Source: Pelagibacteraceae bacterium AG-349-E10 (GTDB lineage: Bacteria > Pseudomonadota > Alphaproteobacteria > HIMB59). From it: a DNA stretch of 37,824 bases. The notes below the pieces were generated by a model, which searched no databases, was not told where the DNA came from, and was given only the letters and a program-made list of their open reading frames with translations. Positions within the stretch are counted from its first letter, which is position 1; the number at the start of each line of letters is the position of its first letter. Shown piece by piece: positions 1-37,824 of the stretch. The position numbers and the translations under genes are program-made. The stretch is from NCBI GenBank assembly GCA_003281065.1, contig QCDA01000005.1, positions 1 to 37,824 of the forward strand, given 5' to 3'.

Positions 1-551
1 CCCACTCCTAAAAGAGAGGGATAATTGAATAATCTTGTTGGTCTTTTTACATTTGCTACATATTTTTTATCATCAATGAAAATATTTGCTTTACCAATAA
101 ATCCAATATTGCATACACCACTATCAGCTGGCTGAAAATTATATCTATTTATTCCTTTATTATTTAAACTTCGCTGTTGATGAACCGTATCTCTAAATAA
201 AAATATTTCATCAGCAATAAATTCTATTCCTCTTTCAACTTTAACACTATTTGGAGGTTCATAACGTCTTTCCAAAGTCTTATAATAACCCGGAATAACA
301 TCTCTACACAGTGCAGAATTACTAAATGCGCCAGTATTTTCAGTATCATATACGTCATAATGGACATGAGTGACTCTAACTTTACAATCCATACAAGTTA
401 TAAAGTCTTTCGTATTACTGAAAGTACCTTTGATAGTAAAATGTATTGAATTGGTTTCAAATTTAAATTCACCATAACCTTTATGTTTTTTGATATTTTC
501 AGCGTTCACAAATAATGGAATTAATAAAAATAATGATAGAAAGATTTTCAT
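1..551 (-). CDS. Secreted hypothetical protein, C-terminus cut by window edge
   Basis: An open frame runs from an ATG at 549-551 to the window edge without a stop, giving at least 183 residues. The first 17 residues (Lys, then a run of Phe/Leu/Ile, ending VNA) form a typical Sec signal peptide, so the product is probably exported to the periplasm or envelope. The mature part has four or more Cys residues (including a CMDC motif near residue 50) and is rich in Lys, Asn and aromatic residues, which fits a small disulfide-bearing periplasmic protein. I do not recognise a family. The gene diverges from tRNA-Ser across a 187-base gap. The reading frame and signal peptide are seen directly; the location is inferred. 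Confidence 0.75.
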   Translation of the reverse strand, partial: MKIFLSLFLLIPLFVNAENIKKHKGYGEFKFETNSIHFTIKGTFSNTKDFITCMDCKVRVTHVHYDVYDTENTGAFSNSALCRDVIPGYYKTLERRYEPPNSVKVERGIEFIADEIFLFRDTVHQQRSLNNKGINRYNFQPADSGVCNIGFIGKANIFIDDKKYVANVKRPTRLFNYPSLLGV

Positions 552-572
552 TTTATAATAATTTACCATATC

Positions 573-582
573 CGACCGGTCG
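573..582. repeat. GC-rich perfect palindrome CGACCGGTCG
   Basis: A perfect 10-bp palindrome lies 21 bases upstream of the start of the secreted protein gene, inside a short GC-rich patch (about 571-600) that stands out from the AT-rich surroundings. It could be an operator for the leftward gene, but nothing else supports this. Confidence 0.3.
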
Positions 583-620
583 TGAGAACCGTTGCAATGG
601 AAAACTCATTTTTAAACTTA

Positions 621-652
621 AAATGGTACTCAAATGGTACTGAGTACCATTT
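621..652. repeat. Direct plus inverted repeat of AAATGGTACT
   Basis: The 10-mer AAATGGTACT occurs at 621-630 and again at 632-641. Its exact reverse complement AGTACCATTT follows at 643-652, so the second and third copies form a 21-bp inverted repeat with one central base. The block is in the gap between the secreted protein gene and tRNA-Ser, about 36 bases upstream of the likely tRNA promoter. Three half-sites at near one-turn spacing look like a protein-binding site. As a hairpin it would have almost no loop, so a transcription terminator is less likely. Confidence 0.45.
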
Positions 653-687
653 AAAATTACCTAATCTGATGATAAAATTTTTTTTAT

Positions 688-715
688 TTGCTTTAAAAGT
701 ATTGTGTTATATACA
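688..715 (+). promoter_or_regulatory. Candidate sigma-70 promoter for tRNA-Ser
   Basis: TTGCTT at 688-693 and TATACA at 710-715 are separated by 16 bases, close to the -35/-10 consensus. Transcription would start near 722 and give a leader of about 17 bases before the tRNA at 739. This is the best match in the gap; AT-rich DNA makes chance matches common. Confidence 0.4.
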
Positions 716-738
716 TTCTACACACTTCAACTATCTAT

Positions 739-828
739 GGAAGGATGGCTGAGTGGTTGAAAGCACCGGTCTTGAAAACCGGCAAAGGGGCAACTCTTTC
801 CTGGGTTCGAATCCCAGTCCTTCCGCCA
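739..828 (+). tRNA. tRNA-Ser (anticodon TGA)
   Basis: The acceptor arms GGAAGGA (739-745) and TCCTTCC (818-824) pair perfectly, followed by discriminator G825 and an encoded CCA at 826-828. The anticodon stem CCGGT/ACCGG holds the loop CTTGAAA with anticodon TGA, reading UCN serine codons. The T-arm has the standard GGTTCGAATCC core. The long variable arm between anticodon and T arms is the class II form expected of tRNA-Ser. No clear terminator follows; the next gene is convergent. Confidence 0.97.
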
Positions 829-862
829 TTTAATCTAACTCCAATATTTCAATAAGGTAAAA

Positions 863-1165
863 TTATAATACTACTTCAAAACCCTCAAACTTTGGGTGAT
901 CTAAATATACTGTTTTATGTTCACCCGCATTTTTATGAGCCATCCTAAAAGCTTCTGACTTAGTCCAATTAATAAAATCTTGCTTTGACTCCCATTCACT
1001 GTGAGATGCATAGAGTGTATATTCTTCATTAGACTCACTTTTTATTAAGTTAAATTTTTTGAAACCAGGAACTTCATTTAAGTGTGTATCTCTATTTTTC
1101 CATATTTCTTCAAAATAAGTCTCTTCACCTAATTTTACTTTAAATCGATTCATTGCAATAAACAT
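863..1165 (-). CDS. IsdG/HmoA-like antibiotic biosynthesis monooxygenase (ABM) domain, possible heme oxygenase
   Basis: The 100-residue protein is a single ferredoxin-like ABM domain. Asn6 (in MNRF), Trp67 (in FINWTKS) and His77 (in MAHK) fall at essentially the same positions as the Asn-Trp-His triad of staphylococcal IsdG/IsdI, which degrade heme and release iron. The W-x3-EAF-x3-H pattern is typical of the heme-degrading branch rather than quinol monooxygenases. It would act in the cytoplasm, probably as a dimer. It ends a leftward run of genes, 13 bases after the lipoprotein gene. The ATG at 1165 is used; an internal ATG at 1153 would leave only NRF before the first strand and is also possible. 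Domain call is firm; heme as substrate is inferred from the triad. Confidence 0.75.
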   Translation of the reverse strand: MFIAMNRFKVKLGEETYFEEIWKNRDTHLNEVPGFKKFNLIKSESNEEYTLYASHSEWESKQDFINWTKSEAFRMAHKNAGEHKTVYLDHPKFEGFEVVL

Positions 1166-1178
1166 GATTTATTTATGT

Positions 1179-1637
1179 CTATTCAGATATGATAATTCTA
1201 GTATTAGTACCAATAGCGATAGTTACTCTGGAACCAATTGGAATTTGTTCTGTGCCAGACTGAACTATTGAAATGTCATCATCTGTGTCATCAACGTCTA
1301 CAACATATTGAAATCCTGTATGATCTCCTAATGATGAGCCAGCAACATAACCTACTATTGCTCCACCAATGGTTCCAACCACAGCAGCAGCATCTCTACA
1401 ATCATCATCAAAAATACCCTCTCCACATCCTACAACAAAACCTACTAAGCCTCCTGTAAGAGCGCCTAAACCAGAGCTTTCACCAGTAATTTTGACAGGC
1501 TCAGCTGCAACGAGAGTTCCATATTTAACTGTGTTAACTTTTTGGGTGTCAGATTTTTTTACCCCAGTATTAAAACCACCACATGCTGTTATCAATGTAA
1601 ATAAAAATAAAAAAGATAATTTATGCAGGCCTATCAT
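1179..1637 (-). CDS. SlyB-like glycine-zipper outer-membrane lipoprotein
   Basis: Starting at the ATG 1635-1637, the protein begins with a basic residue, a Phe/Leu core and the lipobox LITAC, so Cys19 would be lipidated after signal peptidase II cleavage. The rest follows the SlyB/Pcp pattern: a YGTLV-x3-PVKI segment, a Gly/Ala-rich glycine-zipper region (GALTGGLVG, then VGTIGGAIVGYVAGSSLG), and a C-terminal beta-rich end. About 152 residues is normal for the family. The reading frame is open another 24 codons upstream, but those lie inside the preceding oxygenase gene and would place the lipobox far from the N-terminus, so the internal ATG is preferred. It overlaps the upstream gene by 17 bases. 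The glycine zipper carries an unusual Cys and an acidic FDDDCRD insert. Role is probably envelope integrity. Confidence 0.8.
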   Translation of the reverse strand: MIGLHKLSFLFLFTLITACGGFNTGVKKSDTQKVNTVKYGTLVAAEPVKITGESSGLGALTGGLVGFVVGCGEGIFDDDCRDAAAVVGTIGGAIVGYVAGSSLGDHTGFQYVVDVDDTDDDISIVQSGTEQIPIGSRVTIAIGTNTRIIISE

Positions 1638-2598
1638 ATTCAACGAATTTTTTAAGCGAATTGGTGAGAAAATTTTCATAATTATCAATATTATAATTGA
1701 TATTTTCATAAATATCCAAATGTTTTGGGTCTAGAATGAAATCATAAGAGGGTTCAAAAAAGAAAGGTATTGAAATACGCTCCTCCTGATTAAAAAGAAC
1801 TCTGTGATTAGTTGCTTTCATTTGACCATTTGTTAAACACTCTAAAGCTAAACCTGTATTAATTACAAAAGCATTTGGATCATGAGGAACATCGTACCAA
1901 TCCAATGAATGTCTATTTTGAACTTGTAAACCACCTTTTTTATCTTGATATAAAATAGTCATTATTCCACTATCTACATGGGTTTCACAACCTAAAGCAA
2001 CACCGTCTTGTGAAGAGACTTCAACAGGTTTATCTTGTTTAGGATAGTAATTAAATCTTAGAGTTGATAATGTTTTGGGTCTTTGAAAAGCCTTTTCCGC
2101 TAATGATAAATCTGAGGAAAATGAGGATATAATAGATTTAAATATTGTTATTCCTAAATTATGAAGGTCATCAAAATAATTATTTATCGTAATTTGCCAA
2201 TCTGGATCTAGAAAAGACATATCATGATTAACTTCAAATTTTTCCTTTTTTAACAATTCAACCATATTTTGCTTTAAGAGTGGATCTCCTATGTCTAAAC
2301 CCTCCTTACCATTTACAGAACTAGGAAAATAACCCCTATAAACTGTGTTTGTATTAGGATTCCATTTTTTTGGTGCTATTTTAAGTTTCTCTTCCTCATT
2401 TAAGTAAAAAAATTTTTTACAAGTCTTTAAAAGATTATCAATTTTTGAAATTGGAATACCATGATTTGTTACTGTAAAAAAACCAATCTCTTCAGATGCT
2501 TTTTTAATATTATTTGATACTTGTACAGCAGCATCACTATTAAGATCTTTATTTATAATATCCGCTAGATCTATATTTGGAATATAATTACTCTGCAT
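1621..2598 (-). CDS. 2OG-Fe(II) oxygenase, isopenicillin N synthase family
   Basis: A cytoplasmic non-heme iron dioxygenase of 325 residues. The N-terminal half has the DIOX_N signature (SEEIGFFTVTNHGIP near residues 35-49). The double-stranded beta-helix core contains His207-x-Asp209 and distal His265 as iron ligands, and Arg274-x-Ser276 as the 2-oxoglutarate carboxylate clamp. Such enzymes hydroxylate, desaturate or cyclise small molecules; the substrate cannot be read from sequence, and antibiotic synthesis should not be assumed. The ATG at 2598 is chosen over in-frame TTG/GTG codons two and one positions upstream; it overlaps the 64-aa gene by 11 bases, so the two are probably translated from one mRNA that begins with sdhE and mfd. 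Confidence 0.88.
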   Translation of the reverse strand: MQSNYIPNIDLADIINKDLNSDAAVQVSNNIKKASEEIGFFTVTNHGIPISKIDNLLKTCKKFFYLNEEEKLKIAPKKWNPNTNTVYRGYFPSSVNGKEGLDIGDPLLKQNMVELLKKEKFEVNHDMSFLDPDWQITINNYFDDLHNLGITIFKSIISSFSSDLSLAEKAFQRPKTLSTLRFNYYPKQDKPVEVSSQDGVALGCETHVDSGIMTILYQDKKGGLQVQNRHSLDWYDVPHDPNAFVINTGLALECLTNGQMKATNHRVLFNQEERISIPFFFEPSYDFILDPKHLDIYENINYNIDNYENFLTNSLKKFVEYDRPA

Positions 2599-2782
2599 CA
2601 CCAATTTTAAAATATAGTTTTTTGATATATTTCTGTTTCCTTTTTATAGGAAGTTCATAAAATTCATCTATTGAAATAGGTTCACCTATTTTTTTTTGAT
2701 TTTCAGTAAGTTCGGCTATTATAGATTCATAATAATTTGCCCACTCTGCATTAGTTTTTGGGAGTTGTTGATCTTCCATCAT
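2588..2782 (-). CDS. Small hypothetical protein coupled to mfd
   Basis: I do not recognise this 64-residue protein. It is charged and soluble, with no signal peptide or membrane segment: an N-terminal helix-like stretch (WANYYESIIAELTENQKK), a central EPISIDEFYELP segment, and a basic C-terminal helix (IKRKQKYIKKLYFK). It starts with tandem ATG codons that overlap the mfd stop as ATGA, and its end overlaps the oxygenase gene, so it sits in a translationally coupled chain. This tight placement on both sides argues it is a real gene. Function unknown. Confidence 0.65.
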   Translation of the reverse strand: MMEDQQLPKTNAEWANYYESIIAELTENQKKIGEPISIDEFYELPIKRKQKYIKKLYFKIGDAE

Positions 2783-5700
2783 TTTAATCCTAACTTTTTA
2801 TAGAATAGATTTATAGTGTAAAATAAGTCCTTACTGTCATTATTTTTGATCTGAATAGAACTAGAACTTTGCATTTTTATAATATTTTCTTGTGCCATTT
2901 GAATTAAATCATCTAGTATTTTTTGACTTGCTTTTTTAAAAGTAATATCAATAAAATTTCTCTTTATATTTATTTTTGAAATACCAAGGGCAAGAGATTT
3001 AATTTTAATAGTTAGTAAATTAAATAAATTAGTTACTTCAACTGGGTAATTACCATATCGATCATATATCTCATCTAAAACATTCTTAAGCTCTTGAATA
3101 TTCTTTGAATTAGTAAATTTACGATAAATAATCAACCTGGAAATATCATCAGATATGTAATTCTTTGGAATGTAATACTCAAAAAATGCATCGAATTCAA
3201 ATTCATCATAATCATCTTCAATTTCTGCATTATTATTTTTTTGTCTTTCCACCTCATCTTTTAACATACTTTGGTAAAGCTCTATTCCAATATCTTTCAC
3301 ATGACCACTTTGCTCATCACCAAGTAAATTACCTGCGCCTCTTATTTCCAAATCCTCATTAGCTAACTGAAAATTTGATCCTAGATTTTCATAGTTAGCT
3401 AAAACTTGAAGTTTCTTTAGAGCTGTTTTATTGATTAATTTTTCACTGTCATGAAATAAATAGGCATATGCTCTTTTATTTGAACGACCTACCCTACCTC
3501 GCAATTGATATAATTGAGATAAACCAAATAAATTAGAATTAAATATTATTAGTGTGTTTGCATTTTTTATATCTATTCCAGACTCAATAATATTTGTAGA
3601 AATAAGGCACTGTATCTCACCTTTTGTAAAAGATATGAACACATCCTCAATATCTTTTTCTCTCATTTTACTGTGACCTACTCCGTAAGAAAGATCTATA
3701 TTTAATTTTTTAATTTCATTTTCCACAAAAGGAATATGGCTTATTCTTGGTACAACAATAAAAATTTGTCCATTCCTTTCTAATTCATTCTTTATTGCTG
3801 AAATAAGGGCAACAGACTCATATTTTTGAACATAAGTTCTTATACTAATTCTATTTGATGGAGGTGTTCCAATAATACTTAAATCTTTTAAGCCCAATAA
3901 AGACATCTGAAGTGTTCTAGGAATAGGTGTGGCAGACAATGAAAATAAATGAATAGTTGGGTATTTGTTGATTAAATATTCCTTTTGATCGACACCAAAT
4001 TTTTGTTCTTCATCAATTACCAGTGTGCCTAAATTATTAAATTCTATATCTTTTTTAAAAAGACTATGTGTTGCAATAAGAATTTGAATATCACCAGACT
4101 TTAATGAAATTAAAATTTCTTTTTTTTCTTTTGACGAAGTAAATCTAGATAAACATGCAACCTTAATGTTAAAAACTGAAAATCTCTCACTAAATGTATT
4201 AGTGTGTTGCATTGCTAATAATGTGGTGGGAACGACTATTACAAATTGAAAACCTGATAAATATGTTGCACATGCAATTCTTAAAGCCACTTCAGTTTTA
4301 CCAAATCCTACATCGCCGCATATAAGGCGATTAGATGGTTTATCTTGTTTTAAATCATTTAAAGATTGTTCAATTGAGTTTAATTGATCCTCAGTCTCAA
4401 CAAATGGAAATTGTTGATTAAATTTCTCAAGATCAGAATTATTATATTGAAACTCTTTGATGTTTATAGTGGATCTCTTTGCTGCATTTTTTAAAAGTTT
4501 ATTAGCTAGAAAACGGATTTTCTTCTTAACTGAAGATTTTCTTAAAATCCAATCATTCGTGCCTAATTTATCCAGAAGTAGATTATTATCATCAAACCCA
4601 TATCTTGAAATATAGTTTAAATTTTCAATTGGTAGTAAAAGCTTGTCGTTGCCGCGGTAAATTAATCTAATAAACTCCCTTATTCGATTATTAATTTCAA
4701 TATTATCAATGGATATAAATCTACCAATACCATGCTTTTGATGAACAACTGCATCTCCTAATGAAAGATCATTAAAATTGATTATAGTGTCTAAATTCGT
4801 TTTTTTTGTAGTATGAGTGTTTTTATTGAGGTGTACGATTCCATCAAATAGATAGTCTTTTGAGATTAAAGATTTATAGAAATATAAATTATTACCATAA
4901 TTTGGTTCAATATTTTTCTTTTGATGAAATTCGTTTTCTATTGAGGAGGAATTTTTTCCACTATGAAAATATATTTTATTACTCATTTTAGAAAATTCAT
5001 CTAAAGAAGTATTTGATGTAATTTTTAAAGATTTAGGAGAGCTAGATAATATATTTGTAAATTTAAAATTTTCTATTTTGTTATCTTCTAAATAATAATT
5101 TGAAAAAGGGATCTCAGGTTGGACTTGATCAAAAATTGTTTTAAGAAAATTTAGTTTCTCTTTTAATATTATGTCACTTCTATTAATTGTATAAATGGAA
5201 TATCCCATAACGATATCCTCAAAATAACTATCTTTATTACTTGGCTCTAATAACTCAATATTAGGGTTAAATATATCAATCCTCTCTTTCTCATCTTTAT
5301 AAGTAAGTTGTGTTTGAGGATTGAATTCTTTTATTGTTTCAATTACATTATCAAAGAATGAAATTCTATAAGGATTATTATTACTGTTATAAATATCTAA
5401 GATATCCCCTCTTAGTGAAAATTCGAGTTTATTATAAGCATTTGCTTGGTTTGAATGATTGAATTCAACTAATTTTTCTAAAATTGTATTAGCTTCAATA
5501 GTTTGGTTTTTAGTTAATGTTAAAAAATGATCAGCATCTTTGTTTATTTGAAATTTTTTTAAAAGATTATTGCAAGTTATTATTATTATATCATTATGAT
5601 TTAATGTTAGTAATTTTTCTGACCTATCAAGTAGGATGTCAGATGATGAACTTTCAGAACTGAATGGTAAAGAGTCATGTGCTGGAAAATAACATATTTT

Positions 5701-5808
5701 CTTATGGGAATAATGTATATTTAGAATATTTTCATAGTCTAGAGCTATCTTATCATCTTCACATAATAAAATTGATTTATTGCCAAATTTAGAAATAGGA
5801 TTTTCCAA
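2779..5808 (-). CDS. mfd: Transcription-repair coupling factor Mfd
   Basis: Mfd removes RNA polymerase stalled at DNA lesions and recruits UvrA. This 1009-residue copy is shorter than the 1148 of E. coli, mostly at the N-terminal UvrB-like part and in divergent loops. Visible parts: UvrB-homology region (about 1-250), RNA-polymerase-interacting CarD-type domain (about 345-410, LGDAVVHQKHGIGRF), and the RecG-type translocase with Walker A GDVGFGKT (498-505), DEEQ box (599-602), SATPIPRT, and RGRVGRS, followed by the EDLEIRGAGNLLGDEQSGH motif and C-terminal TRCF domain. The start is a TTG two bases after the sdhE stop; no in-frame ATG is available nearby, so translation probably depends on coupling to sdhE. 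Order sdhE-mfd beside recG is conserved in alphaproteobacteria. Confidence 0.97.
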   Translation of the reverse strand: MENPISKFGNKSILLCEDDKIALDYENILNIHYSHKKICYFPAHDSLPFSSESSSSDILLDRSEKLLTLNHNDIIIITCNNLLKKFQINKDADHFLTLTKNQTIEANTILEKLVEFNHSNQANAYNKLEFSLRGDILDIYNSNNNPYRISFFDNVIETIKEFNPQTQLTYKDEKERIDIFNPNIELLEPSNKDSYFEDIVMGYSIYTINRSDIILKEKLNFLKTIFDQVQPEIPFSNYYLEDNKIENFKFTNILSSSPKSLKITSNTSLDEFSKMSNKIYFHSGKNSSSIENEFHQKKNIEPNYGNNLYFYKSLISKDYLFDGIVHLNKNTHTTKKTNLDTIINFNDLSLGDAVVHQKHGIGRFISIDNIEINNRIREFIRLIYRGNDKLLLPIENLNYISRYGFDDNNLLLDKLGTNDWILRKSSVKKKIRFLANKLLKNAAKRSTINIKEFQYNNSDLEKFNQQFPFVETEDQLNSIEQSLNDLKQDKPSNRLICGDVGFGKTEVALRIACATYLSGFQFVIVVPTTLLAMQHTNTFSERFSVFNIKVACLSRFTSSKEKKEILISLKSGDIQILIATHSLFKKDIEFNNLGTLVIDEEQKFGVDQKEYLINKYPTIHLFSLSATPIPRTLQMSLLGLKDLSIIGTPPSNRISIRTYVQKYESVALISAIKNELERNGQIFIVVPRISHIPFVENEIKKLNIDLSYGVGHSKMREKDIEDVFISFTKGEIQCLISTNIIESGIDIKNANTLIIFNSNLFGLSQLYQLRGRVGRSNKRAYAYLFHDSEKLINKTALKKLQVLANYENLGSNFQLANEDLEIRGAGNLLGDEQSGHVKDIGIELYQSMLKDEVERQKNNNAEIEDDYDEFEFDAFFEYYIPKNYISDDISRLIIYRKFTNSKNIQELKNVLDEIYDRYGNYPVEVTNLFNLLTIKIKSLALGISKINIKRNFIDITFKKASQKILDDLIQMAQENIIKMQSSSSIQIKNNDSKDLFYTINLFYKKLGLK

Positions 5809-5810
5809 TA

Positions 5811-6059
5811 TTATTTTGATAAATTTATAATTTTAAGGTACTTAATTCTATCTTCTTTGAAAGACTCATTAAAAAATACATCAAATATGTATTGTGTTTC
5901 ATTCTTTAATAAATCATCTAATTGATCAATTAGAGCCTCATCATTAGTGTTTACAAGTTTTGAATAAATTCTCTCAAAAATTACATCTAATTCTTTTATA
6001 CCTAATGTTTGACATCGATATTTTATTTTTTTTAATTTATCTTTGTAGTTATTATTCAT
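5811..6059 (-). CDS. sdhE: Succinate dehydrogenase flavinylation/assembly factor SdhE (DUF339)
   Basis: The 82-residue protein matches the small helical SdhE/Sdh5 family, which promotes covalent FAD attachment to SdhA. The signature region reads YRCQTLGIKELD, aligning with the usual YRS-x-RG-x-x-ELD. The Gly and Glu of the RGxxE motif are kept, but Arg is replaced by Leu, a change in the residue set considered important for function. The second half (IDQLDDLLKNETQYIFDVFF) fits the family well. The ATG at 6059 is chosen; a TTG three codons upstream would extend it into recG. Its start codon shares the CATG at 6057-6060 with the divergent recG start. Position between recG and mfd supports the call. 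Confidence 0.8.
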   Translation of the reverse strand: MNNNYKDKLKKIKYRCQTLGIKELDVIFERIYSKLVNTNDEALIDQLDDLLKNETQYIFDVFFNESFKEDRIKYLKIINLSK

Positions 6060-6060
6060 G
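6057..6060. other. Shared CATG holding both recG and sdhE start codons
   Basis: The + strand ATG of recG is at 6058-6060 and the - strand ATG of sdhE is at 6059-6057. The divergent genes therefore overlap by 2 bases, with no intergenic space. Each promoter and leader must lie inside the other coding region. No Shine-Dalgarno sequence is evident on either side. Confidence 0.75.
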
Positions 6061-8127
6061 AACGACAATAGTTTCGATTTTTTATATCAGAATGTAGAAA
6101 AACTTAAAGGAATAGGTCCAAAGAAAGCGTCCTATTTTAAAAATCTAAATATAAACACAGTTATTGATATATTTTATAATTTACCGACTAGATCAATAGA
6201 TCGAACTCAGGATATTGACTTTAAAAATCTTGAAAAAGGACAAACTATCACCACTCTCGTTAAGGTAAAAAAACATCATTTTCCTTTCAATCCTAAACTA
6301 CCCTACGTGATTGAATGTGAAAAAGGATCTTTAATTATAAACATAATTTATTTTTCAATAAGAGGGAATTTTCTTAGAAAAAAATATCCTGAAAACAAAG
6401 AATTAATTATTAGTGGAAAAGTATCATTTTATAAAAGCAATCTTAGTGTAGCACACCCTGATTACATAGAAGAGATAGAAAATGAGGATAAGTTAAGAAC
6501 TTTTGAAAATATTTATCCTTTAACAAGGGGTATCACATTAAAAGATATCAGAATAGTTTTAAATGACGCAAAAAATCATTTTAATAAATTTGATGAATGG
6601 TTGAATGAAAATATTATTAAAAAATATAATTTTTCAAGTTTCAATGAATCATTAATAAAAATGCATTTTCCCTCCGTAAAAGAAGATATTGAAAATAGAG
6701 AGAATTTTAGAAAAAGGTTGGCAGTTGATGAATTAGTATCGAATTATTTTGCTATTAGATACTTAAAAGAAAAAACAAAAAGAAAAAATGAAAGTTTAAA
6801 TCTTAAATTTAATTTACAAGAAAAATTGATAAATGAGCTACCTTTTGAGTTGACAAAAAATCAATATAAAATAATAAACGATATAAATAATTATAATAAT
6901 ACTCAATATCGAGAAACAGTACTATTACAAGGTGATGTAGGTTCAGGAAAAACTATTGTATCCTTATTAACAGCAATCCCTTTTATTCAAAAACATAAAC
7001 AAGTTGCGTATATGGCGCCTACAGAAATATTAGCTAATCAAATTTACAGTAATGTATTAAATCATTTAGATAATGAAGAAGTTAAGCCTATATTGCTCAC
7101 TGGCAGTACTAAAAATAAAAGTAAAATTTATGAAAAAATAGAAAAAGGTATTTTTAATTTTATTATTGGTACTCATGCAATTTTTCAAGAAAATTTAAAT
7201 TTCTCATCCTTGGCATATGTAATAATCGATGAACAACATCGATTTGGTGTTCAACAAAGACTGTATTTAGCTGAAAAAGGAGTAAATACAAATATTCTAT
7301 TAATGTCTGCCACACCTATTCCAAGAACACTCGCATTAGCTCATTATGGTGAAATAGAACAGGTAATACTAAAAGAAAAGCCAGCTTTTCAAAAACCGAT
7401 AATAACTAAAGTATCGAGCATTGACAAAATTAAAGATATAGAAATTTTGTTAAAGAAAAAAATTTCAAATGTGTCTCAAGTTTACTGGATTTGCCCTTTA
7501 GTTGAGGCATCAGAAACTCAAAAGTATAAAGATGTAGAAACAAGATTTAAGTCTTTGAAGAATATATTTGGTTCAGAAGTTGAAATGTTGCATGGCAAAA
7601 TTAAGAGTGATCAAAAAGAAAGAATTATTCAAAATTTTCAAAAAGGAAATATAAAAATATTAGTTGCTACTACTGTAGTAGAGGTAGGCATAGATAATAA
7701 AAATGCAGATTATATTGTAATTGAAAATGCAGAAAAATTTGGCTTATCTCAATTACATCAGTTAAGAGGAAGAGTAGGAAGAGGTAACAATCAAGGTTAT
7801 TGTTTTGCTTTATATGGCAAGGATTTACCTGATAATACGATAAATCGACTAAAAATATTCAAAGAAAACTTAGATGGTTTTAAATTATCCGAAAAAGATC
7901 TCGAAATTAGAGGCACTGGTGACATATTAGGATATCGTCAAAGTGGTGACTCATTATTCAAGTTTGTAAATGTTTATCATGATCAAGAACTAATAATAGA
8001 TGCACTTCAATATGTAAAAAAATTGATTGAAAATAAAGAGTATGAAAATGAAAAATTTAAAAAAGATATATATAAGTTACTAATGTTTTTTAAGCAGCAA
8101 GAAGCAATAAAACTATTATTTAGTTAA
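6058..8127 (+). CDS. recG: ATP-dependent DNA helicase RecG
   Basis: RecG remodels stalled replication forks and branch-migrates Holliday junctions. The 689-residue length is normal. The N-terminal wedge domain begins with the expected LKGIGPKKASYFKNLNI segment, then the OB-fold. The helicase core has Walker A GDVGSGKT (292-299), DEQH (391-394), SATPIPRTLAL, and RGRVGRG, and ends with EKDLEIRGTGDILGYRQSG. It diverges from sdhE with overlapping start codons, and its last 12 bases overlap the convergent DUF502 gene. Confidence 0.98.
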   Translation: MNDNSFDFLYQNVEKLKGIGPKKASYFKNLNINTVIDIFYNLPTRSIDRTQDIDFKNLEKGQTITTLVKVKKHHFPFNPKLPYVIECEKGSLIINIIYFSIRGNFLRKKYPENKELIISGKVSFYKSNLSVAHPDYIEEIENEDKLRTFENIYPLTRGITLKDIRIVLNDAKNHFNKFDEWLNENIIKKYNFSSFNESLIKMHFPSVKEDIENRENFRKRLAVDELVSNYFAIRYLKEKTKRKNESLNLKFNLQEKLINELPFELTKNQYKIINDINNYNNTQYRETVLLQGDVGSGKTIVSLLTAIPFIQKHKQVAYMAPTEILANQIYSNVLNHLDNEEVKPILLTGSTKNKSKIYEKIEKGIFNFIIGTHAIFQENLNFSSLAYVIIDEQHRFGVQQRLYLAEKGVNTNILLMSATPIPRTLALAHYGEIEQVILKEKPAFQKPIITKVSSIDKIKDIEILLKKKISNVSQVYWICPLVEASETQKYKDVETRFKSLKNIFGSEVEMLHGKIKSDQKERIIQNFQKGNIKILVATTVVEVGIDNKNADYIVIENAEKFGLSQLHQLRGRVGRGNNQGYCFALYGKDLPDNTINRLKIFKENLDGFKLSEKDLEIRGTGDILGYRQSGDSLFKFVNVYHDQELIIDALQYVKKLIENKEYENEKFKKDIYKLLMFFKQQEAIKLLFS

Positions 8128-8763
8128 CTTTTTAATTTTTTTCTTTTTAGGAAGAGCTTTTTTAATTTCCGGTGCTTTGGGTGTAACTAATCCTGCAGAA
8201 ATGATGTATTTGATTGCTTGATCGACAGACATATTAAGTTTGGTACATTTTGATAATGGAACAAACATTAAGAAACCTGTAGTTGGATTAGGTGTAGATG
8301 GCATGAAAACATTTATCATCTTTTGATTTTTTCTTTTTGCTATTTCCCCTTTTGTTTCACTTGTTAAAAATGCAAGGGCAAAAATATCTTTTTGAGGATA
8401 TTCAATAAGAACAACCTCTTTAAAAGCATTAGACTGTGTCGTAGCAAATGTATCAATAATCTGTTTTACTGTATTATAGATTGAGTTTAAGCCGGGAATT
8501 TTGGATAAAACAGCATCAACTACTCGATGATAAAGTTTTCCAAAAAAACTTCCAGCTATGGCTCCTAAAATTGTAAAAAATAAAAAAGCAACTATTAAAC
8601 CAACACCAGGTATTTCAGATGGAATACCAAATTTATTTAGAGGTATGAAAGGTCTAAATATTTTATCTGCAATACCAACTACTACCCATGCAACGTAAAT
8701 AGATAAAGCTAATGGTGCAACAATTAATATGCCACTAATAAAATGATTTTGAATTTTTTTCAT
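8116..8763 (-). CDS. DUF502 family inner-membrane protein
   Basis: The 215-residue protein has two N-terminal membrane segments (about 9-30 and 52-75, the second GLIVAFLFFTILGAIAGSFFG) followed by the DUF502 hallmark IPGLNSIYNTVKQIIDTF and a soluble domain with the FMPSTPNPTTGF segment. The C-terminus is a Lys-rich tail. The biochemical role of DUF502 proteins is not established. It lies 5 bases downstream of the DUF6494-type gene and converges on recG with a 12-base overlap, a neighbourhood common in alphaproteobacteria. Confidence 0.9.
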   Translation of the reverse strand: MKKIQNHFISGILIVAPLALSIYVAWVVVGIADKIFRPFIPLNKFGIPSEIPGVGLIVAFLFFTILGAIAGSFFGKLYHRVVDAVLSKIPGLNSIYNTVKQIIDTFATTQSNAFKEVVLIEYPQKDIFALAFLTSETKGEIAKRKNQKMINVFMPSTPNPTTGFLMFVPLSKCTKLNMSVDQAIKYIISAGLVTPKAPEIKKALPKKKKIKKLTK

Positions 8764-8768
8764 TTATA

Positions 8769-8948
8769 TTAATTATTTATTTTATCTTCAAACTCAAAAA
8801 CATTCTTATTATTAATTTCAAAAGATACTTTTATCGATAGATCCTTTACATCAGGGTTATTTTCAATGAATTGATTAAGTTCTTGTTGTGAGCTAATCCC
8901 TAACCTTTTGAGAAATTTTCTAACTTTTAATTGTGTTTCATCATCCAT
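8769..8948 (-). CDS. Small DUF6494-like protein
   Basis: An ATG at 8946-8948 opens a 59-residue frame ending in TAA at 8769-8771. It reads MDDETQLKVRKFLKRLGIS, then SQQELNQFIENN and a short beta-rich, acidic C-terminus. This matches the DUF6494 pattern as I recall it (R-K-F-L-K-x-x-G-[IV]-x-S-Q-x-E). It is probably a soluble cytoplasmic protein of unknown function. It sits 5 bases upstream of the DUF502 gene and is likely co-transcribed with it. Confidence 0.75.
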   Translation of the reverse strand: MDDETQLKVRKFLKRLGISSQQELNQFIENNPDVKDLSIKVSFEINNKNVFEFEDKINN

Positions 8949-8996
8949 GAAATTGATAATATGGATTTTTTTTCATATTTGAAGGCTTTTAAATAA

Positions 8997-9344
8997 TCAA
9001 AAACTATAAATGATAGTTAGGATAGTTTTCAATTCTAAGATAGTTGTAGATATGCCTATTACTACGATTAATCTAGCTAAAAAAGATAGTATTTTATTGC
9101 CTTTATATTTTTGAGAACTTCTCCAAACACCAATGCAAGATGTAAAGTAATAGATTAGATTTAATACAAGATATAATGAAAATGTATAAATAAAATTTTG
9201 TATATGTATTTTTGTGACGAGCAATAGAGGTGCCGAAATAAGGAAATTAACAAGAACGTAATAAATCCAATAACTTTTGTATAAAGGTAAATTGCCTTTA
9301 AAAAGCTCCATAAGGTTATTTTCAATTTTAAATATGAAATTCAT
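8997..9344 (-). CDS. Small multi-pass membrane protein, unknown function
   Basis: A 115-residue protein with an amphipathic N-terminus (LMELFKGNLPLYKSYWIYYV) and three or four hydrophobic segments at about 25-44, 49-71, 86-104 and the end. The segment IGVWRSSQKYKGNKILSFLAR between segments resembles small bacterial membrane proteins with a WRS/A-x-KY-x-G signature that lack an assigned function. Its ATG overlaps the TGA of the double-DUF2061 gene (ATGA), so the two are translationally coupled. Confidence 0.7.
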   Translation of the reverse strand: MNFIFKIENNLMELFKGNLPLYKSYWIYYVLVNFLISAPLLLVTKIHIQNFIYTFSLYLVLNLIYYFTSCIGVWRSSQKYKGNKILSFLARLIVVIGISTTILELKTILTIIYSF

Positions 9345-9772
9345 ATTTTAATTCTTCCCCATTGAATTTTATTCCAGACTCTCTCATGAATATAATAAAT
9401 TAATATACCGTTCATTATTTCATAAATGACAATGGATTTTGTCCAATCTAAGTTTGATGTAATAAACATAGCAGAAATAAATGTTATTGTAGATGCGGCT
9501 AATCTCCATGTGAGTGCCTTGAAAAATGATCTGAGTCTAATTACTTTTTGATTAAATCTGCCATATTTGTATAAATTCCATACTCTTTCATGAAAATAGT
9601 ATGTAATCATTTTTAAAATGAAAACAATTAAAGCTACATAGAAAGGAGAAGTTGCATCAAAGTTTTCTGAACCATAAGAAATAACAAAAAAACTTATCAG
9701 AAAAGTATTTATAAAACCAACTATTCTATAACTTATAGTTTTTAAGATTGATCTATTTTTTGTTACTTTCAT
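9341..9772 (-). CDS. Tandem DUF2061 membrane protein
   Basis: The 143-residue protein contains two copies of the DUF2061 unit, about residues 4-66 and 74-139. Each has an S-[IF]-x-K-x-[IL]-[ST]-[YW]-R start and the end motif YY-[FI]-HERVWN, followed by a GR close. Each unit carries two membrane segments, giving about four in all. Function is unknown. The gene overlaps its upstream neighbour by 1 base (TAATG) and its downstream neighbour by 4, indicating one operon with the DUF3108 gene. Confidence 0.88.
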   Translation of the reverse strand: MKVTKNRSILKTISYRIVGFINTFLISFFVISYGSENFDATSPFYVALIVFILKMITYYFHERVWNLYKYGRFNQKVIRLRSFFKALTWRLAASTITFISAMFITSNLDWTKSIVIYEIMNGILIYYIHERVWNKIQWGRIKI

Positions 9773-10521
9773 TATTGAAGAATTTCATATTCTTTCAAAT
9801 GAAGATTAGCTTTAAATTTTTTTGAATTAATTCTAAATTTAGCAGGAATTTTAATTATTTCTTTTTCAAATGAATAAACCGTTATAACTTCTAAATTATT
9901 TTTTTTATTCTCTTTATAAAGACCTTTAAAAAAAGGAAATACTAAATCTATAACTTCAGCGTTTCCCTTGTATATTGAAGGATTATTAGATTTTAAGTTT
10001 TCAGTATTTTTTGTAATGGATGATAATTCATAAATGTTAATTCCATCAATAATTAACCTTTTTGAATCTGTTTGGAAAATAAAATATTGAACTAATTGTG
10101 ATATCGGATCAGTGAAAAATTTATAATCATTAATTAAAGTATTTTGCAAATTAATTTGATCACTGGAGAGTTCTTTTGAAATTTCAATATTTGATATAGT
10201 ACCATTCTTGTTAAAAATAATATTTTCAAATCTATCCTGTTTAGAGCTTTTTGTTTTACTTTTGTAAATTATGGGATTGAAGCTATCATCTTTAATTTCT
10301 CCACTAACTTTTGTAATAGACTCATACCCATAAATTTTGTCAGTCACACCATAACTTTTAATTGTGAAATCAATTTCATATAAATTATCTTCAATTTTAA
10401 TTTTCCAGAATAAGTCTGCTAGGTGAATTGATTTCCAATCAATTTCATATTTTAGATTTATTACTTTAGAGTTCAGGTAATATGGATATATTATTAAAAA
10501 AATTATGAAAAATATGCGCAT
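9772..10521 (-). CDS. DUF3108 domain exported protein
   Basis: About 249 residues. The N-terminus is a hydrophobic signal (MRIFFIIFLIIYPYYLNS) and the remainder is predicted soluble beta-rich periplasmic protein. Features typical of DUF3108 include Y-E-[IL]-x-W near the start of the mature part, a TDKIYGYES strand, the conserved DPISQLVQYF helix region near the middle, and an IDG-x-x-x-YEL segment. The start is taken as the ATG at 10519-10521; a TTG one codon upstream is possible. It is divergent from and overlaps mnmH. Role unknown, probably envelope related. Confidence 0.78.
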   Translation of the reverse strand: MRIFFIIFLIIYPYYLNSKVINLKYEIDWKSIHLADLFWKIKIEDNLYEIDFTIKSYGVTDKIYGYESITKVSGEIKDDSFNPIIYKSKTKSSKQDRFENIIFNKNGTISNIEISKELSSDQINLQNTLINDYKFFTDPISQLVQYFIFQTDSKRLIIDGINIYELSSITKNTENLKSNNPSIYKGNAEVIDLVFPFFKGLYKENKKNNLEVITVYSFEKEIIKIPAKFRINSKKFKANLHLKEYEILQ

Positions 10522-11545
10522 CAATAAAACATCGTATAAAAGTACTACTATTGATGATTATAATACTATAATTGATGTAAGAACCCCATTAGAGTTTGTT
10601 GAAGACCATATCCCAAGATCAGTAAATTATCCTGTATTAACAAATAAACAACGTCATGAAATAGGATTAAAATATAAAGAGAATTCTTTTTTAGCTAAAA
10701 AAGAAGGAGCTAGTATTATTAGTGCAAATATTTCCAAAATTATTAATAAAATAAAATTTGATAAAAAAAATAAAACATTAATTTATTGTTGGAGAGGTGG
10801 TCTTAGATCACTTAGTTTATATTTAGTTCTTAAACAAATAGGTTACGACGTAACATTATTAGAGGGTGGATATAAGACTTACAGAGGTTATGTAGTAGAT
10901 TTTTTTGAAAATAATACTGATAAATTTAAATTTAACCAAATTATGGGTGTAACGGGTGTAGGGAAAACACTTTTTATTAAAGAATTATCAAAAAAATATC
11001 AAGTGATCGATTTTGAAGGTTTGGCCAAACATAAAGGCTCTATTTTGGGAAATATACCAAATACTGTTCAACCATCACAAAAATTATTTGAAACATTAAT
11101 TTATGAAAAACTTCACTCTTTCAATTCAAGAAAAAATATATGGGTTGAAGCAGAAAGTATTAAAGTGGGTAAGTTAAGTATTCCAAGTAAAATTTGGAAA
11201 AATATGCCTTTGGGTAAAAATGTAAAAATAAAGAGTAATTTAACAGAGAGGGTGAAATTCATTTTAAAAGATTACAAATATTTTACTAATTCACCAGATT
11301 TAATGAAAAATGCGCTTATTGTATTAAAGAAAATTATTCCAAAAGAGGAATTTAAACTTATTGAAGTAAATTTAAAAAAAAAGGAGTATTTTCAGTTTGT
11401 GAAATCATTAATTGAATATCATTACGATAGAGCTTATAAAAAGACTCGAGCTGAAAATGACAGTAATATTTATAAAGAGATTTATTTAAATAAAATCAAC
11501 TTAATAAATATTAAAAGAGTTATTAAAGAGAGTAATTATTTTTAA
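10505..11545 (+). CDS. mnmH: tRNA 2-selenouridine/geranyl-2-thiouridine synthase (SelU/MnmH)
   Basis: MnmH acts on wobble 2-thiouridine of tRNA (Lys, Glu, Gln), geranylating it and replacing sulfur with selenium from selenophosphate. The N-terminal rhodanese domain has DVRTPLEFVEDHIP and the catalytic CWRGG loop with Cys95; the second half has a P-loop GVTGVGKT (148-155). Length 346 is normal. The start may be Met1 (10505) or Met4 (10514); the latter lies in the palindrome ATGCGCAT, whose other strand is the start of the DUF3108 gene. The 3' end overlaps the convergent thiL gene by 23 bases. No selD gene is in the window, so the selenium supply cannot be judged here. Confidence 0.93.
   Translation: MKNMRINKTSYKSTTIDDYNTIIDVRTPLEFVEDHIPRSVNYPVLTNKQRHEIGLKYKENSFLAKKEGASIISANISKIINKIKFDKKNKTLIYCWRGGLRSLSLYLVLKQIGYDVTLLEGGYKTYRGYVVDFFENNTDKFKFNQIMGVTGVGKTLFIKELSKKYQVIDFEGLAKHKGSILGNIPNTVQPSQKLFETLIYEKLHSFNSRKNIWVEAESIKVGKLSIPSKIWKNMPLGKNVKIKSNLTERVKFILKDYKYFTNSPDLMKNALIVLKKIIPKEEFKLIEVNLKKKEYFQFVKSLIEYHYDRAYKKTRAENDSNIYKEIYLNKINLINIKRVIKESNYF
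10514..10521. other. Palindrome ATGCGCAT carrying start codons on both strands
   Basis: This perfect 8-bp palindrome contains an in-frame ATG of mnmH (codon 4) on the + strand and the ATG of the DUF3108 gene on the - strand. If mnmH starts at its first ATG (10505) the divergent genes overlap by 17 bases, otherwise by 8. Either way there is no intergenic promoter region. Confidence 0.6.
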
Positions 11546-12467
11546 AATGGTCAAATTTTTTTACTTTGGCAAGATTAAATTTTTTTAGATTTACACCCTT
11601 TCCTTTTTCTACACTTCCAATACATATAATTCTAATACCCCTCTCAATTAAAAGTTTTTTTTTATTTAAATATAATAAGTTTTTAGGTGAGGTAAAAACT
11701 GGAACATACTCCTCCCCACTGGATAAAATAAGTGAAATATATTTTTCTTCTTCAAAAAACTTACAAAGCTTAGAATTAACAGAGTTGAGATTATTTAATT
11801 TAATTTTTTTTTTGGATTTCAACGAAATAGTTTCTAAAGTTGATAAAAGACTATCTGATAAATCCATACAACTTGTAATATTTAGATGCCTAAATATATC
11901 TTGATAAATATACATTTTAGGTTTTAAAAATTGTTTTACTGATAAATTTTTTAAATTATTAGGTAATTTAAACTTACTATATAAACTTAGGTATCCTAGT
12001 TTTGAATATCCAATACCTGAAAATGTATAAATTTTATCATCAACCTTAGCATTAGATCTCTTTGTTATTTTAGTATTATTAATTTTATCGCTAATAATTG
12101 TTAAAGATAAAAATATTTTCTCAGAAGAAGTAGTATCCCCGCCTATTATCTCAATCTTATTTCTTAGGCATATTCTATGAAAATTAGTTATTATTTGTTG
12201 CACAAAATTATAGTTTTTATTTGGGAAACTAATATTTAGTAGAACATATTTAGGTACGCCACCTGAGGATTGAATATCACTATAATTTGAAAGAAAAAGT
12301 CTGTGAGCTATGTTTTGAGGAGTAAAATACTTTAGATCAAAATGCTTATTTTCAACTAAAGTATCAGAAGAGATTAATTGATTTGTTGAGTTTATATAAG
12401 CACAATCATCACCTATTTTCTTATAATTCTTTTCAAAATAATTAATAATTTTTTGCTCATATGACAT
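11523..12467 (-). CDS. thiL: Thiamine-monophosphate kinase ThiL
   Basis: ThiL phosphorylates thiamine monophosphate to the active cofactor thiamine diphosphate. The 314-residue protein shows the family signatures in order: IGDDCAYI (about 18-25), SDTLVENKHF, a NYSDIQSSGGVPKYVLL segment equivalent to the NLSD-x-AAMG-x-P motif, IIGGDTT, MDLSDSLLSTLETIS and SSGEEYVPVF. Some are drifted (for example SSGEEY for GGEDYE). SelD, a relative in the PurM superfamily, is less likely because its Gly/Cys-rich N-terminus and GLTDITGFG motif are missing. It is convergent with mnmH, overlapping by 23 bases. Confidence 0.9.
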   Translation of the reverse strand: MSYEQKIINYFEKNYKKIGDDCAYINSTNQLISSDTLVENKHFDLKYFTPQNIAHRLFLSNYSDIQSSGGVPKYVLLNISFPNKNYNFVQQIITNFHRICLRNKIEIIGGDTTSSEKIFLSLTIISDKINNTKITKRSNAKVDDKIYTFSGIGYSKLGYLSLYSKFKLPNNLKNLSVKQFLKPKMYIYQDIFRHLNITSCMDLSDSLLSTLETISLKSKKKIKLNNLNSVNSKLCKFFEEEKYISLILSSGEEYVPVFTSPKNLLYLNKKKLLIERGIRIICIGSVEKGKGVNLKKFNLAKVKKFDHFKNNYSL

Positions 12468-12508
12468 TAAGTAAATATAATTGAATATGAATTCAAAAAC
12501 AGAGATAT

Positions 12509-13696
12509 TTAACTAATTTTTTTTCTAACCAAAGGAAATGAGTCTCTTTTTTTTGTTAAAACTAGTTGGAAAATCACATTATCACCTTTGGTAAAAGATA
12601 ATTCACTTAAATTTAAATAAGCTTCCCACATTCTTATAAATCTATCATCATACAGTTTAAGAACCTCTTTTTCTTCTTTTTTAAAATTTTTAAACCAATG
12701 AGAAAGTGTTTTAGCATAATGTAATCTAAGAACCTCTATATCTGAGATTATAAGTCCAGATTTTTCTACTGCTGGCATTACCTCAGACAAAGATGGTATA
12801 TAGCCACCAGGAAAAATATATTTTCTAATAAATGCAGGAGTCATTTTCGGGACTCTAATATTGCCGATTGTATGTACTACCGCTATGCCATCATCAGATA
12901 ATAAATTATAAATTTTTTTAAAATATGTTTTGTAAAAAGGTTTTCCTACATGCTCAAACATTCCAACAGAAACTATTTTTGTATAAGAATTCTCTTCATC
13001 TCTATAATCTTGTAAAGAATAAGATAAATTTTCTTTTTTATCTGACTTTTTAAGTTGGTCATTACAGTATTTAATTTGCTCTTCAGATAATGAAACACCC
13101 TTTACTTTACAGTCATGATGGTCTGCAAAATGTCTACTAAGTGATCCCCACCCACAACCTATGTCTAAAACTCTATCATTGGAATTTAATAATAATTTGT
13201 CAGCTAATCTGCTCATTTTGTTAGTTTGTGCTTGTGTTAATGAATCGTTTTCATTTTCGAAGTATGCGCATGAATATTGCCTAGTTTCATCCAAAAATAA
13301 ATCATACAACCTATCAGATAAGTCATAGTGACTTGCGACATTACTTTTTGAACTCTTAACGAAATTTAACTGAAATAGTGGATTAATGATTAAAATAATT
13401 CTGAATATTAGTGTATTTGATATTTTTTCAAGGTATTTATTATAATTTTCAATAAGTAATTCAGAAAACTCATAAAAAGTCGAATTGCTTAACTCGTAAT
13501 CTTTATCCATATATCCTTCCGTAAGCACAAGAGAAGGTGCATAAAAAATTTTATTTAAAAATTTCTTGTTATTGATCTGTAAAATTAATGGATCAGTGCC
13601 GTTGTCAATAAGATGGTCATTTCCATCAAATTTTATAATAACAGATCTTGTTTTGATTAAGTGTTTAATTAAAAATTTAAGTACCCTAAAAGACAT
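12509..13696 (-). CDS. cfa: Cyclopropane-fatty-acyl-phospholipid synthase family methyltransferase
   Basis: The 395-residue protein matches CFA synthase, which uses S-adenosylmethionine to add a methylene bridge to unsaturated acyl chains of membrane phospholipids. The N-terminal lipid-binding region (about 1-115) is followed by SNVASHYDLSDRLYDLFLD, the SAM-binding loop DIGCGWG (178-184), GMFEHVGK, and FPGGYIPS. A Cys aligning with the E. coli catalytic region is present in TRQYSCAYF. Length is normal. No Shine-Dalgarno sequence is evident. The product could instead be a related lipid methyltransferase of the same family. Confidence 0.9.
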   Translation of the reverse strand: MSFRVLKFLIKHLIKTRSVIIKFDGNDHLIDNGTDPLILQINNKKFLNKIFYAPSLVLTEGYMDKDYELSNSTFYEFSELLIENYNKYLEKISNTLIFRIILIINPLFQLNFVKSSKSNVASHYDLSDRLYDLFLDETRQYSCAYFENENDSLTQAQTNKMSRLADKLLLNSNDRVLDIGCGWGSLSRHFADHHDCKVKGVSLSEEQIKYCNDQLKKSDKKENLSYSLQDYRDEENSYTKIVSVGMFEHVGKPFYKTYFKKIYNLLSDDGIAVVHTIGNIRVPKMTPAFIRKYIFPGGYIPSLSEVMPAVEKSGLIISDIEVLRLHYAKTLSHWFKNFKKEEKEVLKLYDDRFIRMWEAYLNLSELSFTKGDNVIFQLVLTKKRDSFPLVRKKIS

Positions 13697-13737
13697 AATT
13701 TTCTTATAAATATCTAAATATACAAAATTTATAAAAT

Positions 13738-13760
13738 TTTATCATATATTGATTGATAAA
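13738..13760. promoter_or_regulatory. Inverted repeat between cfa and nadE
   Basis: Arms TTTATCA (13738-13744) and TGATAAA (13754-13760) are exact reverse complements with a 9-base spacer. An overlapping 12-bp palindrome ATAAAATTTTAT lies at 13731-13742. They sit in the 125-base gap between divergent cfa and nadE, where an operator would be expected, but AT-rich palindromes are common by chance here. Confidence 0.25.
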
Positions 13761-13821
13761 ATGAATTAAAATATCAATTAAATAGTTGAACTTTTAATAT
13801 TAAGCTAACGTAGTACAAAAT

Positions 13822-14553
13822 ATGCATACCAAAGAAAAAATTGAATTTATATCAAATTGGATAAAAGATTATGCACATTCAAACAATGTCGATGCGTTAG
13901 TTATTGGTATTTCAGGAGGTATTGACTCTGCTGTCACTAGTACGTTGTCAGCAAAAACTGGCTTAAAAACTTTTGTTGCGAACATGCCTATACTTGATCA
14001 CAAAACAACTAATGAAAGAGGTATAAATCACATAGACTGGTTAAAAAAGAATTTTAGTAATGTAACGGACTTTAAAATAGATCTCTCTCTTGTATTTGAA
14101 AGTTTTAAATCAGCTCTTGATAAAAATGACTCTGAACACGGTTATGCAAATTCACAGGCTCGATTAAGGATGATGACTTTGTATCAAATAGCAGCTAGCA
14201 ATAACGGAATTGTTGTTGGCACAGGAAATAAGGTTGAAGACTTTGGAATTGGTTTTTATACAAAATACGGTGATGGAGGAGTCGATATTTCTCCAATCGC
14301 AGATTGTCTCAAAACAGAAGTATGGGATATGGGGAAGGAACTAAATATAAGCCAAGACATAATAGATGCAGCCCCAACAGATGGTTTATGGACTGATGGA
14401 AGATCTGATGAAGATCAAGTTGGTTTAAGTTACTCTGAAATTGAAGAAGCAATGCTTAATGAGAAATCATCAAATAGACAAAAGTATCTTGAGATTAGAA
14501 AAAATAACGTTCATAAAATGAACCCTATCCCTGTGTGTATTTTACCAAAATAG
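13822..14553 (+). CDS. nadE: NAD synthetase, ammonia-dependent type
   Basis: NadE converts nicotinate adenine dinucleotide to NAD+ in the last step of NAD synthesis. The 243-residue protein is only the synthetase domain, without the N-terminal glutaminase found in the long form, so it should use free ammonia or a separate donor. The PP-loop SGGIDS is at 31-36; GTGNKVEDFGIGFYTKYGDG and the DGLWTDGRSDEDQVGLSY segment are family signatures. It converges with ugpC with a 12-base gap, and no terminator hairpin is visible between them. Confidence 0.95.
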   Translation: MHTKEKIEFISNWIKDYAHSNNVDALVIGISGGIDSAVTSTLSAKTGLKTFVANMPILDHKTTNERGINHIDWLKKNFSNVTDFKIDLSLVFESFKSALDKNDSEHGYANSQARLRMMTLYQIAASNNGIVVGTGNKVEDFGIGFYTKYGDGGVDISPIADCLKTEVWDMGKELNISQDIIDAAPTDGLWTDGRSDEDQVGLSYSEIEEAMLNEKSSNRQKYLEIRKNNVHKMNPIPVCILPK

Positions 14554-14565
14554 ACTTTGTAAAAC

Positions 14566-15612
14566 TTATACTCTTGAACCGTTACTGTTATCAAAAAGGT
14601 GCACTAAAGTACTAGATATATCAAATTTAAATGTATCTCCTGCGTTTAGATTTATTTTTGAAGACAATTTACAACTAAACTCTTGATCACCAATTTTCGA
14701 ATAAATAATCATATCTGAACCTAAATATTCAACTAGATTTGCTACACAAGAATGCTGTCCATTATCTGATATTAGGATATCGTCTGGCCTTATACCTAAA
14801 CTTGCATCATCGATGTTTGTAGAATTATTAAGGTTAATTTTCATATCAGCTATATAAGCTATGCCATTTTCAATTTTGCAATTAAATAAATTCATCTGTG
14901 GGGACCCTATAAATTCAGCAACAAATTTAGTGTTTGGTTTAGAGTATATCTCTTTAGGTGTACCAACTTGTTCAACAACACCATTGTTAATGACTACTAT
15001 CCTATCCCCTAGTGTCATCGCTTCTGTTTGATCATGGGTAACAAAAATACTTGTTACGCCCATTTGTCTTTGAAGACGTTTGATTTCCAAACGCATTTGA
15101 TTTCTTAATTTTGCATCTAAGTTAGATAATGGTTCATCAAATAAAAATATTTTTGGATTTCTAACTATGGCTCTTCCCATTGCAACTCGTTGTCTTTGTC
15201 CTCCTGAAAGCATACTTGGTTTTCTTGTGAGTAATTGATCTATTTCCAAGAGTTTAGCTACATCATTGACTTTGATATTGATCTCTTCTTTAGATATTCC
15301 TCTATTTTTAAGACCATAAGCCATATTATTAAATACTGACATGTGAGGATAAAGGGCATAATTTTGAAAAACCATTGCTACATCTCTTTCAGATGGATCA
15401 ATTTTATTAATAATATTACCATCTAGAGATATTTTTCCATTTGTAATATCCTCTAGTCCTGCAATCATTCTTAATAACGTTGATTTACCACATCCACTAG
15501 GTCCAACAAATACAACAAATTCTCCATTTTCAATATTTAAAGAAGTCTCATTAACAGCTTTAGTGCCATTAGGATATATTTTAGTAATATTTTGTAATTC
15601 TAAAAAACTCAT
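14566..15612 (-). CDS. ugpC: UgpC/MalK-type ABC importer ATPase
   Basis: The ATPase energises the ugp importer on the inner face of the membrane. From the ATG at 15612 it has 348 residues: Walker A GPSGCGKST (about 37-45), signature LSGGQRQR, Walker B IFLFDEPLSNLDAK, H-loop VTHDQTEA, then a C-terminal MOI/TOBE-type domain (LGIRPDDI). The frame is open 13 codons further upstream, into the permease gene, but conserved sequence begins at this ATG, 2 bases after the permease stop. It is last in the ugpB-A-E-E-C order. Naming as ugpC rather than another sugar or polyol ATPase rests on the partner genes. Confidence 0.9.
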   Translation of the reverse strand: MSFLELQNITKIYPNGTKAVNETSLNIENGEFVVFVGPSGCGKSTLLRMIAGLEDITNGKISLDGNIINKIDPSERDVAMVFQNYALYPHMSVFNNMAYGLKNRGISKEEINIKVNDVAKLLEIDQLLTRKPSMLSGGQRQRVAMGRAIVRNPKIFLFDEPLSNLDAKLRNQMRLEIKRLQRQMGVTSIFVTHDQTEAMTLGDRIVVINNGVVEQVGTPKEIYSKPNTKFVAEFIGSPQMNLFNCKIENGIAYIADMKINLNNSTNIDDASLGIRPDDILISDNGQHSCVANLVEYLGSDMIIYSKIGDQEFSCKLSSKINLNAGDTFKFDISSTLVHLFDNSNGSRV

Positions 15613-15614
15613 AT

Positions 15615-16466
15615 TTATTTTTCTGTTTGAATCAATCCTTTGATAAACCATCTTTGAAGAATTACAACAACTAACACAGGTGGTAACATTGATAATATAA
15701 TATAGGCAAATCTCTCACCTGTTCTTGGTAAAGCAACACCCTCATAATTTTCAGTAAAAATAATCTTCATTCCCATCACTACTGTCCAATATTTTTCATC
15801 AGTAGTCATTATTAAAGGCCATAAATATTGACTATATCCATAGACAAACATAAAAATAAACATAGCCGCTAACATTGTTTTTGATAGAGGCAATAAGAAG
15901 TCAATAAAAAATCTCCAACTATTTGCACCATCTAATTTTGCAGACTCTAACAATTCATCAGGGATTGTTTTATAAAATTGTCTAAAGAAAAATGTTGCAG
16001 TAGCAGAAGCAACTAGTGGGAGTATAAGTCCTGTATATGTATTTGTAAGACCAAGATCAGATACAATTTTATAACTTGGAAAAATTCTTACTTCTAGTGG
16101 AACTAATAGAGTAATAAAGATTAGCCAAAATATTGGAACAGCCAATTTAAATCTAAAATAAACTAACGCGTAAGCTGACATAGCTGAGATGACAACTTTC
16201 AATGTTGCGATACCAAGAGCCATAATAAAACTATTTACAAACATTCTTGCTGCAGTAACTTCCTCAGACCAACCCCCTTTTTCATTCAAAACTTCATTGT
16301 AATTTTGAGAAAAACTCTCACCTAAAAAAAATTTCATTCCCTCAGTCATTATTGAAACATTATCATGTGTTGAAGTGGCAAAAGAAAACCAAATTGGTAA
16401 TACCATTAATAAAACACCAAGAATGAGAATGATGTGTGTTAGTATTTCTAATGGTTTGAACTTCAT
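15615..16466 (-). CDS. ugpE: UgpE-type ABC permease, second tandem copy
   Basis: A 283-residue inner-membrane permease of the MalG/UgpE class with about six membrane segments. The EAA loop, which contacts the ATPase, reads ELLESAKLDGANSWRFFIDF. It is highly similar along its length to the preceding gene (16463-17284), for example LIFITLLVPLE-x-RI-x-PSY, ATFFFRQFYK and QYLWPLIMTT. It keeps an extra loop (ENYEGVALPRTG) that the first copy lacks. The ATG overlaps the first copy's stop as ATGA. Both copies are intact. Confidence 0.9.
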   Translation of the reverse strand: MKFKPLEILTHIILILGVLLMVLPIWFSFATSTHDNVSIMTEGMKFFLGESFSQNYNEVLNEKGGWSEEVTAARMFVNSFIMALGIATLKVVISAMSAYALVYFRFKLAVPIFWLIFITLLVPLEVRIFPSYKIVSDLGLTNTYTGLILPLVASATATFFFRQFYKTIPDELLESAKLDGANSWRFFIDFLLPLSKTMLAAMFIFMFVYGYSQYLWPLIMTTDEKYWTVVMGMKIIFTENYEGVALPRTGERFAYIILSMLPPVLVVVILQRWFIKGLIQTEK

Positions 16467-17284
16467 TTATTTTGAAATATTCCTTGAATAAATAATTTTT
16501 GTAGAAAAATAATTATAATTACCGGTGGTATCATTGACATAATTACAAAAGCAAAGCGGTCAGAAATAGATCCGTACATTGTCTTAAGACCCATTACAAC
16601 AGTCCAATATTGTTCACTAGTAGTCATTATTAATGGCCAAAGATATTGATTATAGCCAAACACGAACATAAATATAAAAACAGCAGCAATCATCGTTCTA
16701 GATAAAGGAATTAAAAAATCTATAAAAAATCTCAAACTATTAGTTCCATCTAATTTAGCCGCTTCTAATAATTCATCAGGAATTGATTTATAAAATTGTC
16801 TAAAAAAGAAGGTTGCTATTGCAGAGGCAGAGATGGGTAGAATTAAACCAGCAAATGTATTTACAAGGTTTAATTTTGACATAACTATGTATGAGGGCAT
16901 TATTCTAAGCTCCAAAGGAACTAATAAAGTAATAAAAATTAACCAAAATATAAAAGTCGCATATTTGACTTTAAAATAAACTAAACCGTATGCGGCCATA
17001 AGTGATGTAATTACAGATAAAGTCGCTATACCTGTTGCCATAACAAAACTATTAAAAAACATTTTAAGAGCTGTTATTTCATTAAAAAAACCAGATTGTT
17101 TAAATAAAACCCTAGAATAATTATCAATAAAATTATCTCCTAAAAAAAATTGTAAACCGTTAGTATTTATAAATAGGCTTGAATGTGTTGAGCTTGCAAA
17201 AATTATCCATATTGGAACAATCATAATAAGTAAACCAATTGAAAGAATAAAATGATTGATAGTTGAGGATATAAATTTAGTCAT
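16463..17284 (-). CDS. ugpE: UgpE-type ABC permease, first tandem copy
   Basis: A 273-residue membrane permease with the EAA loop ELLEAAKLDGTNSLRFFIDF, and about six membrane segments. A typical Ugp importer has one UgpA and one UgpE; this operon has two UgpE-like subunits in tandem, evidently from gene duplication followed by divergence. Its start overlaps the ugpA stop by 1 base (TAATG), and its end overlaps the second copy by 4. The two could be alternative partners of UgpA. Confidence 0.9.
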   Translation of the reverse strand: MTKFISSTINHFILSIGLLIMIVPIWIIFASSTHSSLFINTNGLQFFLGDNFIDNYSRVLFKQSGFFNEITALKMFFNSFVMATGIATLSVITSLMAAYGLVYFKVKYATFIFWLIFITLLVPLELRIMPSYIVMSKLNLVNTFAGLILPISASAIATFFFRQFYKSIPDELLEAAKLDGTNSLRFFIDFLIPLSRTMIAAVFIFMFVFGYNQYLWPLIMTTSEQYWTVVMGLKTMYGSISDRFAFVIMSMIPPVIIIIFLQKLFIQGIFQNK

Positions 17285-18162
17285 TAATTGTAATGAATTT
17301 TACCCTCTATGTATCTGAATTGAAAAATTGTAATAACAAGAACTATTATCATCATCATGATTGATTGGGCACCAGCACTTCCTAGATCTAAACCTTTAAA
17401 GCCATCAATGTAGGCTTTATAAACTAAAGTTTTAGTTTCGCTTCCTGGAGCTCCAATAGTAGTTGTGTCTATTATTCCAAATGTATCAAAGAAGGCATAA
17501 GTTATATTAATAATAATTAAGAAAAAAGTAGTCGGCATTAATAAAGGGAAAGTAATTGTCCAAAATCTTCGAATGTTGCTTTTACAATCAATAATAGAAG
17601 CTTCAATAACTGTTTTTTGAATAGCCTGAAGTCCAGCTAAAAAGAAAATAAAATTTGCACTTATTTGTTTCCAGGAACCAGCTATAATTACATAAATATA
17701 TGCATCAAATACATTTTCATACCAATTAAAACCCCATAAATTATTAAATAAATGGTGAAGTAAACCATATCTTTCACTGAAGAAATAATTAGCCATTACA
17801 CCAACAACAGCCGGTGCAATAGCATAAGGCCAAATTAATAGTGTTTTATATGCACTTTTTCCATGCATGACTTTATTAGCTTGCACGGCAAGCAATAAAC
17901 CAATTGAACCTGTAATAAGAGTAATTATGAAACTATAGATAATTGTAAACTTGAAAGCAGTAAAATAGGAGGGATCAGAAAAAATAAATAAAAAATTATC
18001 AAAGCCAGCAAACTGAGAACCAAAACCAAAAGCATCTTGCATAGTAAAGGCATCTCTAAACGTTTGAATAATTGGCCAATATAAAAAAATTAATAAAATT
18101 AAAAGCTGAGGAGCTAAGAAAAAATATTGAGAATAATTTGATTTAAATTGAACTTTTTTCAT
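17284..18162 (-). CDS. ugpA: UgpA-type ABC permease
   Basis: A 292-residue inner-membrane permease of the MalF/UgpA class. It has an N-terminal membrane segment (FLAPQLLILLIFLYWPI) followed by the DAFGFG...FAGFDNFLFIF periplasmic loop and five more segments; the EAA loop is degenerate (VIEASIIDCKSNIRRFWTITFPLL). Its start codon is only 6 bases downstream of a strong hairpin after ugpB, with no accessible Shine-Dalgarno sequence, so expression should be lower than that of ugpB. Confidence 0.9.
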   Translation of the reverse strand: MKKVQFKSNYSQYFFLAPQLLILLIFLYWPIIQTFRDAFTMQDAFGFGSQFAGFDNFLFIFSDPSYFTAFKFTIIYSFIITLITGSIGLLLAVQANKVMHGKSAYKTLLIWPYAIAPAVVGVMANYFFSERYGLLHHLFNNLWGFNWYENVFDAYIYVIIAGSWKQISANFIFFLAGLQAIQKTVIEASIIDCKSNIRRFWTITFPLLMPTTFFLIIINITYAFFDTFGIIDTTTIGAPGSETKTLVYKAYIDGFKGLDLGSAGAQSIMMMIIVLVITIFQFRYIEGKIHYN

Positions 18163-18168
18163 TAAGTT

Positions 18169-18199
18169 AAAAGGAGGATATTATAAATATCCTCCTTTT
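18169..18199 (-). promoter_or_regulatory. Intercistronic hairpin between ugpB and ugpA
   Basis: Arms 18169-18182 and 18186-18199 are a perfect 14-bp inverted repeat (AAAAGGAGGATATT and its complement) with a 3-base loop. On the ugp mRNA it lies between the ugpB stop and the ugpA start, 6 bases from the ugpA ATG. Such hairpins after binding-protein genes usually stabilise the upstream mRNA and cause partial termination. The arm nearest ugpA carries CCTCC, and its GGAGG partner is on the far arm, so the only Shine-Dalgarno-like sequence is locked in the stem. Confidence 0.75.
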
Positions 18200-18213
18200 T
18201 AAAATAATATAAA

Positions 18214-19521
18214 TTATAGAGTTTTAGCAAACTGTTTTAATAGTTTTGCTGCACCCTTATCCATATTGCTTAGAGCTTTTTCAACAGTGATATCGCCATT
18301 TAGCATTGGCTCAACATTTTCGTATATTACTTCACGAATTTGAGGCCAGTTACCTGCTCTATATCCACCAGGGATAGTTGAGCCCTCAAGACCTAATTGA
18401 TCACCAACAGCTTTATGATAAGGAGATGCTCTATAAAAATTTATAGTTTCAGCTAACTCTATACCACCTTTTGTTACAGCAGCGTAACCTGTCATGTTAT
18501 GATAGTATAAATCCATTTCTGGTGAACCCATAAATTCAATAAATTTAGCAAGTCCTTTATACTCTTCTTCTGTATGACCGTTTAAAATCCAATTTGCAGC
18601 ACCACCAATAAATGTTGGATACTCTTTACCACCTGTTACTGAATCCCAATATGGTATTGGGTTGGTTGTAAAGTTTGGAAGTACACCTTTCATACCTCCA
18701 AAAGATGCAGCAGATCCAAACCAAAACGCAGCCTCACCGTTAGTAAATGGTGCCTGGTTATCTCCCCAAGCTCTTCCCTTGTAGCCATAGTAACCCTTTT
18801 CATACCATTCTTTAACTTTAGTCCAGTGATAGACAAAAGCTTCTGTATCAGCAAAAAGTGTTTTTGTAGGAACAGCATCATAGCCATTATTGCCATCTGT
18901 CATCAATAAATTATGCCTTGAGAAGAAATTTTCAGTCCAAATCCAAGGACTGTGACTTTGAAGAAGAGGAATATATCCAGCATCGAGTATCTTTTGAGCC
19001 ATACCTTCAAATTCTTCGTAAGTTTTTGGAACCTCTTCGATGCCAACTTCATTTAGGATATCCATATTGGCATACATGAGACATGTAGAACTATTAAATG
19101 GAACACCGATCATTTTTCCATCACCATCAGCATAAAAGTTTTTTATACCAGGAATGTAGTTATCAGCATCAACATCAATACCGTATTTTTCGGCCATCTC
19201 TTCAAAGCCGATAACAACTCCATTTTTGACTTGTGCTACCATTATAGCTGCACCTGCATCATAGACTTGTGAATAATGAGGTTGATCACCTGCTCTAAAA
19301 GCAGCTATAGTAGCTGCCATGTTGTCCTCATAGCTTCCTTTACCAGTAGGGATAACCATATACTCATCTTGTGACTCGTTAAATCGATTAGCTATTTCTA
19401 TGATTACATCACCTAAAAAACCACTGTTACCATACCACCAATGAATTTCGGTTTTACTGTAACTGTTTGAAGTAAATGCAAAAGAAACTAAAAGTACAAA
19501 AATACTAATTAGTTTTTTCAT
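18214..19521 (-). CDS. ugpB: UgpB-type periplasmic substrate-binding protein
   Basis: A 435-residue extracellular solute-binding protein (family 1) with a signal peptide of about 22 residues (MKKLISIFVLLVSFAFTSNS). The mature protein begins with TEIHWWYG, matching UgpB proteins, which bind sn-glycerol-3-phosphate and its diesters. FNSSTCLMYAN, SHSPWIWTENFFSRHN and GGAANWILNGH are recognisable family blocks. A strong Shine-Dalgarno sequence AGGAGG (19527-19532) lies 5 bases upstream of the ATG, unlike most genes here. The substrate is inferred; related polyol or sugar binding proteins are possible. Confidence 0.9.
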   Translation of the reverse strand: MKKLISIFVLLVSFAFTSNSYSKTEIHWWYGNSGFLGDVIIEIANRFNESQDEYMVIPTGKGSYEDNMAATIAAFRAGDQPHYSQVYDAGAAIMVAQVKNGVVIGFEEMAEKYGIDVDADNYIPGIKNFYADGDGKMIGVPFNSSTCLMYANMDILNEVGIEEVPKTYEEFEGMAQKILDAGYIPLLQSHSPWIWTENFFSRHNLLMTDGNNGYDAVPTKTLFADTEAFVYHWTKVKEWYEKGYYGYKGRAWGDNQAPFTNGEAAFWFGSAASFGGMKGVLPNFTTNPIPYWDSVTGGKEYPTFIGGAANWILNGHTEEEYKGLAKFIEFMGSPEMDLYYHNMTGYAAVTKGGIELAETINFYRASPYHKAVGDQLGLEGSTIPGGYRAGNWPQIREVIYENVEPMLNGDITVEKALSNMDKGAAKLLKQFAKTL

Positions 19522-19526
19522 TATGT

Positions 19527-19573
19527 CCTCCTATTAGAACGTTCCTTTTACCATTATATAACTATTTAATAGT
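19527..19573 (-). promoter_or_regulatory. ugpB ribosome-binding site, candidate -10 and operator
   Basis: Reading leftward, a 13-base palindrome ACTATT-T-AATAGT lies at 19561-19573, a TATAAT -10 candidate at 19553-19558, and the Shine-Dalgarno AGGAGG at 19527-19532. The palindrome sits where the -35/-10 spacer would be, consistent with a repressor site. No good -35 hexamer is seen, which suggests activator-dependent transcription or a chance -10 match. Confidence 0.35.
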
Positions 19574-19659
19574 CTCAGGAATAGATTGGCTGTGTATAAC
19601 TCTACAAAAAAATAAAAAAACTATGAATTTTTTGTGAAATTTAAAAATTAAGCTTTGAT

Positions 19660-20094
19660 TTATATGTTTTTTATTAAATATCTTAATGCGTAAATAAATC
19701 CATCTTTACCCATACCTATAATTGAACAATCACAAGCTGGTGCTATGAGAGACTTTCTTCGAAAGTCCTCTCTAGAGTATATATTGGATAAATGAACTTC
19801 TATTTTAAATATTGTTTTAATTTCAAGGGAGTCGTGTAATGAAACCGAGGTATGAGTCAAACCACCAGGATTAATTATGATACCAACGTATGACTCATCT
19901 AAGCCATTTATTTTATTGATGATCTCTCCTTCTATATTGCTTTGGAAAAAATCAAGACTACATCCTAATGTCTCAGACTCCTTAAGTAACTCGTTTTCCA
20001 AATCTTTTAATGTGAAATTTCCATAAACACTCTCTTTGCGTTTACCTAACATTTCTAGATTAGGGCCATTAATAATTAAAATTTTATTGTCCAT
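19660..20094 (-). CDS. aroQ: 3-dehydroquinate dehydratase, type II
   Basis: AroQ dehydrates 3-dehydroquinate to 3-dehydroshikimate in the shikimate pathway. The 144-residue length is typical of the dodecameric type II enzyme. It begins with ILIINGPNLEMLGKRKESVYGN, including the flexible-loop Arg and catalytic Tyr, followed by FFQSNIEGEIINKI, INPGGLTHTSVSLHDSL and the catalytic His region EVHLSNIYSREDFRRKS. It is separated from the 70-aa gene by 125 bases of divergent upstream DNA. Confidence 0.97.
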   Translation of the reverse strand: MDNKILIINGPNLEMLGKRKESVYGNFTLKDLENELLKESETLGCSLDFFQSNIEGEIINKINGLDESYVGIIINPGGLTHTSVSLHDSLEIKTIFKIEVHLSNIYSREDFRRKSLIAPACDCSIIGMGKDGFIYALRYLIKNI

Positions 20095-20207
20095 ATTTAT
20101 TGAACTTATATCAAAGATTTTTGCATTCCCAATGGGTATAATTTTAAATATTTCTCTATTTTTTTGGTTAAAATCACTATATTTATGATATTTAGTTAAT
20201 ATTTAAT

Positions 20208-20213
20208 AGGAGG
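20208..20213 (+). promoter_or_regulatory. Strong ribosome-binding site AGGAGG of 70-aa gene
   Basis: AGGAGG lies 6 bases upstream of the ATG at 20220. Few genes in the window have such a clear Shine-Dalgarno sequence. A TATAAT at 20137-20142 is a possible -10 with a 70-base leader, but no convincing -35 is seen. Confidence 0.7.
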
Positions 20214-20219
20214 TTAGTT

Positions 20220-20432
20220 ATGAGAAAATTCATTATAGATATGACTATGTCATATGACTTTCAGGTAACTATTGAAGCTGAGTCTGAGGAAGCAGCTAAA
20301 GCAAAGTTTACAAATACACCATTAGAGCAACTTGGTAGCTATAAATTTGGCTCATTTTATAAGACATTTAGAGGTATAAAATTAGATGAATTTGATCCAA
20401 GATTTTATAAGGACGAAGATAAAGTAAGATAA
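20220..20432 (+). CDS. Small hypothetical protein
   Basis: I do not recognise this 70-residue protein. It is soluble and has no signal peptide. It opens with a strand-like MRKFIIDMTMSYDFQVTIEA, then an acidic helix (ESEEAAKAKF), and a C-terminal half rich in Phe, Tyr and charged residues (YKFGSFYKTFRGIKLDEFD). The VTIEAESEEAAK pattern is common in small alpha/beta proteins. The clear Shine-Dalgarno sequence and dedicated upstream region indicate good expression. It ends 7 bases before bioY and may be co-transcribed with it. Confidence 0.7.
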   Translation: MRKFIIDMTMSYDFQVTIEAESEEAAKAKFTNTPLEQLGSYKFGSFYKTFRGIKLDEFDPRFYKDEDKVR

Positions 20433-20439
20433 GCATACG

Positions 20440-20994
20440 ATGAGTAGAACTATTACAGAAAATCTCTTTGGCACACACTTCTTTTCCAAGTATTACCTAA
20501 CTATACTAGGAGTGATTTTACTGACTATATCTTCTAAAATTTCTATTCCCTTTTACCCTGTTCCAATGACATTACAAACTTTGGTGGTTTTCTTTATAGC
20601 TGCATCAATGGGCATGATTGGGTTTTATTCAACATTTATTTATGTGGTTTTAGGTGTGCTAGGACTACCTTTATTCGCTAATGGTGGAGGAATTGGCTAC
20701 ATTTTTTCTCCAACATTTGGTTTTTTATACGGAATGGTAATTTCTTCGTTCATGATTGCATATATTCTCAAATCTGAAGTGAACACAGGTTTGATCAAAT
20801 TATCGGCTACTATTCTTGCTGGTGCATTTGTAATATTTTTATGTGGTATTAGTCACCTTTCGTTTTTTGTAGGTATTGAACAAGCTATAAATCTTGGTTT
20901 ATTACCATTTTTGTATAGTGAATTCCTAAAGATTGTATTGGCTATAGCTATAATTTTTGGGTTGATTCAAAGAGTTAATCAAAAAAATTCATAA
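20440..20994 (+). CDS. bioY: Biotin transporter BioY
   Basis: BioY is the substrate-capture membrane subunit for biotin uptake, working alone or with an ECF ATPase module. The 184-residue protein has about six membrane segments. Signatures: KISIPFYPVPMTLQTLVVFF near residues 32-51 and GVLGLPLFANGGGIGYIFSPTFGFLYG. No ECF ATPase or bioM/N genes are in the window. Presence of a biotin importer suggests dependence on external biotin. The 3' end overlaps the convergent HDAC-family gene by 6 bases. Confidence 0.95.
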   Translation: MSRTITENLFGTHFFSKYYLTILGVILLTISSKISIPFYPVPMTLQTLVVFFIAASMGMIGFYSTFIYVVLGVLGLPLFANGGGIGYIFSPTFGFLYGMVISSFMIAYILKSEVNTGLIKLSATILAGAFVIFLCGISHLSFFVGIEQAINLGLLPFLYSEFLKIVLAIAIIFGLIQRVNQKNS

Positions 20995-21897
20995 ATAAGT
21001 TTTACTTACAGTTTCAAATATTGAGAAGTGCCGAGATGCCAATTCTTGTCTATTCTTGCTGTATCCTCCACCTATAACAGTACAAATAGGTATTTTTTTT
21101 TCTTTGAAATACTCACATACAATTTCATCTCTTTTTTTAATGCCATCGTCAGTAAGGTTTAAATTACCTAGATCATCGTTAGAGTGCACGTCAACTCCTG
21201 CATCATAAAAAACAATATCTGGCGTAAAATTAGACTCAATTTGATCAAGTGTTTTTGTGAGGATATTTATATATTTAACATCATTTACTTCATCATCTAT
21301 TGGTACGTCTAAATTGCTATTTTTTTTGTTAAATGGAAAATTATTTTTACAATGAATTGAACATGTAAAAATATTATCAATTTTTTCACAAATAGAAGCA
21401 GTTCCATCACCTTGATGAACATCTAAATCTAAAATTAAAATTTTTTTTACTTTTTTTTGATTAAGTAAAGCTATTGATGCATAGGCTAAGTCATTAAATA
21501 CACAAAAACCAGATCCACAATCTTTAAATGCATGATGAGTCCCGCCTGCCAAATGACATGCAACACCATTCTCTAATGCCAATTGAGAGGTTTGTAAAGT
21601 ACCTTGTATAGCTAAAAAAGACCTCCTAGCAAGTCTCTTACTCCAAGGAAGATTTATTTTTCTCTCATCAGCCCTAGAAAGACTGCCTTGTTTAACATTT
21701 AAAACATATTCACTTTTATGGACACATTGAACATCACTTATAGGTGCTTCTATACTTTTATGAATGATTAAATTTTTATAGATATCTGAGTCTTTGATGT
21801 AGTTATAAAGGTCAGAAAATTTTGTTCCAACAAATCTATGTCCATCTGGTAATGGAATGTCATAATTATGATTATAAACGACATTAAGCTTACGCAT
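20989..21897 (-). CDS. Histone deacetylase family hydrolase
   Basis: A 302-residue zinc-dependent deacetylase-fold enzyme. Motifs in order: LAGGTHHAF with the catalytic His pair, FCVFNDLAYASIALL, the metal-binding LDLDVHQGDGTASI, and YDAGVDVHSNDDLGNLNLTD with the second metal Asp. Bacterial members deacetylate small molecules such as acetylated amines or proteins; the substrate cannot be assigned. It follows the frameshifted NAD(P)-binding gene by 9 bases and converges with bioY. Confidence 0.92.
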   Translation of the reverse strand: MRKLNVVYNHNYDIPLPDGHRFVGTKFSDLYNYIKDSDIYKNLIIHKSIEAPISDVQCVHKSEYVLNVKQGSLSRADERKINLPWSKRLARRSFLAIQGTLQTSQLALENGVACHLAGGTHHAFKDCGSGFCVFNDLAYASIALLNQKKVKKILILDLDVHQGDGTASICEKIDNIFTCSIHCKNNFPFNKKNSNLDVPIDDEVNDVKYINILTKTLDQIESNFTPDIVFYDAGVDVHSNDDLGNLNLTDDGIKKRDEIVCEYFKEKKIPICTVIGGGYSKNRQELASRHFSIFETVSKTYL

Positions 21898-21906
21898 TAT
21901 TAAGTA

Positions 21907-22559
21907 TTAACTTATTCTCACTATTTCGTCGGACTCGTATGTTACTTGACTTAGGTTTTTTTTTATAATGTTAGACATAGCCTTGGCTACTGTGTTAGCA
22001 TGAATTGGCTTCATTTTTTTTAGAGGGCCTATAAAAAAAGGGGATAAGAGTCTAAATATATATATATTCCTATTGTTTCAAAAATTCTAAATTGTTTTCT
22101 CTTTCCCAATAAAAATGAAGGCCTTAAAATACCAAGGTTTTCAAAACTTAAAGATTTTAATTCCTCTTCAACAAGACCCTTAAACCTCAAGTATTCTCCA
22201 GAGTGATTTGGATTAGCGAAACCCGAAGAAACAAAGACAAATGAGCTTATCCCATTAGATTTACAAATTTGAGCTATATTTATAGGTAATTCTAGCTCTA
22301 TTTTTTTATATTCAAGTTTTTGTGGTGAATTTTTTTTTGTAGTTCCTATACAAAAAAAACAACTATCAGCAGAAATTTTATCTTTCAAGCTCTCTATATT
22401 TTTAAAATTTGTTTCTATAATTTCTAATTTATGATGAATTATCTCAATTTTGGATCTGGTGAATACCTTTACTTTGGAATAATAATCATCATTAATTAAA
22501 ATTTTTAATAAATGATTACCTACAAGACCTGTTCCCCCAAAAACTACTGCCGTAGACAT
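21907..22559 (-). pseudogene. NAD(P)-binding Rossmann protein (HTATIP2/TIP30-like) with frameshift at an (AT)6 tract
   Basis: The first frame (22559 to a stop at 22029) starts with the nucleotide-binding VVFGGTGLVGNHLL and reads through FCIGTTKKNS, FVFVSSGFANPN, YLRFKG and LGILRPSFLLGKR, the order seen in TIP30-like short-chain dehydrogenases, then ends abruptly in YPLFL. The missing C-terminus is present in another frame: RLLSPFFIGPLKKMKPIHAN, then TVAKAMSNIIKKN, YESDEIVRIS and a stop at 21907. The frames meet at the dinucleotide run 22056-22067; removing one AT unit would join them. Either the gene is broken, the repeat length varies in the population, or the assembly has an indel. The intact product would be about 217 residues, a normal length. 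Confidence 0.8.
22056..22067. repeat. (AT)6 dinucleotide repeat at the frameshift point
   Basis: Six AT units lie inside the NAD(P)-binding protein gene exactly where its reading frame shifts. Slippage by one unit in either direction changes the frame, and five units would restore the family-like C-terminus. Confidence 0.8.
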
Positions 22560-22598
22560 ATAGGATTTATATATTAATATTTAAAAAAAATAACTTAT

Positions 22599-24101
22599 TT
22601 AATTTTTATTATATTTTTCTTTTAAAATATTCTTTTGGACTTTACCCATTATATTTTTTGGGAGTTCATCTAATACAAAATATTCTTTAGGAATTTTATA
22701 TCTAACTAAGTTTTTTTCTAAGTGGGATTTAATATTTTCTAATTTATTATCTTTTTGATACATGACTATCGCTGCTACAGGTATTTCACCCAAATCATTA
22801 TCAGGAATTCCAAAAACAGCTGACTCTATAACATTTTCATTTTCATTTATTACATCCTCTATTTCTTTAGGGTAAACATTATAACCACCACTTATAATTA
22901 AATCTTTATTTCTTCCAGATATATAGAGATAACCATCATCATCGAAATAACCAATATCTCCTGTAATAAAATATCCATCTTTTGTAAATGCTTCTTTGGT
23001 TTGATCTAATTTATTTAGATAGCCTTTAAACACATTAGGGCCTTTAATTTCTATCATTCCAATTTGATTTTTATTTAATACCTCAGATCCCTCTGTAACG
23101 CTTATTCTAATATTTATATCTTTTATTGGTTTTCCAACAGAGCCAGCTTTTCTAACGCCATCAAGAGGATTAGATGAATTCATATTTGTCTCTGTCATAC
23201 CGTAGCGCTCTAAAATGTGATGACCTGTAATATCATAAAAATTTTTATGTGTTTCTTTTAATAACGGAGCGCTACCAGAAATAAATAACCTCATATTCTT
23301 CGTATGCTTTCTATTTAATCTTTTATCTTTTAACAATCTTGTATAAAAAGTAGGTACTCCCATCATCAAGGTAGATTTATCAAAAGCCTGAAAAACATTA
23401 TCTAAATTGAAATTTTTAAGCAACCTTACAGTTGCTCCAGCCATCATTGTAGTGTTCATAGCCACAAACAATCCATGAGTATGATAAATTGGAAGAGAGT
23501 GGATCAAAGTATCATCATGGTTAATATTCCATAAATTAACTAATTGATTTGCATTAGAAACTAAATTCAGCTGTGTTAACATAGCTCCTTTAGGTTTGCC
23601 AGTTGTGCCTGAGGTATATAGAAGAGCTGCTAAATCATCATCTTTTCTAAAAGCTGGCTTAAAATAACTATCAAAATTTTTAAGGCCATCTGTAATCTCT
23701 CCCTCTCCATTCACGTTCATAGATAAAATTTTACATCCTATTTCATCACATATGGGCTTTAGTTTTTGAATTTCACTTTCTTCACAAATTAAAAAAGCTG
23801 GTTGTGCGTCTTTTACAAAGTAGTTAGTTTCAATTGGTGTATAATTTGAATTAAGAGGGAAATAAACGGCACCAGTCATTATAGAAGATAGGTATAAAGC
23901 AATGGTTTCTTTACATTTAGGAGCTTTTACAAGTATATGATCTCCAACTTTTAATCCGAACTTGATTAGTTTATGAGAGATTTTTGAAGCAATAGAGATA
24001 ATTTCCTCATAACTAAATGATTTACCATCATCAAGTAGTAAAAAAGTTCCTTTATTATCTAAATTTGGTTCAATTAGTTGTGAATAAAGAAAATTATTCA
24101 A
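22599..24101 (-). CDS. matB: Malonyl-CoA synthase (MatB-like acyl-CoA ligase)
   Basis: An adenylate-forming enzyme of 500 residues that would make malonyl-CoA from malonate, ATP and CoA. Core motifs: LLYTSGTTGKPKGAM (P-loop), LPIYHTHGLFVAMN, MMGVPTFYTRLL, RLFISGSAPLL, ERYGMTETNMN and GRNKDLIISGGYNVYPKEIE. The HTHGLFVA, MMGVPTFYTRLL and ERYGMTETNMN-x-SNP combination is characteristic of the malonyl-CoA synthase clade rather than general acyl-CoA ligases. The start is a TTG; an ATG 7 bases upstream is out of frame because of a TTTT run, and one T fewer would join it in frame. No Shine-Dalgarno sequence is visible. Confidence 0.85.
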   Translation of the reverse strand: MNNFLYSQLIEPNLDNKGTFLLLDDGKSFSYEEIISIASKISHKLIKFGLKVGDHILVKAPKCKETIALYLSSIMTGAVYFPLNSNYTPIETNYFVKDAQPAFLICEESEIQKLKPICDEIGCKILSMNVNGEGEITDGLKNFDSYFKPAFRKDDDLAALLYTSGTTGKPKGAMLTQLNLVSNANQLVNLWNINHDDTLIHSLPIYHTHGLFVAMNTTMMAGATVRLLKNFNLDNVFQAFDKSTLMMGVPTFYTRLLKDKRLNRKHTKNMRLFISGSAPLLKETHKNFYDITGHHILERYGMTETNMNSSNPLDGVRKAGSVGKPIKDINIRISVTEGSEVLNKNQIGMIEIKGPNVFKGYLNKLDQTKEAFTKDGYFITGDIGYFDDDGYLYISGRNKDLIISGGYNVYPKEIEDVINENENVIESAVFGIPDNDLGEIPVAAIVMYQKDNKLENIKSHLEKNLVRYKIPKEYFVLDELPKNIMGKVQKNILKEKYNKN

Positions 24102-24128
24102 AACTCATTTATTTATTATTCGAAATAA

Positions 24129-24155
24129 AAGGCTCTGCAATATAAACAGAGCCTT
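24129..24155 (-). terminator. Intrinsic terminator after the betaine-type binding protein gene
   Basis: Arms AAGGCTCTG (24129-24137) and CAGAGCCTT (24147-24155) form a 9-bp GC-containing stem with a 9-base loop. On the leftward transcript it is followed by TTTATTT, and it lies 14 bases after the stop of the binding protein gene, separating it from matB. Confidence 0.75.
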
Positions 24156-24169
24156 AAAATTTTATGATC

Positions 24170-25198
24170 TTAAGATCCAGATAGACCTTCTACTGATGTT
24201 GGTAACCACTTTTCCCAAGTAGATTTATTATTTGCTTTCCACTCAGCTACAACGTCATTTAGTTCTCCACCTTCACGAACCTTAACGAGCATTGCTGCTT
24301 GATCTGCATTTGATAAAGCCATTTTACCAAAAAATTCTAATGCAGCTTGGTTTTCAGGTTTTGCAAAAGTATCAGGATTACCGTAGTTCATTGGATAATC
24401 AACTGCCCAACCTGTTGCTGGCCAATAATCTGCACCACAAGTTTCCCAGTTATTAGCTTCTGTGAACGTATCACAAGTCTTATTTGGAGCTAATTTTACA
24501 CCGACTAATTCGTTAACACCAAAGAACCAATGCGGCTCCCAAAGGTACATTAAGAAAGGCTCGCCTCTATCGTACATACCTTGCGCTTCAGCAAGAGCAG
24601 CAGTTTCAGTTCCTAATTCATCAGCAACAAAGTCTAGACCCAACAGATCTAATCTTTTTTGATCATGACAGTTCCAACCAGCAACTGGACAACCAATTAA
24701 TCTACCTTTGTCACCACTTTCCATTGTAGCAAAATCAGATTTATATTTATTCAAATCAGCGAAACCAGAAAAGTCTGGGTTTGCATCAGCCCAATATTTT
24801 GGAACATAGTAATCTGACATGCCTGTAATTCCTACAGTTCCTAAAAGTTTGACGCTACCATCTCCAGAGTAAGTCATTTTAACTTCTCCACCATGAATTA
24901 AATCGCCATTTAACATAACCTCATCTGCTTCCGCATAACTAGGCCATGACTCACAAGCAAAATCAATATCACCTGCAGCAATAGCCTCCCAAAGACCAGT
25001 TCCTGAGGCAAATACTATTCTATCAATCTCATATCCTAGTTCGTCTTCAAGTATGCTTACAGCTACTTGGCACGAAATCTCTCCACCAGTCCAGTCAGCA
25101 ATAGCAGCAAGTAATTTTTCTGCACTTGCTTTACTGAATGTTGCAGTAAAAAGAATAGAGGATAGAATAAAAGTAATAATTGTTTTAGATATTCTCAT
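24170..25198 (-). CDS. Glycine betaine/proline-type ABC substrate-binding protein (OpuAC/ProX)
   Basis: A 342-residue periplasmic binding protein with a signal peptide (about 26 residues, ending SKASA). The mature part begins with LAAIADWTGGEISCQVAVSI, typical of the OpuAC family that binds quaternary ammonium or sulfonium compounds in an aromatic cage; several Trp/Tyr are well placed (ASGTGLWEAIAAGDIDFACESW, LWEPHWFF, WPATGWAVDYP). Three Cys pairs may form disulfides. It has a Shine-Dalgarno GGAGGG (25206-25211 on the minus strand) 7 bases upstream of ATG. It is separated by about 5 kb from the matching permease and ATPase, transcribed alone and ended by its own terminator, which would allow high expression. 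Confidence 0.9.
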   Translation of the reverse strand: MRISKTIITFILSSILFTATFSKASAEKLLAAIADWTGGEISCQVAVSILEDELGYEIDRIVFASGTGLWEAIAAGDIDFACESWPSYAEADEVMLNGDLIHGGEVKMTYSGDGSVKLLGTVGITGMSDYYVPKYWADANPDFSGFADLNKYKSDFATMESGDKGRLIGCPVAGWNCHDQKRLDLLGLDFVADELGTETAALAEAQGMYDRGEPFLMYLWEPHWFFGVNELVGVKLAPNKTCDTFTEANNWETCGADYWPATGWAVDYPMNYGNPDTFAKPENQAALEFFGKMALSNADQAAMLVKVREGGELNDVVAEWKANNKSTWEKWLPTSVEGLSGS

Positions 25199-25331
25199 AG
25201 ATTATCCCTCCCATTATTTGTTTATATTAGCAAAAAAAAGCCAAAGTACATATGCAATTTATTCATCAATCAGTATCTAAATACTATAAAATATGTTTTT
25301 TAATAACTAATTAAGTGTAATAGTATCAAAA

Positions 25332-26219
25332 ATGATGAAAACTAAAGTATTTCTAACATGTGCTGTTAATGGATCTGGTGACACTGCATCTAAACATCCT
25401 GATCTTCCAAAAACACCAAAACAAATAGCTAAATCTGCATTGGAGTCTGCCCAAGCCGGTGCCTCGATTGTTCATATTCATGTCAGAGAAGAAGATGGAA
25501 CACCTAGTCGAAAATTTGAATTTTATAAGGAGGTAGTTGAAATAATTAGATCAAGCGACACTGATGTAATTATTAATTTAACAACTGGTATGGGAGGTGA
25601 TTTAGATATAGGTGAAGGAGATAACCCAATGGATTTTGGTCCATATACTGATATGGCAAATATTATGGAGAGAATATCTCATGTAGAGGAATTACTGCCA
25701 GAAATATGTACACTTGATGCTGGAACTTTAAATTTTGGTGATAGTTCTGTGTTGGCAGTCAATACACCAAATGATTTAAGAAAAGCAGCAAAACGTTTAA
25801 AAGAAATTGGAGTTAAACCTGAAGTTGAAGCATTTGATTTAGGTAATATGTGGTTTGGAGCTCAGCTTTATGAAGAAGGACTACTAAGTGATCCACCTTT
25901 ATATCAAATGTGTTTAGGAATTCCTTGGGGAGCTCCAGCAAAAACTACAGCTATGATTGCAATGTTAGATGTCATGCCAAAAAATGCTATTTGGTCAGGG
26001 TTTGCAATTTCAAGAAATGAAATGCCCTTTGTTGCACAAACAGTTTTACTCGGAGGTAATCCCAGAGTTGGGCTTGAAGATAATTTATATTTATCAAAGG
26101 GAAAACTTGCAACTAATCCACAATTAGTTGAAAAGGCAATAAAAATAGTTCATGAGTTGGGCTCCTCTATTATGAGCCCAGAAGAGACCAGAGATTATTT
26201 AAAACTAAAAAAATCCTAA
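25332..26219 (+). CDS. Beta-keto acid cleavage enzyme (BKACE, DUF849)
   Basis: BKACE enzymes condense a beta-keto acid with acetyl-CoA and release acetoacetate plus a new CoA ester. The 295-residue protein has metal ligands His48 and His50 (IVHIHVREEDG) and Glu249 (GGNPRVGLEDN), with Asp250 following, as in the characterised Kce enzyme. The family is split by substrate: 3-keto-5-aminohexanoate, dehydrocarnitine and others. Proximity to a betaine-type importer makes 3-dehydrocarnitine a reasonable guess, but sequence alone does not establish it. It diverges from the binding protein gene across 133 bases and its end overlaps the SDR gene by 4 bases. Confidence 0.9.
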   Translation: MMKTKVFLTCAVNGSGDTASKHPDLPKTPKQIAKSALESAQAGASIVHIHVREEDGTPSRKFEFYKEVVEIIRSSDTDVIINLTTGMGGDLDIGEGDNPMDFGPYTDMANIMERISHVEELLPEICTLDAGTLNFGDSSVLAVNTPNDLRKAAKRLKEIGVKPEVEAFDLGNMWFGAQLYEEGLLSDPPLYQMCLGIPWGAPAKTTAMIAMLDVMPKNAIWSGFAISRNEMPFVAQTVLLGGNPRVGLEDNLYLSKGKLATNPQLVEKAIKIVHELGSSIMSPEETRDYLKLKKS

Positions 26220-27007
26220 TCCATTCTTTCAGTATTACCATCTATTGAAATTACTTGACCAGATACTCTAAGAGAGTCGTGAGAAATTAAAAAAGAACAC
26301 ATTTTTGCAATATCATCTTCATAAACCCATTGTTTTAAAGAACTCATAGAAACAAAATCTTTTTCAATTGATCTTACAGATTGATTTAACATTTTTGCTT
26401 TCGCTTTTATGACTCTCATCATTCTCGCACCTTTAACAGAACCTGGGCATATTGCATTGACTCGTATATTAAATTTACCTAATTCCATTGCTAAAGTTTT
26501 GGTAATACCAACTAAGGCCCATTTGCTTGCCGCATAGGGTGATCTATTAGGAAAACCATCGATACCAGCTGTAGAGGAAATATTAATTATTGATCCATGT
26601 TTAGATTTTTTAATCATGGGTATTGCATATTTCGTAAAATAAAAGTGACTATTTACATTTACTTGTAGAGTTTTTTCCCAATCTTCAGATTTAATTTTCT
26701 CTAAAGGAGATGTGGGTCCAGCTATACCAATGTTATTAATAAGTCCGTCTATTTTTTTTGTTTTATTTGATACTTCTTTATAAAATTTCTTTACCTCATC
26801 CTCTTTTGAAGCGTCGCATTCTGATATAAAGAGTTTCTTATTAAAGTATGGATTTTTTTTTAATTTATTAATATTTTTTTTATCAATATCACAAGTATAT
26901 ACAAAAGCACCTCGTGATAGTAATAATTTCACAGTAGCTAAACCTATCCCCGAAGCACCAGCAGATAAAATAATATTTTTATTTTTTAGGAAATTATTTT
27001 GCATCAT
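26216..27007 (-). CDS. Short-chain dehydrogenase/reductase (SDR)
   Basis: A classical SDR of about 263 residues: nucleotide-binding SAGASGIGLA (about 15-24), NNIGIAG, catalytic Ser in NISSTAG and YAASK, then CPGSVKGARMMRV. Asp in TCDIDKKN after strand 2 suggests NAD(H) preference. The frame is open 13 codons upstream but that part lies inside the preceding gene; the paired ATG codons at 27007/27004 fit the usual SDR start. It overlaps the GcvT/DmdA-like gene by 14 bases, so it is last in the operon running from the permease. The substrate is unknown. Confidence 0.88.
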   Translation of the reverse strand: MMQNNFLKNKNIILSAGASGIGLATVKLLLSRGAFVYTCDIDKKNINKLKKNPYFNKKLFISECDASKEDEVKKFYKEVSNKTKKIDGLINNIGIAGPTSPLEKIKSEDWEKTLQVNVNSHFYFTKYAIPMIKKSKHGSIINISSTAGIDGFPNRSPYAASKWALVGITKTLAMELGKFNIRVNAICPGSVKGARMMRVIKAKAKMLNQSVRSIEKDFVSMSSLKQWVYEDDIAKMCSFLISHDSLRVSGQVISIDGNTERMD

Positions 27008-28190
27008 AAACTGTATTATCAGGTTTGGTAGGAATTGTTCTATCAATACCCTTTACAATTCTTTTTTCTTTATCGTAAAATGGTAAATCTACAACGACTC
27101 CGATATGAGAGGAATTATCTGGGAGTAATATTTCAATCTCTTTATTCATATAATCATTTGGCTCATAAAATCTTACATAACCAATTCCTAGTTGGAGAGT
27201 TGGTGACGGTACACCTGCTGTAATATAACCGACTTCTTTATCATTAAGTTTTATTTTACTTCCAGCTTTAGGAACTGCTGTTTTACATGTTATTCCAAAT
27301 AAACATGTTCTTTTATCTTTTTTCATTAAAGCATCTTTACCGATAAAATCTTTATCCATATTCACAAAATACCCGAGGCCTGCTTCGAAAGGAGTAATTG
27401 TTGTATCAATGTCAGTTAAATTTCCAAAAATACCGCCCTCAATTCTTCTAATTGTCATAGCTCTTGAGGCAGAAAATTTCATTCCATATGGTTTACCACA
27501 TTCAATAAGATAGTCCCATAGAGCCAAATGGTCTGTATTAAATCCATCACAAAATATTTCAAACCCCAATTCATTTGTGAAACCTGTTCTCGAAACATAT
27601 AAAGTTTGCCCTCCTAAATCGAAAAAATTTGAGCTAAAATAAGGCATATTTTCATCAATCTTTCCATTTGAGGCTGACTTCATAATATCGATTGAGGCTG
27701 GACCTTGAATTTGAAGAACTCTAGATTTGGGGTCTTTTATTTCAATATCATAATTTGAACTATGCGCAATCAGCCAATCTTCAAATGGACCATCTGCTTG
27801 AACATACCAAAACTTTTCTTCATCAAATCTAAACAAAACTCCGTCCATGAAAATTCCACCTTTTGGTGTACATGCAAGTGCATAATAGCCTCTGCCAATT
27901 TTTGTTTTTGAAATTTCTCTTGTGAGCACTTTATTCAAAAAAGAAACTGAGTCTTTTCCTGATATTTCAATTGGTTTTTCTGGAACATCAAACAAAAGTG
28001 CTTTTTGTCTTAACAGCCAATATTTTTCTTGTGGATCTTCATCAATTTTCATCGGAAAGTATCTACCTGCATAAACACCTCTAACCATATTCGAAGTATT
28101 GGTACGCTGAATAAATGGAGACTCTTCAAATCTACGAGCACTAATTTGGATAGTTTGTTTTAAATCAGCTTCTTCTTGTAAATTTCCCAT
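26994..28190 (-). CDS. GcvT/DmdA-fold aminomethyl- or methyltransferase
   Basis: A 398-residue folate-binding enzyme of the glycine cleavage T-protein family (GCV_T domain about 70-290, GCV_T_C about 300-385). Blocks seen: YWLLRQKALLFDVPEKPIEI, LQIQGPASIDIM, YVSRTGFTNELGFEIFC and RRIEGGIFGN. The N-terminus (ISARRFEESPF) and YWLL block resemble the DMSP demethylase DmdA more than true GcvT, but other parts differ from DmdA, so I do not assign dmdA. Family members move a methyl or aminomethyl group to tetrahydrofolate. The ATG directly follows the molybdoenzyme stop, so the two are co-translated and probably act on the same compound. Confidence 0.82.
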   Translation of the reverse strand: MGNLQEEADLKQTIQISARRFEESPFIQRTNTSNMVRGVYAGRYFPMKIDEDPQEKYWLLRQKALLFDVPEKPIEISGKDSVSFLNKVLTREISKTKIGRGYYALACTPKGGIFMDGVLFRFDEEKFWYVQADGPFEDWLIAHSSNYDIEIKDPKSRVLQIQGPASIDIMKSASNGKIDENMPYFSSNFFDLGGQTLYVSRTGFTNELGFEIFCDGFNTDHLALWDYLIECGKPYGMKFSASRAMTIRRIEGGIFGNLTDIDTTITPFEAGLGYFVNMDKDFIGKDALMKKDKRTCLFGITCKTAVPKAGSKIKLNDKEVGYITAGVPSPTLQLGIGYVRFYEPNDYMNKEIEILLPDNSSHIGVVVDLPFYDKEKRIVKGIDRTIPTKPDNTVYDAK

Positions 28191-30542
28191 TTATTTATCA
28201 ACAGATTTATTTGAGTTATATTTATTATCTCGAATAATAACAGGAGGATCAAATGCTGTCACAGGTGAAACATTATCTGTAACTAATTCTACTTCAATTA
28301 GACATGAGTGTGCTATAGGACCCTGACCTAATTTTGAAGTTCCTTTGTCTTTTGTAAGGACATTAGGATTACCATGTTTGCAGATGGTTTTAAAATTTTT
28401 AGTATTCTCCGGATCATACCAAGCGCCCGTGCTAATTTGCACGACTCCAGGGCGGATATTTTCATTGATATTTACTCCAGCTAGACATGCACCTCTGTCA
28501 TTAAAAAGTTTTACTATATCTCCATTATTTATTCCACGGCTATGCGCATCAACACTATTCATTTCAATTGGTTCACGATCTTTAATTTTAAAAGATTTGC
28601 TGTAACCTCCATGATCCATTTGACTATGTAATTTATTTTTTGGCTGATTGGAGATTAGATGCAAAGGATAATTATTATTTTTACTTCCAAGCCACTCACA
28701 AGGTTCTAACCATGTTGGATGACCAGGACAATCGTCATAATTAAAACTATCAACTGTTTTGGAATATATTTCTATTTTTCCACTGGGAGTTGAGAGTGGG
28801 TATTTTATAGGGTCTTTCACAAAATCTTTTAACATTATTGTATACTCTTTTGGTGGTGGAACTTTAAACCATCCTATTTTTCTAAACTCCTCGTAACTCG
28901 GAAAATCAATATTTTTCAATGATTTTGATTTAACAGATGTTTCTTGATAAATCCATCTCTGCCAGTCTTCTTCACTTCTTCCTTCAGTAAAAAGATTTTC
29001 AACATCCATTTTTTTGGCAATTCCTTTAAAAATATCAAAATCACTTTTAGCTTCCTTAAAAGGTTCTACTAATTTTGACATTGATATAACGTAAGGATCT
29101 CTTGGGGTGAGCATTATATCTTGTCTTTCAAGTGGAGTGGTACAAGGTAAGATAATATCTGAATATTTGGCTAACGAATTCCAGCACCATTCATTACAAA
29201 TAATTGTTTCAGGTTTTTGCCATGCAAGTAATAGTTTGTTAATATCTTGATGATGATGAAAAGGGTTACCCCCTGCCCAATAAATTAATTTAATATCAGG
29301 ATATACATATTCTTGACCATCAAAATCAAAAGTATCACCTGGATTCAATAATAAATCACTTATCCTTGCAACGGGAATAAAATTATCAATCTTATTATCA
29401 GATTGTGGAAAAGCAGCACCAGGAATAATTGAAAACTGGCCACCTATATGATTAGTTGCACTATAGCCAAAACCAAAACCACCACCTGGTAATCCTATTT
29501 GACCCAACATAGATGCTAGCATAATTGCAGCCCAAAAAGGTTGCTCACCATGATCTTGACGAGTTAAAGACCAACTAACAGATATCATAGTGCGCTTTGA
29601 AGACATATCTCTTGCTAGAGATATAATTTCATCTGTTGAAATTTCACTTATTTTTGATGCCCAATTAGCATCTTTTACTACCCCATCTAAATCTCCCAAT
29701 AGATATGGTAAAAAAATTTCAAAACCCTCTGTGTATTTTTTAATAAATTTTTCATCATACAAATTTTCTTTATAAAGTGTGTGTGCTAAGCCAAGCATAA
29801 TAGCTACATCGGTATTAGGTCTTAAAGGAAGCCATTTTCCTTTAACTTCACCTAGTAAGTCACTTTTGAGTGGACTAAAATTTATAAATTTTATGCCAGC
29901 TTTAGCTGATCGAATTAACTTTTCTTTTTGATTATGACTTCCAGTACCACCTTGAGCTATTTGACCGTTTTTTATTGGTACCCCTCCAAAACATACAAAT
30001 AATTTTGTATTTTCTTCGATTGAGTCCCAACTAGTGCAGGTATCAAGATAAGCTCGATAACTTCCAAGTATATGGGGAACCATTGCCTCTGCTGCTGCAA
30101 AGCTATAAGTAAACTTAGATCTTGTGTAACCACCAATACAATTTAAAAAGCGATGAAGTTGGCTTTGAGCATGATGGAATCTTCCAGCACTAGCCCAACC
30201 ATAAGATCCACCAAATATTGAAGAATTACCAAAATTATTTTTTACTCTGTTTAATTCCTTAGCCACAATACTTTCAGCTTTGTCCCAAGATACAGCTACA
30301 AAAGGTTCAATTCCTCTTAAATTATTATTTGTTCCTGGTCCATTATCTATCCAACTTTTTCTTATCATAGGCTTATCAATTCGCGTTTGATTATCGTGAA
30401 TGTCTATAATGCCGGGGCCTATTGGTGATGGATCTTTATCGTTTTCCCATCCAATTAACTCTTTAACTCTCCCATTCTGTACTTTTGCTCTATAAGTTCC
30501 CCAATGTGAACTAGTTAAGGGAAGGTCTTTCTTAAAATCCAT
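28191..30542 (-). CDS. Cytoplasmic DMSO reductase-family molybdoenzyme (BisC/DorA-like)
   Basis: A bis-MGD molybdenum oxidoreductase of 783 residues. It aligns closely with periplasmic DMSO reductase from SHWGTYRAKVQNGR at its N-terminus, but there is no Tat leader, as in cytoplasmic biotin sulfoxide reductase BisC. Ser147 (FTYSFAAAEA) is the expected molybdenum ligand; Tyr114 and Trp116 (GGSYGW) match the DMSO reductase active site, and Tyr114 is the residue known to favour S-oxides over trimethylamine N-oxide. No iron-sulfur Cys motif is at the N-terminus. Later blocks include QIGLPGGGFGFGYS, YWAGGNPFHHHQD, LPCTTPLERQDI and STPSGKIEIYSK. It overlaps the permease stop by 1 base. Confidence 0.92.
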   Translation of the reverse strand: MDFKKDLPLTSSHWGTYRAKVQNGRVKELIGWENDKDPSPIGPGIIDIHDNQTRIDKPMIRKSWIDNGPGTNNNLRGIEPFVAVSWDKAESIVAKELNRVKNNFGNSSIFGGSYGWASAGRFHHAQSQLHRFLNCIGGYTRSKFTYSFAAAEAMVPHILGSYRAYLDTCTSWDSIEENTKLFVCFGGVPIKNGQIAQGGTGSHNQKEKLIRSAKAGIKFINFSPLKSDLLGEVKGKWLPLRPNTDVAIMLGLAHTLYKENLYDEKFIKKYTEGFEIFLPYLLGDLDGVVKDANWASKISEISTDEIISLARDMSSKRTMISVSWSLTRQDHGEQPFWAAIMLASMLGQIGLPGGGFGFGYSATNHIGGQFSIIPGAAFPQSDNKIDNFIPVARISDLLLNPGDTFDFDGQEYVYPDIKLIYWAGGNPFHHHQDINKLLLAWQKPETIICNEWCWNSLAKYSDIILPCTTPLERQDIMLTPRDPYVISMSKLVEPFKEAKSDFDIFKGIAKKMDVENLFTEGRSEEDWQRWIYQETSVKSKSLKNIDFPSYEEFRKIGWFKVPPPKEYTIMLKDFVKDPIKYPLSTPSGKIEIYSKTVDSFNYDDCPGHPTWLEPCEWLGSKNNNYPLHLISNQPKNKLHSQMDHGGYSKSFKIKDREPIEMNSVDAHSRGINNGDIVKLFNDRGACLAGVNINENIRPGVVQISTGAWYDPENTKNFKTICKHGNPNVLTKDKGTSKLGQGPIAHSCLIEVELVTDNVSPVTAFDPPVIIRDNKYNSNKSVDK

Positions 30543-32665
30543 TAGGATGTATCTAATCCAAGGGCTTGTCTTTGTTTTTTAGTCCAGGCGTGAGTTATCC
30601 TATCGATGATAATAGCAAGAAGAACAATAGCTAAACCGGCTGATAGACCTCTTCCTGTATCTGATCTTTGAAGTGCATTAAATACTTGAAGTCCTAGACC
30701 TTTTCCACCAATCAAAGGTGTAACAATTTGCATTGCAAAAGCCATAATTACAGTTTGATTAAATCCCATAACGAGACTGGGTACAGCTAATGGAAATTTT
30801 ACTTTATTTAAAGTTTGAATTCCTGTTCCTCCAAAAGATTTAGATACCTCTGAATAGCTTCCTGAAACTTGTGACAAACCAAGAGCTGTTAATCTTATTA
30901 TTGGTGGCACAGAATATATAACAGTTGCAATAACTGCAGATACTATATTTCCTCCAAAAAACATTAAAACAGGAATTAAATAACAAAAATAAGGTAAAGT
31001 TTGCATTGCATCTAAAACAACATTTTGGATATCTCTATACCATTTATTGTAAGAAGCTATTACTCCAAGTGGCACTCCTATTACGAAACAAATTAAAACT
31101 GAAACTAGTACTGAAGATAGCGTAATCATTGAATGCACCCACATACCCGTCGCTCCAATGAAGGCTAATAATATAGCAGTAATTGTGGCAAACTTTATTC
31201 CTACAGTCACATATCCAATAAGAATAAAAACAATCATTGTGTACCACCAAGGTATTTGAGTTAGAAATAAATTTAGTGGGTTTAGCAAATATAAGTAAAC
31301 AAAATACTTCATACCTTTTGCAAAGGAAATAAAGCCAGGGTCAAGAGTCATTGCCTTAACAGCATCTTCTATTGGTTTTTGAATATTAATTGCCCAAGTT
31401 TCTGGAAAAGTCCCTATGCTATAAAAGTATGCATCAAAAATATAAATAAAGATGAAAATTAATAATGATGAAAATAAAAAATATCGCTGATTTATAAAAT
31501 TTTTAACTGAACCATTATAGGATTTATTAAATACAGAAATTATGCTAGCCATTAAATTAGCAAAAATGTTAACAGTTTTTGTGAAAAATAAGTCTATTAT
31601 CTTTACAGTTAATCTTATTGGTAATTCAACTAAATTTGCTAATGGGTTTCTATGTAAATTTTGCGGTAATAAGTAAAATTTTTTTACATCATCAGGTAAG
31701 GTTTCTTTTTCTTTACTAATAGCGGTACTTATTCTATCAAACATTATTGCCATAAATAAAATACATAAGCCCCCTTCCATTGCCCAACCTACATCTAATT
31801 TTCTAATTGCTTGCCATACTTGACCGCCTAAACCTTCAGCTCCAATGAAAGTTGCAAGAACAACTAAAGCTAATGCCATCATAATCGTTTGATTAACTCC
31901 CATCATGATACTTGGTAAAGCCATTGGAATTTTTATTTTAAGTAAAAGTTGAAATTTATTAGATCCAAAAGACTCAGCTGACTCAATTGTTTCTTTTGAT
32001 ACTTGTCTAATACCTAAATTAGTTAATCTAATAATTGGAGGCATAGCATAAATTAATGTAGCAAGTATCGCTGGAGCTCCACCAATTCCAAAAAAGAACA
32101 TTGCAGGGAATAAATATACAAAGGCAGGCATTACTTGCATGGTATCTAAAATTGGTTTTAGAAAATTTTCAAATCTATCACTCTGTGAACTAAGTATTCC
32201 TAAAATTACACCAAAAATTACAGATAAAATTACCGACAAACCCATTAATGCTAGTGTTTGCATTGATACTTCCCACATGTCTACAGCTCCCCAAAAATAA
32301 ACTGTAAACATACAAAATAGAGCTAGTTTAATACCACCGTACGCTAATGCTGGAAGAGTCATCAAAGACATAATTAAAATCCATGGAGACTCAACAAAGA
32401 AATTTTCCAATGCCATGTAACCAGCTTGTAAAAAGGATGCAAATAATCTAGTTATCCATCTATAGTTATCTTTTAAATAATCCTCTCCTGCATTTATCCA
32501 TGCGGTAAATTTAAATTCATCAGTAATAGATTTAGGAAATACAGTAGGATCCTCATTAATAATCGAAAGGTAATACGCTACTGCCCCAATTATAAAAATG
32601 CTTACATAGAGAATTATATTTTTATTTGAGGTATTTTTGGTATTTATATTTTGGTCTACAGACAT
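30542..32665 (-). CDS. Fused double ProW/OpuAB-type betaine ABC permease
   Basis: A 707-residue membrane protein made of two ProW-like permease domains joined end to end, about residues 60-340 and 400-695. Each half has a membrane bundle and its own EAA-type loop: ETIESAESFGSNKFQLLLKI in the first, then YSEVSKSFGGTGIQTLNKV in the second, each followed by a P-x-A-[LV]-PS-[IL]-[MV]-MG block. It would act as the whole membrane channel of a betaine, choline or DMSP-type importer with the divergent ATPase and the binding protein. It is the first gene of the operon with the molybdoenzyme, GcvT/DmdA-like and SDR genes. Confidence 0.92.
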   Translation of the reverse strand: MSVDQNINTKNTSNKNIILYVSIFIIGAVAYYLSIINEDPTVFPKSITDEFKFTAWINAGEDYLKDNYRWITRLFASFLQAGYMALENFFVESPWILIMSLMTLPALAYGGIKLALFCMFTVYFWGAVDMWEVSMQTLALMGLSVILSVIFGVILGILSSQSDRFENFLKPILDTMQVMPAFVYLFPAMFFFGIGGAPAILATLIYAMPPIIRLTNLGIRQVSKETIESAESFGSNKFQLLLKIKIPMALPSIMMGVNQTIMMALALVVLATFIGAEGLGGQVWQAIRKLDVGWAMEGGLCILFMAIMFDRISTAISKEKETLPDDVKKFYLLPQNLHRNPLANLVELPIRLTVKIIDLFFTKTVNIFANLMASIISVFNKSYNGSVKNFINQRYFLFSSLLIFIFIYIFDAYFYSIGTFPETWAINIQKPIEDAVKAMTLDPGFISFAKGMKYFVYLYLLNPLNLFLTQIPWWYTMIVFILIGYVTVGIKFATITAILLAFIGATGMWVHSMITLSSVLVSVLICFVIGVPLGVIASYNKWYRDIQNVVLDAMQTLPYFCYLIPVLMFFGGNIVSAVIATVIYSVPPIIRLTALGLSQVSGSYSEVSKSFGGTGIQTLNKVKFPLAVPSLVMGFNQTVIMAFAMQIVTPLIGGKGLGLQVFNALQRSDTGRGLSAGLAIVLLAIIIDRITHAWTKKQRQALGLDTS

Positions 32666-32736
32666 ATATAGTTACATTTATCAATTAATATAAGAATTTA
32701 TAAAAATAATTTTATTTTAATAGTATTAATTCACAA

Positions 32737-32742
32737 TATAAT
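32737..32742 (+). promoter_or_regulatory. Possible -10 element for the proV-type gene
   Basis: TATAAT occurs 19 bases upstream of the ATPase start, in the 96-base divergent gap that must hold promoters for both the ATPase and the permease operon. No good -35 is present at 16-18 bases, and the DNA is about 85% A/T, so support is weak. Confidence 0.25.
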
Positions 32743-32761
32743 ACCAATATACCTTAAAAAT

Positions 32762-33796
32762 ATGGATAAAATTATTTGCTCAAATATATGGAAAATTTTT
32801 GGCAATGATGAAAAAAGAATTTTAGATAATTTAGATCCAAATTTAAGTAGAGACGAGGTCCAAGAGAAAACTGGACATGTGGTAGCTGTTAAAGATGTCA
32901 GCTTTTCCATTCAAAAAGGTGAGACATTTGTTGTAATGGGATTATCAGGAAGTGGAAAATCCACATTAGTAAGATGTCTAACTAGATTAATTGAACCTAC
33001 GTCAGGATCAGTAATTATTGATGATACTGACATTACAAAAATAAGTAGAAATAGTCTTCTTGATCTTAGAAGAAATAAAATGAGTATGGTATTTCAACAC
33101 TTTGGACTTTTTCCACATCGAACAGTCCTTGAAAATATATCTTATGGTTTAGAAATAAGGGGAGAAAAAAAACAAGAAAGATTAGATAAGGCTACAGAGT
33201 CTTTAAATCTTGTTGGTTTAAAAGGTTGGCATAATAATTATCCAAGAGAGTTATCAGGTGGAATGCAACAAAGAGTTGGTTTAGCACGTGCGATGGCTGT
33301 TGAGCCAGAAATCTTAATATTTGATGAGCCATTTTCTGCTTTAGACCCTTTAATTAGACGAGAAATGCAAGATGAACTATTAGACATTCAAAAAAAATTG
33401 CAACGCACCATGGTATTTATTACTCATGATTTTTTGGAGGCAATAAAAATGGGCGATCATATTGCAATCATGAAAGATGGAGAGATTTCTCAAGTTGGAA
33501 CACCTGAAGAAATTGTAGCAAATCCAGTTGATAAATATGTTAAAGATTTTTGTGAAGATGTTCCAAAATATAAGGTATTAAGTGCAGGAAAAGTTATGCG
33601 TAAAGAGTGTTCTGATGAGTCTAAAAAATTATTTTCAGATAAGACAAAATGCATAAATGAAAATGCTAAAATTGAAACATTAATTGACCAGATATGTGAG
33701 GATGATACGGCCTACCCTATAATAAATGCACAATCTGGAGAGTTAGTTGGAGAAATTGATCGAACTATAGTTATGAAGTCTATGAAATCTAAATGA
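32762..33796 (+). CDS. Glycine betaine/proline-type ABC ATPase (ProV/OpuAA)
   Basis: The 344-residue ATPase has Walker A GLSGSGKST (60-68), signature ELSGGMQQRVGLARA, Walker B ILIFDEPFSALDPLIR and the H-loop FITHDFLEA. The N-terminal insert between strand 1 and Walker A (DNLDPNLSRDEVQEKTGHVVAV) is the ProV/OpuAA form. The C-terminal extension (about 270-344) looks like a shortened CBS region, which senses ionic strength in related systems. It diverges from the fused permease and is its likely partner. Confidence 0.93.
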   Translation: MDKIICSNIWKIFGNDEKRILDNLDPNLSRDEVQEKTGHVVAVKDVSFSIQKGETFVVMGLSGSGKSTLVRCLTRLIEPTSGSVIIDDTDITKISRNSLLDLRRNKMSMVFQHFGLFPHRTVLENISYGLEIRGEKKQERLDKATESLNLVGLKGWHNNYPRELSGGMQQRVGLARAMAVEPEILIFDEPFSALDPLIRREMQDELLDIQKKLQRTMVFITHDFLEAIKMGDHIAIMKDGEISQVGTPEEIVANPVDKYVKDFCEDVPKYKVLSAGKVMRKECSDESKKLFSDKTKCINENAKIETLIDQICEDDTAYPIINAQSGELVGEIDRTIVMKSMKSK

Positions 33797-33807
33797 TCTT
33801 ATCATTT
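33791..33807. terminator. Weak bidirectional hairpin between convergent genes
   Basis: AAATGAT (33791-33797) and ATCATTT (33801-33807) form a 7-bp stem with loop CTT, spanning the ends of the ProV-type and EamA genes. The stem is short and AT-rich and no solid T-run follows, so termination would be inefficient. Confidence 0.35.
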
Positions 33808-34717
33808 AGTTTGGTTTATTAATTTTCTTATTTTTATCTCTCCAAATAATAATCATTCCAGCGAAAACTATTAATAAAACTCCAGGGAAAAGTTGATCAA
33901 AAGGCGCCTCACCAAAAAATATCCAAGCTAGAATAAAAGATGAGGGTATTGCTAAATATTCAAAAACTGCGATTTTACTAGCTGCAATTAACCTATAAGA
34001 GTAAATAAATAGAATTGCAGCAGTTCCTCCAAAAATACCAATTAATGATAAAATTAAAAAGTCAGTATTACTCTCGATATATGTATGACCAGTTGTAAAA
34101 AAAATAAAAATTAACGAACCAAGAAAAGATGAAAACAAAGAATAAAACTGAATTTTTCCTGTAGTAAAATTGTCTGGTATAAATTTTAGCACTATCACTT
34201 GGACTGCCCATAAGAAAGCAACAAGTAATGGTAAAATAGAATAATAGGAAAAAATACTACTATTAGGTTTCATAATCATTACAACTCCAATAAAACCAAT
34301 TATAACAGCTGACCATCTATACATACCCACTCTATCTCCCAAAAAGAAGATTGATAAAATTACTATGAAAAATGTAGAGGAAAAAGTTAGTGTAGATGCT
34401 GTAGCAAATTCCATATTATTTATAGCAATATAATACAAGATATTAATAGCCAAAAAACAAGAACCTCTGATAAAACAAAATAAAATAAATTTTTTATTTA
34501 AATTTTTAAAAAGATCAGAGCTTTCTTTATTATAAATTAGTAAAAGTATTAAGGGTATTATTGCAAAAGTATTTCTAAAAAGAGCTAATTGAATTGTTGA
34601 GTACTCACCTCCTAAATATTTTACAATCAATCCATGTATATCTATGAATATAACACCAATAACCATTGCAGAGATTGCAAGAAATGTATTTTTTTGATTA
34701 TTAATAAAATTAATCAT
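33806..34717 (-). CDS. EamA/DMT family transporter
   Basis: A 303-residue inner-membrane protein with about ten membrane segments in two EamA repeats (about 10-140 and 155-290). The first repeat ends with the typical FSSTFFIVILSIFFLGDRVG-like stretch, the second with VFEYLAIPSSFILAWIFFGE. Members export amino acids, metabolites or drugs; the substrate is not readable. The conserved Glu after FFG or FLG is Asp in the first half and Glu in the second. It converges with the ProV-type gene and diverges from the alcohol dehydrogenase gene across 41 bases. Confidence 0.9.
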   Translation of the reverse strand: MINFINNQKNTFLAISAMVIGVIFIDIHGLIVKYLGGEYSTIQLALFRNTFAIIPLILLLIYNKESSDLFKNLNKKFILFCFIRGSCFLAINILYYIAINNMEFATASTLTFSSTFFIVILSIFFLGDRVGMYRWSAVIIGFIGVVMIMKPNSSIFSYYSILPLLVAFLWAVQVIVLKFIPDNFTTGKIQFYSLFSSFLGSLIFIFFTTGHTYIESNTDFLILSLIGIFGGTAAILFIYSYRLIAASKIAVFEYLAIPSSFILAWIFFGEAPFDQLFPGVLLIVFAGMIIIWRDKNKKINKPN

Positions 34718-34758
34718 TTCATATCACTATTAACTTGTTATAAACTTTATTATCTTAA

Positions 34759-35949
34759 ATGAAAAACTTTAAACTAAACGAAAATGATATTCTCTCTAAT
34801 CAAGACTGGACGTTTCCAACAACCACATATTACGGACCAGGAAGATTTAATGAAATTGCAAAATTTTGTGAAGAATTTGATATTAAAAATCCTCTTATTG
34901 TAACAGATAGTGGCAGCAAGGATCTTCCTTTTATTAAAAAGTTAATAGCATTATTGTCTAAAAATAGTATTAAATCAGATTTATTTTATGATATATCTCC
35001 TAACCCACGAGATGATGAGATATCCAAAGGATGTGACCAATTTAAAAATGGAAATCACGACTCAATCATAGCTATTGGAGGTGGTAGTGCAATGGATGGT
35101 GGAAAGTCCATATGTTTAACTGTTAATAGTGAAACTCCATTATGGGATTTTGAGTTTGAACAACCTGTTCCAAAGATAACAAAAGAAAATGCGTTTCCAA
35201 AAATAATAACTATCCCAACAACTGCAGGAACTGGGGCAGAAACAGAAATAACAGCAATGGTTACACATTTAGAAAAAGGAATGAAATTTTGCATCTGGCA
35301 TCCAGATGTAAGACCTATATTCACACTAGTAGATCCAGAGTTAACTTTAGAATTACCTCCAAAATTAACAGCGTGGACAGGTGTCGATGCTCTTGTACAT
35401 AGTATCGAGGGATACTGTGTGCCGGGTTTTCATCCACTTTGTGATGGAGCTGCTTTAGAAAGTCTTAATTTAATTTCTAAATCTCTTGTTTTAGCAATAG
35501 AGGAACCAAATAATTTGTTAGCAAGGGGTGCGATGATTATAGGCTCATATTTGGGAGGAATATCCTTTTTAAAGGGATTAGGTAATGTTCATTCAATATC
35601 CCACATGGTTGGAGCAGAATTTAATACTCATCATGGTTTAACGAATGCTATTGTTTTACCACCTGTTCTTCATTTCAATTTACCAGGTATGGACGAGAAA
35701 GTTCAAAGAATGTCAGAAGCCATGCAATTTAAAAATCATACAGTAAATGAATTTACTCAAAATATCGAATTGTTACTTGATAGATTAAATATTCCTAAAA
35801 GTTTAAGTGAAATAGATGTTCCTGAAGATTGCGCTGAAAGAATTGCGAAAAAAGCAATGCAAGATCAAGCCTATGCAACAAATCCAAAAGAAGCCTCATT
35901 GTTGCAAATGAAAGAAATTGTTACTCAAAGTATAAAACAAGCTCGCTAA
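34759..35949 (+). CDS. Iron-containing alcohol dehydrogenase
   Basis: A 396-residue group III alcohol dehydrogenase. The NAD-binding GGGSAMDGGKSI and TIPTTAGTGAE motifs are followed by the four metal ligands Asp210, His214, His278 and His292, with the same spacing as in lactaldehyde reductase FucO (D-x3-H and H-x13-H). The substrate is open: family members oxidise or reduce simple alcohols, 3-hydroxypropionate or other hydroxy acids. It is 6 bases upstream of the amidase gene, suggesting one operon with the amidase and the following EamA gene. Confidence 0.93.
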   Translation: MKNFKLNENDILSNQDWTFPTTTYYGPGRFNEIAKFCEEFDIKNPLIVTDSGSKDLPFIKKLIALLSKNSIKSDLFYDISPNPRDDEISKGCDQFKNGNHDSIIAIGGGSAMDGGKSICLTVNSETPLWDFEFEQPVPKITKENAFPKIITIPTTAGTGAETEITAMVTHLEKGMKFCIWHPDVRPIFTLVDPELTLELPPKLTAWTGVDALVHSIEGYCVPGFHPLCDGAALESLNLISKSLVLAIEEPNNLLARGAMIIGSYLGGISFLKGLGNVHSISHMVGAEFNTHHGLTNAIVLPPVLHFNLPGMDEKVQRMSEAMQFKNHTVNEFTQNIELLLDRLNIPKSLSEIDVPEDCAERIAKKAMQDQAYATNPKEASLLQMKEIVTQSIKQAR

Positions 35950-35955
35950 GCCTCT

Positions 35956-37371
35956 ATGCTTGAGGATCAATCTGTTGAAATAATAATACACAGCATTAAT
36001 CAGCGACAAATATCTATCAAAGAGGTAATGGAATACTATTTGGATAGGATTGAAAAATTTAATCCAGATTTAAATGCAATAGTGCTTCTTAAGGATAGAA
36101 AAGATCTTATAAAAGAGGCTATTAATAAAGATAATTCAAATCAATTTGATAATACTTTAAATGGAATTCCCATAGCTATTAAAGATTTAAGTGATGTAGT
36201 TGGCATTAAAACAACATATGGTTATCCTGGAACAAAAGATTATTTTCCCAAAAAAAATTCATTATTTGTAGAACGTCTAATCAAAAGCGGAGTTATTATA
36301 ATTGGAAAAACTAATACAGCAGAATTAGGTGTTGGTGGACATACAATAAACAGATTGTTTGGCCCAACTTCTAATTATTATGATAATACAAAATCTGCAG
36401 CAGGATCAAGTGGAGGAGCCAGCACTGCTGTAGCAGCAGGATTGATACCATTTGCAGACGGCACTGATCAAATGGGGTCATGCAGAGGACCAGCAGCATA
36501 TGCAAATATTTATGGATACAGACCTACACCTGGCTTAATTTCAGAAGATAGAGGGAACCAATTATCAAAAATTCCCATACTCACAACACCTGGTTGTTTA
36601 GCAAAAACACCAAGTGATATGGCATTTTTATTAGATGAAATTATTGGAAGTGATACGAGGGATAACTACTCTTTTGATTTAAAAAAACTTTTTAAAAATC
36701 AAAAAATAAAAGATGAAGATTTAACCAATATCAAAATAGGTTGGTTATCTAATATGAATAACAATTATAAAATTGAAACAAAAATTTTAGATATGTGTGA
36801 GTCTCAACTTAAAAAATTAGAAAACTTTGATGTAAAAATTGAAAGATTAAAGCCAGATTTTGATAATGAAGCTCTATGGAATAGCTGGATTACGTTTAGA
36901 TCCAAAAGTATTTACCAAGATACTTTAGCAATGAACATAAAAGATATTAATACAATGACTTACCAAGCTATATGGGAGTACAATCAAGGAAAAAATATAA
37001 AAGATGAAGACTTAGATAGTGCTTATAAACAAAAAAAAAGGTGTGCAGAACAAATTGAAAATATTTTTAAAAATTTTGATTTTCTAGCTTTACCCTCTGC
37101 ACAACTATTTCCGTTTGATAAAAATCAACAGTTTCCTGAAAAAATAAATTCTTTTAAGTTAGATACTTACCACCGTTGGTTAGAAATTTTTATATTATCT
37201 AGTCTTCTTGAATTACCGACATTTACTATCCCTGTCGGATTTGATGAACTTGGTATGCCAATGGGTATGCAGATAATTGGAAAAAGGAAAAGTGATTTAC
37301 AAGTATTTGCTTTTGCAAAAAAATATGAGGAAATATTTAACTTTAGTAAGTTTAAACCTCTGTTAGATTAA
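35956..37371 (+). CDS. Amidase signature family hydrolase
   Basis: A 471-residue amidase with the Ser-cisSer-Lys triad at exact family spacing: Lys76 (AIKDLSDVVG), Ser151 (AAGSSGGAS) and Ser175. The strand around the nucleophile reads GTDQMGSCRGPAAYANIYGY, instead of the usual GTDTGGSIRIPA, so the nucleophile Ser is kept but its pocket is altered. It is not obviously the GatA subunit of the tRNA amidotransferase, since gatB and gatC are absent and the pocket sequence differs. Probable role is hydrolysis of a small amide; the substrate is unknown. Confidence 0.9.
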   Translation: MLEDQSVEIIIHSINQRQISIKEVMEYYLDRIEKFNPDLNAIVLLKDRKDLIKEAINKDNSNQFDNTLNGIPIAIKDLSDVVGIKTTYGYPGTKDYFPKKNSLFVERLIKSGVIIIGKTNTAELGVGGHTINRLFGPTSNYYDNTKSAAGSSGGASTAVAAGLIPFADGTDQMGSCRGPAAYANIYGYRPTPGLISEDRGNQLSKIPILTTPGCLAKTPSDMAFLLDEIIGSDTRDNYSFDLKKLFKNQKIKDEDLTNIKIGWLSNMNNNYKIETKILDMCESQLKKLENFDVKIERLKPDFDNEALWNSWITFRSKSIYQDTLAMNIKDINTMTYQAIWEYNQGKNIKDEDLDSAYKQKKRCAEQIENIFKNFDFLALPSAQLFPFDKNQQFPEKINSFKLDTYHRWLEIFILSSLLELPTFTIPVGFDELGMPMGMQIIGKRKSDLQVFAFAKKYEEIFNFSKFKPLLD

Positions 37372-37376
37372 TAATA

Positions 37377-37824
37377 ATGAGGCATCCTCATCATTATAAA
37401 ATAGCAGCTGCCCTTGCTATATCAGCTGGATCATGGGGAATATATTGGTTACCACAAAGAATATTAGAAGATGGTGGTCTTACTGGTGGTTGGGGAACCA
37501 TCGCACAAATGATTATTGGAGTTTTGATTTTATCTCCAATTGCAGTGTGGCGTAAAATTAATGGAAGAACTTTTGGTTTAGAGCTTCCGATAACAGGCTT
37601 GCTTTGTGGGGGTGGCTTTATTTGTTATGCGTTGAGTTTTCTTTTAACTGATGTAGTTCGAGCATTAATACTTTTTTACATGACACCAATATGGACTACT
37701 ATTTTTGAAATTTTATTTTTGAAAAAAAGACCTGGGATAGAAAGAGCTATAACACTTAGTTTAGCTTTAGGAGGGCTATGGGTAGTATTTAGTAAGCAAA
37801 CGATAATCCCTTTACCAGAGAATG
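37377..37824 (+). CDS. EamA/DMT-like transporter, C-terminus cut by window edge
   Basis: An ATG at 37377-37379, 5 bases after the amidase stop, opens a frame that continues to the window end (149 residues seen). The protein begins MRHPHHYKIAAALAISAGSW and shows at least four membrane segments, including GLLCGGGFICYALSFLLTD, then VVRALILFYMTPIWTTIFE and LFLKKRP, the last part matching the end of the first EamA repeat. It probably exports or imports a compound related to the amidase and alcohol dehydrogenase in the same operon. The missing part should hold the second repeat. Confidence 0.85.
   Translation, partial: MRHPHHYKIAAALAISAGSWGIYWLPQRILEDGGLTGGWGTIAQMIIGVLILSPIAVWRKINGRTFGLELPITGLLCGGGFICYALSFLLTDVVRALILFYMTPIWTTIFEILFLKKRPGIERAITLSLALGGLWVVFSKQTIIPLPEN

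Follow-up and report, generated by a model that had tools for sequence, protein, structure and literature searches.

The window examined here, a stretch of 37,824 nucleotides from the HIMB59 bacterium AG-349-E10, raises the question of which compound a cell would import through an OpuA-type transporter whose genes stand in a row with those of a DMSO-reductase-family molybdoenzyme and a GcvT-fold protein. On re-analysis the open reading frames, their families and the junctions of 1, 0 and 14 bases given in a preliminary description of this DNA were all confirmed, and the genes are as follows.

22599..24101, minus strand: malonyl-CoA synthase-like enzyme, downstream of the SBP gene (NF005702, 649.2 bits, cut-off 558)
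24170..25198, minus strand: OpuAC-type substrate-binding protein (SBP), core (PF04069, 116.6 bits)
25332..26219, plus strand: BKACE, probably a dehydrocarnitine-type cleavage enzyme, accessory (PF05853, 298.6 bits, gathering score 24.8)
26216..27046, minus strand: SDR oxidoreductase, accessory (PF13561/PF00106)
26994..28190, minus strand: GcvT-fold protein, candidate folate-dependent demethylase, core (PF01571, 152.6 bits)
28191..30542, minus strand: DMSO-reductase-family (BisC-like) molybdoenzyme, core (TIGR00509, 937.9 bits)
30542..32665, minus strand: OpuA/ChoW-type fused double permease, core (TIGR03416, 425.8 bits, cut-off 363)
32762..33796, plus strand: divergent OpuA/ProV-type ATPase, core (TIGR01186, 369.8 bits, cut-off 326.6)
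33806..34717, minus strand: EamA-family transporter, a neighbour in both lineages (PF00892)
34759..35949, plus strand: iron-containing alcohol dehydrogenase, a neighbour in both lineages (PF00465/PF25137)
35956..37371, plus strand: amidase, a neighbour in both lineages (NF005686, 459.6 bits, cut-off 465)

The permease and molybdoenzyme genes have one base in common (30542) and the molybdoenzyme gene abuts the GcvT gene with no gap (28191/28190). The SDR gene is likely to start at the ATG at 27007, which gives a 14-base overlap with the GcvT gene, the TTG at 27046 being the mechanical start; the BKACE gene, on the opposite strand, is convergent with it and overlaps it by 4 bases. The permease, ATPase and OpuAC SBP models all score above their cut-offs (21.2 for PF04069), as expected of an ABC importer of the OpuA/ProU type.

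Gene order was compared across 35 related loci on genome contigs, which were retrieved by peptide patterns taken from the window GcvT, a method that may miss distant relatives. The permease and molybdoenzyme genes, and the molybdoenzyme and GcvT genes, are same-strand neighbours in 34 of the 35, the sole exception (L033) being a contig that begins inside the GcvT gene. The divergent ATPase adjoins the permease in 31 loci, and the four exceptions (L002, L030, L033 and L036) are contigs that begin within or beyond the permease gene, or shortly ahead of it. GcvT and SDR genes are adjacent in 28/35 and the SBP gene lies immediately behind GcvT in 7/35. The block is also present in a second lineage, with 81–82% 16S rRNA identity between the two. 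The order is thus kept beyond close relatives, the check that the preliminary description had proposed, and this supports its association of an OpuA-type importer with the two enzymes. The core of the cassette is a conserved gene set: ATPase, permease, DMSO-reductase-family enzyme, GcvT-fold protein and binding protein.

The control was a set of 40 stretches, several running to contig ends, each surrounding another BisC-family gene of the Alphaproteobacteria; at E 1e-6 none matched a GcvT-fold protein or an OpuAC-SBP, and weak generic-ATPase matches occurred. Homologues of the reductase elsewhere in the class (48–59% identical) were without the cassette context in the 36 stretches read, and no match to the reductase was present in 14 stretches around other GcvT genes (35–51% identical; several reach contig ends). 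In one of these 14, L209, an OpuA importer adjoins the GcvT gene. GcvT of the window's type was found at E 1e-75 in 1 of 398 in a phylum sample, its own genome only, and at E 1e-45 in 26 of 385 in a class sample. No relatives of the reductase were found among viral contigs.

The window holds a third cassette of its genus to combine an OpuA-type importer with a folate demethylase, here a candidate one, after a DmpX-like/DmdA cassette for DMSP and a TmoX-like/Tdm cassette for TMAO. The window's genome encodes a true DmdA (483 bits, cut-off 410) in the same gene row as a DmpX-like SBP, which matches the DmpX–DMSP structure 7yle at 1e-74. Its TMAO-cassette contig stops inside Tdm; in the relative G150, Tdm scores 1160 bits (cut-off 1100) and shares a gene row with a TmoX-like SBP that matches TmoX 4xz6 at 4.6e-65. 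The window cassette resembles DmpXWV/DmdA in that the genes of an OpuA-type ABC importer and of a methyl-accepting GcvT-fold enzyme form a single row, that the catalytic position of GcvT is occupied by a residue other than Asp and that the SBP cage contains a Tyr, but it adds a molybdoenzyme between permease and GcvT, and its SBP and GcvT are not orthologues of DmpX or DmdA. With TmoXWV/Tdm it shares a fused double permease, an ATPase, an SBP and a folate-domain enzyme in one cassette, and the stand-alone GcvT-like gene of the TMAO cassette, beside Tdm, is the nearest paralogue of the window GcvT (47% identity); it differs in lacking the N-terminal domain of Tdm and the pocket Glu and Phe, and in the added S-oxide-type reductase.

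The best solved relatives of the SBP are TmoX 4xz6, which is nearest, DmpX 7yle and OpuAC, although no phmmer hit to 7yle was obtained at E 1. It is about equidistant from the DmpX-like and TmoX-like SBPs of the genus (23% each) and is closest to the SBP of L209 (30%). The pocket of DmpX is described as a four-Trp cage with Tyr200 (PMC10030565) and that of TmoX as containing Glu131 and Phe220 (PMC8918994). The window SBP has the DmpX set, with W36, W85, W175 and W220 together with Y218, and Tyr218 aligns with Tyr200 of DmpX and Phe220 of TmoX. The column of the TMAO-binding Glu131 holds Ser128, with an uncertainty of one residue in the column, and on this alignment the TMAO signature is absent from the pocket. 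The structural model reaches a modest pLDDT of 73, and some of the pocket is poorly modelled. E. coli ProX likewise has Tyr at the discriminating column, and the pocket is therefore not specific for sulfur. Relatives and pocket are compatible with the methylated onium substrate suggested earlier.

The GcvT-fold protein (398 aa) falls short of the cut-offs of three specific models: 158.2 bits against the DmdA model NF009133 (cut-off 410), 164.9 against glycine-cleavage GcvT (NF001567, cut-off 300) and 183.2 against Tdm (NF053776, cut-off 1100), a model of 763 positions that aligns by its C-terminal part only. The AF2 model of the protein aligns to T-protein, DmdA and DMGDH at Z 32–33. In a tree of GcvT-fold proteins, which has long branches, the cassette proteins lie in a separate clade of 19 rows (100/99), the DmdA side being supported at 99/97 and 99/95. 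X_G495 (51% identical, with an in-frame stop) and the duplicates T_G111chk and X_G177 were dropped from the trees, and Y_G073_411 was left out of the second. The column of E. coli GcvT Asp97 holds Met in 7/7 cassette rows, Asn in 18/18 rows on the DmdA side and Asp in Tdm (3/3), in E. coli GcvT and in one DmmD candidate; as aligned, the window protein is without the catalytic Asp found in methylene-transferring relatives. The enzyme, called GcvT/DmdA-like in the preliminary description, is therefore not DmdA, on score and separate clade; score and tree rule out Tdm, and score, tree and the Met rule out a glycine-cleavage T-protein. DmmD was also rejected: the DmmD candidate, so named by inference, is a GcvT-fold ORF of G468 situated roughly 2 kb away from a DmmA-like gene; it is only 27% identical to the window protein, lies closer to Tdm and retains the Asp.

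The molybdoenzyme matches TIGR00509 over its full length (next model 724) below the curated cut-off of 1017.55, and is for this reason called only BisC-like. Equivalents of Tyr114, Trp116 and Ser147 align in the window enzyme, four orthologues and E. coli BisC, while in E. coli TorA the Tyr114 column is a gap. We take Ser147 to be the Mo ligand and Tyr114 and Trp116 to be active-site residues (Rhodobacter numbering). By alignment the enzyme is of the Tyr114 S-oxide type, as are DMSO reductase and BisC; a reading as TorA, the TMAO reductase, is weakened by this tyrosine and by the SBP pocket residues. The protein begins about 10 residues ahead of the fold, as do its orthologues, and by eye no signal peptide is visible, so that it is probably cytoplasmic, in keeping with the cytoplasmic reduction first proposed. 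It resembles BisC and the Rhodobacter-type DMSO reductase in domains and active-site residues, and probably BisC in having no signal peptide, but differs from both in its genomic linkage to a GcvT-fold protein and an osmolyte importer.

Taken together, these features suggest, tentatively and with a probability of about 0.38, that the cassette serves an oxidised, methylated, carboxylate-bearing osmolyte, for which dimethylsulfoxonium propionate (DMSOP) is the best candidate. The importer and SBP would bring the zwitterion, perhaps DMSOP, into the cytoplasm, the GcvT-fold protein would transfer one S-methyl group to tetrahydrofolate by DmdA-like chemistry (methyl rather than methylene), and the molybdoenzyme would take off the oxygen. 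Demethylation is favoured as the first step: the sulfoxonium would give 3-methylsulfinylpropionate, an ordinary sulfoxide, whose reduction to methylmercaptopropionate would lead into the DMSP demethylation route. We know of no BisC-family enzyme that acts on sulfoxoniums. The DMSOP reading is supported by the core order kept in 34/35 loci of two such distant lineages, by the match of the two parallel cassettes to DMSP and TMAO, and by the residues of the reductase, the GcvT Asp97 column and the SBP pocket. Counted against it are the BKACE and SDR neighbours, which hint at carnitine-type compounds in the same island. The fuller claim of a dedicated lyase-free DMSOP route, with its own ABC importer, folate demethylation and then cytoplasmic molybdoenzyme reduction, is rather unlikely.

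Those neighbours give a possible, if doubtful, alternative in which the importer takes up trimethylammonium acids of the carnitine type (carnitine, gamma-butyrobetaine, betaine), SDR and BKACE serve their catabolism, and the reductase and GcvT-fold protein do a separate job, perhaps repair-like, for example reduction of free methionine or biotin sulfoxide. BKACE relatives adjoin a carnitine-dehydrogenase-like gene in L170, L031, L253 and L254, with the SDR nearby in the last two, and the window BKACE is of this type. In the window's genome such a dehydrogenase gene (355.7 bits, cut-off 414) adjoins a gamma-butyrobetaine-dioxygenase-like gene, and BKACE occurs in 34 of the 52 genomes of genus g1, namely the 33 cassette-positive ones and G148, where it is interrupted by a contig end. 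The dehydrogenase pair of the window's genome lies, however, on another contig (C19), and this module is separable from the core. Neither SDR nor BKACE has a match in the cassette stretches L027, L029, L030, L034 and L035 (5/35), and BKACE has none in L019 and L032, which end early. In the second-lineage genomes G542, G543 and G545 BKACE stands with the carnitine-dehydrogenase-like gene away from the cassette, accompanied by the SDR in two of the three, and in G542 and G543 it is on a different contig from the cassette GcvT. The cassette-positive genomes G155 and G156, each with a completeness of at least 90%, have no carnitine-dehydrogenase-like match at E 1e-60, and in both lineages the reductase and GcvT genes are locked between permease and SBP, which would be needless for a repair enzyme. 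SDR and BKACE, considered as core parts, are for their absences and their other placements better regarded as accessory. Two observations speak against dropping them: in G545 (L035, L254) the BKACE/carnitine-dehydrogenase-like group is on the cassette contig, about 15 kb from the SBP gene by coordinates, and L207 has an SDR gene (42% identical) immediately ahead of a related GcvT gene. A second OpuA importer in L035 was considered as a carnitine importer and discarded, as its SBP shares 50% identity with the DmpX-like SBP.

An N-compound is also conceivable, since the closest GcvT paralogue belongs to the TMAO cassette. If the substrate were TMAO or another N-oxide, the molybdoenzyme would form the amine and the GcvT-fold protein would take a one-carbon unit. 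TmoX as nearest solved binding protein and the C-terminal part of TMAO demethylase as best NCBIfam hit of the GcvT-fold protein agree with this; it is made improbable by the TMAO cassette already in the genus, by an SBP without the Glu131 and Phe220 of TmoX, by a reductase with the DMSOR/BisC tyrosine that TorA lacks, and by the missing Asp of formaldehyde-handling GcvT domains. The order originally put forward, cytoplasmic reduction of DMSOP to DMSP followed by demethylation of DMSP by the GcvT-fold protein, draws on the same gene-set architecture and S-oxide-type reductase as the demethylation-first reading. It is, however, hardly to be favoured, as both sequence and tree place the GcvT-fold protein at a great distance from DmdA, and a genome with a true DmdA and a DmpX-like importer would have no need of another DMSP demethylase.

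According to one source, bacteria use DMSOP via DMSP lyases, with DMSO and acrylate as the products, and the question of demethylation of DMSOP by DmdA is flagged there as a future priority (PMC10686828). In the open-licence literature searched no description of a cassette of this kind was found, nor anything combining Pelagibacter, DMSO reductase and GcvT; that on DMSOP and reductase gave no mention of DMSOP reduction, and among the matches listed there was none of DMSOP demethylation (for DMSOP and DmdA), of HIMB59 (for DMSO reductase) or of homarine (for aminomethyltransferase/molybdopterin). In the AEGEAN-169/HIMB59 paper (PMC10308909), a word search of the main text for DMSO, TMAO, carnitine and glycine betaine gave no hit. 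The cassette is a concrete candidate of few genes, in SAR11-like bacteria, for a demethylation route for DMSOP or another oxidised methylated osmolyte, and could be the route so far lacking for a marine sulfur compound. A lyase-free route, if true, would send DMSOP sulfur to methanethiol rather than DMSO in two lineages of ocean Alphaproteobacteria, and the question of the substrate can be reduced to a handful of purified proteins.

Several genes flanking the core recur with it. An EamA-family transporter match of more than 50% identity occurs in 30/35 loci, its place being beside the ATPase, and the alcohol dehydrogenase and amidase occur in 27 and 25 of the 35, respectively. The malonyl-CoA synthase-like gene, which has no match in L027, L029–L032, L034 and L035, was seen only in the locus type of the window's genus.

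The permease, DMSO-reductase-family and GcvT-fold genes of the window form a real and conserved cassette. When genome contigs were scanned with the window GcvT-fold protein, 35 loci were obtained, and permease and reductase, and reductase and GcvT, were same-strand neighbours in 34 of them; the exception, L033, lies on a contig that begins within GcvT. Seven loci (L027, L029, L030, L031, L032, L034 and L035), with proteins 58-83% identical to those of the window, have the simpler order permease-reductase-GcvT-SBP, where SBP is the OpuAC-type substrate-binding protein. The 16S rRNA of four of these genomes (L027, L031, L034 and L035) is 81-82% identical to that of the window's genus, below the 86.7% of the sister-family genome G079, so the cassette crosses lineages. 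EamA, Fe-ADH and amidase genes lie upstream in both. The preliminary description had proposed a check for conservation of a four-gene order; such conservation holds for permease-reductase-GcvT, also in the second lineage, but not for the SDR, which adjoins GcvT in 28 of the 35 loci, comes after the SBP in two (L031 and L032) and is absent from the stretch in five.

A scan of the taxonomic order to which the window's genus belongs found the reductase at at least 76% identity in 33/52 genomes of the window's genus, and a homologue of 47-50% identity in 9/110 sister-family genomes. As a control, 40 stretches around other BisC-family genes were taken (36 class hits, 48-59% identity, and four sister-family hits); none contained a GcvT or OpuAC SBP match. 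In one sister-family genome (L115 of G067, 5020-16222) a 50%-identical BisC-like gene lies, by reading of the ORFs, within another catabolic cluster, with amidinotransferase-, racemase-, ornithine-cyclodeaminase- and ammonia-lyase-like genes and a polar-amino-acid-type ABC importer; its first ORF, the only one scanned, had no NCBIfam match at E 1e-10.

The genome carrying the window (on contig C5) is 0.9 Mb and 68% complete. Profile searches of the window ORFs identified the OpuAC SBP, BKACE, SDR, GCV_T fold and DMSO-reductase family, together with a fused double permease and a ProV/ChoV-type ATPase. All the genes originally named are there with the same junctions, that of SDR and GcvT being a 14-base overlap provided that the SDR starts at the ATG at 27007.

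The reductase scored 937.9 with TIGR00509, below the cut-off of 1017.55, and is therefore named BisC-like. Alignment of it and four orthologs showed equivalents of Tyr114, Trp116 and Ser147 (Rhodobacter DMSO reductase numbering), residues that we take to have roles in that enzyme. E. coli BisC also carries all three, whereas the Tyr114 column is a gap in E. coli TorA. As no signal sequence is visible on the window reductase, it is likely to be cytoplasmic.

The GcvT-fold protein had been called GcvT/DmdA-like. The fold is supported by profile and by an AF2 model (pLDDT 73), a T-protein fold with Z 33.5 against T-protein and 32.6 against DmdA (3tfh); the DmdA affinity is not. Two trees of 42 rows each, in which long branches leave the deep joins unsure, both group the protein with the stand-alone GcvT-like protein of a TMAO cassette and others, apart from DmdA and from Tdm/GcvT. 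The column of E. coli GcvT Asp97, presumably catalytic, holds Met in 7/7 cassette rows and Asn in 18/18 DmdA-side rows; Tdm, GcvT and a DmmD candidate all retain Asp. Since the cassette rows have Met there, this one residue argues for the window protein as a candidate for methyl rather than methylene transfer. A D97N structure of E. coli GcvT was among the listed structural matches. Near a contig start, L204 (2571-3725, genome G495) has a 51%-identical homologue with an in-frame stop, possibly a pseudogene or assembly error.

The solved folds nearest to the SBP model (pLDDT 73) are TmoX-TMAO, DmpX-DMSP and OpuAC, and the four cage tryptophans are retained. Tyr218 corresponds to DmpX Tyr200, whereas TmoX has Phe220; at the TmoX Glu131 column the window has Ser128, adjoining Asp129, both kept in seven aligned cassette SBPs. 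Pocket residue roles were taken from reports on TmoX (PMC8918994) and DmpX (PMC10030565). To judge from these residues, the pocket counts against TMAO but does not favour sulfur compounds above betaines, because E. coli ProX also has Tyr at the Tyr218 column. In sequence the SBP is about 23% identical to DmpX-like and TmoX-like SBPs of the other cassettes alike.

A true DmdA (483 bits, cut-off 410) is encoded in the window's genome; its gene shares a row with those of an OpuA importer, the SBP of which matches DmpX-DMSP 7yle at 1e-74. A TMAO cassette is seen in the relative G150: TmoX-like SBP (4.6e-65 against 4xz6), ATPase, fused permease, Tdm (1160 bits, cut-off 1100), a 389-aa GcvT-like protein and an ORF whose sequence reads as flavin-monooxygenase-like. 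In the copy in the window's genome the contig end falls within Tdm. With DmdA/DmpX-like and Tdm/TmoX-like cassettes already there, the window is a third importer-plus-folate-enzyme set, and the other two appear to cover DMSP and TMAO. Near DmdA and the DmpX-like SBP (contig C1; L169, 3087-4208) is a 2-trimethylaminoethylphosphonate-dioxygenase-like gene (332.7 bits, cut-off 400). Beside Tdm in L219 (9460-10629) and L168 (11232-12401), the stand-alone GcvT-like protein has its catalytic Asp replaced by Ile or Met. L209 (3500-9496, genome G177) may hold a simpler set related to the cassette: the genes of an OpuA importer (ATPase 60%, permease 39%, SBP 30% identical) lie beside a 42%-identical GcvT gene, without reductase.

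The placement of carnitine-dehydrogenase-like genes indicates that carnitine-type metabolism is the most likely role of BKACE and SDR, which lie within the island in the window's genus. L170 and L171 have a 318-aa ORF between SDR and BKACE; that of L170 resembles carnitine dehydrogenase (343 bits, cut-off 414), and the same model has a match in L171. In L031 such a gene abuts BKACE; next comes a 155-aa ORF with a match to the C-terminal portion of a carnitine 3-dehydrogenase model. BKACE, such a gene and SDR are grouped in L253 and L254; in L252 about 7 kb separates the first two. These genes and the cassette are on different contigs in genomes G542 and G543, and in G545 they share a contig, about 15 kb from the SBP. 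On contig C19 of the window's genome a carnitine-dehydrogenase-like gene is beside a gamma-butyrobetaine-dioxygenase-like one. Full separation is countered by the distribution of BKACE within the genus, only in the 33 cassette-positive genomes and G148 (cut by the contig edge), a co-occurrence that physical linkage alone could explain. L207 (8561-10476, genome G322), where a GcvT gene (43% identity) is immediately preceded, in the same orientation, by an SDR 42% identical to that of the window, may be an SDR-GcvT link outside the genus, likewise counting against full separation of SDR from the cassette.

The importer would most likely bring in an oxidised methylated zwitterion, with dimethylsulfoxonium propionate (DMSOP) as the best candidate. 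Reduction before demethylation had been proposed, but with DmdA already in the genome, mere reduction of DMSOP to DMSP would give a second demethylase no clear role. With demethylation first, DMSOP would become a plain sulfoxide, of the sort on which this reductase family usually acts, and then be reduced by the BisC-like enzyme. We give this predicted lyase-free DMSOP demethylation route a probability of about 0.2. Earlier reports describe bacterial DMSOP cleavage by lyases, with DmdA action on DMSOP posed as a question (PMC10686828), the gene oxidising DMSP to DMSOP as unknown (PMC13360808), DmmD (PMC5520151), and GcvT-like genes of SAR11, of which one adjoins OpuA genes (PMC3160333); the passages on these genes make no mention of a DMSO reductase. 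No description of importer, DMSO reductase and GcvT-fold protein together was found in the open-licence literature searched, which is not proof of absence; the author of the preliminary description knew of no such operon.

Elsewhere in the window, downstream of malonyl-CoA synthase, a 302-aa ORF (20989-21897) had no NCBIfam match at E 1e-10 but resembles, by its sequence, a histone-deacetylase/acetylpolyamine-type hydrolase.
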